Assembly (NCBI RefSeq): GCF_000710775.1
Contig: NZ_JOJP01000001.1
Location: forward strand, 3,390,583 to 3,454,582
Origin: Endozoicomonas elysicola
GTDB taxonomy: Bacteria; Pseudomonadota; Gammaproteobacteria; Pseudomonadales; Endozoicomonadaceae
DNA length: 64,000 nucleotides
Reading direction: 5' to 3'
Shown here: piece after piece, positions 1 to 64,000 of the stretch
Layout of the letters: every line of letters begins with the position of its first letter
How positions within the stretch are numbered: position 1 is the stretch's first letter
The notes under the pieces: generated by a model
Told to the model about the DNA's origin: nothing
The model's database searches: none
The model's input: the letters and a program-made list of their open reading frames with translations, nothing else
Program-made: the position numbers and the translations under genes

Positions 1-3000
1 CGCATTGCCGCCAAGGTCTCCGACACCTTGACCGTGACCACCGGCCAGACCGGTATCGTACTGGACAAGGGCACGGCCCTGACCAAAACACCCGATGGCT
101 ATGCACTGAACCTGCCCGGGTTGACCATTGACTCACCCGACGGACATGGTCCGATCCAGCTGTCAGAAATCACTGTGGCATTCCAGCCACAACCCCTGAC
201 GTTTATTCAGGAAGGTCAGCAAAGCACGCCGGTCGTTGCCCTTGCCTCGCTGAACGGTACGCTCACCTACCCCCTGGCCGGTGGTCAGTCCGTCACCACC
301 GATATAAAAATCCACGACCTGGAGATCATGGCCAAGGCCGCTTGGGGTGAGATACTAGAAACCCTGAGTGAGGGGCGCAGTACAACCATCGACCCACGCA
401 ATATGACGTTTAAACCGGAAGATCTCCGAGTCAATAGTCAGTCCATAACGGTTGGGCTGCACAGGGATGCCGCTAGAGCAGTGGCCAGAGTGGTTCTGAT
501 CCATAACGAATCCAGTGTTTTGGATGAAGCATCAAACCTACTCGAGGAAGCCATTGCTAAGAAATGGCTCTTTCCAGTCCATATTGGGTGTAACATACTG
601 CTAGTTAAAGGTGATGAAGAACTACCATTCGCCGCTCATGTTGACCAGCTAAAGATGGAATTAACCGATGTATCAACAGCCAGTGAAAGCCCAGACTGCA
701 AACCCACACTCACCATTGATGCCAATCATACTGAGTTGCACCTGCAACAAGGTTCAGATCTGGCTAGAGAAATGGCAAAAGAACTGTCAACCAAGGACCC
801 TCTTTCGGCTCTGACAGGATTATCATCAGAAACAGACAATCGCATGAAACCTGAGCTACATAGCCAACAGCTTACTATCAACCTTAGAAATTTACATGGC
901 GAGGTTTCACAATCCCTTACGCAAAACAGCTCCAGCCATGATGTTCATCAAAAGCTGCTTACTCAAAATCGCCATGCAAAAGTTAACATTCAAACAGTCA
1001 GTTTTATTAATGAAGGCCTTCCCGCATGTGTATTTCAATTGAATGGTCTGAATTGTCACATTAAACAAGATCAACAAAAAAGTGTTACGGTGAATGCTTC
1101 CTCACACTCAGGTGAATTGGATTTAAAATCAGAAATACTGCCTTTGCCAACAGAAATGTCAGCATCCATACTGAATGGTCAGGCATCTGCTGGATACACG
1201 GATTTAAACATTAACCTCAAGCGTCCTGCTGACGGTGCGTATCTGGAAACTGATGTAACAGCAGTCTCCATGACCGCCAAGGTCAAAGATACACTGAATG
1301 TTGGCGATCTAAAAAGTGGAGCCTCTTTCCCTAATGAAATGACGATGCAAGCCAGCGGTACGCTTTTCCACTGTGATAAAGACAAGGTATTTGTATCACC
1401 ACAGCTACAATTTAGTGGCAACAGCAATGCCGTCATTATTAAAGATGGGCTACCGATTCCTTTCTATCTGAAAACTGACGCACAAATTAAAGATGCTTCT
1501 TACATTCAGTTTTCTAACAAATCTTCATTTTCAGGTAATAAAAATACAACGCGTGTTGTGAGTGGTGGTGATTACTCAATTAAAGATACAATAATTGGGC
1601 CGGCAAAAATTAACCTCCTTAACCTATCAATGGATAAAAATCTGAATGGTCATTTTAAAGCAGACAAGGCCTCTGTCGACCTGGATAAAACGCTACAAAT
1701 TATGGGTAAAAATAAGCCTGTCAGTTGGTATACAAAACTATTTCTTAAGAAAAAAAAGTTGGCTTGTTCACTGGAAACCCCCATTTATGAGGGGAACATA
1801 GACCTGAAGCGACTTAAAATCAAAAAATTGAAATTTACACCCACAACGAGAGCAAGCCTACTAGACCGGATTATCTGTAAAGCTTTGAACTGGTTTATCT
1901 GTCCTATATTAAAACATTACTGCAAACTGAGTACGAAGCTACGTCCAACCTCTAAAAAAGGCAAACAAAAGAATCAACGTAATCTTATACCAGTTCTGAG
2001 TATTAAAGTCGGGCCTTTCAGAGCTAGGTTTGATTTGCCTATTCCCACTTCGATGATTGACCATCATAGCAGAAGATTGAGCATCGCCGGGGCCTTGCAT
2101 GAATATGGTATCCAATTGATCCGTCCTGGCTATATGGAATTGATTACATCTCAGCTCGACGCCATAAGAAAAGGGTTACCAGACTCCATGGAAAAAGCCT
2201 TAACATCTCTATTACAATTCTCAAAAGATGCTCTTAATACACCAGACTATTCGGGAGCAGTGACACTTATGGCTCAGCAGTGGCCATTAGACTCTATCGC
2301 AGCCCTCCTCACCACCAAAACTCTACCAGCAGAACTGATGAACAACCTATTGGCGATCATCAAGCTCTTTTCCTCTCTCAAAGAAACACAGGTAACCGCA
2401 TTATTGTTGGCCAGTACACTAAAGCCTCAGCTTACAGCCGATAAATTTCAACAGGTTATATCTGACATTCCTACAGAACGTATCAACGATCCTCTGGCAT
2501 TAGCGTTACATTACGAGCTCACAGGGAGTTTACGAAAAGCAAAAAGTGCTTATGAGGAATTACTGGCCAACATACCCGACCACCCAATTGCCGGTGTTCG
2601 AGCTGCCTGCCTGCTATTAGCCGAAGCAGAACGAAACGGGGATAGTGATATAATAACCACAGCAATGAATTACCTTTTAAAAAGTGCTCTGAATGGAAAT
2701 GAAAGTGCAAAAATGGTTATATTGGCGTTTACGAATAGTAAAGACCCAGCTGTACGAAGTTATGCTCACCTTTATGCCGCCGCGTGGTATTTAAAAACGG
2801 AAAAAAATCAGAAAGACTTCTTAAAAGCTATTGATCATATTGAGTCAACTGCCCAATCCACTGATGCCTATCAACAGGCTCTTCAACTATTGGAATGTCG
2901 GCAACATAATGCTCAACTGATTGTACACCCCCCTTCCAAGGAGAGGTCAAAGGGTTTACAGGCAAGGATGCGAAGCATGAATACCTACAACAGTAAAACA

Positions 3001-3177
3001 CACTCAATACCTGCAGCAGATGCATACAGCTTGGGAGTACGAATGCTTTATGGCGCTGATGGAATCCCCTATAACCCAAATCAGGCTATGCAGCTACTGC
3101 AACGGGCTAGTGAGGACGGGGATTATGAAAATCGGACAAGATTGCACCTTCAGTTGTGCAACCTTGTCTCTGGCTGA
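1..3177 (+). CDS. Large orphan protein, 5' end outside the window
   Basis: The reading frame is open from base 1, so the start lies upstream and at least 1,058 residues are present. I do not recognise the family. The first ~600 residues look beta-rich, with Thr/Ser/Asp-rich stretches. An 'AKVxDTLxV' phrase occurs at the very N-terminal edge and again near base 1275, hinting at repeated units. A very basic stretch with a short hydrophobic core (LNWFICPILKHYC) follows at about bases 1860-1980. The C-terminal third is helical and TPR-like (about bases 2490-2750) and ends with one Sel1-type motif (ADAYSLGVRMLYG...NPNQAMQLLQRASEDGD, about bases 3015-3120). Such repeats usually mediate protein contacts. 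GC falls from about 60% in the first 180 bases to about 42% later. It converges on ribE, with 18 bases between stops. A surface or host-interaction role is only a guess. Confidence 0.8.
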   Translation, partial: RIAAKVSDTLTVTTGQTGIVLDKGTALTKTPDGYALNLPGLTIDSPDGHGPIQLSEITVAFQPQPLTFIQEGQQSTPVVALASLNGTLTYPLAGGQSVTTDIKIHDLEIMAKAAWGEILETLSEGRSTTIDPRNMTFKPEDLRVNSQSITVGLHRDAARAVARVVLIHNESSVLDEASNLLEEAIAKKWLFPVHIGCNILLVKGDEELPFAAHVDQLKMELTDVSTASESPDCKPTLTIDANHTELHLQQGSDLAREMAKELSTKDPLSALTGLSSETDNRMKPELHSQQLTINLRNLHGEVSQSLTQNSSSHDVHQKLLTQNRHAKVNIQTVSFINEGLPACVFQLNGLNCHIKQDQQKSVTVNASSHSGELDLKSEILPLPTEMSASILNGQASAGYTDLNINLKRPADGAYLETDVTAVSMTAKVKDTLNVGDLKSGASFPNEMTMQASGTLFHCDKDKVFVSPQLQFSGNSNAVIIKDGLPIPFYLKTDAQIKDASYIQFSNKSSFSGNKNTTRVVSGGDYSIKDTIIGPAKINLLNLSMDKNLNGHFKADKASVDLDKTLQIMGKNKPVSWYTKLFLKKKKLACSLETPIYEGNIDLKRLKIKKLKFTPTTRASLLDRIICKALNWFICPILKHYCKLSTKLRPTSKKGKQKNQRNLIPVLSIKVGPFRARFDLPIPTSMIDHHSRRLSIAGALHEYGIQLIRPGYMELITSQLDAIRKGLPDSMEKALTSLLQFSKDALNTPDYSGAVTLMAQQWPLDSIAALLTTKTLPAELMNNLLAIIKLFSSLKETQVTALLLASTLKPQLTADKFQQVISDIPTERINDPLALALHYELTGSLRKAKSAYEELLANIPDHPIAGVRAACLLLAEAERNGDSDIITTAMNYLLKSALNGNESAKMVILAFTNSKDPAVRSYAHLYAAAWYLKTEKNQKDFLKAIDHIESTAQSTDAYQQALQLLECRQHNAQLIVHPPSKERSKGLQARMRSMNTYNSKTHSIPAADAYSLGVRMLYGADGIPYNPNQAMQLLQRASEDGDYENRTRLHLQLCNLVSG

Positions 3178-3195
3178 AAGGCTCATGAACCTATA

Positions 3196-3810
3196 TCAGG
3201 ACTTAGTTGACTCAAGATAGCTCTTAACCGTTGTTACAATGGCTTGAGTCTGGCTATCTATTTCAAGGTTAACCCTATCTCCCACTTCAGCAGTACCAAA
3301 TGATGTTATTCTCAGCGTCTCTGGTATCAGATGAACACAGAAACGCCCTCCTTCGACCTTTTCACCAATGGTCAAGCTGCAACCATTCAAAGAAACATAA
3401 CCTTTTGGCAGAATATAGTCTTTCCATTCAGGAGAAAATTGAAAGAAAACAGTCACATTATGCTCTTCATTCTGAATCTCACAGATCCTAACGGTATCGT
3501 GAATATGGCCAGACAACAGATGCCCGCCAATTTCATCACCAAAACGTGCAGCTCTTTCAATATTAACTTTGGAACCTTCTTCAAGTGCACCCAAATTAGT
3601 AACCCGAAGAGTTTCTTTCATCACATCAAAAGTCGCACTTTCATGGTCAAAAGCCACAACAGTCAGACAGCATCCATTCACCGCAATACTTGCTCCGGTT
3701 TCAAGCCCTTCCAGCAAATTAGAAGGCAAAAGTACAGTAATACGGTTCAACTCGTTGAACTTTTCAATTCGACCAACCGGAAAAAATCCCTTCACAATAC
3801 CTGTAAACAT
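3196..3810 (-). CDS. ribE: Riboflavin synthase alpha chain
   Basis: Riboflavin synthase dismutates two 6,7-dimethyl-8-ribityllumazine molecules to riboflavin plus the pyrimidine dione, the last step of riboflavin synthesis in the cytoplasm. The 204-residue product starts with the family hallmark MFTGIV. It shows the two tandem lumazine-binding barrels: NGCCLTV in the first half and NGCSLTI in the second, plus GDEIGGHLLSGHI at the junction. Length fits the E. coli enzyme (about 213 aa; called ribC or ribE depending on the organism). The ATG has a good AGG ribosome site about 6 bases upstream. It lies alone, without ribD, ribBA or ribH, and I see no FMN riboswitch upstream, so it is probably not part of a rib operon here. 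Confidence 0.93.
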   Translation of the reverse strand: MFTGIVKGFFPVGRIEKFNELNRITVLLPSNLLEGLETGASIAVNGCCLTVVAFDHESATFDVMKETLRVTNLGALEEGSKVNIERAARFGDEIGGHLLSGHIHDTVRICEIQNEEHNVTVFFQFSPEWKDYILPKGYVSLNGCSLTIGEKVEGGRFCVHLIPETLRITSFGTAEVGDRVNLEIDSQTQAIVTTVKSYLESTKS

Positions 3811-3845
3811 ACACTACCTATCGTCACCAAAAACCTTGGCATACA

Positions 3846-4373
3846 TCAGAATGTTTTAAGACAGTGAACCAGTCTCTCAAGAGCAACCAGACTGTCTGGC
3901 GTATAATTTCGGTGGTTTCTGTTGGACAGCACCTCTTCCGGTGATTCCAGAACCACATTGGCTACCTCTTCTTCCTGCAGTGTCAGAGGCCCATCATAAT
4001 AGCAGCTGTAGACCCTGCCCCAGACCTGACAGTCATCATTCTGGAAGAAAAAATGAAAATGGGAGGTAATCGGTACATCTTCAATCCCGAGCTCTTCAGC
4101 TAACTCTCGTTCAGCAGCCTGGTCATAACTCTCCCCTTCGGTAACAACACCACCGGTCGCAGGATCAAAATAACCAGGATAAATATCCTTGCTCAGCGTC
4201 CTTTCCTGCACATAGAGCTGCCCTTTTGAATTAAAGACAAAAATATAGGTTGCCCGATGGCACAGTGTTTCCTCTCTCATTTTCCCCCTGGGAACAGCCC
4301 CAAGAACAAAATTATGGTCATCAACCACTAATACACTTTCCACAGACGCTTCCACCTCTTGCTGGCCAGGCAT
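3846..4373 (-). CDS. Nudix hydrolase, YfcD type
   Basis: A 175-residue Nudix protein. Enzymes of this superfamily hydrolyse nucleoside diphosphates linked to another group. The Nudix box GX5EX7REUXEEXGU is complete at residues 75-97 (G75, E81, R89-E90, E93-E94, G96). The flanking 'RATYIFVFNSKGQLYVQERT' and 'YPGYFDPATGGVV' are typical of the YfcD/IPP-isomerase-like subgroup, whose physiological substrate is not settled. The ATG has a strong AGGAGA site 7-8 bases upstream. It lies 35 bases upstream of ribE on the same strand and could be cotranscribed with it. Confidence 0.88.
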   Translation of the reverse strand: MPGQQEVEASVESVLVVDDHNFVLGAVPRGKMREETLCHRATYIFVFNSKGQLYVQERTLSKDIYPGYFDPATGGVVTEGESYDQAAERELAEELGIEDVPITSHFHFFFQNDDCQVWGRVYSCYYDGPLTLQEEEVANVVLESPEEVLSNRNHRNYTPDSLVALERLVHCLKTF

Positions 4374-4453
4374 CGAGATCTCCTATTATCTGCCTTACAT
4401 TTGTTATTATGGCAACATCTTATATCAAGCTATTCGCAATCGAAAATAGAAAA

Positions 4454-4930
4454 TTAGCCAATTGCTTCACGTTGCCTCCCGGTAATCAATACAGGATTAA
4501 CCAGTTTATTAAAATCTTCCCAGCTGATTTCCAGTAACCGGGAAGAACTGCCACTGCTGAATGCCACAGGCAATGGCTGATTGAGCGACTCCGAGAGGTA
4601 AACCTTCATGCCAAACAGATTACCAAAAGGGGGCATCACGCCTGGTTCAAAGTCTGTAAAATACCCGAAAAATTCTTCTTCTCTGGCAATTTCTGCCCTA
4701 GTACTACAGGAAACCTGCCTCAACAGACTCAAGTTCACCTGTTCTACTGCCGGTATTACACAGATCGAAAGCTGCCCATCAATCTTCACAATCACAGTCT
4801 TGGCAACACGCCTACCACTGATGTGCGCTTTCGCAGCCACCTCCTGAGCTGAGAATGCGGGCATATGTTCTCGCACTGTGAAAGGAATATTTTTAGAGCT
4901 TAAGTAATTGATCACATTCTGCATGGACAT
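4454..4930 (-). CDS. YbaK/ProX-type aminoacyl-tRNA deacylase domain protein
   Basis: A single YbaK/EbsC domain of 158 residues. Proteins of this family clear mischarged tRNAs (for example Cys- or Ala-tRNAPro) in trans. Supporting motifs are the N-terminal 'IPFTVREHMPAFSAQEVAAKAHISGRRVAKTVIVKIDG', with the Lys of 'VAKTVI' that is essential in the family, and 'PGVMPPFGNLFGMKVYLSESL', the conserved Gly/Pro loop. The last ~20 residues are not typical. The ATG at 4930 is preceded by GGGAGA at workable spacing; an in-frame ATG two codons later is the alternative. The exact tRNA specificity cannot be read from the sequence. Confidence 0.85.
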   Translation of the reverse strand: MSMQNVINYLSSKNIPFTVREHMPAFSAQEVAAKAHISGRRVAKTVIVKIDGQLSICVIPAVEQVNLSLLRQVSCSTRAEIAREEEFFGYFTDFEPGVMPPFGNLFGMKVYLSESLNQPLPVAFSSGSSSRLLEISWEDFNKLVNPVLITGRQREAIG

Positions 4931-5121
4931 AGCCAGATATCTCCCGAAAAGACCTAATCTGACACGATAAAATCAAGGCATTCGCTAACCATTGCATTCA
5001 ACGGGCCTGAACGACAGAAAAACCAATCAAAGGCGGCTGAGAAGGTGGATAGAAAGAGGAAATAAGAAACCTTAAAGCGTATTTTCTCTAATTTGTCAGA
5101 GGAACAGGAATTCGTCAAGAC

Positions 5122-5150
5122 TGATCTGAACCAAATAAAACCAGTATAAT
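5122..5150 (+). promoter_or_regulatory. Possible sigma-70 promoter for ppnN
   Basis: In the 400-base gap between the divergent ybaK-like gene and ppnN, a perfect TATAAT lies at 5145-5150. The -35 region is poor (TGATCT at 5122-5127, 17-base spacer). Transcription from here would give a leader of about 175 bases before the ppnN start. Nothing else stands out in 4931-5331. Confidence 0.3.
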
Positions 5151-5331
5151 TAGTCCATGGTCATAGAAAATATAGCTACTGAAGCCTTTTCTAACCTGTA
5201 ATTTTTTTCTCGATTTCAACTCACAGGACCCGATATCTAGTTAAGTGTATTTTTGTCCGGGAAAGCATTTGATATTGAATCTTGCAAAACAATGCTGCCG
5301 GTCACCAAACATCATCCTCCAAGGGGGCAGA

Positions 5332-6708
5332 ATGAGTAAACCCAATGTAGTCTCCGCCATTGTTAACCCGGTTGGCTCCATGCGAGTTCTTTCCAGCCGA
5401 GAAGTCAATATTCTTCAGGATAATACCAAGGCTGGCTTACACCGTCTTTTCCGCCAATGTGCCCTGGCTGTTTTAAGCAATGAAATGGAAGGTGACAGCG
5501 CCGAAGAGCTGTTACAAACATATACTGATTTTGATATCCGTATTGTTCAGGAACATCGTGGCCTGAAGCTTGAGCTAATCAATGCACCTGCTTCTGCATT
5601 TGTTGACAAGAAACTGATACGGGGAGTGAGGGAAAACCTGTTTTCGGTTCTCAGGGATATCCTTTACGTCTCTTCACTGATCACCAGTGATAAACGCTTT
5701 GAACACGCCAGCTCATCCGATATTACCCATCTGGTTTTTGAAGTCCTCAGAAATGCCAACGCCTTTATTACCAAACAAATGCCCAATATCGTTGTGTGCT
5801 GGGGTGGGCACTCCATTGGCCGGGATGAGTATGAATACACAAAGCTGGTTGGTTATCAGCTCGGCTTGAGGCGAATGAATATTTGCACCGGTTGTGGTCC
5901 CGGAGCAATGAAAGGTCCCATGAAAGGGGCTTATATTGGCCACGCTAAACAGCGTATCAGTAATGGCCGTTTTATTGGTCTGACGGAGCCGGGCATTATT
6001 GCCGCCGAGTCACCGAACCCTATCGTCAATGAACTGGTGATCCTGCCTGATATTGAAAAACGCCTTGAAGCTTTTGTCCGCCTGGGTCATGGCATTATTG
6101 TATTTCCTGGTGGACCGGGAACCTGCGAAGAGATTCTTTATCTGATCGGAATTCTTCTTCACCCGGAAAATAAAGACATACCAATGACCATGATTCTTAC
6201 TGGGCCTGCAGGCTCAGAGGCTTACTTCGAGCAAATTGATAAATTCATTGGTAATACTCTGGGTAGAGAAGCGCAGGAAAAATACCAGATTATTGTTAAT
6301 GATCCGGCCAAGGTAGCGACTATCATGAGCAGAGGACTGGAAAAAGTCACTCGCTTTAGGCGCAAACAGGGTGATGCCTATTACTTTAACTGGCTGTTAA
6401 AGATTGATGATGAGTTCCAGCATCCGTTCGAGCCCACCCATGAAAATATGGCCAATCTGGAGTTACACAAAAGCCTTCCAACCCACCAGCTGGCTGCAAA
6501 CTTGAGGCGGGTCATGTCAGGTATTGTTGCAGGCAATATAAAAGAAGACGGAGTCAACCTTATACGCAAGCATGGCCCATACAAACTCAGTGGTGAACCA
6601 GAGCTGATGAAGCAAATGGATAATCTACTGCAGTCGTTTGTTGAGCAGTACCGAATGAAATTACCCGGAAGCCATTACGAACCCTGCTACGAGATCATTG
6701 ATGCTTGA
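5332..6708 (+). CDS. ppnN: Pyrimidine/purine nucleotide 5'-monophosphate nucleosidase (YgdH/PpnN)
   Basis: PpnN cleaves the N-glycosidic bond of nucleoside monophosphates to give the free base and ribose 5-phosphate; in E. coli it is stimulated by (p)ppGpp. The product aligns with E. coli YgdH along its whole length. Landmarks are 'VVCWGGHSI' near residue 156, 'NICTGCGPGAMKGPMKGA' near 183, the LOG-family signature 'PGGPGTCEE' near 258, and the C-terminal 'MKLPGSHYEPCYEI'. I place the start at the ATG at 5332 (458 residues) because it has AGGGGGC just upstream and the product MSKPNVV...PVGSM matches the family; the open frame reaches back to 5245 without homology. Monocistronic, followed by a strong hairpin. 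Confidence 0.95.
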   Translation: MSKPNVVSAIVNPVGSMRVLSSREVNILQDNTKAGLHRLFRQCALAVLSNEMEGDSAEELLQTYTDFDIRIVQEHRGLKLELINAPASAFVDKKLIRGVRENLFSVLRDILYVSSLITSDKRFEHASSSDITHLVFEVLRNANAFITKQMPNIVVCWGGHSIGRDEYEYTKLVGYQLGLRRMNICTGCGPGAMKGPMKGAYIGHAKQRISNGRFIGLTEPGIIAAESPNPIVNELVILPDIEKRLEAFVRLGHGIIVFPGGPGTCEEILYLIGILLHPENKDIPMTMILTGPAGSEAYFEQIDKFIGNTLGREAQEKYQIIVNDPAKVATIMSRGLEKVTRFRRKQGDAYYFNWLLKIDDEFQHPFEPTHENMANLELHKSLPTHQLAANLRRVMSGIVAGNIKEDGVNLIRKHGPYKLSGEPELMKQMDNLLQSFVEQYRMKLPGSHYEPCYEIIDA

Positions 6709-6726
6709 TTAAATCATGTCCCGTCA

Positions 6727-6751
6727 CAGAGAAGCCAATATGGCTTCTCTG
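6727..6751 (+). terminator. Hairpin after ppnN (no U-run)
   Basis: CAGAGAAGCC / GGCTTCTCTG form a perfect 10-bp stem with a 5-base AATAT loop, 19 bases after the ppnN stop. No T-run follows, so it may be an mRNA 3'-end stabiliser or an inefficient terminator rather than a classical intrinsic one. Confidence 0.5.
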
Positions 6752-6809
6752 AATCACCAACAATGAAACTACCATTCATAGAAAAAATAGTGGTTATTTC
6801 GGTCTTTAC

Positions 6810-6838
6810 TTAACTTGAAAAGCACCTTCCGCTATAAT
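6810..6838 (+). promoter_or_regulatory. acnB: Candidate sigma-70 promoter for acnB
   Basis: TTAACT at 6810-6815 and a perfect TATAAT at 6833-6838, 17-base spacer. The start would be near 6845, leaving an untranslated leader of about 290 bases before the acnB GTG. A TTGAAA at 6815-6820 is only 12 bases from the -10 and cannot serve. Confidence 0.5.
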
Positions 6839-6847
6839 GCCCGCGCC

Positions 6848-7016
6848 ACCAGTGCTTTATTTGCCGGAAATCTTCAACTTCACTGCTGTAGCACTGGTCA
6901 AGATTTCCTTGGAACATCTGACGGACCGATACCCAAAGTACTTGGAGATACAGGCAGACGGCAAGGGAGCTAAGCTCCATTTGCTCAGATAAAACTGAGT
7001 AACTGGGTCAAGCTGA
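6848..7016 (+). promoter_or_regulatory. Structured acnB leader RNA with competing stems
   Basis: Two 9-bp stems interleave. ACCAGTGCT (6848-6856) pairs with AGCACTGGT (6890-6898). GGAAATCTT (6866-6874) pairs with AAGATTTCC (6900-6908). The order A-B-A'-B' with only one base between A' and B' makes simultaneous full pairing difficult, so the stems look mutually exclusive. Two small hairpins follow: GGAGC/GCTCC around 6966-6978 and CTCAG/CTGAG around 6984-6999. The region is untranslated and lies between the candidate promoter and acnB. I know of no described element of this form. A cis-regulatory leader is inferred; a small RNA or a decayed repeat is possible. Confidence 0.4.
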
Positions 7017-7135
7017 CATCCAAGTGAGAGCACCCTTCCCCCTGAACCTCCGATGACAAAAGGTATATTCAACGATCATAATGGTTTGTCGAAGGATCGC
7101 CCAAGAGCCTGCCACAGATGATGAGGGTAGAACTC

Positions 7136-9727
7136 GTGTTAGAAGCCTATAGAAAACACGTCGAAGAGCGTGCCCAAGAGGGTGTCCCACCAAAACCGCT
7201 GAATGCTGAACAAGTATCAGGTCTGGTTGAGCTGTTGAAAAACCCACCAGCGGGCGAAGAGCAGTTTATTCTTGACCTCCTTGAAAACCGTATTCCTCCC
7301 GGTGTTGACGAAGCAGCCTATGTAAAAGCAGGCTTCCTTTCTGCCGTTGTTAAAGGAGAAGCTGAATCACCACTGGTTGACAGTAAAAAAGCGGTACAGC
7401 TGCTGGGCATGATGCTTGGCGGTTATAACATTGAAACGCTGATTGAGCTTCTGGACAGCACAGAACTCGGAGAGCTAGCCGCTGAACAATTGAAAAATAC
7501 TCTGTTGGTATTTGATTCCTTCCACGACGTTGAAGAAAAAGCCAAAGCAGGCAATGCCAATGCTCAGGCTGTTCTTAAGTCCTGGGCGGAAGCAGAGTGG
7601 TTTACCAAGCGTGACGCCGTGCCTGAAAGCACAAAAGTCGCAGTCTTCAAAGTTACCGGTGAAACCAATACTGACGATCTCTCACCCGCACCTGATGCCT
7701 GGTCACGCCCAGATATCCCTCTGCATGCCCGTGCTGCCTATAAAATGACCCGCGAAGGTCTTGAGCCAGAAGAGCACGGTGTTACCGGCCCTCTCAAACA
7801 GATTGAAGAGATTAAGAGCAAAGGCCTGCCTGTCGCTTTCGTTGGCGATGTTGTCGGTACCGGCTCATCCCGTAAATCCGCCACTAACTCTGTGCTCTGG
7901 TTCTTTGGTGACGATATTCCGGGCGTTCCTAACAAGCGCGCTGGCGGTATTTGCTTTGGTGATAAAGTTGCGCCCATCTTCTTCAACACTATGGAAGATG
8001 CTGGCGCCCTGGTCTTTGAAGCACCCGTTGAAAAGCTGAACATGGGCGATGTTATTGAGATACGCCCTTATGACGGCAAGATTCTCTCCGAGTCTGGCGA
8101 CGTTCTTTCCGAGTTCACCTTCAAGTCTGACGTTATACTTGATGAAGTTCAGGCTGGCGGTCGTATCAATCTCATTATCGGTCGAGGACTGACAGATAAG
8201 GCTCGCGAAGCTCTGGATCTGGGACCTACTGATATCTTCCGTCGCCCACAGGCACCGAAAGACTCCAATAAAGGTTTCACCCTGGCTCAAAAGATGGTGG
8301 GCAAAGCCTGCGGTGTTACCGGCGTACGCCCCGGGCAATACTGTGAACCCAAGATGACAACGGTTGGTTCACAGGACACTACCGGCCCAATGACCCGTGA
8401 TGAGCTGAAAGATCTGGCCTGCCTGGGCTTCTCTTCTGATCTGGTTATGCAGTCTTTCTGTCATACCGCCGCCTATCCAAAACCAGTTGACGTGGAAACT
8501 CACCACACCCTGCCTGACTTCATCATGAACCGTGGTGGAGTTGCCCTTCGCCCTGGTGATGGCATCATCCACAGCTGGCTGAACCGCATGCTGCTGCCAG
8601 ATACAGTCGGTACTGGTGGTGACTCCCACACCCGTTTCCCACTGGGTATCTCTTTCCCTGCAGGCTCTGGCCTCGTAGCATTTGCTGCAGCAACCGGTGT
8701 TATGCCCCTGGATATGCCAGAGTCTATTCTGGTTCGCTTCAAAGGCAAAAAACAACCAGGTATTACGCTTCGCGATCTGGTTCATGCCATTCCTCTGTAT
8801 GGCATCAAGCAGGGGCTTCTGACCGTTGAGAAGAAAGGCAAGAAAAATGCCTTTTCTGGCCGGGTTCTTGAAATTGAAGGCCTTGAAGACCTCACCGTTG
8901 AGCAGGCTTTTGAGCTTTCAGATGCTTCTGCTGAGCGTTCAGCTGCTGGTTGTACCATCACACTGTCTGAAGACTCTATCGCCGAGTACCTGAAATCCAA
9001 CATCACTATGCTTCGCTGGATGATCAGTGAAGGTTATGGTGATCGTCGCACCATCGAGCGTCGTGCCCGCAAGATGGAAGAGTGGCTTGCCAACCCAACC
9101 ATGATGCGTGCTGATGCGGATGCAGAATACGCCGAAGTCATCGAAATTGACCTGGAGGAAATCAAGGAACCTATCCTGTGTGCTCCTAACGATCCGGACG
9201 ATGCCCGTACACTGTCTGATGTAGCTGGCGACAAAGTTGATGAAGTCTTCCTGGGCTCCTGTATGACCAACATTGGTCACTTCCGCGCTGCCGGTAAGCT
9301 GCTTGAGCAGAACCGTGATCCGCTCAAGACCCGCTTCTGGATGTCACCACCCACCAAAATGGACAAGGCGCAGCTGGAAGAAGAAGGCTATTACACCATT
9401 TATAACGACAATGGTGTGCGCACAGAAATTCCGGGCTGCTCCCTCTGCATGGGTAACCAGGCTCGTGTAGAACCTGGAGCCACTGTTCTGTCGACCTCAA
9501 CGCGGAACTTCCCGAACCGTCTGGGCGATGGCGCTAATGTCTACCTCTGCTCCGCAGAGCTGGCATCTGTCGGCGCTATCCTGGGTAAGATTCCAACCAC
9601 AGAAGAGTATATGGAATACGCCAGCAACCTGGACTCCATGGCTGCTGATGTATATCGCTACCTCAATTTTGACCAGGTAGAGTCTTACCAGAAGGCTGCT
9701 GACGATATCATCGCCAAAGCCGGCTGA
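7136..9727 (+). CDS. acnB: Aconitate hydratase B (bifunctional, 2-methylisocitrate dehydratase)
   Basis: AcnB interconverts citrate and isocitrate in the TCA cycle through a [4Fe-4S] cluster; the apo form can bind mRNA in E. coli. The 863-residue product is collinear with E. coli AcnB (865 aa). It has an N-terminal HEAT-like domain, the swivel domain with '[20 protein letters not shown]', then the catalytic domains with '[20 protein letters not shown]', '[22 protein letters not shown]' and '[15 protein letters not shown]'. The cluster cysteines are in '[11 protein letters not shown]' (about 709) and '[11 protein letters not shown]' (about 768 and 771). I choose the GTG at 7136, giving (M)[12 protein letters not shown], which matches the family N-terminus and has GAGG 9 bases upstream; the frame also contains an ATG at 7118 that adds residues without homology. 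A clear terminator follows. Confidence 0.97.
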
Positions 9728-9750
9728 TAAACTGCAGCCTTAAACAACAT

Positions 9751-9777
9751 AAAAACCCCTGTTTTCAGGGGTTTTTT
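9751..9777 (+). terminator. Intrinsic terminator of acnB
   Basis: AAAACCCCTG-TTTT-CAGGGGTTTT followed by more T, 24 bases after the acnB stop. The A-rich 5' arm might also allow weak activity on the other strand, but no minus-strand gene ends here. Confidence 0.9.
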
Positions 9778-9877
9778 ATACCAACTGCATTTTCTAAATC
9801 CGTCATGAGCATGGTGATCCGAGTAGAAAATTTAATTGGTATTATTTCTATCATATTCAATTGATATCAACCGAGTG

Positions 9878-10363
9878 ATGGCCTGCAATATGGACACTGC
9901 AACACCAGAATCCCTATTCACACCAGAACTGATGGAGTGGATAAAAGATAACATCCCTCTTCTGAATAGTATGGAAGTCAGTTTTGATCTGTTTCAACAG
10001 GGTGAGCTAACTATCAGCTGCCCACTTGAACCCAACATAAACGATAAAGGAACGGCTTTTGGCGGGAGCATTGCCGCACTGGCTACCATTTGCGGCTGGC
10101 TCTATACCACACTTTATGCCAGAACACGCATAGAAGACTGTGCCGCAGTCATCGCCGACTCTCAAATGACCTACCATGCTCCGGGGACTGGACGCATTTC
10201 TGCCCGCTGTAAATCTACTGTTCCGGAAAAATTCTTTGCTCGACTGAGTGATCGACGAAATGCCAAGCTGGATTTAACGGTTGAATTGTTCTCCCAAGTA
10301 GAAGAACAGGAATCACCGGTAAAAATTGCCACATACAATGGTATCTATGTAGCTATGCCATAA
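9878..10363 (+). CDS. Hotdog-fold thioesterase, YiiD C-terminal type
   Basis: The sequence 'NDKGTAFGGSIAALATICGWLYTTLYA' is the signature of the putative thioesterase domain found at the C-terminus of E. coli YiiD (hotdog fold). Here it stands alone, without the acetyltransferase half of YiiD. 'VIADSQMTYHAPGTGRISARC' continues the fold. A hydrolase of acyl-CoA or acyl-ACP is expected but the substrate is unknown. The start is unsure: the ATG at 9878 (161 aa) and the ATG at 9890 both lack a good ribosome site, and the open frame reaches back to a TTG at 9836. It ends 15 bases before a MITE-like element and converges on tgpA. Confidence 0.75.
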   Translation: MACNMDTATPESLFTPELMEWIKDNIPLLNSMEVSFDLFQQGELTISCPLEPNINDKGTAFGGSIAALATICGWLYTTLYARTRIEDCAAVIADSQMTYHAPGTGRISARCKSTVPEKFFARLSDRRNAKLDLTVELFSQVEEQESPVKIATYNGIYVAMP

Positions 10364-10378
10364 ATACCGGTAGCAGTG

Positions 10379-10645
10379 TTAGGGCCTGTTGACGTTTCGT
10401 TGCGAGCTCAGTGGCTCAGAAAAGCGTCATGTGCGCGAAAGACTTTCGCAGCGCGTAGTTATTCTACATCAAGCAAGTCTGACAAAGCAGATGGCACTTT
10501 TCTGAGCCACCCGAAGGGCGTATCAGGGCACCCCTATGCCTTCGTTGCGGCATTTTGAAAGGCAACCGCCTTACTGCAATGCCTCGCCTCGTCATAGGGG
10601 CGCCCTGATACGCTGAGCACGCAACCAAACGTCAACAGGCCCTAA
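10379..10645. mobile_element. MITE-like element with 25-bp terminal inverted repeats
   Basis: A 267-bp non-coding element. Its ends (10379-10403 and 10621-10645) are inverted repeats matching at 24 of 25 positions and contain the core AGGGCCTGTTGACGTTT. Two further inverted repeats nest inside: about 10411-10426 with 10494-10510 (GTGGCTCAGAAAAG core) and about 10518-10538 with 10593-10613 (GCGTATCAGGGC core). The whole can fold into a branched hairpin. It has no transposase, sits between two convergent genes, and a related half copy lies at 60509-60580. The small open frame inside (10376-10558) has no credible protein character. Confidence 0.8.
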
Positions 10646-10648
10646 CTT

Positions 10649-12673
10649 TTACAACTGTTTAATCATTTTGATCAAATTATCAAATATGGTTGCATCCAGA
10701 CTCTGGTTGTCCGAATAGACTGACTGAATATACAGATCGACCACAGAGATGGCCTTAGCACCAAGAATCGGATCCTCTACCTGGACTCTTCGAGCAAAGT
10801 CTTTTGGTCCTTCCCCTGCCTGACGCTTAAAGCCTTTGCTTGCCAGTTTACGTTCCAGCTGACACCATGCCTTTTGATGCAGATTCTTCCGCGGCTTCTG
10901 ATAGAAAGTCAACAATCCAAAAAGCGCAGAAAAAAGTGCCAATAATACACCTAAAACGCCGACCTGTTGCCAGTAATAGGATGAAGTACCAAACAATTGT
11001 TTCATAAAAGACTGTTGTTTTTCCTGCTGGTACTGAACAACAGACTTCTGCCAGCGATACTCAAGGCGCTCCCAGCCCTGACGAAAAGATTTCAAAAAAC
11101 CGGATTGGCTGAAACGATAAGCTAATGGAATCGGCCCTTGCAATAAACCACCCTGCTCAATCATTTCATCAAGGCCAAGGTCAATTCTTTCTGGCGCAAC
11201 CGCAACTGTTGGATCAAAGCGAACCCATCCCTGACCCTCTACCCATATTTCTGCCCAGGCATGGGCATCTCGCTGGAGCACCCTGACCACTTTCTCTTCC
11301 GGAAGATACTCTCCACCCAGATAGCCCGTTACGATACGTGCCGGTATCCCCACCGAGCGCATTAAGAACACAAAACTGCTGGCATAGTGCTCACAGAACC
11401 CTCTGCGATAAGTAAACAGAAAGTCATCAACTTCATTCTCCCCCATCAGCGGAGGAGACAACGTGTAATAGAATGGCTCCTGATTAAAATACTCAAGAAT
11501 GCGCCGCCCCAGACTCAATGGATCCTGCCCAACTTCAGTAAATAATTGATAAGCGAGAGACCGAGCTTGCATATTCACACCGGCCGGGAGCGCCGTATTA
11601 AGAGCGGATAACCAGGAAGGCATCGAAATACTGTTATTGATGACGGTTTCCGAAGCAGGCTTGTATAGCCGCCGCTCATTGGCAGGTTTATCTGCTTCCA
11701 GACGCAATGTTCGCAACACAGTACTTTCTTCAACAGCAGCCGATGCCGCCGGCCCCAGCACAGGCAACCATTGCCGGCCACTGGGCTCAAGCAAAACCTC
11801 ATATTCATAAGAACCCGGCTCAATCTGCCACCAGCCATCACTGACTGGAGAACGACTTTGCCAGTTGCGTTCATGGTCTATTTCACCGGGAAACTGGTTC
11901 AAGAGTTGTAAAAGGTCACTCTGCCACCACTGATTTCCATCGTACTGGTCAAGAATCAGAGTTCTCCAGTACCTCTCTCTTGACGGGGGAACCGCCCCTT
12001 TGAATTGAGCACGAAATGCCAGCTCATAGGATTGGCTTAATCTGGCAACATCACCTGGCTGCATTTTCTCGGACAGTCCGGTTTTTGCATCACTCTCAGG
12101 CCATGGCACTGCCCATAGCGGGCCAAGCCTGGGAACAAAAATAAACAGAGCCAACGTCAAAGGAATTGTCTGAAGCAATATTGAGCCAGAAAAACGAAGA
12201 CTGCCTTTTATCGAAGACTCATCTACGGGTGAGTACATCGCATGAATCGCAGCAACAAGAATAGCAATGCACAATAATAGGTAGAGCCCTTGAAGCAGAG
12301 ACTGGGAATAAAGAACCCCCGCACCAATAACAAAAAAACCGATATAGGCGATGACCAGGGCGTCTCTGCGGGTTTTCATTTCCAGCATTTTTAATGCATA
12401 ACCCGTCACCAGAAAGGTGATGGCCAACTCAAGACTGAACTGTAAACCAAATGAGGAAACAATCAGCACTAAGGCCAGTGTAACCAACAAGCGTCTCAAA
12501 AGATCAGAAGGCCAGACACCTCTGCCAAACCAGATGAGTGCACGCCATATCAATGTAAGCACCAGTAACGGCATGACAGAAACAGGCAGCACCTCAATGA
12601 CGGGTAAAGCAACCATCATTTGTGCAACCAGCAGCCATAAAGTCGCATAACGTGAAACAGCAGGGCTAGTCAT
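10649..12673 (-). CDS. tgpA: Membrane transglutaminase-like protein, TgpA family (DUF3488)
   Basis: The 674-residue protein has five to seven N-terminal membrane helices, a large periplasmic transglutaminase-like domain, one further helix (about 'VGVLGVLLALFSALFGLLTFY') and a cytoplasmic tail with a DUF4129-like end. The catalytic triad is visible: Cys in 'RRGFCEHYASSF' (about residue 427), His in 'RDAHAWAEIW' (about 470) and Asp in 'VRFDPTVAV' (about 485). In Pseudomonas aeruginosa TgpA is essential for normal growth; its substrate is not firmly known. The start ATG at 12673 overlaps the end of the DUF58 gene by 8 bases and has an AGGGGG site inside that gene. An upstream in-frame start at 12697 lacks support. 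Third gene of the moxR-DUF58-tgpA operon. Confidence 0.92.
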   Translation of the reverse strand: MTSPAVSRYATLWLLVAQMMVALPVIEVLPVSVMPLLVLTLIWRALIWFGRGVWPSDLLRRLLVTLALVLIVSSFGLQFSLELAITFLVTGYALKMLEMKTRRDALVIAYIGFFVIGAGVLYSQSLLQGLYLLLCIAILVAAIHAMYSPVDESSIKGSLRFSGSILLQTIPLTLALFIFVPRLGPLWAVPWPESDAKTGLSEKMQPGDVARLSQSYELAFRAQFKGAVPPSRERYWRTLILDQYDGNQWWQSDLLQLLNQFPGEIDHERNWQSRSPVSDGWWQIEPGSYEYEVLLEPSGRQWLPVLGPAASAAVEESTVLRTLRLEADKPANERRLYKPASETVINNSISMPSWLSALNTALPAGVNMQARSLAYQLFTEVGQDPLSLGRRILEYFNQEPFYYTLSPPLMGENEVDDFLFTYRRGFCEHYASSFVFLMRSVGIPARIVTGYLGGEYLPEEKVVRVLQRDAHAWAEIWVEGQGWVRFDPTVAVAPERIDLGLDEMIEQGGLLQGPIPLAYRFSQSGFLKSFRQGWERLEYRWQKSVVQYQQEKQQSFMKQLFGTSSYYWQQVGVLGVLLALFSALFGLLTFYQKPRKNLHQKAWCQLERKLASKGFKRQAGEGPKDFARRVQVEDPILGAKAISVVDLYIQSVYSDNQSLDATIFDNLIKMIKQL

Positions 12674-13706
12674 TGTTTTCCCCCTGCTCTTTTTCAATCC
12701 CGTTAACTATCCTGCTGATGTCGTTGTCTTCCAAATGATAAAGGGCCAGCACCTCAAGACAACGTCGTAAATGGTCAGCGCCAAGTGATGGTACTAGTTT
12801 ATGATCCGGCAGCATCAAACCATAAGTAAAGTGCAGCTGTTCACACCGGAGACACCAGGCGGTCAGAATCGATAGCTGTTGCTCAAGATGATGCCCTGGA
12901 ACCTGGTCCAGAGAAAAGCACAACTCACGACCCGAGGGTTGCTCAAACTGCTTAGTCAATAGCTCCCCTGTCTTGGCATAAGCCTTCCAATAGACATGAG
13001 CAGGGTTATCGGTTTCCTGATAATTCCTGAAACCTGCAAAATCATCAAACCCACTGTTAACGACTGACCTTTCACCATCATCCGCTGACTGATTCTCCGG
13101 GAATGGATAACGATCATCAGGCACGGGATAAACCAGAGAGTGGAAATCCAGGCGAACCCAGCTCCACGCTCTACACAGTCCGAGGGGGTAAATACTTTCG
13201 ATACGCATTCGCCCCGGTTTAAACCATCCTCGGCGACCAGCCCTTGCGGCAAGGGTCTGCTCACAATCCTTTTGAAAACTTACCATAACAACTTCAGTAT
13301 CAGGCCAGCCAAGCCCTATTGAATACCGAGCCCGGCGATCACTCAGGCACTCCACGACAACGTCTATTATCTCGCCAGAAAAACCAGCCTTCGCTCTTCT
13401 GGCCACCAGAGTAATACCCGCAAGATTTCGCCAAGTATGAAGAATGGAGAGTAAAAACAGGCTAAGCATAAAAAAGCAAAGCCCATAGGCAAGCGAGTTA
13501 CTGTAATTGACAGCTACCAGAAAGATCACCAGCACCATAGAAAGCCAGAAAAACCCAGACCCTGTCGGCACAATATATATACGGCGCTGATTAAGCTGAA
13601 CTCTCGAAGACCTGGGGCTGCGCTGGTCTGCCCAGCGGCGAAAACGAGCAGTCATCCACTGAAAAGGTGACAAGAGAAACTGTTGAATGGCCTTAGCAAT
13701 CACCAC
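12666..13706 (-). CDS. DUF58 domain protein (MoxR-associated)
   Basis: A 346-residue protein with two membrane helices near the N-terminus (about residues 48-90, 'GFFWLSMVLVIFLVAVNYSNSLAYGLCFFMLSLFLLSIL'). The C-terminal part carries the DUF58 hallmark 'DFAGFRNYQETDNPAHVYWKAYAKTGELLTKQFEQPSGRELCFSLD', a truncated von Willebrand A-like fold. DUF58 proteins are nearly always encoded beside MoxR ATPases and transglutaminase-like membrane proteins, as here, and are thought to assist assembly or folding in the envelope. It starts with GTG (13706, or the next codon at 13703), 3 bases after the moxR stop, so translational coupling is likely. Confidence 0.9.
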   Translation of the reverse strand: MVIAKAIQQFLLSPFQWMTARFRRWADQRSPRSSRVQLNQRRIYIVPTGSGFFWLSMVLVIFLVAVNYSNSLAYGLCFFMLSLFLLSILHTWRNLAGITLVARRAKAGFSGEIIDVVVECLSDRRARYSIGLGWPDTEVVMVSFQKDCEQTLAARAGRRGWFKPGRMRIESIYPLGLCRAWSWVRLDFHSLVYPVPDDRYPFPENQSADDGERSVVNSGFDDFAGFRNYQETDNPAHVYWKAYAKTGELLTKQFEQPSGRELCFSLDQVPGHHLEQQLSILTAWCLRCEQLHFTYGLMLPDHKLVPSLGADHLRRCLEVLALYHLEDNDISRIVNGIEKEQGENND

Positions 13707-13709
13707 GAC

Positions 13710-14612
13710 TCAAGCCATTGCATTAACACGGTTAAGAAGTTCATTAGGCGATATCCCCTGCTTTTGCATCGTTAGACGATGGCCAGACACAGGAACAAAC
13801 ACCGCTTGAACATCTTCAGGAATAAGGTAGTCCCTTCCCTCAATGTAAGCCCAGGCTCGAGCAGCCTGAAGAAGAGCAAGACCCGCCCTGGGCGATAAGC
13901 CGACAGCAAAGTGACCTTCATCTCGCGTCGCTTTCAAGAGGCGCAGAATATAATCCAGCAACATATCGCTGGCATGAACATGGCTGACTTCATGCTGCAT
14001 GGCCATCAGCACTTGTGGTGTTATTACCTGTGCTAACTCACCTACAAGGTAGCGACCTGCTTCACCTCTGAGGATGGCCTTTTCTGATTCAGCATCTGGA
14101 TACCCCATGGGAATACGCATCAGAAAACGATCCATTTGTGACTCAGGCAACGGAAACGTCCCCTGTTGGGATAAAGGATTCTGGGTTGCGATTACGATAA
14201 ATGGTTCTGGTAGAGTTCTGGCCTGCCCCTCAATGGTCACCTGACGCTCTTCCATGGCTTCAAGAAGAGCGCTTTGGGTACGGGGAGATGCACGGTTAAC
14301 TTCATCTGCTAACAACAGCTGGGCAAAAACAGGGCCTTTTTTGAATTGAAATGAAGCAGCCTGTTGATCAAAGATGGAAACACCAAGAATATCGGCGGGT
14401 AACAGATCACTGGTGAATTGAATTCGCTGGTAATCCAGCCCCATAAGCCTTGCGAGTGACAAGGCCAGGGCCGTTTTACCCATACCGGGCAAATCTTCAA
14501 TCAGCAAGTGGCCTCTGGCTAAAATACAACAGAGCGCCAAACGAATTTCCTGATCTTTCCCCCGAATAACGCCAGAAAGCGTATCCATACCGTTTTTCAG
14601 CGTTGATTGCAT
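13710..14612 (-). CDS. MoxR family AAA+ ATPase
   Basis: A 300-residue ATPase. The Walker A is 'GMGKTAL' (about residues 41-47) and the Walker B 'LLADEVNR' (about 98-105). These are followed by 'ASPRTQSALLEAMEERQVT', sensor 1 'VIATQNPLSQQGTFPLPESQMDRFLMRI' and the C-terminal lid with 'GLSPRAGLALLQAARAWA'. MoxR ATPases act as chaperone-like remodelers of proteins handled by their DUF58 partner. First gene of the three-gene operon ending with tgpA. The 109-base gap to metZ upstream contains its promoter region. Confidence 0.93.
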   Translation of the reverse strand: MQSTLKNGMDTLSGVIRGKDQEIRLALCCILARGHLLIEDLPGMGKTALALSLARLMGLDYQRIQFTSDLLPADILGVSIFDQQAASFQFKKGPVFAQLLLADEVNRASPRTQSALLEAMEERQVTIEGQARTLPEPFIVIATQNPLSQQGTFPLPESQMDRFLMRIPMGYPDAESEKAILRGEAGRYLVGELAQVITPQVLMAMQHEVSHVHASDMLLDYILRLLKATRDEGHFAVGLSPRAGLALLQAARAWAYIEGRDYLIPEDVQAVFVPVSGHRLTMQKQGISPNELLNRVNAMA

Positions 14613-14671
14613 ACGTCCCTGATCCAGTTTAAGGCGTTAAAATCAATAAATATCGTTCAATTAAAGCAACA

Positions 14672-14708
14672 CCAGCGCCAGTAAAATTTAAAGGTGCTGG
14701 CAATTTTT
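14672..14708. terminator. Possible terminator hairpin between moxR and metZ
   Basis: CCAGCGCC (14672-14679) pairs with GGTGCTGG (14693-14700) with one G-U pair, followed on the plus strand by CAATTTTTTA. The U-run is on the plus strand although metZ is transcribed from the minus strand, where the tail is T-poor. Its function for metZ is therefore doubtful. Confidence 0.3.
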
Positions 14709-14721
14709 TAACTTAACAACT

Positions 14722-16002
14722 CTACAGCAGCTGCTTCAGTCCTTTATCGAGATCCCTCTTCAGGTCTTCAATATCCTCAAGACCGGCAGCGACCCGAATC
14801 AGACTTTCTGTAATTCCAGACTTCATCTTATCTTCATCAGATAACCGACAGTGGGTTGTTGTTGCTGGATGGGTAATGGTGGTTCGTGTATCCCCCAGGT
14901 TTGCTGTACGGGACATAATCTCAACACCATCAATAACCTTCCATGCGGATTCACGACCACCGATGACTTCAAAGGCCAGAACACCACCAAAACCTGTTTG
15001 CTGCTTCTTCGCCAACTCATGGCCAGGGTGGTTACTCAGCCCCGAGTAATGCACTTTTTCAACCGCCTTGTGCTGACTCAGCCAAATTGCCAATTCAGAG
15101 GCATTACGGCAGTGGGCATCCATTCGGACAGATAACGTTTCCAACCCCTTATAAAAGACCCAGGCGTTGAATGGACTCATGGTGGCACCTGCTGCCCGTT
15201 GCCATAAATGAACTTCGTCAACGAGTTTTTTTCGACCGATAACCATCCCACCAAGACAGCGCCCCTGACCATCAATATATTTTGTTGCCGAATGCACAAC
15301 AAGGTCAGCACCCAATAACAACGGTTTTTGTAATGCCGGGGTGCAGAAACAATTATCGACCATCAGCAAGGCCCCATTACCGTGAGCAATCTCAGCCAAT
15401 TGTTTAAGGTCTGCAACTTCACTTAACGGGTTTGAAGGCGTTTCAAGGAACAGTAACTTAGTTTCGGGGCGAATGGCATCCCGCCACTGCTGATAGTCAA
15501 CCAGATCGACAAACGTGGTTTTAACGCCAAATTTATCAAGATATTTGGAAAAAATAGTGAAGGTAGTACCAAAAACACTTCGGGAACAAATGACATGATC
15601 ACCACTCTTCAACAACCCCATGCAGGCACCCAGAATAGCGGCCATACCTGATGATGTTGCACAGGCCTCTATGTTCTCAAGAGCGCCCCCCTCCAGAATA
15701 GCCATGCGCTCTTCAAGCATTCGTAGGGATGGATTGGTGTATCGAGAGTAAACATTACCGTCTTCATCTCCGGCAAACACAGCCTGAGCCTGAGCTGCAC
15801 TGTCATATACGAAGCTTGAAGTCAGATAAATGGCTTCGCTGTGTTCACGCTGGTCACTGCGGAATGAGCCTGCCCGGATAGACTGGGTTGCAAATCCAAG
15901 AGAGCCTTCGGCGGATAAAAAGTCTTCAGTCGTTAAAGCCCCTTCACGTCCGGAAGCATCGTTATAAGGTGAGACAACATCAGTCAAATCATGGTCATTC
16001 AT
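14722..16002 (-). CDS. metZ: O-succinylhomoserine sulfhydrylase
   Basis: MetZ is a PLP enzyme of the Cys/Met metabolism family that makes homocysteine directly from O-succinylhomoserine and sulfide. The 426-residue product contains 'YSRYTNPSLRMLEERMAILEG', 'SSGMAAILGACMGLL', 'FLETPSNP', 'MVDNCFCTPALQKPLLLGADLVVHSATKYIDGQGR' with the PLP lysine near residue 240, and the C-terminal 'LIRVAAGLEDIEDLKRDL'. It is about 20 residues longer than the Pseudomonas protein at the N-terminus (MNDHDLTDVVSPYNDASG...). The ATG at 16002 nevertheless has an AGGAAG site, so I keep it. The metZ-purF-cvpA neighbourhood is conserved in Pseudomonas; here xni sits between metZ and purF on the other strand. Confidence 0.93.
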   Translation of the reverse strand: MNDHDLTDVVSPYNDASGREGALTTEDFLSAEGSLGFATQSIRAGSFRSDQREHSEAIYLTSSFVYDSAAQAQAVFAGDEDGNVYSRYTNPSLRMLEERMAILEGGALENIEACATSSGMAAILGACMGLLKSGDHVICSRSVFGTTFTIFSKYLDKFGVKTTFVDLVDYQQWRDAIRPETKLLFLETPSNPLSEVADLKQLAEIAHGNGALLMVDNCFCTPALQKPLLLGADLVVHSATKYIDGQGRCLGGMVIGRKKLVDEVHLWQRAAGATMSPFNAWVFYKGLETLSVRMDAHCRNASELAIWLSQHKAVEKVHYSGLSNHPGHELAKKQQTGFGGVLAFEVIGGRESAWKVIDGVEIMSRTANLGDTRTTITHPATTTHCRLSDEDKMKSGITESLIRVAAGLEDIEDLKRDLDKGLKQLL

Positions 16003-16165
16003 GGAACTTCCTGAACTACTACGTGTTTTTTATGGTTTATACCTAGTCAAGCTCGATAACATACCAGAAGAAACAGCAAAGCCACAGCCTACCTTGAGCA
16101 AATATCCGTTATCATTGTCTAAACAGCAGAATCACTACTGGCCACCCTCTTAAAAGCAGCACAAC

Positions 16166-17002
16166 ATGGCACCAACATTATTACTGATCGATGCTCTAAA
16201 TCTGATACGTCGTATCCATGCAGCCATCCCCTCAAGGGATGCTTCTGTTGATGAAAATGAGCAAGTGGATGGCGCGCTTTCAGCCACACTCGCCTCTGTG
16301 CAACGGGCCATCAATGAATGCACTCCAAGCCATGTTTTGATTGTATTTGATGGTGACCCACCCACCTGGCGGCACCAATTACTCCCCGGTTACAAAGCTC
16401 AGCGGAAACCCATGCCATTGATACTGAGAAAACGACTGGTGGAATTTAACAATGCTTTTAGAAAAATGGGCCTGATGACATTTCGCCGTAATGGCATTGA
16501 AGCCGATGACGTTATCGGTGCAATCACCCACAGAGCAGTCTCTGCTAATGTGAGCACCCTGATCCTCTCCACCGACAAAGCCTACCGACAACTACTGAGT
16601 TCGCCATTGGTGACACAACGGGATCATTTCCAGAAAATTAACTTTAATGCCCTTTCAGTCACTGACGAATATGGAATAGCACCTGATAAATTACTGGATT
16701 ACTGGGGTATTGCCGGGGTAGGCGATGTACCAGGTGTCGAAGGCGTCGGTAAGAAAGGTGCTGCGGAGTTACTCAAAGAATATGGCAGCTTGAAAGATCT
16801 ATTCGATAGAACAGAGAAGAATGTGGAGGGCAGTGAAAAGCCTAAAGGCGCGTTGAAAAAAGTCCTTGCACAAAAGGATCAGGCTGAGCTGTCCGTTCGC
16901 CTGGCAACACTGAAGGGTGATATTGAGCTGGGAATAAGCTTGAAAGACCTTCGATACAGGTCGGAAGGGGTTCAGCCAGGCTCTATAAACGAGCCTGGCT
17001 GA
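16166..17002 (+). CDS. xni: 5'-3' flap exonuclease/endonuclease, Xni (ExoIX) type
   Basis: The 278-residue protein matches the Xni/ExoIX group of the polymerase-I 5' nuclease family. It starts 'LLLIDALNLIRRIHAAIPS' as in E. coli Xni and has 'VLIVFDGDPPTWRHQLLPGYKAQRKPMP', 'GIEADDVIGAI' and the helix-hairpin-helix 'YWGIAGVGDVPGVEGVGKKGAAELLKEYGSL'. As in Xni, the full set of acidic residues of the second metal site of polymerase-I nucleases does not seem present. A short C-terminal tail after 'LRYRSEG' is encoded by a terminator hairpin that overlaps the stop. It diverges from metZ (163 bases) and converges on purF. Confidence 0.9.
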   Translation: MAPTLLLIDALNLIRRIHAAIPSRDASVDENEQVDGALSATLASVQRAINECTPSHVLIVFDGDPPTWRHQLLPGYKAQRKPMPLILRKRLVEFNNAFRKMGLMTFRRNGIEADDVIGAITHRAVSANVSTLILSTDKAYRQLLSSPLVTQRDHFQKINFNALSVTDEYGIAPDKLLDYWGIAGVGDVPGVEGVGKKGAAELLKEYGSLKDLFDRTEKNVEGSEKPKGALKKVLAQKDQAELSVRLATLKGDIELGISLKDLRYRSEGVQPGSINEPG

Positions 17003-17003
17003 A
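16971..17003. terminator. Bidirectional hairpin overlapping the xni stop codon
   Basis: A perfect 13-bp stem (TTCAGCCAGGCTC at 16971-16983, GAGCCTGGCTGAA at 16991-17003) with a 7-base loop lies between convergent xni and purF. The 3' arm contains the xni stop codon, so the hairpin encodes the last residues of Xni. T-runs are short on both sides. Confidence 0.6.
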
Positions 17004-17013
17004 TTTACACAAA

Positions 17014-18516
17014 CTAAAGTTCACCTTCGTTATGAAGATCAATAATGTCACTATCTGACTGGCGGCTGCAGTCATTACGGCTGGAAGCCAGCATAGCGAG
17101 ATAATTTTCATCAATCTTACCAGCCACATAATGACCATCAAATACCGAGCAGTCGAAGTCTTCAATAGCAGGGTTCAATGATGAAACTGCTTTTTTAAGA
17201 TCTTCAAGATCCTGAAAAATCAGCTTATCAGCACCAATAAGCTCTCCAACTTCTTCATCTGTACGCCCGTGTGCGATCAACTCTTCACTGGTCGGCATGT
17301 CAATGCCATAAACATTGGGGTATCGAATAGCTGGCGCTGCGGAGCAAAAATAGACTTTTTTAGCACCTGCATCGCGAGCCATCTCAACAATCTGCTCACA
17401 GGTAGTGCCGCGAACAATAGAATCATCAACCAGCAGTACATTCTTACCAGCAAACTCCTGCCCAATGGCATTCAGTTTCTGACGGACTGATTTCTCGCGA
17501 ATGGCCTGCCCTGGCATGATGAATGTCCGGCCAATATAGCGATTCTTAACAAACCCTTCACGATAGGGCAGACCAAGGCGTGTAGCCATCTCCAGAGCTG
17601 AGTTACGGCTGGTATCAGGAATCGGCATTACCACATCAATATCATGGTCTGGCCACTCCCTGAGAATCTTGTTGGCCAGTGTCTGCCCCATACGCAGGCG
17701 AGACTGATAGACAAAAATACCATCAACACTGGAGTCAGGCCGGGCCAGATAGACATACTCAAACATACAGGGCGTCAACTTGCCGGGAACACACTGATGA
17801 CTGTGCAGCTGGCGTTGTTCATCGATATAAATAGCCTCACCCGGTGCCACATCACGAACCAGTTCAAAGTCCAGGGCATCCAGAGCCACTGACTCAGAAG
17901 CAAACATATATTCCGTGCCCTGCTCTGATTCCCGCTTGCCATAGACCAGTGGTCGAATACCATGAGGATCTCGGAAGCCCACCATGCCATGGCCATTGAT
18001 CATGGCAACAACCGCATAACCACCTTCACAGCGTTGGTAAACACCAGTTATCGCATTAAAAATATCTTCCGCCAAAGGCTTGTGCCTGCCCTCTTTTGCC
18101 AACTCATGAGCAAAGACATTCAGGAGAATTTCAGAATCGGAATGGGTATTAATATGACGGAGATCACTTTCATACAGTGACTGTTTGATATCATCCGCAT
18201 TGGTCAGATTGCCGTTATGAGCAAGGGCAATACCATAGGGTGAGTTAACATAAAATGGCTGTGCTTCAGCGGAACTGGACGTTCCTGCCGTCGGATATCG
18301 AACGTGGCCAAGTCCAGAAGTGCCACTGAGGCGCTTCATATGGCGAGTTCGAAAAACATCCTTAACCAGACCATTATCTTTACGCAGAAAGAAGCGACCA
18401 TCATCAAGCGTCACCATCCCTGCAGCATCCTGCCCCCTGTGTTGCAGCACAGTCAGCGCATCGAACAACAGCTGGTTAACATTCACCGTTGCCGAAATAC
18501 CGACAATTCCACACAT
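17014..18516 (-). CDS. purF: Amidophosphoribosyltransferase
   Basis: PurF makes 5-phosphoribosylamine from PRPP and glutamine, the first committed step of purine synthesis. The 500-residue product starts MCGIVG, so the N-terminal nucleophile is Cys2 with no propeptide, as in the E. coli type. The glutaminase domain shows '[10 protein letters not shown]' and 'AHNGNLTN'. The phosphoribosyltransferase domain has the PRPP loop '[18 protein letters not shown]' (around residue 365). The C-terminus carries '[14 protein letters not shown]'-like residues ([18 protein letters not shown]). It follows cvpA at 264 bases, the classical order. I see no convincing PurR box. Confidence 0.97.
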
Positions 18517-18780
18517 GTACTCGTCCTCAGGATTGATCAGCGTAATTGCGTTCAGTGCCAGCGTCCGGGGCTTCCTGCCAGTTCAATCGAATTTGCCTGT
18601 TCCTTGCTCTGTCAGTCAACCCCATAGCAGGCGGCTATAAAGGCTCGAATGATACGCTATTTATAAGGATAACTGGAACTGTAGATGGCAAAAGGCCGGA
18701 TAAAGTTCAAACTTAACCGGCCAGTTGCATTTAAATGAAAGGGATAATAGATGTACTTTAAGTGAGAGCCGAAAGGCAAT

Positions 18781-19275
18781 CTAGCTTTGCATCAGCGGCC
18801 CCATAAGATCAACAACCGTTTGCTTAGACCAGTCTGCCAATAACATGAAATGTGGTAGGAGTATGGACTGCTGCCAGGCAGGATCCTGCTCCAGCGGTGC
18901 AAGGGTAAGCAGTCCAACCAGTACAGTAACCAACAGGCAGCCCCGCAAGCCACCAAAAGCCATACCGAGAATCCGGTCTGTCCCAGACAAACCTGTCACC
19001 TGAACCAGCTCAGCGATAATACGATTAACCAGGGCACCAACCATCAGCGTTGCAACAAACAGCAAAGCGCAGGCCGCCATAACGCGTACCGAGGGTGTCG
19101 CAATGTAGTCAGTGAATCGCTCTGACAGTGCTCCGCCAAAAGACCAGGCAACAAAGATCGCTGCCAGCCAAGCCAGCAAAGAGAGAATTTCTTTGAAAAA
19201 ACCACGCTTTAAACTGATTAGCGCAGAGATAATAACGATACCGGCGATCAGCCAGTCGATCCAGGTAAAGGTCAA
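18781..19275 (-). CDS. cvpA: CvpA family inner-membrane protein
   Basis: The 164-residue protein has four predicted membrane helices. It matches the E. coli protein at 'WIDWLIAGIVIISALISLKRGFFKEILSLLAWLAAIFVAW' and 'LVQVTGLSGTDRILGMAFGGLRGCLLV'. CvpA is needed for colicin V export and for envelope stress tolerance in enterobacteria; the exact activity is unknown. The start appears to be a TTG at 19275, giving (M)TFTWIDW; there is no ATG in a suitable place. It is normally preceded by dedD, but here a polysaccharide locus of about 20 kb lies upstream. Confidence 0.92.
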   Translation of the reverse strand: MTFTWIDWLIAGIVIISALISLKRGFFKEILSLLAWLAAIFVAWSFGGALSERFTDYIATPSVRVMAACALLFVATLMVGALVNRIIAELVQVTGLSGTDRILGMAFGGLRGCLLVTVLVGLLTLAPLEQDPAWQQSILLPHFMLLADWSKQTVVDLMGPLMQS

Positions 19276-19335
19276 TGTAATACCAAGTCAGCTTGCTCTG
19301 TTCGCGCAAGCCCCTTATATTTTGAGTGGAGCGCT

Positions 19336-19363
19336 TACGTGGTTCATCATGATGAACCACGTA
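19336..19363. repeat. Perfect 28-bp palindrome upstream of cvpA
   Basis: TACGTGGTTCATCA directly followed by its reverse complement, in the 108-base gap between the end of the wbpM-like gene and the cvpA start. It has no loop and no U-run, so it could be an operator for cvpA-purF, a 3'-end hairpin of the polysaccharide transcript, or both. Confidence 0.6.
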
Positions 19364-19383
19364 TCAAAACAATAACATGGAAG

Positions 19384-21432
19384 TTACGGTTCAGCAGTTT
19401 CGAACTGATGAGTTTTTTTGACATTCTGCTTTGCTTCGGAAGATAAAAATAGCCAATCAACCAAAACACTGTCCGGGGTAAAACCAGAAACAAAATCAAC
19501 CATAATGCTTCTTGCCTGATCATAGTCATGATACTCTATGGACGAAAGTATCTTCTCAATCCCCCGAGTTAGAACCATCCAGTCAGAACTCTCTTCCATA
19601 GCACGATATATCAGAGGGTGATCAGTTTCACCAACATTGTCACCAATCAAAAGCTCTTCATAAAGCTTCTCGCCGGGTCTCAAGCCAGTATATTGAATCT
19701 CAATGTCACCCTCAGGATTATCATCATTCTTTTCAACAAACCCAGACAAGCGGATCATATGCCTTGCGAGATCGGCAATTTTGACAGGCTCCCCCATATC
19801 CAACAGAAACACATCACCACCAGCCCCCATTGATCCAGCTTGAATCACCAACTGGGCAGCTTCAGGAATCGTCATAAAATAACGGGTTATTTCTGGGTGT
19901 GTAACTGTGACAGGGCCACCAGAGCGAATCTGTTCACGAAAAAGAGGAATAACAGAACCACTGGAACCAAGCACGTTGCCAAAACGAACCATTGTAAACC
20001 GAGTCTGGTTTTCGACAAATTGATGCTGTTTAATACCAAACAACTCCGGGTGCATCAGGTTCACTTTTTCCTGATTACTGAAAGCCTGTAATACCTGTTC
20101 AGCAAAGCGCTTGGTAGCTCCCATGACATTGGTAGGACGCACAGCCTTATCCGTGGAAATAAGAACAAAGTTCGCAACCTTACCCACCATCGCTGCCTGT
20201 GCGGTATACAATGTCCCCATAATATTATTTCTCACACCCTGAGAAATATTATGCTCAACAATAGGAACATGCTTATAGGCAGCAGCATGATAAATAGTGT
20301 TAATTTTATAGGCTCTAATTACGTCAAGAAGACGACGAGGATCATTAACTGAACCCAAAACGGAGATCAGGTTAAAATTCAAACCAGAATGTTCTTTTAG
20401 CTGCCTGATTTCCTGCTCAATTCGATAAAGGTTGTACTCAGAGTGGTCAAAAACAACAAGGCTTTTGCACTCAAGCTTCGCAATCTGACGGCATAATTCA
20501 GAACCAATTGAACCTCCAGCACCAGTAACCATCACATTCAAACCATGAATACACTGGTTCAGTAATTGACTGTCTGCCTGAACGGGAGCTCTGCCAAGGA
20601 GGTCTCCAATTTCCACCTCCTTGATATCCTGAATTTTAAGACGACCACTGACCAGGTCATCCATACCCGGCATTGTCATGACAGGAATATTCAAGGACTC
20701 CAGATCACGCAAAATCGATTTTCGCTTTGATTCTGCCAGTGAGGGCATTGCCAGCAATACTTGATCAACGAAGGCTTTCTCAACCAACTCTGGCAGTTTA
20801 CTGCTGTGGTACACTTTTCTCCCGTATACCGTTCTACCAACCATGGCACTGTCGTCATCAAGAAAGACAACAGGCCTGAACTCCCAGCCACGGTCGAGGG
20901 CAGAAACCAACTGACAACCAGCTTCACCCGCACCATAAATGGCCACAGGCTTACCTCTTTGAATCTGACTTTGTTTGTCAGCGATAGAGAACGGAGTTAA
21001 TAAAATATCTTTGAGCTTATGCCCCGCCAACCAGTACCGGGCACCATATCTGGAGATACCCAACATAAACAGCAGAATCAACCCAAAAAGGAAAGGGATA
21101 CTTCTGGGTACAGACCACCCCAGTACATATGTCGATAGAATGATACCAGTAACGGAGAGTAAGGTCGTACGCAGAATAGTAAGGGTAACCTGCGGCCCGA
21201 CAAACCTGAGAACCGCACGATACAATCCAAACCGAATACTAATCGGAAGGGTAATTACTGGTGAAAGCAAGCATAAACGAAGAAATAAATCCTGATATTG
21301 AAAGAACCCCTCCCAGCCAAGTCTTATTAAAAAAGCACTGAACAGAGAAGACCAGATGATCAACAGGTCAAAAAACAAACTAATCAAGCGTTTATAAGTA
21401 CGTGGTAAGTCAATTAATCTTGATCTAATCAT
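19384..21432 (-). CDS. WbpM/FlaA1-type UDP-GlcNAc 4,6-dehydratase, membrane-bound
   Basis: The 682-residue protein has four N-terminal membrane helices and a first Rossmann-like domain with 'YGAGEAGCQLVSAL' (about residues 165-178). The C-terminal extended SDR domain has 'VTGAGGSIGSELCRQI' (about 300-315) and the altered catalytic motif 'STDKAVRPTNVMGATKR' (Lys near 437, Met in place of Tyr), as in WbpM. WbpM makes UDP-4-keto-6-deoxy-GlcNAc, precursor of QuiNAc and FucNAc. Length fits WbpM (665 aa). It is the last gene of the locus, as wbpM is in P. aeruginosa. Together with the downstream-type reductase at 22062 and the phosphoglycosyltransferase, a QuiNAc- or FucNAc-primed glycan is inferred. 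No clear ribosome site precedes the ATG. Confidence 0.92.
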   Translation of the reverse strand: MIRSRLIDLPRTYKRLISLFFDLLIIWSSLFSAFLIRLGWEGFFQYQDLFLRLCLLSPVITLPISIRFGLYRAVLRFVGPQVTLTILRTTLLSVTGIILSTYVLGWSVPRSIPFLFGLILLFMLGISRYGARYWLAGHKLKDILLTPFSIADKQSQIQRGKPVAIYGAGEAGCQLVSALDRGWEFRPVVFLDDDSAMVGRTVYGRKVYHSSKLPELVEKAFVDQVLLAMPSLAESKRKSILRDLESLNIPVMTMPGMDDLVSGRLKIQDIKEVEIGDLLGRAPVQADSQLLNQCIHGLNVMVTGAGGSIGSELCRQIAKLECKSLVVFDHSEYNLYRIEQEIRQLKEHSGLNFNLISVLGSVNDPRRLLDVIRAYKINTIYHAAAYKHVPIVEHNISQGVRNNIMGTLYTAQAAMVGKVANFVLISTDKAVRPTNVMGATKRFAEQVLQAFSNQEKVNLMHPELFGIKQHQFVENQTRFTMVRFGNVLGSSGSVIPLFREQIRSGGPVTVTHPEITRYFMTIPEAAQLVIQAGSMGAGGDVFLLDMGEPVKIADLARHMIRLSGFVEKNDDNPEGDIEIQYTGLRPGEKLYEELLIGDNVGETDHPLIYRAMEESSDWMVLTRGIEKILSSIEYHDYDQARSIMVDFVSGFTPDSVLVDWLFLSSEAKQNVKKTHQFETAEP

Positions 21433-21489
21433 TAAAGGAGGGCTTCACATGAAAAAAAGCAGAAAAATGGAGTAGAACATCAACAAAAG

Positions 21490-22071
21490 CTAATTTTTGG
21501 CCTTTACGCGATCTCCTTGGCCACTTCCAGTAACCGTCATCAGTATAAATTTAAAATAGTTACCAATATTCATATTTATTATCATCTCAGAATCTAACTG
21601 AGCCAACCTTTCAGGGTCTGACATATCGATACCATTCACTTGAGCTAACCCGGTGATTCCAGGGCGGACTCTGTAGATTCCTTGAGCCTCTCTAACCGAG
21701 ATCAAATGTTCTTGACTGGGTAAATTAGGTCGAGGCCCTACAAGACTCATCTCACCTATCAGCACATTCCAAAGTTGAGGCAACTCATCCAGCTTGGTCC
21801 TGCGGAGGAACCGACCGAAAGAGGTGATTGAAGAAACTGATGCTAGATGGCTGGCAACTGACGGGGTGCCAACCTTCATAGTTCGAAATTTAACAAGCGT
21901 AAAAACCTGTTGATTACGACCAATTCGTTTCTGCAAAAATAAAGGTGAGCCAGTGTCAAATAGACCACACACATAGATTACCAAAAAAAAAGGGAATCCA
22001 GCAATCAAACCTAGCAAAGCCAAAAAGACATCTAAACTACGCAGCACAGTACTTATCCTTGCTAAAAACAA
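21490..22071 (-). CDS. Undecaprenyl-phosphate sugar phosphotransferase (small monotopic PGT, PglC/WcaJ C-terminal type)
   Basis: It transfers a sugar 1-phosphate from a UDP-sugar to undecaprenyl phosphate and so starts the repeat unit at the inner membrane. The 193-residue protein is the minimal catalytic form. It has a re-entrant helix (residues about 13-37), then 'SPLFLQKRIGRNQQVFTLVKFRTM' and 'KLDELPQLWNVLIGEMSLVGPRP' with the Asp-Glu pair of the active site, and 'VRPGITGLAQVNG'. This is the polyprenol-phosphate sugar phosphotransferase family, not the multi-pass WecA/WbpL family. Its start overlaps the end of the reductase gene by 10 bases. QuiNAc- or FucNAc-phosphate is the likely donor sugar by context. 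Confidence 0.92.
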   Translation of the reverse strand: MFLARISTVLRSLDVFLALLGLIAGFPFFLVIYVCGLFDTGSPLFLQKRIGRNQQVFTLVKFRTMKVGTPSVASHLASVSSITSFGRFLRRTKLDELPQLWNVLIGEMSLVGPRPNLPSQEHLISVREAQGIYRVRPGITGLAQVNGIDMSDPERLAQLDSEMIINMNIGNYFKFILMTVTGSGQGDRVKAKN

Positions 22072-22973
22072 CGTTGAATACCCTCTTTAAACGAAACCGG
22101 AGGGTGCCAGCTGAGAGTATTTTTAGTATGAGAAATATCAATCTGCAAATTCCCACAAAGCTTATCGAATATATTTCTTTTCCCAATAATTCGAGCAAAA
22201 AAATTCAATACTCGGATATCTACAGGAAAAAGAAATGTTCTTTTTCCAGATATGCTAATCATGACCTTAAGCAATTCTGATGTAGACACATCAGAATCAT
22301 CACTTACCAAAAAAGTCTGATTAATAGCAGCAGGGTGATCCAAGCATAAGGTAATTAGGTCAATCAAATTATCAATGCCAACCAAACTCCGACTATTATT
22401 AACAGCCCCAAATGGCAGTGGTATATTTTTTGAAATTATATTCATCAGATTAGAAAAACTTCCACGAGCATTAGGGCCATAGACTAAAGGTGGCCGTATG
22501 ATAACAACCTCTAAATCAGAGTTTTCAGATAGCTCCTTAAGGGCTTGTTCAGCCTCATACTTTGATTGAGTATAAGCATCATAAGGGCTTGGCTCGTCCA
22601 AATATGAAAAGGGTTTATCCGATATATTACCATGGACACCTATAGAGCTGATAAATATAAAACGCTTAATGCCAAAATGGACGCACTGTCTTGCAAGGTT
22701 AATGGTTGCATCCCTGTTTATGTCAAAAAACAGCTTATCATCGGCAGAAGATGATGATTTTGATAAATGAGCACTAGCGGCTGTATGGACCACAGTATTG
22801 ATATCATTTAAAACAGCAGACCAATCAGTACTGTAACTCAATTCGCCCATATTCACAAAACCATGAGTAGACTTCCTGGAAATGGCTGTAACATTGAATT
22901 TCGTTCCGTGCAGTGAGTTGCGCAAGTGAGAACCTATAAACCCAGTTGCACCCGTAATCAAGACATTATTCAT
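22062..22973 (-). CDS. NAD-dependent epimerase/reductase, WbpV/WbpK-like
   Basis: An extended SDR of 303 residues with the cofactor motif 'VLITGATGFIGSHL', catalytic Ser in 'IFISSIGVHG', 'YTQSKYEAEQAL' (a YxxxK with Tyr in 'YDAYTQSKYEAE') and 'IIRPPLVYGPNARG'. In P. aeruginosa and relatives such a gene (wbpV or wbpK) lies beside the initiating transferase and wbpM and reduces the 4-keto sugar to UDP-QuiNAc or UDP-FucNAc. The order here supports that reading. I start at the ATG at 22973 (MNNVLITG); the frame extends 15 bases further to a TTG without support. 170 AT-rich bases with nothing recognisable separate it from manC. Confidence 0.82.
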   Translation of the reverse strand: MNNVLITGATGFIGSHLRNSLHGTKFNVTAISRKSTHGFVNMGELSYSTDWSAVLNDINTVVHTAASAHLSKSSSSADDKLFFDINRDATINLARQCVHFGIKRFIFISSIGVHGNISDKPFSYLDEPSPYDAYTQSKYEAEQALKELSENSDLEVVIIRPPLVYGPNARGSFSNLMNIISKNIPLPFGAVNNSRSLVGIDNLIDLITLCLDHPAAINQTFLVSDDSDVSTSELLKVMISISGKRTFLFPVDIRVLNFFARIIGKRNIFDKLCGNLQIDISHTKNTLSWHPPVSFKEGIQRCF

Positions 22974-23143
22974 AACAAACAAATACAAAAAACGATTTCT
23001 AAATATAAATAGAAAGATTTAATTCATCAAAGCATTTAAACTCACTAACAAAAAAAGGGTATAGTTGGCAAGCAAAAAGCTTAGATAAAGATATTCTTTA
23101 AAAAATAAGCGAATATGGAGGTAGTCAAAACAATAAAAAAACG

Positions 23144-24616
23144 TTACGAGCGGCCATAGTTGTCTTCGAATCTTACTATATCATCTTCTCCAAGATAAGA
23201 ACCGCTTTGGACTTCAATTAACTCAAGATCAAGCTTACCGGGATTTTCCAACCTATGGACAGATCCTATTGGAATGTAGGTTGATTGATTTTCTGTAAGT
23301 AGTATTTCTTTACCGTCAATTTCAACAAGCGCAGTACCTTTAACAACTACCCAGTGTTCTGCCCTATGAAAATGCTTTTGCAGAGAAAGCTTTGCACCTG
23401 GCTTCACAATAATACGTTTAACTTGGAAACGATCCCCCATATCAACCGAGTCATATGCTCCCCATGGTCGGTAAACTTTTCTATGTAAGTTTGCCTCAGA
23501 TCTCCCCTGAGCCTTAAGCTTCTCTACAACCTTTTTAACATCCTGAACATTGTTTTTATGAGCCACAAGAATAGCATCATCGCTGTCTACTACGACAAGA
23601 TCATCAACACCTATTGTAGCAATCAATCTTTTATCACTACGCACGTAGCTATTCCGGGTATCATGGAGAATGACGTCACCCAAACAAGCATTCCCGAGCT
23701 CATCTTTTTCAGAAATTTCAGCAAGAGAAGTCCAGGAACCAACATCAGACCAACCGGCATCTAAAGGGACAACCACCGCATCCGAAGTTTTCTCCATCAC
23801 TGCATAATCTATAGAATCATCAGGACATGACTCAAACATTTCCTGATCAACCCTAACAAAGTCGAGATCGCTATTCTGGCTGTCCATTGCATTTTTGCAG
23901 ACAGATAAGATATCGGGACGAAATTTATTCAATTCCTCTAAATAACGAGAGGCTTTGAAAAGGAACATCCCTGAGTTCCAGAAGTATTCGCCAGAAGATA
24001 GATAGGCATGAGCAGTTTCTATATCAGGTTTTTCAACAAACTCTTGAACGGGGTAAAAAGTATTATCCGTATCAACGTCGCTACTATTTATTTCGTTGGA
24101 ACCCGCTTTTATATAGCCATAACCAGTTTCGGCATGGGTAGGTACAATACCAAATGTTACTAGCTTACCAAGCTTTGCTGCTGGTAAAGCATTTTCAACA
24201 GCAAGACGGAAAGCATCAAGATCTCGAATAACGTGATCGGCTGCGAGTACCAGAAGCAAGGGGTCTTGATCTGACTCATGTGAAGATGTTTCCTGATTCT
24301 GCTCACTAGACTGAAGTAATTTTAAAGAAGCCAATGCAACTGCAGGGGCGGTATTACGCCCAAAAGGTTCCAGAATAATAGCTTCTGCTTTCTTCCCCAT
24401 TAGCCTAAGTTGCTCAGCAACAAGAAATCGATGGTCTTCATTGGCAATTACCAATGGAGCTGAAACAGAGTCCAGAGTATCAAGGCGTGAAACTGTATTC
24501 TGAAACATGGTTTTATTATCAACCAGAGGCAAAAACTGTTTGGGGTTTAGCGCCCTGGATTTTGGCCAAAGTCGACTGCCCGTACCACCTGATAGAATAA
24601 CTGGAAAAATAGTCAT
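23144..24616 (-). CDS. manC: Mannose-1-phosphate guanylyltransferase / mannose-6-phosphate isomerase
   Basis: A type II bifunctional enzyme of 490 residues that supplies GDP-mannose. The N-terminal nucleotidyltransferase has '[26 protein letters not shown]' (residues 6-31), 'LVLAADHVI' and 'FVEKPD' (about 194). The C-terminal cupin-type isomerase domain has '[19 protein letters not shown]' and '[14 protein letters not shown]'. It feeds Gmd encoded at the other end of the locus. No phosphomannomutase gene is in the window, so mannose 1-phosphate must come from an AlgC-like enzyme elsewhere. It is more AT-rich than the housekeeping genes but less so than the transferases that follow. Confidence 0.95.
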
Positions 24617-24686
24617 AAAAGTTACGCCAAGAAGATATATTTTTAAAAGAGTATAATAAAGAAAAAACTGCTAACTTGATAAAAGG

Positions 24687-25838
24687 CTAAACACTATCAA
24701 CAGAGACACCCTCAACAAGAAATTCGAGTTTTTTTAGGACTATATGATCATCAAAATCTTTTTTTACACGTCTAATCGCAGCTCTTCCGTAAGATAATCT
24801 CTCACTTTCATTAACCAACATCTCTTTTAATGCAAGATAAAGTTGTAATGGATTTTTAGGGTCAACAGTAAAACCAGTTTGCCGATGAATACTAACCCAG
24901 GGAACACCTGATGGTAGATTTGTATTTATAACAGGTGTACCAAGGCTCATAGACTCTATTTGAGTAATACCAAAAGCTTCTGACCTTTCAACAGAAGGAA
25001 ATAAGAAACATTTCGATTTTTGAAGCAGCCAATATTTCTCATCGCTATCAAGAAAACGATTAATGAAAATGACATTATCCAATGAATACTCTTTTATTTT
25101 ATCCGAGATTAATGATGAGTATTCCCCTTCACCTGCAATAACAATTCTCGGTTCAAATCCATCTTTCTTAGCTAAAAGAAGCGCATCCATCAAAACATCA
25201 ACTCCCTTATAGTAACAGAGTCGACCAAAGAAACAGCCATCTATATTATCAAGTGTACCAAGCAGTTTACCTTTATAGTTGTTAGCAGAAACATTTACAT
25301 CGTCAACGTTAACAGAAAGAGGTAATACTACAATTTTATCCTTCAACATGTAAGGTTTTAGAAATTCAGAGTATGAAACTAGCTTAGGGGAAGTAACGAT
25401 TATTTTATCTACATTATAAACACTACTATTGAGCAATGGCTTAAGTAGTCTTTTTAGAAAGCCCTGCTTAACAATATCACTATGCCATACTGCAAAAATT
25501 TTAGTTCTTCGCTTAATAAAGCGTGTAAGAAAAAAAACAAAATCAGCCATAGGAAATGGAAGATGAAAAAAAACGAGATCACTCTTAAGAAATAGTCTTA
25601 TATAATAAAACACAAAAGAAAGAGAGACAGGCATCGAGAAAAAAGTGCCGAGTGAACTGCAACGATACACTTTGACATTGTTAATAATTTCCAATTGAGT
25701 AAATAAAGAAAATTTCTCTTGCACACATAAAATGGTTACACTGTGCTTTTTGGCTAAAAACTCACTATGTTGTTTGCAAACGGTTTCAACACCACCCATT
25801 ACAGGATAGTAAAATTTATTGACCTGTAAAATATTCAC
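24687..25838 (-). CDS. Glycosyltransferase, GT4 family
   Basis: The 383-residue GT-B enzyme begins 'MNILQVNKFYYPVMGGVETVCKQHSEFLAKKHSV', the classic GT4 glycine-rich acceptor loop. It has the donor-site signature 'SVERSEAFGITQIESMSLGTPVINTNLPSGVPW' with the EX7E arrangement in the C-terminal half. GT4 enzymes are retaining and often use GDP-mannose or UDP-sugars; the linkage cannot be predicted. Its start overlaps the preceding gene's stop by 4 bases, so the two are probably coupled. Markedly AT-rich, with many A-ending codons. Confidence 0.9.
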   Translation of the reverse strand: MNILQVNKFYYPVMGGVETVCKQHSEFLAKKHSVTILCVQEKFSLFTQLEIINNVKVYRCSSLGTFFSMPVSLSFVFYYIRLFLKSDLVFFHLPFPMADFVFFLTRFIKRRTKIFAVWHSDIVKQGFLKRLLKPLLNSSVYNVDKIIVTSPKLVSYSEFLKPYMLKDKIVVLPLSVNVDDVNVSANNYKGKLLGTLDNIDGCFFGRLCYYKGVDVLMDALLLAKKDGFEPRIVIAGEGEYSSLISDKIKEYSLDNVIFINRFLDSDEKYWLLQKSKCFLFPSVERSEAFGITQIESMSLGTPVINTNLPSGVPWVSIHRQTGFTVDPKNPLQLYLALKEMLVNESERLSYGRAAIRRVKKDFDDHIVLKKLEFLVEGVSVDSV

Positions 25839-26887
25839 AGAAACTCCTGATAAATCATTTCTGCTGCATCATCCCAGTTATAAACTGCCAGCAATTCCTC
25901 ATAATTCGACTTTTCATTATCTTTTATACTCAAAATAAAATCATCCAATCCTGTAAATGTGACTGGATCGAAATAAGAGATAGAATTTCCAGCAACCTCA
26001 TGAAACACCGGTAGGTTAGAAGCAGCGATGGGTAATTTAAACTTCATGGCTTCCAGTAAAGGTAAGCCAAAACCTTCATATAAGCTGGGATATATAAAGG
26101 CAGAGGCATTTTCATATAACATGGAAAGCTCATGATCATTTACATAGTCAGTAAAAACAATGTCTTTATGGCAGTGATCAATACTTTCACCTGTTATAAA
26201 ACCACCTATCCTTCCGACAATGACTAGTTTATATTTAGAATGAAGACCGTTTTGACTAATAAAATAATTGATTAAAGGCTTAATATTTTTATGAGGTTTA
26301 ACATTACCAACACACAGTAGATATTTGCTAGCCATCATCTTTTTAATTAACTCTGAAACCTCACCTTTATTAGAAGAAAAACGCCTGGGAAGCCCATTTT
26401 TTATAGCAATTACTGGTTTACCCCTGACAAGAAATTTAAAAAAAGATAAAATTTCAGACTTCGAAAATTCAGAGATGGTTAACAGTTTAGATGACCTAAT
26501 AATTTGTAAAAACAGAATCAAGTAAAAAGCCAAATAAACCTTAATCCCAAAAAACCTTCTAAATCTTAATGGGCAAACATCGTGAATGGTAGATATAATG
26601 CGTATGGAAGAATTCAAAGGAGCAACAGTTGGAGACGGTAGAAAATAGAGATCATATTTTTTTAAGTGCTTTGATAAAGAAAAAAGATTTTTATATGAAA
26701 AACGGCCATAGTTAACTTCAATAACATTGTAATTCTGAACTGGCAATATAGAAAGATTATCTTCAAGCCCAGGGTTTATCAGTACTCCAATTTGTATAGG
26801 AAGCTTTGATAGAGAACGAATAATTTCTACAGTATAAACACCTAAACCTGAATCATTTAGGCAACGGGCATCAATAAGCACCCTCAT
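25835..26887 (-). CDS. Glycosyltransferase, GT4 family (mannosyltransferase-like)
   Basis: The 350-residue GT-B enzyme starts 'MRVLIDARCLNDSGLGVYTVEIIRSL' and has 'YLLCVGNVKPHKNIKPLI' and 'FIYPSLYEGFGLPLLEAMKFKLPIAASNLPVFHEVAG', the EX7E donor-site motif. The 'GNxxPHKN' and 'YEGFGLP' forms are those of WbdA/WbpY-like mannosyl- and deoxyhexosyltransferases that use GDP-sugars, which fits the GDP-sugar pathway in this locus. The acceptor is unknown. The ATG has no good ribosome site. 93 bases separate it from the GT2 gene upstream. Confidence 0.9.
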   Translation of the reverse strand: MRVLIDARCLNDSGLGVYTVEIIRSLSKLPIQIGVLINPGLEDNLSILPVQNYNVIEVNYGRFSYKNLFSLSKHLKKYDLYFLPSPTVAPLNSSIRIISTIHDVCPLRFRRFFGIKVYLAFYLILFLQIIRSSKLLTISEFSKSEILSFFKFLVRGKPVIAIKNGLPRRFSSNKGEVSELIKKMMASKYLLCVGNVKPHKNIKPLINYFISQNGLHSKYKLVIVGRIGGFITGESIDHCHKDIVFTDYVNDHELSMLYENASAFIYPSLYEGFGLPLLEAMKFKLPIAASNLPVFHEVAGNSISYFDPVTFTGLDDFILSIKDNEKSNYEELLAVYNWDDAAEMIYQEFL

Positions 26888-26980
26888 AGGTAACCTTAAA
26901 ATAAAATTGAAAAATTAATGAGAATCACGAACGGTTTTGAACATACATATACAAAGTAAGAAGCTTTGAGCTTGAATATA

Positions 26981-27781
26981 TTAAAGCTCCTTTTTTAAAA
27001 TGGAAAATCGACTTCTATATAACTCTACAAAAAAAGAAAGGCCCAGCTTTTCCAAAAAAATCCTGACAAGCATTCTAGCCTTTTGATAGTAAAGATATAG
27101 TTTGCCGGCAGATGAAGAGGTAATTTTATGCTTAACTTTGGCTTTAAAAACTTCATCGAGTGCACGAAAAGCATATACATCTGAAACTCCACCATAGCGC
27201 ATGTTAGCGATACAATAGGGTAAATATAGAAATTTCTTTTTATGCGTATAAAAACGCAATGAAATTTCATAATCCATGGCGTAAGAATAAGAGAAATCAA
27301 AACCACCCAATTCTTTTAAAGTAGTTAATTTAAAGAAACTTGCTCCGCCATTGATAGTCATTTCCTTAATTAAATTTTTATGATCAGGTTTGAATAAGTA
27401 ATCTTTATTATCACCCTTCCAGTACTGCATATCACCATATAACAAGTCATCGTAATAAACTGAATTTTCAAAAATTTTTGAAATTACATCGGGCTGTAAC
27501 CAATCATCAGAATTTACAAAAAGAACGTAGTCACCGGTACAGTTTGATATTCCTTTATTGATTGCATCACTTATTCCATTATCTTCTTCAGAAATTAAAA
27601 CGGAAATTTTATCAGAATATTTTTTTATTATATCGAGTGTTCCATCAGTTGATGCTCCATCAACAACAATATATTCAATATATGGATACTGTTGGTTTAC
27701 AACACTTTGTACACACTGCTCAATGAGTGAAACATTGTTATAACAGACAGTAACTATACTAATCTTGTTCATTTCTTTCAT
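26981..27781 (-). CDS. Glycosyltransferase, GT2 family (WcaA-like)
   Basis: A 266-residue GT-A enzyme with 'ISIVTVCYNNVSLIEQCVQSVVNQQYPYIEYIVVDGASTDGTLDII' at the N-terminus and the metal-binding 'LFVNSDDWLQPDV' (SDD in place of DxD). 'NGGASFFKLTTLKELGGFD' forms the acceptor lid. The match is to GT2 enzymes of colanic-acid and O-antigen clusters that transfer one sugar with inversion. The start is either the ATG at 27781 or the ATG at 27772; both overlap the upstream gene's 3' end. Confidence 0.9.
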   Translation of the reverse strand: MKEMNKISIVTVCYNNVSLIEQCVQSVVNQQYPYIEYIVVDGASTDGTLDIIKKYSDKISVLISEEDNGISDAINKGISNCTGDYVLFVNSDDWLQPDVISKIFENSVYYDDLLYGDMQYWKGDNKDYLFKPDHKNLIKEMTINGGASFFKLTTLKELGGFDFSYSYAMDYEISLRFYTHKKKFLYLPYCIANMRYGGVSDVYAFRALDEVFKAKVKHKITSSSAGKLYLYYQKARMLVRIFLEKLGLSFFVELYRSRFSILKKEL

Positions 27782-28901
27782 CTAAAATATTTTCCAACAG
27801 AGTCGTCATCGTACGATTAAAATTTGACTGCGAAAAGTTTAGCCTTGAATATTCGAATAATTGTTCGCTTCTACTCAAATACGACTCAAAAGATTCTGTT
27901 TTTATTTCATCAATAACTTTTGTAAGTGATTTTAAAGATGGAGAGTCAAGAAAGTAACCTAAACCTTCAGGTAGAGAAACACCACACTCTCTGGTAATTA
28001 TTGGAATGACTCCATGAGACATACAAGTAAGTACAGATGTTGACATACCCTCCGAACAGGAAGGATGAATCATATACCCGACATTGGTGATTAAATCATT
28101 AAACTCAGGTGAATTTACATTAATGAAACCAATATTATGGATATTATCCCGATCCAAATTAAATAAATATTCTTCGTCTTTTGACAGGCCTGCAATAAAT
28201 AAATTTAGATTTTTATTTACCATGAAAAAATCAATTACAATATCCAATCCTTTATGTATTGCCCCTGATGAACCGAACCACAAATAATTCCTTTGACAAT
28301 TTTTGCTTTTTTTAATCTCTGAAAAGTGAGGCGAAATTATTGCCGGCGCATTAATAGTATAGATATTTAAACTTGACGAATAAGTTTTACGTGTATATTC
28401 ATTACCAAGAAGAATGATATTATCAGTGAGACCTAAATCAGATGATAAAACAAATTCATGCTTCCTCTTTTGTTTTGCATGAGGCTGACTTCTATTATTG
28501 AATTCGACTATTCGCTTAAACTCTGCTCTTTCTAAAAAATCTGGGTGACCGCCATTAAGATAAAGAATATTATTTCTTGCCATCTTATAATTATTTCTGA
28601 AAAAATACCCAAATCCTATCATTACGTCATATTTATCATTCAGCATCACGTCAGAACGGCAATCAACTACATCAACATTAAACCCTAAATCATTCAGCGC
28701 TAAAGCAATCTGCCTGACTTCGATCCACGATGAGTGCCTGGTTTCTTCTGAATATATGAACGGTTCATATAAATAAGAAATCAAAGCTGTTCTACGATTC
28801 ACACCATTGAAAATATTTTTTTTAACTCGATAAAACCTTAGCCTCCTCTTTAAATAAACTTTAAATGAGGTAGGAATAATACTTTTAATATAACAAATCA
28901 T
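27759..28901 (-). CDS. Glycosyltransferase, GT4-like, divergent N-terminus
   Basis: A 380-residue protein. The C-terminal half reads as a GT-B donor domain: 'YLWFGSSGAIHKGLDIVIDFF', 'LFIAGLSKDEEYLF', 'IHNIGFINVNSPEFNDLITNVGYMIHPSCSEGMSTSVLTCMSHGVIPIITRECG'. The N-terminal half ('RTALISYLYEPFIYSEETRHSSWIEVRQIALALNDLGFNVDVVDC') is poorly conserved. A basic leader of about 30 residues (KVYLKRRLRFYRVKKN) may aid membrane association. It overlaps both neighbours by a few bases. Donor and acceptor cannot be inferred. Confidence 0.82.
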   Translation of the reverse strand: MICYIKSIIPTSFKVYLKRRLRFYRVKKNIFNGVNRRTALISYLYEPFIYSEETRHSSWIEVRQIALALNDLGFNVDVVDCRSDVMLNDKYDVMIGFGYFFRNNYKMARNNILYLNGGHPDFLERAEFKRIVEFNNRSQPHAKQKRKHEFVLSSDLGLTDNIILLGNEYTRKTYSSSLNIYTINAPAIISPHFSEIKKSKNCQRNYLWFGSSGAIHKGLDIVIDFFMVNKNLNLFIAGLSKDEEYLFNLDRDNIHNIGFINVNSPEFNDLITNVGYMIHPSCSEGMSTSVLTCMSHGVIPIITRECGVSLPEGLGYFLDSPSLKSLTKVIDEIKTESFESYLSRSEQLFEYSRLNFSQSNFNRTMTTLLENILDERNEQD

Positions 28902-29806
28902 TTATTAATCAAAACTTTAAAAATCATTATTACTAAGCGAAAATTTAAAATAGAAATGACAGTAAGAAATTTTCTGTACTCACCCACCAAAAACAGTCTC
29001 TTAATCAAAGATGCAAGTAGTCTAAAGTTCGCATGGCTATTCTTCTTATCAAAAAGAGTAAGTATTCCATTTGTCACATTTTCAAAGTAAGAATCTAGAA
29101 TAGAGTCTGCAATCAGCAGTGTATCTTTTGTTTGAGAAATTCTATTTGTTTTAGATAATGATACACTGTGCTCTCTGTATTGGTAAATAACCTCGTTGAC
29201 AACTGTGAATTTCGCAGCTTTTGAAAAGCAGTCATAAGCAAACTTTAGGTCCTCAGCTCCCTTAAACTCAACCTCATCATAATAAATATTATTTTCTGTA
29301 ATAAAAGACCGACTAAACATAGTCGAGCCATTAGCAAATCCGAGAGAGCCAGCAGCCCAGTAGAAAATCATACAGTCAGTACTACCAGGAACAAATGGCC
29401 TTGACATAATATGATCATTCTCATCAATTACTTCCATATACCCATAGCAAAATTCACATCCCTCATCTTGTATTTTGTTCAGCTGCTTGATGAATCGATT
29501 ATTAACAGGATAATCATCGGCATCCATTTTAGCAACATATCTGCCACTAGCATTTCTTATGGCTAAATTTGAAGCGGCCGAAACACCTTTGTTTTTTTGC
29601 TTCAAGATTTTAATACATGGTTGATCAGCATATTTATTAATTAGCGATAAGGACCTATCTGTTGATCCATCATCGACAATAACGATCTCAAAACGTTTAT
29701 CTATTAACTCAAGTACTGAATCGATAGTTCTTTCTATATATCGCTCCGCATTATATACAGGAATAATAATTGAGCATAAAATCTCATTCAACCTTAAGTC
29801 CCTCAT
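28898..29806 (-). CDS. Glycosyltransferase, GT2 family
   Basis: A 302-residue GT-A enzyme with 'CSIIIPVYNAERYIERTIDSVLELIDKRFEIVIVDDGSTDRSLSLI', the metal site 'VAKMDADDYPVNNRF' and an acceptor region with 'GAEDLKFAYDCFSKAAKF' (the ED general-base motif). The C-terminus has a hydrophobic amphipathic end. The ATG at 29806 lies within the end of the flippase gene (23-base overlap), so translation is probably coupled. Very low GC. Confidence 0.9.
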   Translation of the reverse strand: MRDLRLNEILCSIIIPVYNAERYIERTIDSVLELIDKRFEIVIVDDGSTDRSLSLINKYADQPCIKILKQKNKGVSAASNLAIRNASGRYVAKMDADDYPVNNRFIKQLNKIQDEGCEFCYGYMEVIDENDHIMSRPFVPGSTDCMIFYWAAGSLGFANGSTMFSRSFITENNIYYDEVEFKGAEDLKFAYDCFSKAAKFTVVNEVIYQYREHSVSLSKTNRISQTKDTLLIADSILDSYFENVTNGILTLFDKKNSHANFRLLASLIKRLFLVGEYRKFLTVISILNFRLVIMIFKVLINK

Positions 29807-31157
29807 AACTATACATAAAAGCTAAGCATAATATCGATATTAAAGCTGCAAACAGCAAAGTAACCAAATAATGTAACTGAAAGGTATAATTGAAAATATA
29901 TAATAGCCCCAGAGGCGCACTCCACTTAATACCTTTTAGTGCCACTGAGAAATCAACACACAATCCGTTTTTTTTAACAATCAGAATATATTTAACCAAT
30001 AAAGTAGAAATTGAAATCACCAGGTATGCATAAGCAAAGGCATAAATATTTTTGTAATAATATGCAAATAAATATGAGATACTTGATCCAAATAAAATCA
30101 CTGTAGATATTTTATACATGATAACTGTGTCGCCCATACCATGTAAATAAACATCAAATGCAACACCAATTGATTTAAAATACTCACTAATCAGAAACCA
30201 CAGGAGGAGAATACTGTTTAGTTCATATACTGAATTAGTGAATAGTTTGACCAACTCACTGCTAAAAATCCCACCTACAGAAACAAAAAAAGTAAGGTAT
30301 GGAATAGCGGTTCTGAAATAATTATGCCAAGCCTCTTTAGTATCAGCCCTGTCATTAGCACAAGCTTGGTAAAACTTTGGTAACAGAATTTGCTGCGCTA
30401 AAGTATTTAGCACGCCAATTAAATTAAGCGCAATTGCAAGAATTACTGAAAAAACAGCGACATCATGAATATTCATCGAACTTTCAATCAGATAACGCTG
30501 CGAATACAGAGCAACCCAAGTGGCTAGAGCACTATATGCCAGGGGAAACAGGAAGCTCAAGACAGATCTGGTATTTTCAAAAGGATTCTGAAAACCACCA
30601 ACAACTTCAGATATATTTTTATACATGTACAGTCGAACACAAAGAATAGTAATTGTTTGTCCGACAATCATCCCTGTAATCCAGCTTATTGCGCTCTTTT
30701 CATATAAAAAACATAAAGTCAGAGAGATAACTAAAGAAAATGCTTGCCCAAAAACACTGGCCAGTGCAAAAAGTTTGAACCTTCCAAGAAGATTGATGTT
30801 GGGTAGTATCCCTTCATAAATACAGTTGATCAGAATATAGAAGAACAGCACCAAGGTTACACTATTAGTATCCGTTCTAACCCAACTGATGAAAAAACAA
30901 TAGATCAATAGTGTAACAATAAGAAACTGAAGTAATCGTTTTATAGTCCGCCACATATTTAGAGTGGCTATCAGGTAAAAAAGTGACCTATGCAAGTAAA
31001 GATAAACAGGGCCAGCTATTAACATGCTATAAAATGATGTCAGCCCAAGAATAAGGTGCATTCTACCAACTTCTTCTGGATTAAGAAGCGTGACCGATAG
31101 CTTAAATGATAAAAATGAGAAACAAACAACTATAATCCGAGCAAAAATTATAGCCAT
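29784..31157 (-). CDS. wzx: Wzx-like oligosaccharide flippase
   Basis: A protein with about 12-14 predicted membrane helices and Wzx/MATE-like layout. Hydrophobic segments alternate with short charged loops, as in 'AIIFARIIVVCFSFLSFKLSVTLLNPEEVGRMHLILGL'. The single flippase of the locus would move undecaprenyl-diphosphate-linked repeats across the inner membrane. The open frame reaches a TTG at 31211; I prefer the ATG at 31157 because the first helix begins there, though neither has a good ribosome site. GC is around 30%. 200 bases upstream lies an intrinsic terminator, so either read-through or a separate promoter in 31212-31346 is needed. Confidence 0.82.
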   Translation of the reverse strand: MAIIFARIIVVCFSFLSFKLSVTLLNPEEVGRMHLILGLTSFYSMLIAGPVYLYLHRSLFYLIATLNMWRTIKRLLQFLIVTLLIYCFFISWVRTDTNSVTLVLFFYILINCIYEGILPNINLLGRFKLFALASVFGQAFSLVISLTLCFLYEKSAISWITGMIVGQTITILCVRLYMYKNISEVVGGFQNPFENTRSVLSFLFPLAYSALATWVALYSQRYLIESSMNIHDVAVFSVILAIALNLIGVLNTLAQQILLPKFYQACANDRADTKEAWHNYFRTAIPYLTFFVSVGGIFSSELVKLFTNSVYELNSILLLWFLISEYFKSIGVAFDVYLHGMGDTVIMYKISTVILFGSSISYLFAYYYKNIYAFAYAYLVISISTLLVKYILIVKKNGLCVDFSVALKGIKWSAPLGLLYIFNYTFQLHYLVTLLFAALISILCLAFMYSYEGLKVE

Positions 31158-31346
31158 GTTTGGAGAGGTCGATTTTTCTGTAATCACACTAAATATTTCA
31201 ATTCGAAGCAATTGGCCATATGATGACTGTTCTTCTCTTGGAAAGTGCTATGGGATTTAACATCCAAGTAAGTTCAAGTCAATTATTCAACGAATTCAGT
31301 CTTTACTGCAATAGTAGAGATTCATTGTTTAAGCATTATACATACT

Positions 31347-31372
31347 AAAAAAAGCCCCAGCAGCACTGGGGT
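31347..31372 (-). terminator. Intrinsic terminator inside the polysaccharide locus
   Basis: On the minus strand CCCCAG-TGCTG-CTGGGG is followed by a run of T (plus strand: A-run 31347-31353, arms 31355-31360 and 31366-31371, with an extra G-U pair). It lies 44 bases after the methyltransferase stop and before wzx. Confidence 0.85.
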
Positions 31373-31415
31373 ACGCATATTTATCAACAACTGGTTAATA
31401 ATAAAGAAATATCTT

Positions 31416-32339
31416 TCAGTCTAGTTTTTTTTGTTTCATATATTTTGATGCAAAATCGCCATTATGTCCCCATACAATAATATAGTTATGTGGAGCAGTT
31501 AATGGTTCTTCTTCAAAAATTTCAAAGGGGGGAAGTAACTCTTCTAGTTGCTTCAGCGTCAGCTTACCTTCGCTTCTTTCTCCACCTAATCCGCTGTTCA
31601 TTGTTAAATATCCGCGTTTTGCTCCAGCCATGACCTTTTTTATATACGTTCTTTGCAATATGCTTGGCAGTTCTGAGAATGCATAGTTACTAATCACAAG
31701 GTCGTAGGGCTCAGGGCAACTCTCATTTATAGCCCTCACCCGATATGCCCCATTAAGAAGCATTGAATTTAAATATTTTTTAATCAGCTCATTGACAAAT
31801 GGCAAATCAAAAAGCGTCGCTAAATTTACGCTTAGCAACTGGTCATTAACCAATGCTTGCCCTCCGTAGCCACAGCCAATTTCTGCAATACTTTTAAATT
31901 CACGACCAAACAATCCACTTAAATCAGAACTTACCTTAATATATCGCAGAGTATTGGGAGACAGTGCTTCTGCAATGTCAGGATATTTATATTTTATAGG
32001 ATTACCTACATCATCTGCTCTACAGGATGTTTTAAGAGCAAGATCGAAGAGGCCATCATTCCTTGATAAAGTAATATTGAGATACTTCTCACCATCATCT
32101 CTATTCACATGCTCTAGAATAGCCTGATACTCGGGATTTCTTTTAAAATTGTCAAAGTATTTTTGGCTCTCCAGTGCTTTCATCACTGCGGCACCGTACT
32201 CTCCATTTTCAGAATCAGAGCGAAATTCACTCTTATGCGCAAATACTTTTTCTGTCCCTAGGAGTTTAAGATATATTCTTCTCCATACATACTGTGCATA
32301 TAATGGATCACTTATCATTTTTTTTATTTTTTCTATCAT
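31416..32339 (-). CDS. Putative sugar O-methyltransferase
   Basis: A 307-residue protein whose middle carries a class I SAM-binding motif, 'FKSIAEIGCGYGGQALVND' (about residues 150-168), followed by 'TLFDLPFVNELIKKYL' and 'PYDLVISNYAFSELPSILQRTYIKKVM'. This is the arrangement of the putative sugar O-methyltransferases of O-antigen clusters. The N-terminal 110 residues include 'LNITLSRNDGLFDLALKTSC' and are not recognised. It would methylate a repeat-unit sugar, perhaps as a chain-length or capping signal (inference). It ends just before the internal terminator. Confidence 0.78.
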   Translation of the reverse strand: MIEKIKKMISDPLYAQYVWRRIYLKLLGTEKVFAHKSEFRSDSENGEYGAAVMKALESQKYFDNFKRNPEYQAILEHVNRDDGEKYLNITLSRNDGLFDLALKTSCRADDVGNPIKYKYPDIAEALSPNTLRYIKVSSDLSGLFGREFKSIAEIGCGYGGQALVNDQLLSVNLATLFDLPFVNELIKKYLNSMLLNGAYRVRAINESCPEPYDLVISNYAFSELPSILQRTYIKKVMAGAKRGYLTMNSGLGGERSEGKLTLKQLEELLPPFEIFEEEPLTAPHNYIIVWGHNGDFASKYMKQKKLD

Positions 32340-32516
32340 TTCTTTTTCTTATCACCTATGAATTTATTTGTGTTTTAAAAATTTTATTTTAAGTAATAAT
32401 TTTTAATACATTGATTTCAAGGGTTACCTGTTATGAAATTTTATTCATTACATTTAGTTCTTATAGTATTTTGCAACCCTTTTTCTTACAGTTATTTTTA
32501 TCAAAGAAAGCACTGT

Positions 32517-33611
32517 CTAATTTATAATTTTTCGCAGAGCCTTATCATAAGTATAATCACTTAAAGTACGATTATAACCATTCATAGCAATATTCTCTCT
32601 TTCCTTTTCCTCTTGCAAGTAATAATTAATTTTTGACAACAGCTCTTCTTTATTATCAAAAATATCACATTCAGTTCCAATAGACAGATACAAATCAAGC
32701 TCATCTGTCTTTTCTGTTAACAGAAAAGCACCTGTAGCTGTAATCTCAAATATTCTACCTTTTACAAATCGAAGATCCGGATTCCCGAATGCCGCGCTAA
32801 AATTTAATACTATCTTTGATCTATTATAAACCTCAATTAGCTCTGACTGACCTAAACGCCCAGTTCCCCAACCATTACCCCATGCTTTTACATTTATTCC
32901 CTCTTTAAGTAGATAATCTATGTAATTTTTCCTATCTTCAAAGCATTGTCCAACAAAAGAAACATCAATATCTTTAGTTAAATCCATTTTTCTATAAATT
33001 GAGTGATTAGCACTAAACTGGCATAGGACTGAGTTTAATCCCATTTCTAATCTTTTATGATGTCTCTCCGCGATTGTCGTGACCGCTTTACTACTGCAAT
33101 CAACAAGTGCTTTAGTTTTGTGATAGCGTTTATCATCATCAAAAAGCCACAAAACCAAATCAATCCCTAAAGAATCCCTAAAGTATTTCAAATCACTATG
33201 CTCAAAGTAATCTTCAAACAGAGTTATGAATATCGTATCAATTTTATACGTTAAAACAATTTCCTTTAAAATTGAGCATGCTTTCTCCCTTCCGTATTTA
33301 ACATAGCATTCATAGAATTCAAAGCGTAATAAGTCTAATTCATATATATTAAGCAACGTATGAAAAAAGTTATACTCTTCATAGGACAAGCCCCTGCTTG
33401 CATCCAAGTAATCGTATTTTAAACCAATATATAATACCCTATGATTACCATTAAGCCTGAAAATCTGGCTTTCTTCAGCTGCTAAGACTTCGATATTTTT
33501 TAAGCAAAGGTATCGAGTATACTTCTTGTTTACAAAAAACCGCCTGACCCTATCAATTTGAAACTTCGTAGAACTCTTTAATTTTTCCACAAACATAATC
33601 AATTTGTTCAT
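32517..33611 (-). CDS. CgeB-like glycosyltransferase (Glyco_trans_1_2 type)
   Basis: A 364-residue GT-B-like protein. The C-terminal half matches the CgeB/YkvP group: 'DVSFVGQCFEDRKNYIDYLLKEGINVKAWGNGWGTG', 'YNRSKIVLNFSAAFGNPDLRFVKGRIFEITATGAFLLTEKTDELDLYLSIGTEC'. The N-terminal half is variable. The start is uncertain: the frame opens at an ATG at 33611, overlapping the upstream aminotransferase gene by 59 bases, unusually long for this operon. An in-frame ATG at 33596 reduces this only slightly. 177 AT-rich bases with nothing recognised lie between it and the methyltransferase. Confidence 0.75.
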   Translation of the reverse strand: MNKLIMFVEKLKSSTKFQIDRVRRFFVNKKYTRYLCLKNIEVLAAEESQIFRLNGNHRVLYIGLKYDYLDASRGLSYEEYNFFHTLLNIYELDLLRFEFYECYVKYGREKACSILKEIVLTYKIDTIFITLFEDYFEHSDLKYFRDSLGIDLVLWLFDDDKRYHKTKALVDCSSKAVTTIAERHHKRLEMGLNSVLCQFSANHSIYRKMDLTKDIDVSFVGQCFEDRKNYIDYLLKEGINVKAWGNGWGTGRLGQSELIEVYNRSKIVLNFSAAFGNPDLRFVKGRIFEITATGAFLLTEKTDELDLYLSIGTECDIFDNKEELLSKINYYLQEEKERENIAMNGYNRTLSDYTYDKALRKIIN

Positions 33612-34659
33612 CTGTAAGTTGTACAGCAGAGGGAAGCCATAATCCCTTCTGACCTATAGATTGTGAGACAGGGTGCTCTCCAGAGACTCTATATGCTTCC
33701 TGCTCATTAATTGGTGGATACATGACCCTGGTTCCAATACCAGATTCTTTTAAAAATAATTGGAGGGCATCTCTATTTTCAACTAGAACATCAATAAACC
33801 ATGGAGTAGTACACTCTAGGTCCTGATCAAAAAAATTTACCTCATCAACACCTGTTAAATGATGTTGATATCTGGATAAAATTTCTTTTTTCCTTTCAAC
33901 TCGTAGCTGTAGCTTCTTCATCTGCTCAATTCCGATACAGGCTTGAAGCTCGGTAAATTTGAAATTAAAGCCTATTGAATCATGAATATCATTACCACCA
34001 CCCGAACGGCCAAAGTCTTTTAGCCTGCGCAGCTTATAAGCAATCTCATCATTATCTGTGATCAAGGCTCCGCCTTGTCCAGTGGAGATAATCTTTGGAG
34101 CTGAAAATGAAAAGCTACCAATTACCCCTGCTTTTCCAATATGACGACCATCTGGATAATATGACCCTAAGGATTGAGCAGCATCTTCTATCAATGCGAG
34201 ATTATTATCGGATGCAAGCTTCTCAAATGCATTGATACCTGGTTTCGGGTAACGACCATTTGCTGAAACCAATATTATGGCTTTTGTTTTCTCTGTTATA
34301 GCTGACTTTACTTTCTCAATATCAAGACACAATGTGTCTGGCTCTACATCAACGAATACTGGTACTGCACCAAACATTTTCACAGAGTTTGGTGTTGCTA
34401 TCATTGTATAGTTAGGTACTATTACTTCATCATCAGATTTTATTCCTGCTGCCATAGCAGCAAGTGTTAAACTGATCGTTCCATTATTAACAACAACACA
34501 GTGTTTTGCACCAGTGTATTCAGCAATCATCTGCTCAAATTTTTCAGTGCGTTTAAATTCAGTAATAAAGCCATCTTCATCCATATATTCACAGATGGCT
34601 TTTTTTTCCTCTTCACCAAAGAGAGGCCGCATTTGCATTATAAATTCATTGTTCATCAC
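33553..34659 (-). CDS. DegT/DnrJ/EryC1 family sugar aminotransferase
   Basis: A PLP-dependent nucleotide-sugar aminotransferase of 368 residues. It has 'CVVVNNGTISLTLAAMAAGI', 'DEVIVPNYTMIATPNSVKMFGAVPVFVDVE', 'ALIEDAAQSLGSYYPDGRHIG', the internal-aldimine lysine in 'FSFSAPKIISTGQGGALITD' and 'NFKFTELQACIGIEQMKKL'. The lysine is present, so it is an aminotransferase and not a ColD-type dehydratase, which has His there. Beside gmd, a role on a GDP-4-keto-6-deoxyhexose (perosamine-synthase-like) is plausible, but the Fcl-like SDR and the cupin in between allow another keto position. Its start overlaps the acyltransferase gene by 4 bases. Confidence 0.9.
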   Translation of the reverse strand: MMNNEFIMQMRPLFGEEEKKAICEYMDEDGFITEFKRTEKFEQMIAEYTGAKHCVVVNNGTISLTLAAMAAGIKSDDEVIVPNYTMIATPNSVKMFGAVPVFVDVEPDTLCLDIEKVKSAITEKTKAIILVSANGRYPKPGINAFEKLASDNNLALIEDAAQSLGSYYPDGRHIGKAGVIGSFSFSAPKIISTGQGGALITDNDEIAYKLRRLKDFGRSGGGNDIHDSIGFNFKFTELQACIGIEQMKKLQLRVERKKEILSRYQHHLTGVDEVNFFDQDLECTTPWFIDVLVENRDALQLFLKESGIGTRVMYPPINEQEAYRVSGEHPVSQSIGQKGLWLPSAVQLTDEQIDYVCGKIKEFYEVSN

Positions 34660-35213
34660 ATACTTTCCAAAAACTGTTTTTCCAAATTCAGAATCGTTTC
34701 TTTATCGCGATACTTGAGTAGTTTTGCAGGAGCACCTGCATATAATCCCCATTCATCTAAATTATTTTTCACTAGGGACTGTGCTCCTACTGATGCTCCG
34801 TTGTTAAAAATGACGTTCGGTAGTACAGTACTATTCGCACCAACGATGCAATGACGCTTAAGTGTAATTTCACCAATCTCTACATTTCCTTTGTATTCAA
34901 TTGGTACCAGGGGTGAAGCAATACCAGAAACGTAATCATCACTGCCAGCAGCTAAAACAACATTTGGAGCTAGTGTAGAGAATGATTCAATAGTTACCTT
35001 TGAGCGACTTCCACCAATGATCTTGCATCCAGCAGCAATATGCACATTACTGCTAATTGTTAATGCAGTTGATATATAGGTAAAGTCATCAATTATTACA
35101 TTATCATCAATTTCAACTAATTCGGGGTACCTTATACGTACAGTTTTACCAATAATAACATTTTGACCTATACGCTTTAGCTTAGAGATGTCAAAAAAGA
35201 TATTATCGGTCAC
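34656..35213 (-). CDS. Hexapeptide-repeat (LbetaH) acyltransferase
   Basis: A 185-residue left-handed beta-helix protein. Imperfect hexapeptide repeats run from about residue 15 to 155 ('VIIGKTVRIRYPELVEIDDNVIIDDFTYIS', 'VHIAAGCKIIGGSRSKVTI', 'ITLKRHCIVGANSTVLPNVIFNNGASVGAQSLV'), ending in the 'LYAGAPAKLLKYRD' motif of CoA-dependent acetyltransferases. It most likely N-acylates the amino sugar made by the aminotransferase encoded next to it. It overlaps both neighbours by 4 bases, indicating a tightly coupled sugar-modification cassette. Confidence 0.88.
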   Translation of the reverse strand: MTDNIFFDISKLKRIGQNVIIGKTVRIRYPELVEIDDNVIIDDFTYISTALTISSNVHIAAGCKIIGGSRSKVTIESFSTLAPNVVLAAGSDDYVSGIASPLVPIEYKGNVEIGEITLKRHCIVGANSTVLPNVIFNNGASVGAQSLVKNNLDEWGLYAGAPAKLLKYRDKETILNLEKQFLESM

Positions 35214-35620
35214 AACCGTCTCCTATCTTGATCTGGCCCTACATATGGACCATTTTTAATCTCAAGAACCTGTGTCCCGTTTTCAACAATGTCATATCCA
35301 TGACCCCCTCGCAGTAAAATGAGGATATCTCCAGCCGTTACATTTAACTCAGCCACTTTCGTCTCTGCTGTATCATAAATATTGGCCTTTATTTTTCCCT
35401 GCCTTACAAAAAGTACTTCCTGCGTCCAGAGAACCTCGCGTTTAACTTCATTATGTATATGAGCCTTCAATTCCTTCCCGGCATCGTAACCCCACACACC
35501 AACCTGCATGAATTCAGAGTCTTGAGAAAAGAAATTAAGCCCTTCAGTCCATGCTGTACTTGCAGGTATATGACGGGCTAATACAAGATCGCCCTCTTTG
35601 ATTTCAACGACATTAGTCAT
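35210..35620 (-). CDS. Small cupin protein of the sugar cassette
   Basis: A 136-residue single-domain cupin: 'QVGVWGYDAGKELKAHIHNEVKREVLWTQEVLFVRQGKIKANIYD' and 'DILILLRGGHGYDIVENGTQVLEIKNGPYVGPDQDRRRL', with His in 'AHIHNE' and 'GGHGYD' as possible metal ligands. It lies between an SDR and an acyltransferase/aminotransferase pair and overlaps both. Cupins in such places can be ketoisomerases (FdtA-type) or epimerases acting on the keto sugar before amination. I do not recognise the exact subfamily, and it lacks the His-rich RmlC signature. Confidence 0.7.
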   Translation of the reverse strand: MTNVVEIKEGDLVLARHIPASTAWTEGLNFFSQDSEFMQVGVWGYDAGKELKAHIHNEVKREVLWTQEVLFVRQGKIKANIYDTAETKVAELNVTAGDILILLRGGHGYDIVENGTQVLEIKNGPYVGPDQDRRRL

Positions 35621-36536
35621 TTTTCATTCCTTTTTTGATATACCATTCGATTGTCTCTGCAACACCCTGTCTGAATTCTCTACTGGGGCGCCAATCAAAA
35701 TATTCAAACCCACGCGAGCCATCAACTGTCTTGTATGGAGCTCCATCGGGCTTACTTGAATCAAGAGTTAATCTTCCCTCATATCCAACCATGTCTTTAA
35801 TCATTGTTGCCATATCGAGGATTGAAATACCTTTGCCTATACCAATATTGATAGGCTCAATCGATGGTTTAATATCAATGGCGCGAATCATAGCTTCAGC
35901 ACCGTCGTCAACATGGAGCCATTCTCGAACGGGCTTTCCTGTTCCCCACACCACAACTTCAGGCTCGTTTAACTGTTTTGCCTTAACAAACTTCATTATC
36001 AAAGCGCCCAGTGCATGGGATCGCTCTTCTTCAAAATGATCATCTGGGCCATACATATTGGATAAAATAAGATTGACTGAATCGAGCCCATATTGCTTTG
36101 CATACCCCCAAGCACCAATCCATGAAGCTTTCCGAACAAAGCCATACACCATTACTGATTCGTGTAAGGGGCCATCCCAAAACTCTTCTTCTTTAAAAAG
36201 TGTTGCTTTTCCCGGATATGCACAGTTTGAAATCGGGTTAACTATGCGAGTAACTTTACTTATCGAGGAAGCCTCAAGAAGGTTCAATGTTATCTGTAGG
36301 TTATTATGAAATAATTCAGCAGGATGTTTGTAGCCAAACTGAATACCACCAACATAAGCAGCACAATTAAGAACATACTCAGGCTTTATATCTTCAAAAA
36401 ATGCTATTACCTCTTTCCGGTCTCTTAAATCGAGCCCTTTACTTATTGATGTGCCAACATAATCAATCCCTTTTTGATCCAGCAGGCGACAAACCCGTTT
36501 TCCCAAAAAACCAGTGGAGCCTGTAACTACAATCAT
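35613..36536 (-). CDS. GDP-L-fucose-synthase-like SDR with altered catalytic motif
   Basis: An extended SDR of 307 residues with cofactor loop '[12 protein letters not shown]' and family landmarks of GDP-fucose synthase: '[35 protein letters not shown]', '[29 protein letters not shown]', '[24 protein letters not shown]' and '[18 protein letters not shown]'. Where Fcl has Tyr-x-x-x-Lys (YAIAK), this protein reads YGFVRK, so Arg stands at the canonical Lys position and Lys follows. It may be a diverged 3,5-epimerase/4-reductase or act on another GDP-6-deoxyhexose. It overlaps gmd by 4 bases and the cupin by 8. Confidence 0.82.
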
Positions 36537-37567
36537 TCTTCACTTCCACCATAAGTATCATATTTCAAGTCATATTTAACCATAATATCAATTAATTCTT
36601 TTATACTTGTTTTTGGTTCCCAGCCAAGTTTTTCCTTTGCCTTAGCGGGATTTCCCCATAACAAATCTACTTCAGCAGGTCGAAAATACTTAGGATCAAT
36701 TTCAACACAAACTTCATTCGTTTTAGTGTTAACTCCTATTTCATTCACACCATGGCCTTCCCATCTAATTTGAATATCGAGGGATTCAAAAGCCCACTCG
36801 ACAAATTGCCTTACTGTATAAGTTTCACCGGATGCAATAACATAATCATCAGGCTGATCTTGCTGCAGCATAAGCCACATGCATTCAACATAATCTTTCG
36901 CATACCCCCAGTCTCGTTTAGCATCAAGATTGCCGAGCTTCAATACTTTTTGTTTTCCTTGGGAAATACGAGCCGCTGCTTTTGTAATTTTTTTAGTTAC
37001 AAAAGTTTCTCCTCTCCTTGGAGACTCATGATTAAAAAGAATACCGTTACATGCATAAAGATCATACGATTCACGATAATTCACTGTTACCCAATAAGCA
37101 TATAATTTTGCTGCACCATAAGGCGACTTGGGATAAAAAGGCGTAAGCTCGGACTGAGGCGCTGTTTCAGGAATACCCCCAAAAAGCTCTGATGTTGATG
37201 CCTGGTAAAATCGAGGTTTCTGACCCAGGTCTTTAATAGCATCAAGCAGTCTTATCGTACCAACAGCATCGACTTCTGCCGTATATTCCGGCACCTCAAA
37301 TGAAACTGCAACATGAGACTGAGCACCTAGATTATAAATCTCATCAGGTTGAATTTTTGCTAATAATGTATGCAAATTGCTAGAATCTGAAAGATCACCA
37401 TGATAAGTATTAAATTGTGGATGCTCCATTATGTGGTCTATTCGCTGCGTAGTAAAAACTGAACTACGCCTCACAATAGCATGAACTTCATAGCCTTTTT
37501 CCAGGAGGAATTCTGCCAAATAAGAACCATCTTGCCCAGTAACGCCTGTTATAAATGCTTTTTTCAA
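36533..37567 (-). CDS. gmd: GDP-mannose 4,6-dehydratase
   Basis: Gmd converts GDP-D-mannose to GDP-4-keto-6-deoxy-D-mannose. The 344-residue protein carries '[33 protein letters not shown]', '[34 protein letters not shown]', the catalytic 'STSELFGG' and '[21 protein letters not shown]', then '[18 protein letters not shown]' and '[18 protein letters not shown]'. All are canonical. The start is a TTG at 37567 ((M)KKAFITG), with GGATGA upstream; a stop codon three codons before it excludes an earlier start. It is the first gene of the locus, behind a leader of about 1.8 kb. The following five genes are coupled to it by short overlaps. Confidence 0.95.
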
Positions 37568-38253
37568 TGTTATTCATCCAATTTAATAAAAACTAACCAG
37601 TGATAAGTCATTTAATAATTACTACTAAAATGATCACTGAAGCACTCTGAATACTCTAAGAATTTGATAAAGTGCGCAACCTCTAGCCATAAGAAAACAC
37701 TATAACTATATTTACCAAAACTCAAATACTCCAACAGAGCCCTCTATTTTCAAAAATATTAATACAGCATAATTCAACTCAATCCCCACAGTCAGATTTT
37801 ATTAACACAATTTAGACGACTAATAAATTCTATGAAGATTACGTTCCTTAATCGGACTAACTCCACCTTATTAATTCCTCTACTAAACTTCATAGAGAGA
37901 CGATCTAGATTATAATATACTATAAAAAAAAATTGCATTATTAATTATGAGCATCAAACTACCAATCAATAAGCAGCCGACCCAATTAGGACTTAGCCCA
38001 CTTATTTTAATTAAGCCTATATTTTGTTACTTTATCCATACTTTATGGGATTTCTATTCATACCTGTAAGCTTGCAATAACTTATTCACCCCATATTAAT
38101 GATTTTATTCCGAAACCTTGATCCTTTCTGCTCCTTCAGTACACTCAATTACTAATACTAACAATGTGTCCGTGCACCATCATCCTGCCAACCCAAAGGG
38201 CAGTAGTCACAGCAAGATTATGGAGCTCCGCTGCCTGGCAGTACCTCAGAAAG
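37568..38253. other. AT-rich non-coding leader of the polysaccharide locus
   Basis: About 690 bases without a credible gene between gmd and the transposase relic. No tRNA, terminator with U-run, or clear promoter is visible. If transcription starts near the ops element, this is part of a long 5' untranslated region; a local promoter closer to gmd cannot be excluded because the sequence is so AT-rich. Confidence 0.5.
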
Positions 38254-39185
38254 TTAGTGGGTATTCATCGCGTCCTTCTTTTGTTTCCACTTAAGGCCTG
38301 CCTTAAATGTTTTGGCATTGTTCAAGAAATTGACTGCAATGTGTCTGATGCCAGACAGCATTTCGGGAGCATTGCCTCCTCAAATTCGACAATCATCTTC
38401 TCTTACATTGCAACATCCATTTTCCAGTGGAGCTTGTTATCGATAAACCAATGTTCTCTGCTAGCCTTTGCTAATTTCTCAGCCGTTAATTCAGAAGATG
38501 AATATAATAACTGATGCTGATGTCATCCGTATTAAAGCCATCTCCTTCCATTCGGGCTGATACAGCAATACCCAGCGTTTTCATTCCTTTCCAATCGAAT
38601 GAGAAATTAACAAACTCATCAAATACATCACTTACCAGGTAAAGGCGACTCTCCATTCTCCCATGACTTTTCTCTTCAGTTCGATAGGTGTCGCCTCTTA
38701 TTTATTAATCCTCTCCATTGAGAAGTGATTTTTAAATGCCTCGTGAAGCTTTCCCTGATTGCCTTTTACCGCAAGAAGATAGCCTGCACCTTTCGACAAT
38801 CTTTTGAGCTATATCTCTCAGACACCCCATAGCATCGAGCGTCACCAGACATCCCTTGAGAGCCAGCAGGTTCAGCAATTCTGGGATTGCAGTTATCTCA
38901 TTGCTTTTAGCATCGGTTTTAATTTAGCCCAACACCACATCATTAGCAGTGGAGAATGCACTAACCATATGTTTTAACCAATCCAAAGCCTTCAATTTCC
39001 TCCCAGCCTTCTGCACCAGCAATAACAGCACAAATGGTTAATAGCAAAATATCAGAAAGTTTATGTTCAACTTTTCCTGACTGCCTTGGGTCATAAATAT
39101 TTGAAAGGTTTTCCATCAGATTGAAAGCGTTCATTTCATTGTCATATTCGGTAGAAATTATAGATATATGACAATGGTTGTTCAT
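38254..39185 (-). pseudogene. ISAs1-family transposase relic
   Basis: The first 70 residues are intact (ORF 38961-39185): '[37 protein letters not shown]' is the N-terminal domain of ISAs1-type (H-repeat-associated) transposases. Further along the minus strand, other frames give '[33 protein letters not shown]', '[15 protein letters not shown]', 'LYLVSDVFDEFVNFSFDWKGMKTLG' and '[25 protein letters not shown]', then '[18 protein letters not shown]', in the order of the family. Several frameshifts and stops separate them, so it is dead. A possible end (TTTCATGCGTTTTCCCTG, 39240-39257) lies just upstream; I could not find its partner. Plus-strand open frame 38164-38514 is only its antisense. Confidence 0.85.
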
Positions 39186-39334
39186 TTTAACCTATAAGTA
39201 AATACAACTATATCGTTCTAGCCCTCTGAATTAGGACACTTTCATGCGTTTTCCCTGGGATAGTAGTACTCAAGGCAAAATATCGAAAGAACCGCGATTA
39301 ACACCAGCCCTTACAGACAGACACCAACAAAAAA

Positions 39335-39348
39335 GCACGCTACCGCCC
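39335..39348 (-). promoter_or_regulatory. ops element (RfaH recruitment site) of the polysaccharide locus
   Basis: Reading the minus strand: GGGCGGTAGCGTGC followed by a run of T. This contains the complete 12-base ops consensus GGCGGTAGCGTG known from enterobacterial polysaccharide, LPS and hemolysin operons (JUMPstart core). There the paused polymerase recruits RfaH through the non-template strand hairpin, raising processivity over long operons. It points towards gmd, is non-coding, and lies 222 bases beyond the dedD stop. The promoter should be within 39360-39560, but I see no strong -35/-10 pair there. Confidence 0.85.
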
Positions 39349-39570
39349 GTCGACTTAAGCATATGCCGAAACTACTATACGTAGCAATCCTGAATCAGAG
39401 AGAAATCCTTATTGCAGTAGTACTTGCTTTAACCATCCTATAACCTAAAAAGGGCCCTCTCTATGCCTATACCCGTTATAGCCCTATTTTTCAGAGCATA
39501 CGAATTCTACACGACAGACAAAAAGTAATCACGGCTTATATGTAAGAAATAATAAAAACTACGTATCAAC

Positions 39571-40098
39571 TCACGGAGTAAAACGAACAATAATACTCTC
39601 AAGTCCCATCTCTTTCTTGATGGTAACTTTTAGCTGCTGAAGCTCAACTGGCCGCACTTCAGGGCCTATGTATACCCGATAAAAAATCTTACCCTTTTCA
39701 GTAGATATTTTTTTCTGGTAGGCGCTGTACCCTTTACCTTTAAGCTGCTTTTCCAGGTTACGGGCATTGGTTTTATCTGCAAACGTTGCCAACTGCAAAG
39801 ACCAGGCTTTCAGGTGCCCATTACCATCCACACCTGTTGGCTTTTCAGCATCACGGCGTTCCGATTCAAGAACGATTTCAGAAGACGAAGACACCACTTC
39901 CACAACATCTGGAGTAACACCAAGCTGATCAACAAAAACAGGCACCGGTGGTGGCTGAAGAGGAGGAGCCGCAGGAGCAGGTGTTGAAGAAACCAAAGGA
40001 TGAGTCTCCCCTCCTGTAAAAAGCGCAGGTGCGAGAACAATCAATAAAACCAGCAATACGACGGCACCGATCAGTCTCTGCTTAAGTCCCTCGCCCAA
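39571..40098 (-). CDS. dedD: SPOR-domain cell-division protein DedD
   Basis: The 175-residue protein has one N-terminal membrane helix ('LIGAVVLLVLLIVLAPALF', residues about 9-27), a Pro-rich and acidic periplasmic linker, and a C-terminal SPOR domain ('AWSLQLATFADKTNARNLEKQLKGKGYSAYQKKI...FYRVYIGPEV') that binds denuded septal peptidoglycan. DedD helps septation with FtsN. The start is a TTG at 40098 with GGAG 7 bases upstream and no in-frame ATG. Position after folC is canonical; the usual next gene, cvpA, is displaced by the polysaccharide locus. Confidence 0.9.
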   Translation of the reverse strand: MGEGLKQRLIGAVVLLVLLIVLAPALFTGGETHPLVSSTPAPAAPPLQPPPVPVFVDQLGVTPDVVEVVSSSSEIVLESERRDAEKPTGVDGNGHLKAWSLQLATFADKTNARNLEKQLKGKGYSAYQKKISTEKGKIFYRVYIGPEVRPVELQQLKVTIKKEMGLESIIVRFTP

Positions 40099-40157
40099 GA
40101 TGCGCTCCAGAAATCCATGACAGGAAAAATTAACAATAGTGGTTATATAGTTTCAAT

Positions 40158-41429
40158 TTAGTGACTACTGGTCAAGGCAGCAGATACCGTCATAAATGAA
40201 CCCGTAACTAAAACACGCCCACCTGGATTTGAGCTCCCTAATGCATGCTCCAAAGCTTCTGCAACACTCGGATAGCTTTTTACTGAGAATTCTCGAGCTC
40301 TCAGCATTTCTGAAAGCTCATCAACCGGCAATGCTCTTGGGGAATCAAACTGGGCAACATACCACTTATCAATGTGGTCACTTAAACAGCTGACCACTGC
40401 CATGTAGTCTTTATCTTTACACATGGCAACCACCGCCCTGGTTTCACCCCCTACTGGAGACTCATCAAGCCTTTGCTTTAGCATTTCTGCAGCCTGTGGG
40501 TTATGGGCAACATCAAGAATCACCTCTACAGGCTCATCCAGGTCATTCTTCATAACGAGCTTCTGGAATCGCCCAGTGACAGCTACCTTTGACAGCCCTT
40601 TTTTCAGCGCTTCAGCCGAAATCGGATCTGGCAAGAACTGAAGTGCCTGTATTGCTGTCGCTGCATTATCAATCACGACACTGGGAACAGGCAGATTTTC
40701 AAGCTTCACACCACCAGCGCTTGACCAATTCCAATAACTACCCAGCCTTTCCAATGAAAATGCCTTCCCCCTGCAATAAAGCGGACTAGCCAGACGCTCA
40801 GCCATCTCGGTTACCACATGAGGTACGGGGTGATCACCGAATACAGCCGGCTTCTCTGCTCGAAATATTCCAGACTTCTCTTTGGCAATGGCTTCAATGC
40901 TATAGCCCAGGTACTCCTGGTGATCGAGCGCTACCGTAGTGATCACCGATACATCCGGGTCGACTACGTTCGTTGCATCCAGCCGCCCACCCAACCCAAC
41001 TTCCATGAGCGCTATATCGACCTCCGCCCTCTTGAAGCAGTCAACTGCTGCCAACGTGGCGAATTCGAAATAGCTCAGCCATGTCGTTTTTCGGCCATCA
41101 TTAATCTTCTCGAAAGAGTCACAGAGCCAGTCATCACCCACCAACTCTCCATTGATACGAATTCGCTCGTTAAACTTGAGAAAATGGGGGGATGTGAACA
41201 ATCCTACCTTGTACCCAGCAGCCAACAAAATGGCCTCAAGAACAGCGAGCGTAGAACCTTTACCATTCGTTCCTCCAACTGTAATGATAAACGGTGCTGG
41301 CTTGAGTAAATCCAGCTTCTCTCCCACCAGCCGAATTCGATCCAAACCAAAATCGTACTCGTGTTCTGGCCGGGTTTCTTCCATCCAGGTTAACCACTGA
41401 GAAAGGCTCTTTGCAGGCATCAACGTCAC
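40158..41429 (-). CDS. folC: Bifunctional folylpolyglutamate synthase / dihydrofolate synthase
   Basis: FolC adds glutamate to dihydropteroate and extends the polyglutamate tail of folates. The 423-residue protein shows the Mur-ligase-type P-loop 'VGGTNGKGST' (residues 51-60), 'LFTSPHFLKFNERIRING', 'LMEVGLGGRLDATNVVDPDVSVITTVALDHQEYLG', 'EKSGIFRAEKPAVFG' and the C-terminal 'LDVAHNPQAAEMLKQRL'. It sits between accD and dedD as in Pseudomonas. The ATG at 41429 or the in-frame ATG at 41420 could start it. Confidence 0.95.
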   Translation of the reverse strand: MTLMPAKSLSQWLTWMEETRPEHEYDFGLDRIRLVGEKLDLLKPAPFIITVGGTNGKGSTLAVLEAILLAAGYKVGLFTSPHFLKFNERIRINGELVGDDWLCDSFEKINDGRKTTWLSYFEFATLAAVDCFKRAEVDIALMEVGLGGRLDATNVVDPDVSVITTVALDHQEYLGYSIEAIAKEKSGIFRAEKPAVFGDHPVPHVVTEMAERLASPLYCRGKAFSLERLGSYWNWSSAGGVKLENLPVPSVVIDNAATAIQALQFLPDPISAEALKKGLSKVAVTGRFQKLVMKNDLDEPVEVILDVAHNPQAAEMLKQRLDESPVGGETRAVVAMCKDKDYMAVVSCLSDHIDKWYVAQFDSPRALPVDELSEMLRAREFSVKSYPSVAEALEHALGSSNPGGRVLVTGSFMTVSAALTSSH

Positions 41430-41539
41430 ATCTCCAGACGGTCAGGTACGCGGTAAGTAGTAAAGCAACAAGAAAGGGGAATAATACGCAATTCTATAGA
41501 AAGAAAAAGGCCGGCTTGAAGAAAACCGGCCTGGAAAGA

Positions 41540-42454
41540 TTACGCAACCTCAACAGTATCAACAGCAGTGTCAGAAAATTCTACATCCGACTCCGGTTTA
41601 CCCTGCATCTTGCGACAAAGACGTGCAATAGTGGATCGCATTTCAGACCGCGAAACAATCATATCGATTGCACCGTGATCCAAAAGGAATTCACTTCGCT
41701 GAAAGCCTTCAGGAAGCTTTTCGCGTACAGTCTGTTCAATAACCCTGGGGCCCGCAAAGCCAATCAAGGCGCCAGGCTCAGCCATATTAACATCACCCAA
41801 CATAGCAAGACTGGCAGATACGCCACCATAAACAGGATCAGTCATCACAGAAATATAAGGAATACCTGCCTGCTTCATTCTTTCCAGTGCAGCACTGGTC
41901 TTCGCCATCTGCATCAGAGAAAACAGCGCTTCCTGCATTCGAGCACCACCGCTGGCAGAAAAACAAATCAACGGCATCCTTTCTTCCAGACAAAGCTCTG
42001 CTGCACGGGCAAACTTTTCACCCACCACAGACCCCATGGAGCCGCCCATGAAAGCAAACTCAAACGCAACAACCCCTACCGGGACCTCCTCTACCGTACC
42101 ACGCATGGCAACCAGGGCATCTTTTTCACCGGTTTGCTTCTGCGCCGCAGCAAGACGATCACGATACTTTTTCGTATCACGGAACTTCAAGCGATCATTG
42201 GGCTCGAGGTCAGAAAACAGCTCTTCTTTCCCTTCACGATCGAGAAAGTAATCCAGCCGTGTACGAGCATTGAGTCTCATATGGTGCTGACACTTAGGAC
42301 ACACACCCAGGTTTCTGTCCAGCTCAGGCCGATAAAGAACGGCTTCACATTTCACACACTTGCGCCACAAACCTTCCGGCACACTGCTGCTTTTCTGCTC
42401 GCTGGCAGAACGCGATAACGATGGAATCAGTTTATTGACTAACCAGTTGCTCAT
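41540..42454 (-). CDS. accD: Acetyl-CoA carboxylase carboxyltransferase subunit beta
   Basis: AccD forms, with AccA, the carboxyltransferase that makes malonyl-CoA for fatty acid synthesis. The 304-residue protein has the N-terminal four-cysteine zinc ribbon ('[29 protein letters not shown]', about residues 34-62) and the crotonase-fold core with '[58 protein letters not shown]' and '[34 protein letters not shown]'. The large plus-strand open frame over it (41411-42418) is antisense shadow. Confidence 0.97.
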
Positions 42455-42473
42455 TCATTCATCCTGTCATCTG

Positions 42474-42557
42474 TGAAACTGTCTAAAAAGCGAGGCTTTT
42501 AATTTCGTAGAATCTGATTGTTTGATCAGATGCGCAATATGCTTTTAGACAGTTTCA
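42474..42557. repeat. 84-bp palindromic element between accD and trpA
   Basis: 17-18-bp inverted repeats (TGAAACTGTCTAAAAAGC at 42474-42491; GCTTTTAGACAGTTTCA at 42541-42557, one bulged A) flank about 50 bases. The whole could form a long hairpin or be a miniature mobile element. A second hairpin (AGAGAGC/GCTCTCT, about 42559-42586) lies beside it, between the trpA end and the element. Neither has a U-run on the minus strand. Confidence 0.65.
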
Positions 42558-42626
42558 TAGAGAGCCTTTCACTAAAAAGCTCTCTGGGATAAGCAGCTTG
42601 AGAAATATCAAACCGCCTTCCCAACT

Positions 42627-43439
42627 TTATCTGTCCATAGCTGAGCGCATTTCGGCAATTCTGCTGGAAACACGGTCGATTGAGGCCTGCCCCTCACTGC
42701 CATATTTAGCCAGCTCAGAGACCAGCACGCTGCCCGCAATGACGCCATCGGCTGTCCGACCAACTGCCGCTGCAGACTCACCATCCCGAATACCAAAACC
42801 CACACAAACAGGCACACTGGCAAACCGGCGGATATGATTAACCCTTTCCTCAACCTCTGCTGTATTCAGGGTTGCAGCTCCTGTCACCCCTTTCAGGGAA
42901 ACATAATAGAGATAACCACTGGCTACACCACTGATCTTTGCAATACGCTCATCGGATGTCGTTGGTGTAATCAGGTTGATCATGTCAATCCCGCGGTTAT
43001 GAAGCATGCCCAGCAAATCACCCGCCGCTTCCGGAGGAAGATCCACCATCAGCACACCATCAACACCTGCCTGACTCGCCAACTCAACAAAACGGTCGTA
43101 CCCCATGATCTCTACCGGGTTGAGATAGCCCATCAGGACAATCGGTGTGACATTATCCCTTTCCCTGAACTCAGAAACCATTGCAAAAACGTCATACAAT
43201 GTAACACCTTGTGATACAGCCCGCTCATGTGCCTGGGCAATCACCGGACCATCCGCTACCGGGTCGGAGAATGGGAACCCCAGCTCAATAATATCTGCAC
43301 CACTGGCCACCAGCTGATGCATGACGTCCACCGTTTTACCCGGAGGGTCGCCAGCAAGAATATAAGGAATCAGCGCTTTACGCTCACGCCCCCGCAATGT
43401 TTCAAAACACGTTTTAATTCTGTTCGTTTCAAGACTCAT
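42627..43439 (-). CDS. trpA: Tryptophan synthase alpha chain
   Basis: TrpA cleaves indole-3-glycerol phosphate to indole and glyceraldehyde 3-phosphate. The 270-residue barrel shows the active-site segment 'IELGFPFSDPVADGPVIQ'-like 'DIIELGFPFSDPVADGPVIAQAHERA' with Glu near 51 and Asp near 62, 'GVDGVLMVDLPPEAAGDL', 'LITPTTSDERIAKI', 'GYLYYVSLKGVTGA' and the phosphate loop 'VCVGFGIRDGESA'. The start lies 12 bases after the trpB stop, so they are cotranscribed. Confidence 0.96.
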   Translation of the reverse strand: MSLETNRIKTCFETLRGRERKALIPYILAGDPPGKTVDVMHQLVASGADIIELGFPFSDPVADGPVIAQAHERAVSQGVTLYDVFAMVSEFRERDNVTPIVLMGYLNPVEIMGYDRFVELASQAGVDGVLMVDLPPEAAGDLLGMLHNRGIDMINLITPTTSDERIAKISGVASGYLYYVSLKGVTGAATLNTAEVEERVNHIRRFASVPVCVGFGIRDGESAAAVGRTADGVIAGSVLVSELAKYGSEGQASIDRVSSRIAEMRSAMDR

Positions 43440-43451
43440 GCTGTGCCCACC

Positions 43452-44699
43452 TTATACTTCGAGGCCATCAATGGCTGCAACGGTATGAATATCCTTATCA
43501 CCACGGCCAGACAGGTTACAGATAATAATCTGATCTTTATCCATCGTGGGCGCCAGTTTATCAACCCATGCCAGGGCATGAGCACTTTCCAACGCGGGCA
43601 TAATGCCCTCAAGACGAGTCAGTTTTCTAAAGGCAGCCAGCGCTTCTTCATCCGTAGCGGCTGGGTATTCAGCACGACCAATATCTTTTAAATAGCTATG
43701 CTCTGGCCCAACCCCCGGATAATCCAGACCCGCTGAAACAGAATGACTCTCAATAATTTGTCCGTGCTCATCGGTCATCAGGTAAGTCCTTGCCCCCTGA
43801 AGCACGCCCGGCCTACCGGAACTCATTCGGGCAGCATGTTTGTCGGTATCAACACCATGACCTGCCGCTTCAACACCGTACAATTTAACATCCTTATCTT
43901 TAATAAATTCGTGAAACAGCCCCATTGCATTTGAGCCACCACCAACACAGGCAACCAGTGCATCAGGAAGGCGCCCCTCCTTTTCCAGAATCTGTCGACG
44001 GGCTTCCCGACCAATGATACTCTGCAGGTTACGCACCATTTCAGGATAAGGGGACGGACCGCAAACCGTACCTAGCAGGTAAAAGGTATCTTCCGGTCGC
44101 GCTACCCAGTCCCTTAGCGCTTCGTTAATGGCATCCTTAAGGGTCTGAGAACCGGTTTCCACAGGAACAACCGTAGCCCCCAGCAACTTCATGCGATAGA
44201 CATTCAGCGCCTGACGCTTAACGTCTTTAGCCCCCATATAGACCACACACTCAAGCCCAAGACGGGCCGCCACGGTAGCGGAAGCAACACCGTGCTGGCC
44301 AGCACCGGTTTCCGCAATAATCCGGGTTTTACCCATATGCTTGGCCAGCAGAGCCTGACCAACCGCATGATTGATTTTATGCGCGCCAGTATGGTTCAGG
44401 TCTTCACGCTTCAGGTAGATTTTTGCGCCACCACACTCACGCGTCCAACGTTCTGCCAAATAAAGCGGCGATGGTCGTCCAACAAAATCGGCCAGGTCCC
44501 GGTCAAAATCTTCCTGAAAAGTCTTGTCATGCCAGAGCTCACGCCAGGTGCTGTCCAGCTCTTCCAGAGCACCCATCAGGGTTTCAGCCACGAAACGACC
44601 ACCGTAACGGCCAAAGTGTCCCATTAAATCCGGCTGGTCATACACTTCTGCACGAGAAGCATCAAACAAAGACTCAGAATTTTCTTGATCGACCATCAT
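43452..44699 (-). CDS. trpB: Tryptophan synthase beta chain
   Basis: TrpB is the PLP subunit that condenses indole with serine. The 415-residue protein has '[22 protein letters not shown]', the PLP lysine in '[28 protein letters not shown]', '[20 protein letters not shown]', '[18 protein letters not shown]' and '[18 protein letters not shown]'. It is of the common TrpB1 type. The first ATG (44699) overlaps the trpF stop as ATGA; a second ATG directly after gives TGATG. Either implies translational coupling. Confidence 0.97.
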
Positions 44700-45316
44700 T
44701 TTCCCGCCGCCTTGATAAAGGCTTTGATTTTGTCGTGATCCTTAATGCCAGGCTGGCTCTCTACACCACTACTGACATCAACTCCATAGGGTCGAACCCT
44801 GTTAATTGCCTGAGCGATATTGTCAGGACTTAAGCCTCCAGCGAGAACTACAGGCTTATTCAGCTCATGGGGAATCAAATCCCAGTCAAACGACTCTCCC
44901 GTACCACCTACTTCACCGGGCTTGTAGCTATCCAGGAGATAACCGCAGGCTGTGTCATAGGGTGCAACCATTTCTGGCACCGCCACCTCAGGCCTGACCC
45001 GGAACGCTTTCATGTATCGCATCCCCCAGCGGGAACACTCTGTTTCCGACTCATTACCGTGGAACTGCAGCAGTGACAGCGGAACCGAACCCAGAACCGA
45101 TTGAACCAGATCATCAGAGGGATCTACAAAGAGGCCAACCACTGAAATAAAAGGAGGTAGAGCCCGGACAATCTCCACAGCCTGTTCAACCGTCACGTAG
45201 CGGCGACTATTGCGGTAGAACACAAGACCAATGGCATCTGCACCGTTTTCAGCAGCGATCAGACCATCTTTAACACTGGTAATTCCGCAGATTTTTATAC
45301 GAGGAGATACATCCAT
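44696..45316 (-). CDS. trpF: Phosphoribosylanthranilate isomerase
   Basis: A free-standing TrpF of 206 residues (in enterics it is fused to TrpC). It starts '[36 protein letters not shown]' with the general-base Cys10, then '[11 protein letters not shown]', '[13 protein letters not shown]', '[22 protein letters not shown]' and '[16 protein letters not shown]', ending '[16 protein letters not shown]' with the catalytic Asp. First gene of trpF-trpB-trpA. The other trp genes are not in the window. No leader peptide or attenuator is visible upstream, only a MITE-like repeat. Confidence 0.96.
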
Positions 45317-45480
45317 TTTTTAACTTTCATTCTAAAATCTGGAACGGACAGCTGCCTGTAGAGGCCATAAAGGATGACTACCAACAGACTGATGGAAAAT
45401 GCCTATATGAAAAATCCATAGGAAATCCCCAGAGCGACCGTTGATCTTAGCAGAACACTTCGGTGATTACTGCATTAGAT

Positions 45481-45684
45481 TTAGGCTCTGTTAACATAAG
45501 GTTGTCAGGCTATGATGAGACCACGGTACTAGCACCAATACCCACAAGGGCACCAAGGTGCGAGAACGCAGAAATAACCTGAAGGTCAGAAATACTCGCG
45601 TCTTTCAGGTTCTTGCAACGTAGTCACGGGCACCCTACTCTGCCTTGAGTCCGAAGTTTGGCACGTAAAGGTCAACAGGGCCTC
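45481..45684. repeat. Diverged MITE-like element between truA and trpF
   Basis: About 204 bp. The left end TTAGGCTCTGTTAAC and the right end (reverse complement TGAGGCCCTGTTGAC) resemble the ends of the 10379 element (TTAGGGCCTGTTGAC) but are less alike to each other. Inside, AACCTGAA (about 45577) and TTCAGGTT (about 45604) can pair. No open frame. It fills most of the 383-base gap; 45317-45480 holds nothing else that I recognise, though the trpFBA promoter should be there. Confidence 0.5.
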
Positions 45685-45699
45685 ATGCCTCAAAAGAGC

Positions 45700-46503
45700 T
45701 CAAAGAGGCATCAACGGCGCAATAAAGTGGGGATTTGATTCACTGGGGGGCAGATCAAACACATCGTCGTACCCCACGTCGACAAAATAGAGTCCGCAGG
45801 GGGATGCGGTCACCCCACCTTGGGCACGATCCATTGCATCCAGCACTTCTTTCGCCCAAATGGGCTCACGCTTACCACAGCCGATCGTCATCAGCACGCC
45901 GGCAAAATTACGAATCATATGGTGTAAAAAAGCATTCGCCTGAACATCAATAACAATAAGAGGCCCGTTGCGGGAAATATCAAGACGTGTGACATTCCGG
46001 ACCGGATTTTTCGCCTGACACTGAATCGCACGATAGGACGTAAAGTCATGCTCACCGATGAGGTATTCAGCTGCCTCTTTCATCCGATCAACATCCAGCG
46101 GCCGATAGTTCCAGGTCACCCCTTTGGAGAGGTGTGCCGGCCGAATGGGATGGTTATAAATAACATAACGATAACGTCGCCAGAGAGCAGAAAACCGAGC
46201 ATGAAAGTCATCCGAAACCGGCTTTACCCAGTTGATGGCAACCTCATCCGGCAAATTGGCATTCGCGCCATAGGCCCAACCCCGCTCTGTACGAGCGGCA
46301 TCCGTATCGAAATGAATAATCTGATTACAACCATGAACCCGGGCATCTGTCCTTCCGGCACAGATAACGGATACAGGGTGATTCGCTACTTTTGAAAGTG
46401 CAGCTTCTACAGCGGCCTGCACGGTAGGTAAACCGGTTTTGAGAATCTGCCAACCAAAAAAAAGGGAGCCATCGTATTGAACACTGGCGGCATAACGGGG
46501 CAT
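45700..46503 (-). CDS. truA: tRNA pseudouridine(38-40) synthase
   Basis: TruA modifies uridines 38-40 in the anticodon stem. The 267-residue protein has 'ASVQYDGSLFFGWQ', the catalytic Asp in 'AGRTDARVHG' (Asp53), 'WRRYRYVIYNHPIRPAHL', 'GEHDFTSYRAIQCQAKNPVRNV' and 'NAFLHHMIRNFAGVLMTIGCG'. All are canonical. In relatives it follows fimV directly; here two accessory genes intervene, and a MITE-like repeat separates it from trpF. Confidence 0.96.
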   Translation of the reverse strand: MPRYAASVQYDGSLFFGWQILKTGLPTVQAAVEAALSKVANHPVSVICAGRTDARVHGCNQIIHFDTDAARTERGWAYGANANLPDEVAINWVKPVSDDFHARFSALWRRYRYVIYNHPIRPAHLSKGVTWNYRPLDVDRMKEAAEYLIGEHDFTSYRAIQCQAKNPVRNVTRLDISRNGPLIVIDVQANAFLHHMIRNFAGVLMTIGCGKREPIWAKEVLDAMDRAQGGVTASPCGLYFVDVGYDDVFDLPPSESNPHFIAPLMPL

Positions 46504-46524
46504 ATGAGAATAATACCTGAAAAA

Positions 46525-47772
46525 CTAAACACGGGTCTGACGAGCTGATGACTCCGAAATTGCATTAGGATCCATATAGGATCTGTTGCCTGGAGCTCGA
46601 CTAGCAGGTCGGTTTTGAATCCTAACAGATCCGCCACCCTCAGAAGAAGCCCCGTTACCACCAGGGTGATGATACTCTACCTGAGTTCGGGATGCCTCTG
46701 GATCAGCAGATGAGCGCCCAGCACCAGAACGGTGGCATATCATTTGACGGACATTCTTACAATAAGACCTGCAGATTCTTGGCGGGTTGAAAAACAACCC
46801 ACAACCAATAATGAACAAACCTAAACCAACAGCCCCCCACCCAAAATACGTTATTGGGTAGCACTTTCCAGATTCATTAGACACTGGAGCCACAGTAGTT
46901 TGTACTGTGTCGTTTCCTGCAGAAAAAGGAAAACCTGAAACAAGATCCTTCACTGCACTGGAATCCCCGTTACTTGCCAGACAATTATAACCTATAGCAA
47001 TACACACCATTCCAAGTATAAACATCCCCCCACCTAAAGAGTGCCCAAACAGCTTTCCTTTATTGCCACAAAACTGTTCCCAACAAAAATTTTCATCTGA
47101 AGCCTCATGTCTTTCTGTGCCACCATTCAACCCATCGCACGTGGCGCTTACTAGATCATATGAAGGCAATTCAGTCTGACCTGACTCTTCCATTGCATAT
47201 TTAACGACATTCAGCAACTCACGACTCTTGGTACGAAGTTGGTCGGACAGACCAGCCACCAAATCGCTCGACTTTTTATCTTGTTGCGCCTCACGTAAAC
47301 GGTTACATAAGTCCAATATATCAGACGACAGACAGGCAGCATGAATATTGCTTTGCTTCAGAGTATTGATATTTTTCCGAATTTCGATCAGCTCACTTAG
47401 TGCTGATTGCAGATCAGAACCAACCTGCTCAGTTTTTGGATGAAGTTGATAATGAGGATCAGTTCCTTCATGAGATGAAAAAGCACCTTCGCCCTCTGAT
47501 GGATATAGCTGTAGGTGTGGACTGACTCGCCCTTTGTGAGCAATCGCCCGCCTTTCAAGATCAGTATTCGATACTGAAATATCTCCCGCCTCTGCTGAGA
47601 AGATATTACATGAACCAGTATCAAATGATTGCTGATGCACCAAATTAAGACGCCTAACATCCCTGAAACTTTGAGTTCGCCCTATACCACTGTCTTGGCA
47701 AACGGAATCAGCATCTTGACGACCTATACTATGCCTTGATGCTTCACGGATTGGTGCATGACCTGCTTCCAT
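46525..47772 (-). CDS. Orphan membrane protein with two helices, low-complexity ends
   Basis: Not recognised. The 415-residue product has a polar N-terminal half. Residues about 118-200 are probably helical or coiled-coil ('LQSALSELIEIRKNINTLKQSN', 'RLREAQQDKKSSDLVAGLSDQLRTKSRELLNVVKYAM'). Two hydrophobic helices follow ('GGGMFILGMVCIAIGYNCLA' about 245-264 and 'FGWGAVGLGLFIIGCGLFF' about 309-327), with a Cys-containing 40-residue loop between them. The tail is basic and Gly/Ser/Arg-rich. Cysteines cluster around the helices. No signal peptide. A hairpin of two helices with polar flanks resembles secreted membrane-inserting effectors of host-associated bacteria, but this is speculation. It interrupts the fimV-truA synteny. 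Confidence 0.7.
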   Translation of the reverse strand: MEAGHAPIREASRHSIGRQDADSVCQDSGIGRTQSFRDVRRLNLVHQQSFDTGSCNIFSAEAGDISVSNTDLERRAIAHKGRVSPHLQLYPSEGEGAFSSHEGTDPHYQLHPKTEQVGSDLQSALSELIEIRKNINTLKQSNIHAACLSSDILDLCNRLREAQQDKKSSDLVAGLSDQLRTKSRELLNVVKYAMEESGQTELPSYDLVSATCDGLNGGTERHEASDENFCWEQFCGNKGKLFGHSLGGGMFILGMVCIAIGYNCLASNGDSSAVKDLVSGFPFSAGNDTVQTTVAPVSNESGKCYPITYFGWGAVGLGLFIIGCGLFFNPPRICRSYCKNVRQMICHRSGAGRSSADPEASRTQVEYHHPGGNGASSEGGGSVRIQNRPASRAPGNRSYMDPNAISESSARQTRV

Positions 47773-48097
47773 ATTTCAAGTGATATAAAATGAATATACA
47801 AAATAGACCCTTTGCAATCTAAAAGGTTCAGGAGGTAAATATATGATTTGATCAACCTGCTAGAAAAATATAAAGCGATCAATGAATAGACTACTAAAGA
47901 CTTATAAAAATCCTTTTTTCAATTATGCGCCATCATTCCCACACCACGACATTGCAGCTTTTTACACATTCAAGAAACGCTTGAGGCTACATTAAGCTAG
48001 GGGGGACTCCAAATACCCCATGCTATCTATGCAAAAAGCAAAGAGTACCAATATAGCACCCTTTGCCAGCTCATAATTTTATTAGAGATTTAAATAA
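47773..48097. other. Non-coding gap, AT-rich
   Basis: 325 bases between the orphan membrane protein gene and the exported propeller-like protein gene. I see no gene, RNA or U-run hairpin. It presumably contains the promoter of the orphan gene. Confidence 0.5.
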
Positions 48098-49717
48098 TCA
48101 ATCAATCTCAAGTCTAGTCTTACCCCAGAGGCTGGTGTAATGCAAACGACCATGCATATCAATCAGAATACCCGCATACAGGCTATTGAATCGAGAGCTT
48201 CCTAACACCCAGGTTCTAGCCGTTTCACCAGTCGTCCAATCAATAGCTTCAACGGTGTATTTCCCATCACGAGCACCCACGGTATAAGCCATATCAGATT
48301 GTGCGGCCATGGTTGGCGCAGCATTGAGAGAGCTTACATCCATATTAATCCACGCAGATTTAAACTCACGGGCAACGGGATCCCACTCAAACTTTTCAAC
48401 ACCATAAGGCTTGTAAGTATCATGATGCCCAACCCACCCCACAACCATGGAATCACGCCCTTCAGGGAGCCATCCGGGACGACCAGTAGGTGTATTATTC
48501 ACCACCATGGCACCATAGCCATTTACAAGCACTGACTGCTCGGTTTGAGTACCCTCATGAAGTGGCGTCATAGAAGTATTCAGGTAACCAGCAAACCGGG
48601 GATCATCAACTCCTTCAGGAGGCTCCCACCCTTCGGGAATTTCATTACGCCAGAACAACGCAATACCCATATGCTTTTTACCATCGGAAATAACGACAAA
48701 CTGATCTTCTTCACCAAAGCCCATCAGTGAAGGAGTAGAGCCTGAACCAGTGGTTTCGTTTGGATATTTGGCAACCCAGGCACCAAACCTTTTTCCAGAT
48801 CTGAACTTCCGCCCATCCCAGACAACTTTAACCATATAGTTTTCAGTAGCGACATAAACCCCACCGTCTTCATCAATGGTTACTGAGTTACGAACTGTGA
48901 CCTCGTCAACGCCGTCAATCATGGAAGCAATATCAAACACTTCCATTCTTCTCAGCCTTTTTGAGACCGCGACCAGCTTTCCATCACCAGCAATCATCAT
49001 GTACCAGCCATCAAAGGTCATATTCATCCCTACCAGGGAGCCACGAACCTCATCTGGCAGAGAAACGGTATCGAATTTCTTTATCTGTGAGTCTGGATCA
49101 CCTTCTACGGCATCACCATAGACATTGATAGAACTACTATATATGTCACTGCCGTCAACTGGATCAATACCAATCACATCGCTGCGACCAATAACAAACT
49201 GATTATCACTATTGATCACCGTATAGGCGCCAGAAAGGTCAGCCATTAAAGGGGCGATGTTTTGGAATACCCATTGAAGCCCTTGATCCGCACTTAGGGT
49301 ATCCATTTTCTCAAACACTTCCAGCCCCATCCCCATATTCAGATAATCACGGCCTGGGAGCTTATAAATTGACAAAACGTCATGGGTTTCATAATCAATC
49401 TTAACAATACGATCAGAACCACTACCCCACAAAACACGACGACCGTCAGGGTAAGAACCAGAAGTCGGTTGACCAAACTGGAAGGTACCTGATGCCAGCC
49501 AGGTTACATCCTGATAAGGATCCAGAACACGGCTTGGAGAGGTTGGCCCAGCACCTGGAACACTGGTCTGCTGTGCCGAGTTATTATGCCCGATCGGATT
49601 ATTGGAGTCCGCCAGATAAGGATTCAATGGTGCAGGGTTAGACGCAAAAACTGAACCCATGGCCATAGAGGCCATTACTGATGAGAATAACGCTACTTGC
49701 TTTAGTTTTGTTTTCAT
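48098..49717 (-). CDS. Exported propeller-like protein of unknown function
   Basis: The 539-residue protein has a clear signal peptide (KTKLKQ, hydrophobic core, cleavage after 'SVFA' near residue 26). The mature part has repeated short beta segments with Gly-Asp/Trp-Asp turns: 'VLWGSGSDRIVKIDYETHDVLSIYKLPG', 'GDGKLVAVSKRLRRMEVFDIASM', 'VTIDEDGGVYVATENYMVKVVWDGRKF', 'TVEAIDWTTGETARTWVLGSSRFNS'. This resembles a beta-propeller such as quinoprotein or SMP-30-like folds. No PQQ or arylsulfotransferase active-site motif is evident. Likely periplasmic or secreted. It lies in the accessory insertion between fimV and truA. Confidence 0.75.
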   Translation of the reverse strand: MKTKLKQVALFSSVMASMAMGSVFASNPAPLNPYLADSNNPIGHNNSAQQTSVPGAGPTSPSRVLDPYQDVTWLASGTFQFGQPTSGSYPDGRRVLWGSGSDRIVKIDYETHDVLSIYKLPGRDYLNMGMGLEVFEKMDTLSADQGLQWVFQNIAPLMADLSGAYTVINSDNQFVIGRSDVIGIDPVDGSDIYSSSINVYGDAVEGDPDSQIKKFDTVSLPDEVRGSLVGMNMTFDGWYMMIAGDGKLVAVSKRLRRMEVFDIASMIDGVDEVTVRNSVTIDEDGGVYVATENYMVKVVWDGRKFRSGKRFGAWVAKYPNETTGSGSTPSLMGFGEEDQFVVISDGKKHMGIALFWRNEIPEGWEPPEGVDDPRFAGYLNTSMTPLHEGTQTEQSVLVNGYGAMVVNNTPTGRPGWLPEGRDSMVVGWVGHHDTYKPYGVEKFEWDPVAREFKSAWINMDVSSLNAAPTMAAQSDMAYTVGARDGKYTVEAIDWTTGETARTWVLGSSRFNSLYAGILIDMHGRLHYTSLWGKTRLEID

Positions 49718-50243
49718 TAGTTATACTTCTTTTACTTAATGCAAGAAATCATTGATAGCAAAGAACCCGTCCGCATAAAACGAACTAACTCATTGCCAGA
49801 GTGAATAGTTCTGATCATAAGGTTTATTCGTTTTTTCTACCCTCCTATAACATCAGCCAACTCTTATTTATTTTGGTAATCGCCAACAGGCACATTATAA
49901 GCATTAATGAGTATCAATACCCATTGCAATTTTGAATACCCGTATTCATTTATATCAAACCGCTTCCTACAAACCCTACCGAGGCTATGTAGCTAATCAG
50001 ATGGAAGCAAGTATTTCTGACTTTCTGGACATTTACTATGCTGGCTACAATTATGGGAGCAAAAGGGCCTGTTTGATCACACAAGCATTCAGCAACCAAG
50101 GGGCTGTCGACTTTTCGTTGCAAGGCTATGCGGCCAATAGCTATATAATTGGAGTTAAGGGGTCACAGATTGACTGATCAATCAATCAGAAACATATGAG
50201 TTCAAATGAACAACTGCTTATAACCAGCCTCTTCCTCCTCCCC
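49718..50243. other. Intergenic region with a degenerate MITE end
   Basis: 526 bases upstream of the propeller-like gene. A short plus-strand open frame (49932-50177) begins only with TTG, lacks a ribosome site and has no recognisable product, so I do not call it. At 50100-50121 GGGGCTGTCGACTTTTCGTT resembles the end of the 10379 element and may be a decayed copy. An inverted TGAATACCCGTATTCA lies at about 49933-49948. Confidence 0.4.
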
Positions 50244-50274
50244 AAAAAAAAAGAGCTCCATAACGAGCTCTTTT
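50244..50274 (-). terminator. Intrinsic terminator of fimV
   Basis: On the minus strand AAAAGAGCTC-GTTATG-GAGCTCTTTT runs into nine T (plus strand A-run 50244-50252). It lies about 30 bases after the fimV stop. Textbook form. Confidence 0.93.
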
Positions 50275-50305
50275 AAAAATTAAGGTTTAATCAATCAAAT
50301 GAATG

Positions 50306-52651
50306 TTAGCTAGCTCCAGCACTCTCCAATAGTGACACGGCTTCCTGCTTCTGCTCATCACTGCCTTGCTCAATGACTTCTTGCAGAATAGCTGAGGCTC
50401 CTTCCATATCGCCCATGTCCATATAGGCCCTGGCAAGGTCAAGCTTGGTTGCAACTTCATCGCCCTCTGAAAGGAAATCAAGATCATCATCCAGAGAAGC
50501 TTCAAGACTGGATACACCCTCATCGGAGAATGCCGCCTCACTATCCTGAGCAAGATCATCTTCAGACTCTGAACCGAACTCAAGATCCAGGTCATCCAAA
50601 TCATCGAGATCAAAGTCCAGAGCCCCCTCATTCTGATTTGTCTCTGGTTGAGCAGCTGCTACAGGCTGCTCACTCGCCAGATCAGGCTCACTACCCACAT
50701 CAAAATCATCCAGATCGAAATCCAGATCATCCAGGGAGTCTACATTCTGTTCATCAGAGTCCAGTTCAAGATCGTCCAGATCCAGGTCTGGCATATCATC
50801 TTCTTCAACGGGTGCAGATACACCTTCAAACGCATCCGGGAATCTGGCCTTAAACACATCGGCTTCCCGGATAGCATCCGCATCACCGGTTGCTTCGAGG
50901 CCTGCCAACACTTCGTTAAACTTGTCGAGTTCACCACTCTCAGAGTGAACCTCAAGCAGCTTCAATTTAAGGTCAGCTCGCCCTGGCTCATTGAAAATAG
51001 CCTGACTCAATAATTCCTCAGCCTGATTCAAACGACCATAGGCAATATAAATATCAGCCTCACTCAATGGATCTTCTGTCTGCTGAGTCGTTTCTCCATC
51101 ATCCGCCTCAACTTCTTCAATAATTGAGTCATCAATGGCCAGCGCTTCATCAAACTTGAGCTCATCCTCAGCGCTGGGAGAGGTTGCCGGCTTTGGGGAA
51201 GCATCAATCTGTGCCTCCTCATTCAAGTCAAGTGGCTGAAAGTCCATCTCATCTTCTTCATCTACCAGCTCTTCCTGCTGTTTTCGACGACGTTGGTAGA
51301 ATAACCAGCCAGCACCGCCCAGCGGGATCAGCGCCAGAAGAAGCAGTAACAGAGGGTTGCCAAATAGTACATCCATCATGCCTGGCTTTTTCACAGGCTC
51401 AGGTTGGCGCTGAACGGATACCGGCGGCTTGGTAACTGGCTTCGCCTGACTCTGGCTTTGCCCCCCCTGACTCTGAAGTGCTGCCATCTGGTCATCTTTC
51501 ATAGCAACCAGACGTTTCAGGGTAGCAATCTGGTCATCAAGATCTTTTAATCGACTCTTTAGCTCTGCATTCTCGCGACTCAACTTATCGAGCTGCTCAC
51601 GAGTCATTGCCAGTTCAGTTTGCAGAACAGCATTGCCTTCCACAGAGTCTCCGCCCAAGTCCTGACCACGACCGGAAGCTGAATCACCAGAGACGATAGC
51701 CAGTTTGCCATCCACAGATTTTGGAGCATCCCGGGAAACAGCAGAAGTTCTGCGAGTAGCATCCAGCTGGGCCACCTGACTGCGCCCCTGCCATTCACGA
51801 TTCTGTCTGGAAACATCGGCAATGGCTTCACGCACCGTCAAACGGGTAATATCACTACGACTCGGCACTCTGAGAACTTGACCACTTTTGAGGCGGTTAA
51901 TGTTGTTATCAATGAAGGCTTGAGGATTGCCACGCTGGATCGCCAGCATGGTTTGTTGCACTGTTACACTGGAGTCAGGGCGTACTCTTTCAGCAATCTC
52001 CCAGAGACTGTCATTGCGGTTAACCCGGTAAGTCTGAGCTGAACTTCCGTTCCTTCCTGCAGCAGAATAATTTCGATCAGAAGACACTCTTTGTACTTGC
52101 TGACGCTGATTATAATCCTTGTAATCAACCGGGTCAGGAGATGGCAGGTAATCGCGATTCGTCGTAGGCGGCTCATCCCAGACAGGGTTGGTACCATAAT
52201 GTGCCGGTACTGAACTAGGCTTTACAACGGGCACTGAAGCTTGCCCATTAAAGGCTGGAGGATCCAGAAGCAGGGTATACTCTTTCAATAGACGGCCACT
52301 GGGCCAGTGCACTTCAACCAGAAAATTGAGATAGGGCTCGTGAATAGGACCTGAACTGGTTACCTTGATGAGACCTTTACCATCCGGACCGACTTCCGTT
52401 TTGAACTGAAGATTATTTAACATGAAAGGGCGTTCAACACCTGCCCGCTCAAAATCTGACTTACTGGCCAGGTTGGACAGTATTTCCCTGCGAGTGAGAT
52501 CATTGACCTGCATCAACTCAATTTCAGCAACCAGAGGTTGATTCAAAGCAGAATAAAGCTTCACATCCCCCAGACCCAGCGCGTAGGAATTAGCTGAAGC
52601 AATACCCCCTGCCAGCGCTGACATCACTACTACAAGTTTTTGCAGTCTCAT
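50306..52651 (-). CDS. fimV: FimV pilus-assembly / polar hub protein
   Basis: FimV is a peptidoglycan-binding polar protein that supports type IV pili, type II secretion and cAMP signalling in Pseudomonas. The 781-residue product has a signal peptide, the conserved N-terminal domain ('LGLGDVKLYSALNQPLVAEIELMQV' to 'YLNFLVEVHWPSGRLLKEYTLLLDPP'), and a LysM domain with 'YRVNRNDSLWEIAERVRPDSSVTVQQTMLAIQRGNPQAF' (about 207-260). A coiled coil (about 345-395) and one membrane helix ('LLLLLLALIPLGGAGWLFYQ', about 436-455) follow. The cytoplasmic region is very acidic with TPR-like helices, and the C-terminal FimV motif 'TKLDLARAYMDMGDMEGASAILQEVIEQG' is present. Shorter than P. aeruginosa FimV (about 919 aa), mainly in the acidic part. 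Confidence 0.95.
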   Translation of the reverse strand: MRLQKLVVVMSALAGGIASANSYALGLGDVKLYSALNQPLVAEIELMQVNDLTRREILSNLASKSDFERAGVERPFMLNNLQFKTEVGPDGKGLIKVTSSGPIHEPYLNFLVEVHWPSGRLLKEYTLLLDPPAFNGQASVPVVKPSSVPAHYGTNPVWDEPPTTNRDYLPSPDPVDYKDYNQRQQVQRVSSDRNYSAAGRNGSSAQTYRVNRNDSLWEIAERVRPDSSVTVQQTMLAIQRGNPQAFIDNNINRLKSGQVLRVPSRSDITRLTVREAIADVSRQNREWQGRSQVAQLDATRRTSAVSRDAPKSVDGKLAIVSGDSASGRGQDLGGDSVEGNAVLQTELAMTREQLDKLSRENAELKSRLKDLDDQIATLKRLVAMKDDQMAALQSQGGQSQSQAKPVTKPPVSVQRQPEPVKKPGMMDVLFGNPLLLLLLALIPLGGAGWLFYQRRRKQQEELVDEEDEMDFQPLDLNEEAQIDASPKPATSPSAEDELKFDEALAIDDSIIEEVEADDGETTQQTEDPLSEADIYIAYGRLNQAEELLSQAIFNEPGRADLKLKLLEVHSESGELDKFNEVLAGLEATGDADAIREADVFKARFPDAFEGVSAPVEEDDMPDLDLDDLELDSDEQNVDSLDDLDFDLDDFDVGSEPDLASEQPVAAAQPETNQNEGALDFDLDDLDDLDLEFGSESEDDLAQDSEAAFSDEGVSSLEASLDDDLDFLSEGDEVATKLDLARAYMDMGDMEGASAILQEVIEQGSDEQKQEAVSLLESAGAS

Positions 52652-52762
52652 CGTGAATCCTTGTTATATACATAGACTGTTTGAGCTCCTCCTGCCTCCA
52701 GCTGCCGAGAGCAGCCCCCTTTCCCGGCACAGCAAGGAACACCAAGCAGTTAGCCTAAGTTA

Positions 52763-53782
52763 TCACTTAGCAAAGTCTTTTATCAATAACCCAATCAATT
52801 CAACAGCATGAACAGCACCTCTCTTGAGGCTATCGGCCACAAGCCAAAAACTCAAGTCTGTTCCATAATCCGATTTCTGCTGGATTTTACCAATATGCAG
52901 TTGATCACTTCCTGCTGCATCTTCAACGGTGGGCAAATCCGAGCCATCAGACACTGATACGTGGGGAAGTTCTGATAGTAAAGACTGTATTTCCTGAATA
53001 TCAACCGGTTGGACAGTATCCAGATCAATGATATAGCTGTCACCAAAAAATACAGGAGCTGTGATACAGGTCACACGGATGTCCAGCTCTTCTCCCAGAA
53101 TCACCAGCAACTCATTTCGTATGCTGGCTTCATTACTGATCTCTTTACCCTCTCCAGCTTCCTTCTCCGGTATCAGGTTATAAGCCAGACGACTGGAAAA
53201 ATCACCTGGTTCTACCGGCTTACCATTGAGTAGCTCTATCGTTTGCTGGCGCAGAGCATCAACACCCTTCTTCCCCAGTGAGGCGACCGGCTGCATGATA
53301 ACCAGGTTTATGCGGCTAAGAGAGAATTGCTGATTAAGCTTTTGCAACACAGGCAACAGGCTGGCAATGGCAGATCCGGGCACGGCAAAATAACGATTAT
53401 CCGCCGCCTCGTCGATAAAATACTCATTCAAGCCAGCCATGACCGGCAAGGTATACCCTTGCGATGCAGCCCCCCTGGACGCATCAATAATGGCACAGCC
53501 ACCTTCAATCGCCCGAGTCATCAATTCCGCATTCCGATTGCACCCGGCAGGCATGACCAGAAAGTCCGTAGAGGAAAAGTCTGCATCATCCACAGAAATA
53601 AATTCCAGTGTCTCGCCATGAAATTCAACAGAGCCTGAAGAATGGGAGGATTCACAGAGTGGATGAAGACTCATGACTGGCAACGGCTTACCATCAAACA
53701 GTTGCTCTTCTAATTGCCGAACCAGAGCCTCGCCTGCCAGCGTATCGGCAGCATAAATCGCAATATTGTATGTTCGGTTCAT
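52763..53782 (-). CDS. usg: Usg-like protein, aspartate-semialdehyde-dehydrogenase paralogue without catalytic Cys
   Basis: The 339-residue protein has the ASADH fold: N-terminal 'IAIYAADTLAGEALVRQLEE' and C-terminal dimerisation region 'VTCITAPVFFGDSYIIDLDT'. At the place of the nucleophile (NC in true Asd) it reads 'YFAVPGSAIASLLPVL', with no cysteine. This is the situation in Usg-type proteins, which lie beside asd/truA/fimV in Pseudomonas and enterics and are thought not to have dehydrogenase activity. True Asd is encoded at 54920. The role is unknown. Confidence 0.85.
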   Translation of the reverse strand: MNRTYNIAIYAADTLAGEALVRQLEEQLFDGKPLPVMSLHPLCESSHSSGSVEFHGETLEFISVDDADFSSTDFLVMPAGCNRNAELMTRAIEGGCAIIDASRGAASQGYTLPVMAGLNEYFIDEAADNRYFAVPGSAIASLLPVLQKLNQQFSLSRINLVIMQPVASLGKKGVDALRQQTIELLNGKPVEPGDFSSRLAYNLIPEKEAGEGKEISNEASIRNELLVILGEELDIRVTCITAPVFFGDSYIIDLDTVQPVDIQEIQSLLSELPHVSVSDGSDLPTVEDAAGSDQLHIGKIQQKSDYGTDLSFWLVADSLKRGAVHAVELIGLLIKDFAK

Positions 53783-53926
53783 GAAAAGAAGGTCTCAGTC
53801 ATAAAAATCCATAAAACATAAATGCGATCCTGATCCAACCCTCAATCAGAACAGCATAAATGATAGAAAACCGTTGACTGTATACAGAGCCTTTACATCA
53901 GGCAAGCAGTTTCTCTCGCGCCCAAT

Positions 53927-54376
53927 TCAGGCACTCCCTCTGGAAAGTTTGAAATGCCCACGAGCTATAGCAATAGGCAGCTCTCTTTTGCTTTGCCATG
54001 CTGTAACGGCCACATTAGCCACCCTGGCTCCCTGACGGCAAACCTCACAATGGACATAGGTATCTTTTGGCTGCCCTGTCCGCAGGTAATCAATGGAGAA
54101 GTCAATAATTTTTGGCAATCGCGGTTCATCCATAAACAGCATTAGATGCAGTGCCGCTGACATTTCCATAAAGCCACCAATAACCCCTCCATGTATAGCA
54201 GGCAGAATGGGGTTGCCGATATTGCTCATCTGGTGTGGCAAGGTAAACAGTGCATCATCACCCATCGGGGTACACTGCATTCCTATCAGGCTGGCATAGG
54301 GAATACCATTGGTCAGAATGCTGTAATCTCTTGAGTCACGGGCTTCCTTTATGATCCTGGCAAACTCTGGCTTCAT
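53927..54376 (-). CDS. PaaI-type hotdog thioesterase (second of a pair)
   Basis: The 149-residue hotdog protein carries 'HQMSNIGNPILPAIHGGVIGGFMEMSAALHLMLFMDEPRLPKIIDFSIDYLRTGQPKDTYVHCEVCRQGARVANVAVTAWQ', the PaaI/YbgC-type arrangement with 'IHGGVIGGFME' as active-site helix start. It probably hydrolyses an acyl-CoA thioester; the substrate is unknown. Its start overlaps the stop of the upstream thioesterase gene by 4 bases (ATGA), suggesting that both are made together. Confidence 0.82.
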   Translation of the reverse strand: MKPEFARIIKEARDSRDYSILTNGIPYASLIGMQCTPMGDDALFTLPHQMSNIGNPILPAIHGGVIGGFMEMSAALHLMLFMDEPRLPKIIDFSIDYLRTGQPKDTYVHCEVCRQGARVANVAVTAWQSKRELPIAIARGHFKLSRGSA

Positions 54377-54837
54377 TGAAAATGCTCCTGCATCGACTTC
54401 ATGGAGTTCCGTCCAACCCGCATAAACGTTCCTACTGCATGAGCAACGGGCTTATCGCGGCTCTCCTGATAGACAACACCCCGGGTAAACACCATGGAGC
54501 GGGTAATATGGTATGCCTCGGCAAAGGCTCTGACCGCCTTTCCCGGCTCGGCTGTTTTCATATGGTCGATGCGTAGATCCAGTGTCGGACAGGCTTCCAG
54601 CTGCTCCATACGGGTAAACACTGCAAGTCCACAACAAGAGTCCATAAGCGTTGTGATCGCACCCGAATGAATAACACCGGTTTCCGGGTTACCGACCAGA
54701 CGATCATCATAGGGCATCTCCAATTCAATGCCGTCACGACCAGCTTTGATCAGCGACATATTCAAGTGAAGACAATGTGGAATCACTTTGACAAAGTTGC
54801 TGGCAAATTCTGTCAGCTGTTCTTCCGTAAGCATCAT
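54373..54837 (-). CDS. PaaI-type hotdog thioesterase (first of a pair)
   Basis: The 154-residue hotdog protein has 'LEMPYDDRLVGNPETGVIHSGAITTLMDSCCGLAVFTRM', in which 'GVIHSGAITTLMDS' corresponds to the PaaI catalytic segment, then 'CPTLDLRIDHMKTAEPGKAVRAFAEAYHITRSMVFTRGVVYQE'. The two neighbouring genes share the fold but little sequence, so they are old paralogues or a heteromeric pair. The start is a double ATG (54837 or 54834). An apparent terminator separates it from asd. Confidence 0.83.
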   Translation of the reverse strand: MMLTEEQLTEFASNFVKVIPHCLHLNMSLIKAGRDGIELEMPYDDRLVGNPETGVIHSGAITTLMDSCCGLAVFTRMEQLEACPTLDLRIDHMKTAEPGKAVRAFAEAYHITRSMVFTRGVVYQESRDKPVAHAVGTFMRVGRNSMKSMQEHFQ

Positions 54838-54862
54838 GACTCAACTTCTAATTGTTATATTG

Positions 54863-54891
54863 TAAAAGCCGGAAGGCGTTACCTTTCCGGC
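54863..54891 (-). terminator. Probable terminator of the leu-asd transcript
   Basis: GCCGGAAAGG-TAACG-CCTTCCGGC (one bulge) on the minus strand, followed by TTTTAC, 28 bases after the asd stop. Confidence 0.7.
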
Positions 54892-54919
54892 GATCTGATT
54901 TCACGACAAGAAGAATTGA

Positions 54920-56041
54920 TTACAGCAGAATCGTCAACATACGACGCAGAGGCTCCGCCGCCCCCCATAACAACTGATCACCCACGGTGAACGCAGTCAG
55001 ATACTCAGGTCCCATATTCAATTTGCGTAAACGCCCTACCGGAACGTCCAAACGACCTGTCACAGCTGCTGGGGTTAAGTGCTGAATGGTTTCTTCCCGG
55101 TGATTGGGCACCACTGAAACCCAGTCATTGGCACCGGCAATCATCGCTTCAATATCCGCCATGGGAATGTCTTTACGCAGCTTGATGGTCAATGCCTGAC
55201 TATGACAGCGCATAGCGCCGATACGAACACACACACCATCAACCGGAACCGGTGACGCCTGACGACCCAGGATCTTGTTGGTCTCTGCCTGAGCCTTCCA
55301 CTCTTCACGGCTCTGACCATTCTCCAGTTCTTTATCAATATAAGGAATCAGACTACCAGCCAACGCAACACCAAACTCACTCTGCGGCAGATCAGCGCTT
55401 CTTAACAGGGACGAGGTTTTGCGATCAATATCCAGAATGGCACTGGCCGGATCCGCCAGTTCTGCGGCAACATTGCTTTGAATGCAACCCATCTGGCTGA
55501 TCAGCTCACGCATATTTCGTGCACCTGCCCCGCTGGCGGCCTGATAGGTCATGGCACTGACCCATTCCACCGCATCCTGCTGGAACAACCCGCCAATGGC
55601 CATCAGCATCAGGGAAACCGTGCAGTTACCACCGATAAAATTCTTAACGCCATCATTCAGTGCCCGATCAATGACATCACGGTTAACCGGATCAAGAATA
55701 ACCACTGCATCATCTTTCATGCGCAGTGAAGAAGCAGCATCAATCCAGTACCCTTCCCAGCCACTGTCACGAAGCGGTTGAAAGACTTTGCCCGTATAGT
55801 CGCCACCCTGGCAGGAAATAATAACGTCCATTTCACGGAGAGCATCAACATCATGGGCATCCTGTAATGCACCCACAGGAACGCCAACATCAGGCCCTGA
55901 TTGTCCCAGTTGAGAGGTGGTAAAGAATATAGGTTCTACACCTTTGCCCTTTAGCCGGGCAAAATCATTTTCTTCCTGCATGCGCTCCATCAATACGGAG
56001 CCAACCATGCCTCTCCAGCCAACAAAACCTACTTTTTTCAT
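54920..56041 (-). CDS. asd: Aspartate-semialdehyde dehydrogenase
   Basis: Asd reduces aspartyl phosphate to the semialdehyde, the branch to lysine/diaminopimelate, threonine and methionine. The 373-residue protein begins '[27 protein letters not shown]' as in the gram-negative type. It has the nucleophile Cys140 in '[19 protein letters not shown]', '[22 protein letters not shown]', '[19 protein letters not shown]' and ends '[14 protein letters not shown]'. I start at the ATG at 56041; the GGGGGAG just upstream is its ribosome site, and the TTG 15 bases earlier in frame is not needed. Confidence 0.96.
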
Positions 56042-56109
56042 ACTGCTCTCCCCCAAAAAGCCATCTCCACTGCGAGCAGGCAGCAGAAATGGCTGTCACG
56101 CAATAAAAG

Positions 56110-57192
56110 TTATGAATTCAGCAAACAACCAACAACCGCATCACCCATTTCTACGGTTCCCATCAACTGGCAACCTTCAGAAGCGATATCGCCAGTCCGG
56201 TAGCCTTTATCAAGCACGTCACTGACCGCTTTTTCAATCGCATCAGCAGTGTCACCTTCTCCAAGGGAATAGCGAAGCAGCATGGCCAATGACAGTATCT
56301 GAGCCAGAGGATTTGCTTTGTTTTCCCCGGCAATATCGGGTGCCGAACCATGTACCGGCTCATACATTCCCTGGTTCTTTTCATTCAGGGATGCAGAAGG
56401 CAACATACCAATGGAACCCGTCAGCATAGCTGCGCAGTCGCTGAGGATATCACCAAACATATTACCGGTGACCATTACATCAAACTGCTTTGGCGCACGA
56501 ACCAGCTGCATGGCCGCATTATCAACATACATGTGGCTCAGCTCAACATCGCTGTAACTGCCGGACTCTTCAATCACCACATCACGCCATAGGGCTGTAA
56601 CTTCCAAGACATTGGATTTATCAACTGAGCACAGACGCCCACCACGCTTCTGAGCAGCCTCAAAGGCAACCTTGGCAATACGCCTAACTTCAGACTCCCT
56701 ATATACGTAAGTGTTGAATCCTTCACGCTCACCATTTTCCAACGTTCGTACACCACGGGGCTCACCAAAATAGATCCCACCGGTCAGCTCGCGTACGATA
56801 AGGATATCCAGGCCAGCCACCAACTCTGGTTTCAGGCTGGAAGCTTCAGCCAGCTGTGGAAAGAGAATGGCAGGACGCAGATTGGCAAAAAGATCCAGCT
56901 CCGAGCGGAGTTTCAACAGCCCTTTTTCAGGGCGGTTAGCCATGGGCTGGCTGTCCCATTTAGGGCCACCCACGGCTCCAAACAGAATGGCATCTGAACG
57001 TTTTGCCACAGCCAGGGTTTCATCACTAAGAGGCACACCGTCTTTATCAATGGCTGCACCACCAACCAGACCATGGCTGACTTCAATATCGAGTCCAAAG
57101 CGCTGTTTAGCGGCTTCCAGTACCTTCAAGGCTTCGGTCATAATTTCCGGACCAATGCCATCGCCAGGAAGACATAAAATCTGCTTACTCAT
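56110..57192 (-). CDS. leuB: 3-isopropylmalate dehydrogenase
   Basis: LeuB oxidatively decarboxylates 3-isopropylmalate in leucine synthesis. The 360-residue protein has '[22 protein letters not shown]', '[11 protein letters not shown]', '[22 protein letters not shown]', '[15 protein letters not shown]', '[18 protein letters not shown]', '[26 protein letters not shown]' and '[33 protein letters not shown]'. All are canonical, including the substrate-binding arginines. The ATG has AGGAATA upstream. Confidence 0.97.
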
Positions 57193-57216
57193 TGTTATTC
57201 CTTATTAATAGCCACT

Positions 57217-57288
57217 TTTGAACCACAAAAACCACGGAACGCACATAGCTTTTTATCAAGCTTTGCTTTATGAGCTCTGCGGTTCAAA
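57217..57288. repeat. Inverted repeat between leuB and leuD
   Basis: TTTGAACC (57217-57224) and GGTTCAAA (57281-57288) bound a 72-base stretch that fills most of the 100-base gap between leuD and leuB. It can form a hairpin in the leu mRNA. No U-run; function unknown. Confidence 0.45.
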
Positions 57289-57292
57289 CAAA

Positions 57293-57937
57293 TTACTCGC
57301 TGGCAAACAACCAGGGATTACCTGCCTTGTAACGCTGTTCGAAATCACGAATCTGGTCAGCATCCTGCAGCGTCAGGCCAATCTCATCCAAACCATTCAG
57401 GAGACAGTGGCGGCGAAATGCATCAATGGAGAATGGCAATTCTTCACCACTAGGCTTGAACACCACCTCTCGCTCAAGATCAATCGTCAGCTGATACCCC
57501 TCACTGGCGTCAACTTCTTTGAACAACTGATCCACCTGCTCTTCAGAAAGCTTGATGGGGAGAATGGCATTTTTAAAACAATTGTTATAGAAAATGTCTG
57601 CAAAACTCGGCGCAATAACACACCGAAAGCCAAAGTCATCCAAAGCCCAGGGGGCATGTTCCCGGCTGGAACCGCAGCCAAAATTCTGCCGCCCCAAAAG
57701 GATAGAAACGCCCTGATAACGTGGCTGATTCAACACAAACCCCGGATTAAGCGGACGCTTCGAACAATCCTGTCCCGGGTAACCTTCATCCTGATAACGA
57801 AGCTCATCAAACAGGTTAACGCCAAAGCCTGTGCGCTTAATGGACTTCAGAAACTGTTTGGGAATGATCATGTCCGTATCAACATTGGCACGATCCAGAG
57901 GAGCCACTAATCCTTTATGTACAGTGAAAGCCTGCAT
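57293..57937 (-). CDS. leuD: 3-isopropylmalate dehydratase small subunit
   Basis: LeuD is the swivel-domain subunit of isopropylmalate isomerase. The 214-residue protein has '[39 protein letters not shown]', '[50 protein letters not shown]' and '[18 protein letters not shown]'. The ATG at 57937 has GGGAGG upstream and lies 16 bases after leuC. Confidence 0.97.
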
Positions 57938-57953
57938 GATAATCCTGCCTCCC

Positions 57954-59408
57954 TTACGCTACTGACTCTTGAACATCAAAAGTACGAACATCCACAAAAT
58001 GACCCGCAATGGCTGCTGCCGCTGCCATCGCCGGGCTCACCAAATGGGTCCGTCCGCCAAAGCCCTGACGCCCCTCAAAATTACGATTGGAGGTGGATGC
58101 ACAGTGCTCACCCTGACCCAGCTTGTCCGCATTCATCGCAAGACACATAGAGCATCCCGGCTCACGCCACTGAAGGCCAGCAGCCACAAAAATCTGATCC
58201 AGCCCCTCGGCTTCAGCCTGGGCTTTTACCAGACCGGAACCAGGCACCACCAATGCTTCTTTCACGGAGCCGGCAACACGTCGCCCCTTCACAACAGCTG
58301 CGGCTTCACGCAGATCTTCAATGCGTGAATTGGTGCAGGAACCAATAAAGACACGATCCACCGGGATATCCGTTACTTTCTGACCTGCGGTCAGCCCCAT
58401 GTATTCCAATGCCCGGGCATAGCCCTCTTTACGGGTTTCATCTGGAGCATCTTCTGGAGAGGGAACATTGGCATCGACCGGCAATACCATTTCCGGTGAA
58501 GTGCCCCAGCTTACCTGCGGCTTGATATTCTCACCGTTAAGAACCACGACTTGATCGAACTCAGCATTATCATCAGAGTGAAGAGTTTCCCAGACCTTAA
58601 CGGCCTCCTCCCATTGATCCCCCTGGGGGGCGAATGGTCTGCCATGAACATAGTCAATCGTGTTCTGATCAACCGCGACCATACCTGCCCTGGCCCCCGC
58701 CTCGATGGCCATATTACACAGCGTCATCCGGCCTTCCATGGTCATATTGCGGATCACATCACCGCCAAACTCAATAGCGAAACCGGTGCCCCCTGCAGTG
58801 CCAATTCGACCGATAATGGCAAGAATAACGTCTTTAGGCGTAACCCCAACACCCAGTGCACCATCGACACGCACCAGCATATTTTTCATTTTTTTGGCAA
58901 CCAGACACTGGGTCGCCAATACATGCTCGACTTCTGAGGTGCCGATACCATGGGCCAGGGCACCAAAAGCGCCATGGGTTGACGTATGAGAATCACCACA
59001 GACTACGGTCATACCTGGTAAAGTCGCACCCTGCTCCGGGCCAACCACATGGACAATACCCTGCCGCTGATCCTGCATATTAAACTGGGTAATACTGAAA
59101 TAATTACAGTTTTCATCCAGCGTCTTTACCTGGATTTTTGAAACCGGGTCTTCAATACCCTCAATTCCGTGTTGCCGCTCATTGGATGTGGTGGGTACGT
59201 TATGATCAGGCGTTGCCAGGTTGGCATCCAGTCGCCAGGGCTTACGGCCAGCTATCTTCAAACCTTCAAAAGCTTGGGGTGATGTTACTTCATGGAGCAG
59301 GTGTCGATCGATATAGATCAACGCAGAGCCATCATCACGCTGACGAACAAGATGGGCATCCCATAACTTGTCATAAAGCGTTTTGCCTTTAGAAGCCTGG
59401 CCAGCCAT
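57954..59408 (-). CDS. leuC: 3-isopropylmalate dehydratase large subunit
   Basis: LeuC carries the [4Fe-4S] cluster of isopropylmalate isomerase. The 484-residue protein has '[13 protein letters not shown]', '[33 protein letters not shown]', '[17 protein letters not shown]' and '[35 protein letters not shown]', with cluster cysteines near 356, 416 and 419. The start at 59408 (MAGQASKG) is chosen because GAGGATT lies directly upstream; the frame opens seven codons earlier. First gene of leuC-leuD-leuB-asd, divergent from a LysR regulator. Confidence 0.97.
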
Positions 59409-59425
59409 CGAGCAATCCTCTCTGA

Positions 59426-59456
59426 TCAAACAGTAAATAGACTGTTTTTTGTTTGA
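59426..59456. promoter_or_regulatory. Palindrome between leuC and the LysR gene
   Basis: AAACAGT (59428-59434) and ACTGTTT (59441-59447) form a perfect inverted repeat with a 6-base centre, flanked by TCAAAC and GTTTGA (59426-59431, 59451-59456). It begins 18 bases before the leuC start in the 186-base divergent region. It may be an operator for the adjacent LysR regulator or a leader hairpin near the leuC ribosome site. Confidence 0.45.
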
Positions 59457-59594
59457 TTTATAAGCAATTTCACTAAGTTGCTTTCAGCTTATCCTTAACA
59501 CTGCATATCCTAGTCGCTCACAAAAAATTACTCAAATTCATCTTTTTTATGCTATTGATAACTTTCAGGAATCAGTCAGCTGAAAAAGCGTATT

Positions 59595-60485
59595 ATGGAT
59601 ACCACCAACCTCACGGCCTTTCTGGCCATTGTCGATACCGGGTCCTTTTCCGAGGCCGGCGAAAAATTATTCCTAACACAACCTGCAGTCAGTAAACGCA
59701 TTGCAGCACTGGAAGAGCAGTTGGGCTGCTCAGTGTTTGACCGGATTGGCCGTCAGGTGACACTCAACGAAGCCGGTAAAGTCTTACTTCCCCGTGCTCG
59801 AAGAATGATGGAGCTGGTTCATGACACCAAACTGGAAATCATCAATCTTAGTGGAGAGGTTAAAGGTCCATTATCCATCGCTACCAGTCATCACATTGGT
59901 TTACGACGACTACCCGGTATTTTAAAAAACTTTACCCGAGCCTTCCCGGAGGTGAAGCTGGATATTCGGTTCGTCGACTCAGAAGCCTCTTATGAAATGC
60001 TGAGCCGGGGTGAAATTGAGTTGGGTATCATTACCTTATCACCAGAAAACCAACCAGCTATTCACTCAGAGAAGCTCTGGCATGACCCTTTGGGTTTTAT
60101 GGCAGCAAAAGATCACCCTCTGACAAAGCTGAAAAATGTTTCAACAGAACAGCTGAGCCAGTATCAGGCTGTATTACCTGGCAGAAATACCTTTACTTAC
60201 CAGGTAGTACAGCACCTGTTTGATCAGGAAGGGTTGAAACTACAGACGGCCATGTCCACAAATTATCTGGAAACCCTTCGCATGCTGGCAGCCATTGGCC
60301 TGGCCTGGTGCATCCTGCCCCTCACCATGCAGGATAATGACCTTGGCATTCTTAATGTCAAACTGAAGGGTACTGTTACTCCACCCAGCCGGGAGCTTGG
60401 GTATATTCTTCACTCGAAGAGAACATTATCTAATGCAGCCAGTGCTTTTGTTGAGTTGCTTCAGCAACATAAAGATGATGCTTAA
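59595..60485 (+). CDS. LysR-family transcriptional regulator
   Basis: The 296-residue protein has the N-terminal winged helix-turn-helix ('LTAFLAIVDTGSFSEAGEKLFLTQPAVSKRIAALEEQLGCSVFDRIGRQVTLNEAGKVLLPRARRMM') and a periplasmic-binding-like effector domain ('LSIATSHHIGLRRLPGILKNFTRAFPEVKLDIRF...YEMLSRGEIELGIITL'). A LysR gene divergent from leuC is also found in Pseudomonas; control of leuCDB in response to a leucine-pathway metabolite is plausible but not shown by sequence. It converges on a cupin gene, with a partial MITE between the stops. Confidence 0.92.
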   Translation: MDTTNLTAFLAIVDTGSFSEAGEKLFLTQPAVSKRIAALEEQLGCSVFDRIGRQVTLNEAGKVLLPRARRMMELVHDTKLEIINLSGEVKGPLSIATSHHIGLRRLPGILKNFTRAFPEVKLDIRFVDSEASYEMLSRGEIELGIITLSPENQPAIHSEKLWHDPLGFMAAKDHPLTKLKNVSTEQLSQYQAVLPGRNTFTYQVVQHLFDQEGLKLQTAMSTNYLETLRMLAAIGLAWCILPLTMQDNDLGILNVKLKGTVTPPSRELGYILHSKRTLSNAASAFVELLQQHKDDA

Positions 60486-60508
60486 AAGAAAGTTTAAGCA
60501 TTAGTTTA

Positions 60509-60580
60509 TTAGGGCCTGTTGACGTTTTGTTGCAAGCTCAGCGGATGAAGGGGTATGACGAGGCGCGGCACTGCAGGAAG
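60509..60580. repeat. Partial copy of the 10379 MITE-like element
   Basis: TTAGGGCCTGTTGACGTTTT and the following ~50 bases match the right half of the 10379-10645 element read in reverse, including the inner ATGACGAGGCG...GGCA-TGCAG segment, with a short deletion. The other end is missing. The copy stops about 10 bases before the cupin stop codon. Like the full copy it lies between convergent genes. Confidence 0.75.
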
Positions 60581-60590
60581 AATGCTTGCA

Positions 60591-60968
60591 TTATTTCAGC
60601 TCAGTCACTACCACTTCAATAACTCCAGGGCCATCATTTACACAGGCATGCAATTGACCAGGAGGATCAGCATCCAGCCAGTAGGACTCTCCCACTGTCC
60701 AGTGGCGAATGGCTATCACCTCACCAGACTCTAAAACAGACTTTAGTGTCCCTCCCCGCAGAACGGTAACAACTCGGGGGTAATCATGGCGGTGGAGTTT
60801 CAGCGGCTGGTCAGGCGCAATAATGGTACGCCAGGTACGTACACGATCATTATTGATTTGGGAAAATCGTTCAGACTGAATTCTTGATTTGAGAGGCTGT
60901 TCACAGGCCAAAGCAGATCCCTGAAAAACAGTCACCAACAAAAAGAACGGATAAAAATAGAGATTCAT
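60591..60968 (-). CDS. Exported cupin-domain protein
   Basis: The 125-residue protein has an N-terminal signal peptide (YFYPFFLLVTVFQGSALA, cleavage near residue 21) and one cupin barrel: 'PLKLHRHDYPRVVTVLRGGTLKSVLESGEV' with His ligands in 'HRHDYP', and 'YWLDADPPGQLHACVNDGPGVIEVVVTEL'. Periplasmic single-domain cupins of this kind have no assigned reaction. A partial MITE abuts its 3' end. Confidence 0.75.
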   Translation of the reverse strand: MNLYFYPFFLLVTVFQGSALACEQPLKSRIQSERFSQINNDRVRTWRTIIAPDQPLKLHRHDYPRVVTVLRGGTLKSVLESGEVIAIRHWTVGESYWLDADPPGQLHACVNDGPGVIEVVVTELK

Positions 60969-61383
60969 AGCTGGTTCTTATTTTTAATCGATCACACACC
61001 CCGCCGCCACAAAAAGATGATTTTCTGACTCGTCAGCTATATAAAGCCGCAAGACAAAACAACCGCAAGTTCAGGCAGCAAACACCACAAAACCATAGCT
61101 TATATAAGTTTTTTCACAAGTCGTCAGTTGGAATATATAGCCGCAACCTCAACTAAACTGCTCAGCTTAATCACTACGGCACCACAGATTCAAGTCTGTA
61201 GCAAGGTGATTTCCATCGTTGAATGAACCAAAGAATAGACATTTAAGCGTGCATTGCTTTTGACAAAAAATACTGCAATCACAACCATTTACCAAAATCT
61301 ATACAAACTAAAAACAAGCCTCGCCACCTATTCTGTGCAGGAGTATAGTTCACGCTCTTTCCTTTACTATGAGATTGTCGTTT
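60969..61383. promoter_or_regulatory. Divergent intergenic region with candidate promoter for the acuI-like gene
   Basis: 415 bases. A TATAGT at 61344-61349 with TCGCCA at 61321-61326 (17-base spacer) could be the promoter, 34 bases before the start codon. A TTGACA at 61260-61265 has no matching -10. ACAGA/TCTGT around 61188-61203 is a small hairpin. Nothing else is visible. Confidence 0.35.
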
Positions 61384-62361
61384 ATGTTCAAGGCTCTGGT
61401 ACTTAATCAACAGGACACAAAAACGGTAGCCTCCGTAGAACAGCTGGATGACACCAGCCTGCCTGCCGGAGATGTGGTTGTCGGTGTTGAATATTCATCA
61501 CTGAACTATAAGGATGGCCTGGCCATTACTGGCAAGGGCAAAATTATTCGCCAATTTCCGATGGTACCGGGTATTGATTATGCCGGTAAGGTACTGTCAT
61601 CCAGGGATGACCGTTATCAAACTGGAGATTCTGTCATTCTGACCGGCTGGGGCGTTGGTGAAAACCACTGGGGCGGCATGGCAGAAAAAGCCAGTGTACC
61701 TGCCGACTACCTGGTATCCATGCCCGCAGGACTGGATAGTCGTAAGGCGATGATTATCGGTACTGCAGGCCTGACCGCCATGCTCTGCGTCATGGCTCTT
61801 GAAGACGCCGGTATTACGCCAGAAAAAGGTGAAATTCTGGTGACAGGTGCCAGCGGTGGTGTCGGTAGTGTTGCCGTAACACTGCTGGATCAGCTGGGTT
61901 ATCAGGTAGTTGCCGCCTCTGGCCGCCCACAGAACAGTGATTGGTTAAAGTCCATCGGTGCTGACCGCGTGATTGACCGGGCAGAGTTGCTGGAACCTGC
62001 TCGCCCCTTGGAAAAACAGCTCTGGGCTGGCTGTATAGATACCGTTGGCAGCAAAATTCTGGCCAAAGTACTGGCCCAGGTCGACTATGAAGGCGCTGTT
62101 GCAGCCTGTGGTCTGGCTGGCGGCTTTGATCTGCCGACTACCGTAATGCCTTTCATTCTGCGAGGCGTAAAATTGCTGGGTGTTGATTCGGTCATGTGCC
62201 CATTTGAACGACGCACACAGGCCTGGAATCGAGTGACCGAACTTCTGCCGGAGTCTTTCTATACAGAAGCCGCCACAGAAGTCGAGTTGAAGGCCGTACC
62301 AGAACTGGCAGAGGCCATTACAGTTGGTCAGGTTACTGGCAGAACGCTGATCAAGTTGTAA
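61384..62361 (+). CDS. acuI: Acrylyl-CoA reductase (AcuI/YhdH family, MDR superfamily)
   Basis: The 325-residue zinc-free medium-chain dehydrogenase has the family-specific 'SSLNYKDGLAITGKGKIIRQFPMVPGIDYAG', 'VILTGWGVGENHWGGMAEKASVPADYLV', the NADPH motif 'VTGASGGVGSVAVTLLDQLGYQVVAASGR', 'CGLAGGFDLPTTVMPFILRGVKLLGVDSV' and 'GRTLIKL'. AcuI reduces acryloyl-CoA to propionyl-CoA with NADPH; in marine bacteria it detoxifies acrylate from DMSP. No ddd or prp gene lies nearby, so that link is inference. I use the ATG at 61384 (MFKALVL, matching YhdH, 324 aa) rather than the ATG five codons earlier. A clear terminator follows. Confidence 0.9.
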   Translation: MFKALVLNQQDTKTVASVEQLDDTSLPAGDVVVGVEYSSLNYKDGLAITGKGKIIRQFPMVPGIDYAGKVLSSRDDRYQTGDSVILTGWGVGENHWGGMAEKASVPADYLVSMPAGLDSRKAMIIGTAGLTAMLCVMALEDAGITPEKGEILVTGASGGVGSVAVTLLDQLGYQVVAASGRPQNSDWLKSIGADRVIDRAELLEPARPLEKQLWAGCIDTVGSKILAKVLAQVDYEGAVAACGLAGGFDLPTTVMPFILRGVKLLGVDSVMCPFERRTQAWNRVTELLPESFYTEAATEVELKAVPELAEAITVGQVTGRTLIKL

Positions 62362-62436
62362 TACCACCCGCAGCTTCTAAACTTCCCCATGACTTATCAG
62401 ATGTCATTACCCAATGCCACCTGATGTTTCCCTCAG

Positions 62437-62465
62437 CGCCTTGAGTCTTTGTTCAAGGCGTTTTT
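62437..62465 (+). terminator. Intrinsic terminator of the acuI-like gene
   Basis: CGCCTTGA (62437-62444) pairs with TCAAGGCG (62453-62460), followed by TTTTTC. 75 bases after the stop. Confidence 0.9.
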
Positions 62466-62490
62466 CTCACATACATGTCCTTGAAAAATA

Positions 62491-63933
62491 ATGAACCACC
62501 GTCCGGTACTCTATGTAATTGGTCTGTTTCTGACAGCTATGGCCAAGTTTATGCTGATACCTGTCATCTATGACCTGTTGACCGGGGATTCTGATATCTG
62601 GGAATTTGTGGCCGCCGCCGCCGTTACTCTGGTCACCGGGGGCGCACTGACCATCAACTTCAAGCCTGAACACTTTAATATGAAGCCCCGGCAGGTTTTT
62701 GTATTAACTACCTTATGCTGGATAGCAGTCAGCACCTTTGCGGCCCTGCCACTCTGGTTCAAACTGCCAATCAGTTATACCGATGCTTTTTTTGAAACCA
62801 TGTCGGGTATTACCACCACAGGCTCAACCATCCTGACAGGTTTGGATCATATGGATCCCAGTGTATTGATCTGGCGCTCACTGCTTCAATGGTTTGGGGG
62901 CATTGGTTTTATTGTCATGGCCGTTGCAGTACTGCCATTTTTAAAAGTGGGTGGTATGAGGCTGTTTCAGAGTGAGTCGTCCGACTGGTCCGAAAAAGCC
63001 ATGCCCCGCTCGGGCAGCATTGCCAAGCGTATCGTGACAGTCTATCTGATCATGACGGCCGCCTGTGCATACTTGTACTTTCTTGGGGGAATGACGGGAT
63101 TTGAAGCGATAAACCACTCGATGACCACTGTATCCACCGGAGGTTACTCCACCTCTGATGCTTCCATGGGCCTCTTTAAAAACCCTTTCATCATCTGGAC
63201 AAGTACTCTCTTTATGATTCTTGCCAGCCTGCCGTTCGTACTCTTTGTTCGCAGCATGCGTGGCGAAGTAAACTGCTTTCATAGAGATACACAAGTGCAG
63301 GCTTTCATTGGATTCTTATTAATCGTCTGGGTTGTTCTGAGTATTTGGCTCTGTGTTCACTCAGAATATACTTTTCTTCAATCCCTCACTCTGGTCTCTT
63401 TTAATACCACATCCACCGTTACAACCACTGGCTTTGCCTATGGTGACTACACGCTGTGGGGAGGCTTTTCCAACCTGACATTTTTCTTTCTGCTATTTGT
63501 TGGGGGTTGCTCAGGTTCAACCGCAGGAGGCATTAAGATCTTCCGGTTTCAGATTGGCGGTAAACTGCTGAATATCCAGTTGAAGCAACTGGTACATCCA
63601 AGGGCTTGTTTTGTGCAAACTTACAATGGTCAACAGATCAGCAGCGAAATCCTCCGCTCATTGATTGGCTTCAGTTTTTTCTTTATTTTGCTGATTGCCA
63701 TAATGAGCCTCTTACTGGCCCTGTGTGATCTTGACCCGATCACCAGTATTACCGGAGCCACAACAGCCGTTGCCAATGTTGGCCCGGGTTTAGGCACAAT
63801 CATCGGCCCTGCAGGCAACTTCAGCTCTCTTCCCGATGCTGCAAAATGGGTATTAAGTGCAGGAATGCTGCTGGGCCGACTGGAGGTAATTACTGTTCTT
63901 GTGCTTTTTACCCCTGCGTTCTGGAAAGGGTAA
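62491..63933 (+). CDS. trkH: Trk-type potassium uptake channel subunit TrkH
   Basis: TrkH is the pore subunit of the Trk K+ uptake system, gated by TrkA. The 480-residue membrane protein has the four pore loops with selectivity segments 'TMSGITTTGSTIL', 'TTVSTGGYSTSD', 'STVTTTGFAYGD' and 'ANVGPGLGTI'. It also has 'LLQWFGGIGFIVMAVAVLPFLKVGGMRLFQSE' and the intramembrane-loop glycines 'GGCSGSTAGGIKIFRF', and ends 'LLGRLEVITVLVLFTPAFWKG'. Length matches E. coli TrkH (483 aa). The ATG at 62491 has only a weak ribosome site. trkA is not adjacent in the window. Confidence 0.95.
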   Translation: MNHRPVLYVIGLFLTAMAKFMLIPVIYDLLTGDSDIWEFVAAAAVTLVTGGALTINFKPEHFNMKPRQVFVLTTLCWIAVSTFAALPLWFKLPISYTDAFFETMSGITTTGSTILTGLDHMDPSVLIWRSLLQWFGGIGFIVMAVAVLPFLKVGGMRLFQSESSDWSEKAMPRSGSIAKRIVTVYLIMTAACAYLYFLGGMTGFEAINHSMTTVSTGGYSTSDASMGLFKNPFIIWTSTLFMILASLPFVLFVRSMRGEVNCFHRDTQVQAFIGFLLIVWVVLSIWLCVHSEYTFLQSLTLVSFNTTSTVTTTGFAYGDYTLWGGFSNLTFFFLLFVGGCSGSTAGGIKIFRFQIGGKLLNIQLKQLVHPRACFVQTYNGQQISSEILRSLIGFSFFFILLIAIMSLLLALCDLDPITSITGATTAVANVGPGLGTIIGPAGNFSSLPDAAKWVLSAGMLLGRLEVITVLVLFTPAFWKG

Positions 63934-64000
63934 CTTATCGCTCTATACTCTTAAGATGCCTCTTCTCACTTGACAGGCTTGCTCGGAAGATATCACCTTT

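Follow-up and report, generated by a model that had tools for sequence, protein, structure and literature searches.

RfaH is known for its control of surface glycans, toxins and conjugation. The E. coli RfaH/ops system (waa, O-antigen, capsule, hly and F tra) shares with the system described here the exact 12-mer and an NGN domain carrying K10, R16, Q24 and R73 (PMC5995543 and PMC7593976), and LPS core, polysaccharide and conjugation operons are targets there and candidate targets here. Unlike in E. coli, antiphage defence operons are among the candidate targets, and ops base 12 is free in their leaders. JUMPstart elements (Hobbs and Reeves; RF01707, Weinberg 2010) resemble our glycan leaders in having, ahead of polysaccharide genes, a stem-loop that immediately precedes ops, and a conserved stem-loop among them is reported in PMC2864571; our defence leaders differ from them in having four helices, one of which pairs with ops. 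UpxY, LoaP, TaA and ActX-type proteins are likewise NusG paralogues that antiterminate long operons (PMC7593976), but the paralogue found here would act in trans on many sites and not in its own operon, and its NCBIfam scores against UpxY and LoaP, 34 of 100 and 22 of 125 bits, are far under the cut-off. The monomorphic beta-RfaH (PMC13015549) adjoins its targets and has no ops-binding residues, whereas the ops regulon here is dispersed; loss of E48-type autoinhibition contacts is possibly common to both. RfaH- or ops-led defence operons are described in no open-access title or abstract start found by our literature search, and PMC7593976, in its section on targets, names toxin-antitoxin systems as neighbours of rfaH and does not count them among the targets of ops. 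Compared with these systems, the site studied here is one more case of the known ops type, and the ops defence leader with its putative regulon is a variant of that type which the search did not find in print.

The window, that is, the whole 64,000-nucleotide stretch of Endozoicomonas elysicola DNA that was analysed, carries the following features around this site.

17014..18516, minus strand: purF-like gene beyond the glycan cluster as seen from ops (GATase and Pribosyltran matches)
19384..37567, minus strand: surface polysaccharide cluster read from ops (Pfam matches; low G+C)
38601..39257, minus strand: remnant of a transposase, separating ops from the operon (ISAs1-like by reading of the sequence)
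39323..39376, minus strand: leader block of 54 bp, 92.6% identical to its counterpart in genome G010 (locus L159)
39336..39347, minus strand: ops element GGCGGTAGCGTG, exact (sequence match and enrichment counts)
39350..39369, minus strand: leader hairpin TCGGC-N10-GTCGA (RNAalifold on 10 leaders)
39571..40098, minus strand: SPOR-domain gene in the dedD position, upstream of the leader (domain match)

The sequence-only reading had reported an exact ops on the minus strand followed by C and a T-run, and the letters agree: that strand runs ...TTTCGGCATATGCTTAAGTCGACG GGCGGTAGCGTG CTTTTTT..., 223 bp downstream of the dedD-position gene. The element is the only match in the window with up to two mismatches, a search that is no evidence in itself with 1.8 matches expected by chance; exact copies are expected 0.006 times in 64 kb from base composition. 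The same reading had the element pointing into a glycan locus, which holds for the direction and fails for a straight run-in, as a broken transposase remnant begins about 80 bp past ops and the first intact glycan gene, a GDP-mannose 4,6-dehydratase (36533-37567), lies 1.78 kb downstream. Besides this dehydratase, the cluster encodes an epimerase, a hexapeptide protein, a DegT aminotransferase, five glycosyltransferases, ManC, another epimerase, an initiating sugar transferase, a Polysacc_synt_2 protein and three products without Pfam match; the Polysacc_synt_2 gene (19384-21432) forms its far end. Since the purF-like gene lies beyond that end, the cluster splits the order folC-dedD...purF, and the same insertion place is seen, on its upstream side, in G010, another species of the genus. 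There the L159 leader occupies the same chromosomal position, with folC-/dedD-like genes upstream by reading and a WecA-like first gene 20 nt past ops, a gene lost in the window genome. The window remnant is 82–88% identical, in three pieces, to a second one in this genome, which follows the ops at C1:2370.5 kb (L029, 16085-16761); both lie about 70–80 nt downstream of ops in polysaccharide loci, and L194 has a 70% relative close to its ops.

The remnant raises the question of whether the window ops is a relic, the transposase insertion having cut off the glycan cluster, whose transcription would now start at promoters within the remnant or past it. The remnant itself and the lost first gene speak for this, as do the same disposition at L029 and the promoter-like sites of the remnant region, though these are no more frequent than in shuffles (7 against 6.7 in 37500-39700); a promoter scan found no sigma-70-like promoter between dedD and ops either. 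However, the 54-bp leader has kept its identity to G010 and its hairpin is intact, and no strong terminator was found on the minus strand in 37500-39700. RfaH action spans many kilobases, so an untranslated stretch of 1.8 kb is the kind of barrier that it overcomes. We consider the relic reading unlikely. Very probably, judging from sequence comparison, the ops at the window site still works, as part of a JUMPstart-like leader that serves RfaH-type antitermination.

Recurrence across the genome bears on this reading. The suggestion that further ops copies would lie before other long operons was borne out, as seven more exact copies of GGCGGTAGCGTG were found in the 5.6-Mb genome, making 8 against 0.52 expected from base composition (P ~8e-8). 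Six of the 8 carry the 16-mer GACGGGCGGTAGCGTG, for which 0.002 are expected. With one mismatch allowed, the genome has 34 matches against 28 for the reversed control, which is no clear excess, and the 16-mer with three mismatches has 44 against 52, so that the evidence in this genome lies in the exact copies. Across 37 Endozoicomonadaceae genomes, exact ops occurs 202 times and the reversed pattern 12 times; the corresponding counts for the 16-mer are 27 and 0. Three family genomes without the paralogue described below, G001, G002 and G028, carry 0, 0 and 1 ops. In the rest of the order, where RfaH was called present at a score of at least 90 bits from profile position 1, 34 genomes with RfaH carry 62 ops and 76 without it carry 32 (Mann-Whitney p 6e-8), and the control pattern makes no such difference (51 and 94, p 0.57). 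Thus, ops frequency tracks RfaH presence across the order.

Could the 12-mer be a chance match or a mobile-element repeat? Several leaders of this genome are mutually related, as mobile copies would be, but the flanks are unrelated at most sites, and the family-wide enrichment, the tracking of RfaH, the strand bias and the covarying hairpins in fixed register (below) all stand against it. A chance match in this genome was rejected on the exact-copy counts, and we give this explanation almost no credence. Among the ops-bearing or paralogue-bearing relations in the family, 13 of 202 fit poorly, for example G005, a 2.6-Mb genome which keeps the long paralogue and has neither an exact ops nor a defence leader; its genome is reduced, and the regulon may have been lost along the way. 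Genomes from other families of the order often have an exact ops some 60–1300 bp from rfaH itself (G081, G127, G131, G143, G092, G056, G078, G054, G094 and G063), which suggests cis-linked rfaH-ops operons.

An exact ops had also been taken to imply an RfaH-type NusG paralogue, and one is present, though divergent. A NusG-domain search of the genome returned two proteins only, the housekeeping NusG (C1:5265.9 kb) and the following.

C1:686.2-686.9 kb: RfaH-like paralogue, 208-215 aa (NusG-domain search)

It matches E. coli RfaH structures at E 1e-5. Against TIGR01955 (RfaH), it scores 70.2 bits in the genome and 80.3 as a protein, over the N-terminal half only and below the curated cut-off of 144.5, and short-form paralogues of sister genera reach 128–138. 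Paralogues occur in 34 of the 37 family genomes (E <= 1e-5), in a long form of about 208–220 aa (genera g1, g4 and g5) and a short form of about 160–175 aa (g3, g7 and g8). The long form is some 50 aa longer than E. coli RfaH, with a lengthened linker and an insert preceding the last KOW strand. Its nearest named relative, 98% identical, comes from an assembly titled Endozoicomonas cretensis, and RfaH annotation in some genomes of a sister genus has already been published (PMC13286007). The ops-reading residues K10, R16, Q24 and R73 are retained; among the ops-contacting side chains, K10 and R73 are kept, and H20 and R23 are replaced by N and S. The E48-R138 interdomain salt bridge of autoinhibition lacks its E48 side, the residue before PLFP being A. 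Eight sequences of the genus have A, S, T or V in this position, and the aligned g4, g5, g7 and g8 sequences have E. The R138 equivalent is probably retained, as judged against the E. coli RfaH C-terminus. Loss of E48 in E. coli releases RfaH from its ops requirement (PMC13015549).

With two ops contacts missing in a divergent paralogue, and RNA structure conserved in the leaders, the element might instead be a pause or JUMPstart RNA read by another factor, without the RfaH-like protein. This is rather improbable in our assessment, because the ops count follows RfaH presence, the genome has only these two NusG-domain proteins, and G4-G8 are invariant while the pausing base 12 varies in the defence leaders (see below).

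The leader upstream of the window ops belongs to a class of ten that share GTTTCG...TCGACG before ops (the window, L159, L165, L173, L179, L184, L190, L107, L114 and L108). The next genes are glycan-type at all ten sites by reading of the predicted proteins, with gene-by-gene testing for the window. RNAalifold on the ten leaders gave a 5-bp stem, 39365-39369 with 39350-39354 in the window, in which all 50 of 50 cells are paired; covariation was 0.587 against 0.295 ± 0.061 in shuffles (0/500) and at most 0.102 when slid, with a two-sided change in one pair only. The 3' base of the stem lies 2 nt before ops. The hairpin also appears in a single-strand fold of the window, but such folds of ops plus leader were no stronger than shuffles, so its support comes from comparison only. 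Like the JUMPstart elements, the window thus has a stem-loop abutting ops in the 5' leader of polysaccharide genes, although the stem sequence differs and RF01707 scores 20.6 bits at 39336-39368, below its gathering score of 35. An Rfam scan of the window stretch and 25 loci placed JUMPstart below gathering in the window and two loci, and found no other plausible family. Over all classes, 24 of 49 non-redundant leaders have a stem of at least 5 bp ending 1–3 nt before ops, against 9 and 10 of 49 at offsets 11–13 and 21–23. This suggests that an RNA hairpin abutting ops may be a general part of the signal.

What the sites lead into was read at 84 of the 202, in 13 few-contig genomes, two of them partly covered (8 of 9 and 4 of 7 sites). 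At 71 of 83 sites, ops and the next ORF share a strand (p 2e-11), and the mean same-strand run is 4.4 genes downstream of ops and 1.6 upstream. Among the downstream proteins (149 of 158), Glyco_transf_9 occurs 14 times (waa heptosyltransferases), TraH 4 times and N6_Mtase 3 times, and many others are glycan enzymes; the 146 upstream proteins are mainly of other, mostly housekeeping families, with 4 Wzz/Poly_export proteins. Leader classes follow cargo: 62 of 3240 pairs share at least 22 of 40 positions in register, and none do when slid by 3. The other exact copies of the window genome lead into polysaccharide clusters (L027 and L029) and into defence operons (Septu at L026, Gabija at L030), and at L025, L028 and L031 the downstream genes matched no assignment. 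As separate observations, Zot-like and replication-like filamentous-phage genes precede ops at L026, L028 and L032 of this genome, and what follows ops there may be defence cargo (Septu at L026); PADLOC found Wadjet JetC/JetD pairs upstream of ops at three sites, L183, L185 and L189, which are the waa ops of three congeneric genomes.

The defence-type sites have a leader of their own. Fourteen training leaders (12 with exact ops, 2 with the last ops base changed), aligned over ~90 nt, fold into four helices, in which P1 pairs leader GCUAYC with ops GGUAGC, and P2 extends P1 directly, ending 2 nt before ops in the same register as the glycan hairpin. This model pairs 89.0% of cells against 37–57% when slid. 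Covariation was 0.362 against 0.248 ± 0.019 in the shuffled comparison for the training leaders, and 0.314 against 0.182 ± 0.010, with 59 double changes against 19.3, for 41 aligned held-out leaders (A6); the R2 alignments A4 and A6 are biased towards the structure, having been either its source or fitted to it. P1-type complementarity of GCTAYY to ops occurs in 9 of 12 defence-class leaders; elsewhere it occurs in 10 of 69, within the shuffle range (5.4, maximum 12), so it marks the defence class only. Held-out leaders with an otherwise exact 12-mer have G at ops base 12 in 8 cases, A in 14, C in 12 and T in 1, while bases G4-G8, which RfaH reads, are invariant; GGCGGTAGCGTH occurs 161 times across the family against 76 for the control.

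A model of this leader, R2, gave 104 matches in 26 of the 37 family genomes, 14 of them training sites, and no match under stricter filters in the 110 genomes searched from other families of the order. The three family genomes that lack the paralogue have no R2 match, nor do eight that have it. From the 90 non-training matches, 40 were fetched among the better-scoring, blind to cargo. One hand-picked ORF from each of 20 held-out loci was submitted to PADLOC, and 17 matched (L231, L250 and L253 did not): BrxC (1381 and 1466 bits), a type III methylase (766), another methylase (264), DrmA (621), DrmD (689), type I subunits (132–1292, seven loci), HmaA (2234), PDC-M68B (186), AriA (109) and Helicase_II (167). 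Nine more loci are positive through relatives 63–96% identical to the tested proteins, so that 26 of the 40 have defence-type cargo (type I/III restriction, BREX, DISARM, Hma and other PADLOC-matched genes), and, some of these relatives being orthologues, the 26 represent fewer independent events. The other 14 loci, which lie in L230-L269 (for example L250, L253, L255 and L264), have cargo matched to no assignment, being without PADLOC-matched or without scanned cargo, and are candidates for undescribed defence genes. PADLOC-matched cargo follows 6 of the 14 training leaders (L030, L141, L157, L163, L174 and L175), which is a minimum, the individual scans having covered these six and L028, which gave no match. 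With the same 17 queries, matches were obtained at 4 of the 12 ops sites of the leader class and at 1 of the 72 other ops sites, the latter not all scanned one by one and including five weak R2 matches (L134, L139, L159, L160 and L198; 28–64 bits); counting all PADLOC tests, at least 3 of the 72 have defence genes (Septu at L026, type I at L133, fragments at L148). At L167, a BrxL gene lies on the strand opposite to ops.

A leader that precedes many different cargoes in at least three genera, with related copies behind Zot- and replication-like phage genes in the window genome, might also be the conserved end of a mobile island carrying defence genes, its structure serving integration and not transcription. 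Against this, the leader runs in the direction of transcription and has ops at its very end, with the first gene starting a few dozen to a few hundred nt further on; its helices covary as RNA, and it is absent from the three family genomes without RfaH. We hold the island reading to be unlikely. On balance we favour, as somewhat probable, that in Endozoicomonadaceae the RfaH-type antiterminator acts through the promoter-proximal four-helix ops leader (P1 to the ops core, a hairpin for the unconserved G12) as a common switch of antiphage operons, setting full-length expression or silencing at elongation through one protein. The operons in this proposed switch are type I and III restriction, BREX, DISARM, Hma, Gabija and Septu.

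The mechanism that we propose would run as follows. RNA polymerase would transcribe the leader towards the glycan genes, and a short RNA hairpin would form at the exit channel once the polymerase reaches ops and, presumably, pauses there. Classical pause hairpins have an 11-nt spacing; with the polymerase at ops position 11, the hairpins of both leader classes have their base at a similar distance, 12 nt from the RNA 3' end. The long RfaH-like protein, whose gene lies at 686 kb, could then read the non-template ops DNA exposed at this point; it would stay on the polymerase, exclude NusG/Rho and allow the low-G+C cluster to be transcribed to its end; the cluster would still be driven from the window ops despite the transposase remnant. 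In E. coli, RfaH depends on ops bases 4-8, and with G12C the position-11 pause is lost but recruitment is not abolished (PMC5995543). The hairpin may support the pause during RfaH loading and, in defence leaders, may take over from G12. After the polymerase moves on, P1 could form and close over the ops RNA. Within the family, operons for LPS core, other polysaccharides, conjugation and antiphage defence would have come under the same system, with a separate leader type for each.

If this is true, one antiterminator and one leader design would stand over many unrelated antiphage operons, and the leader would provide a sequence handle for finding undescribed defence genes. Phages of these bacteria would then meet a single control point over surface receptors, gene transfer and intracellular immunity.
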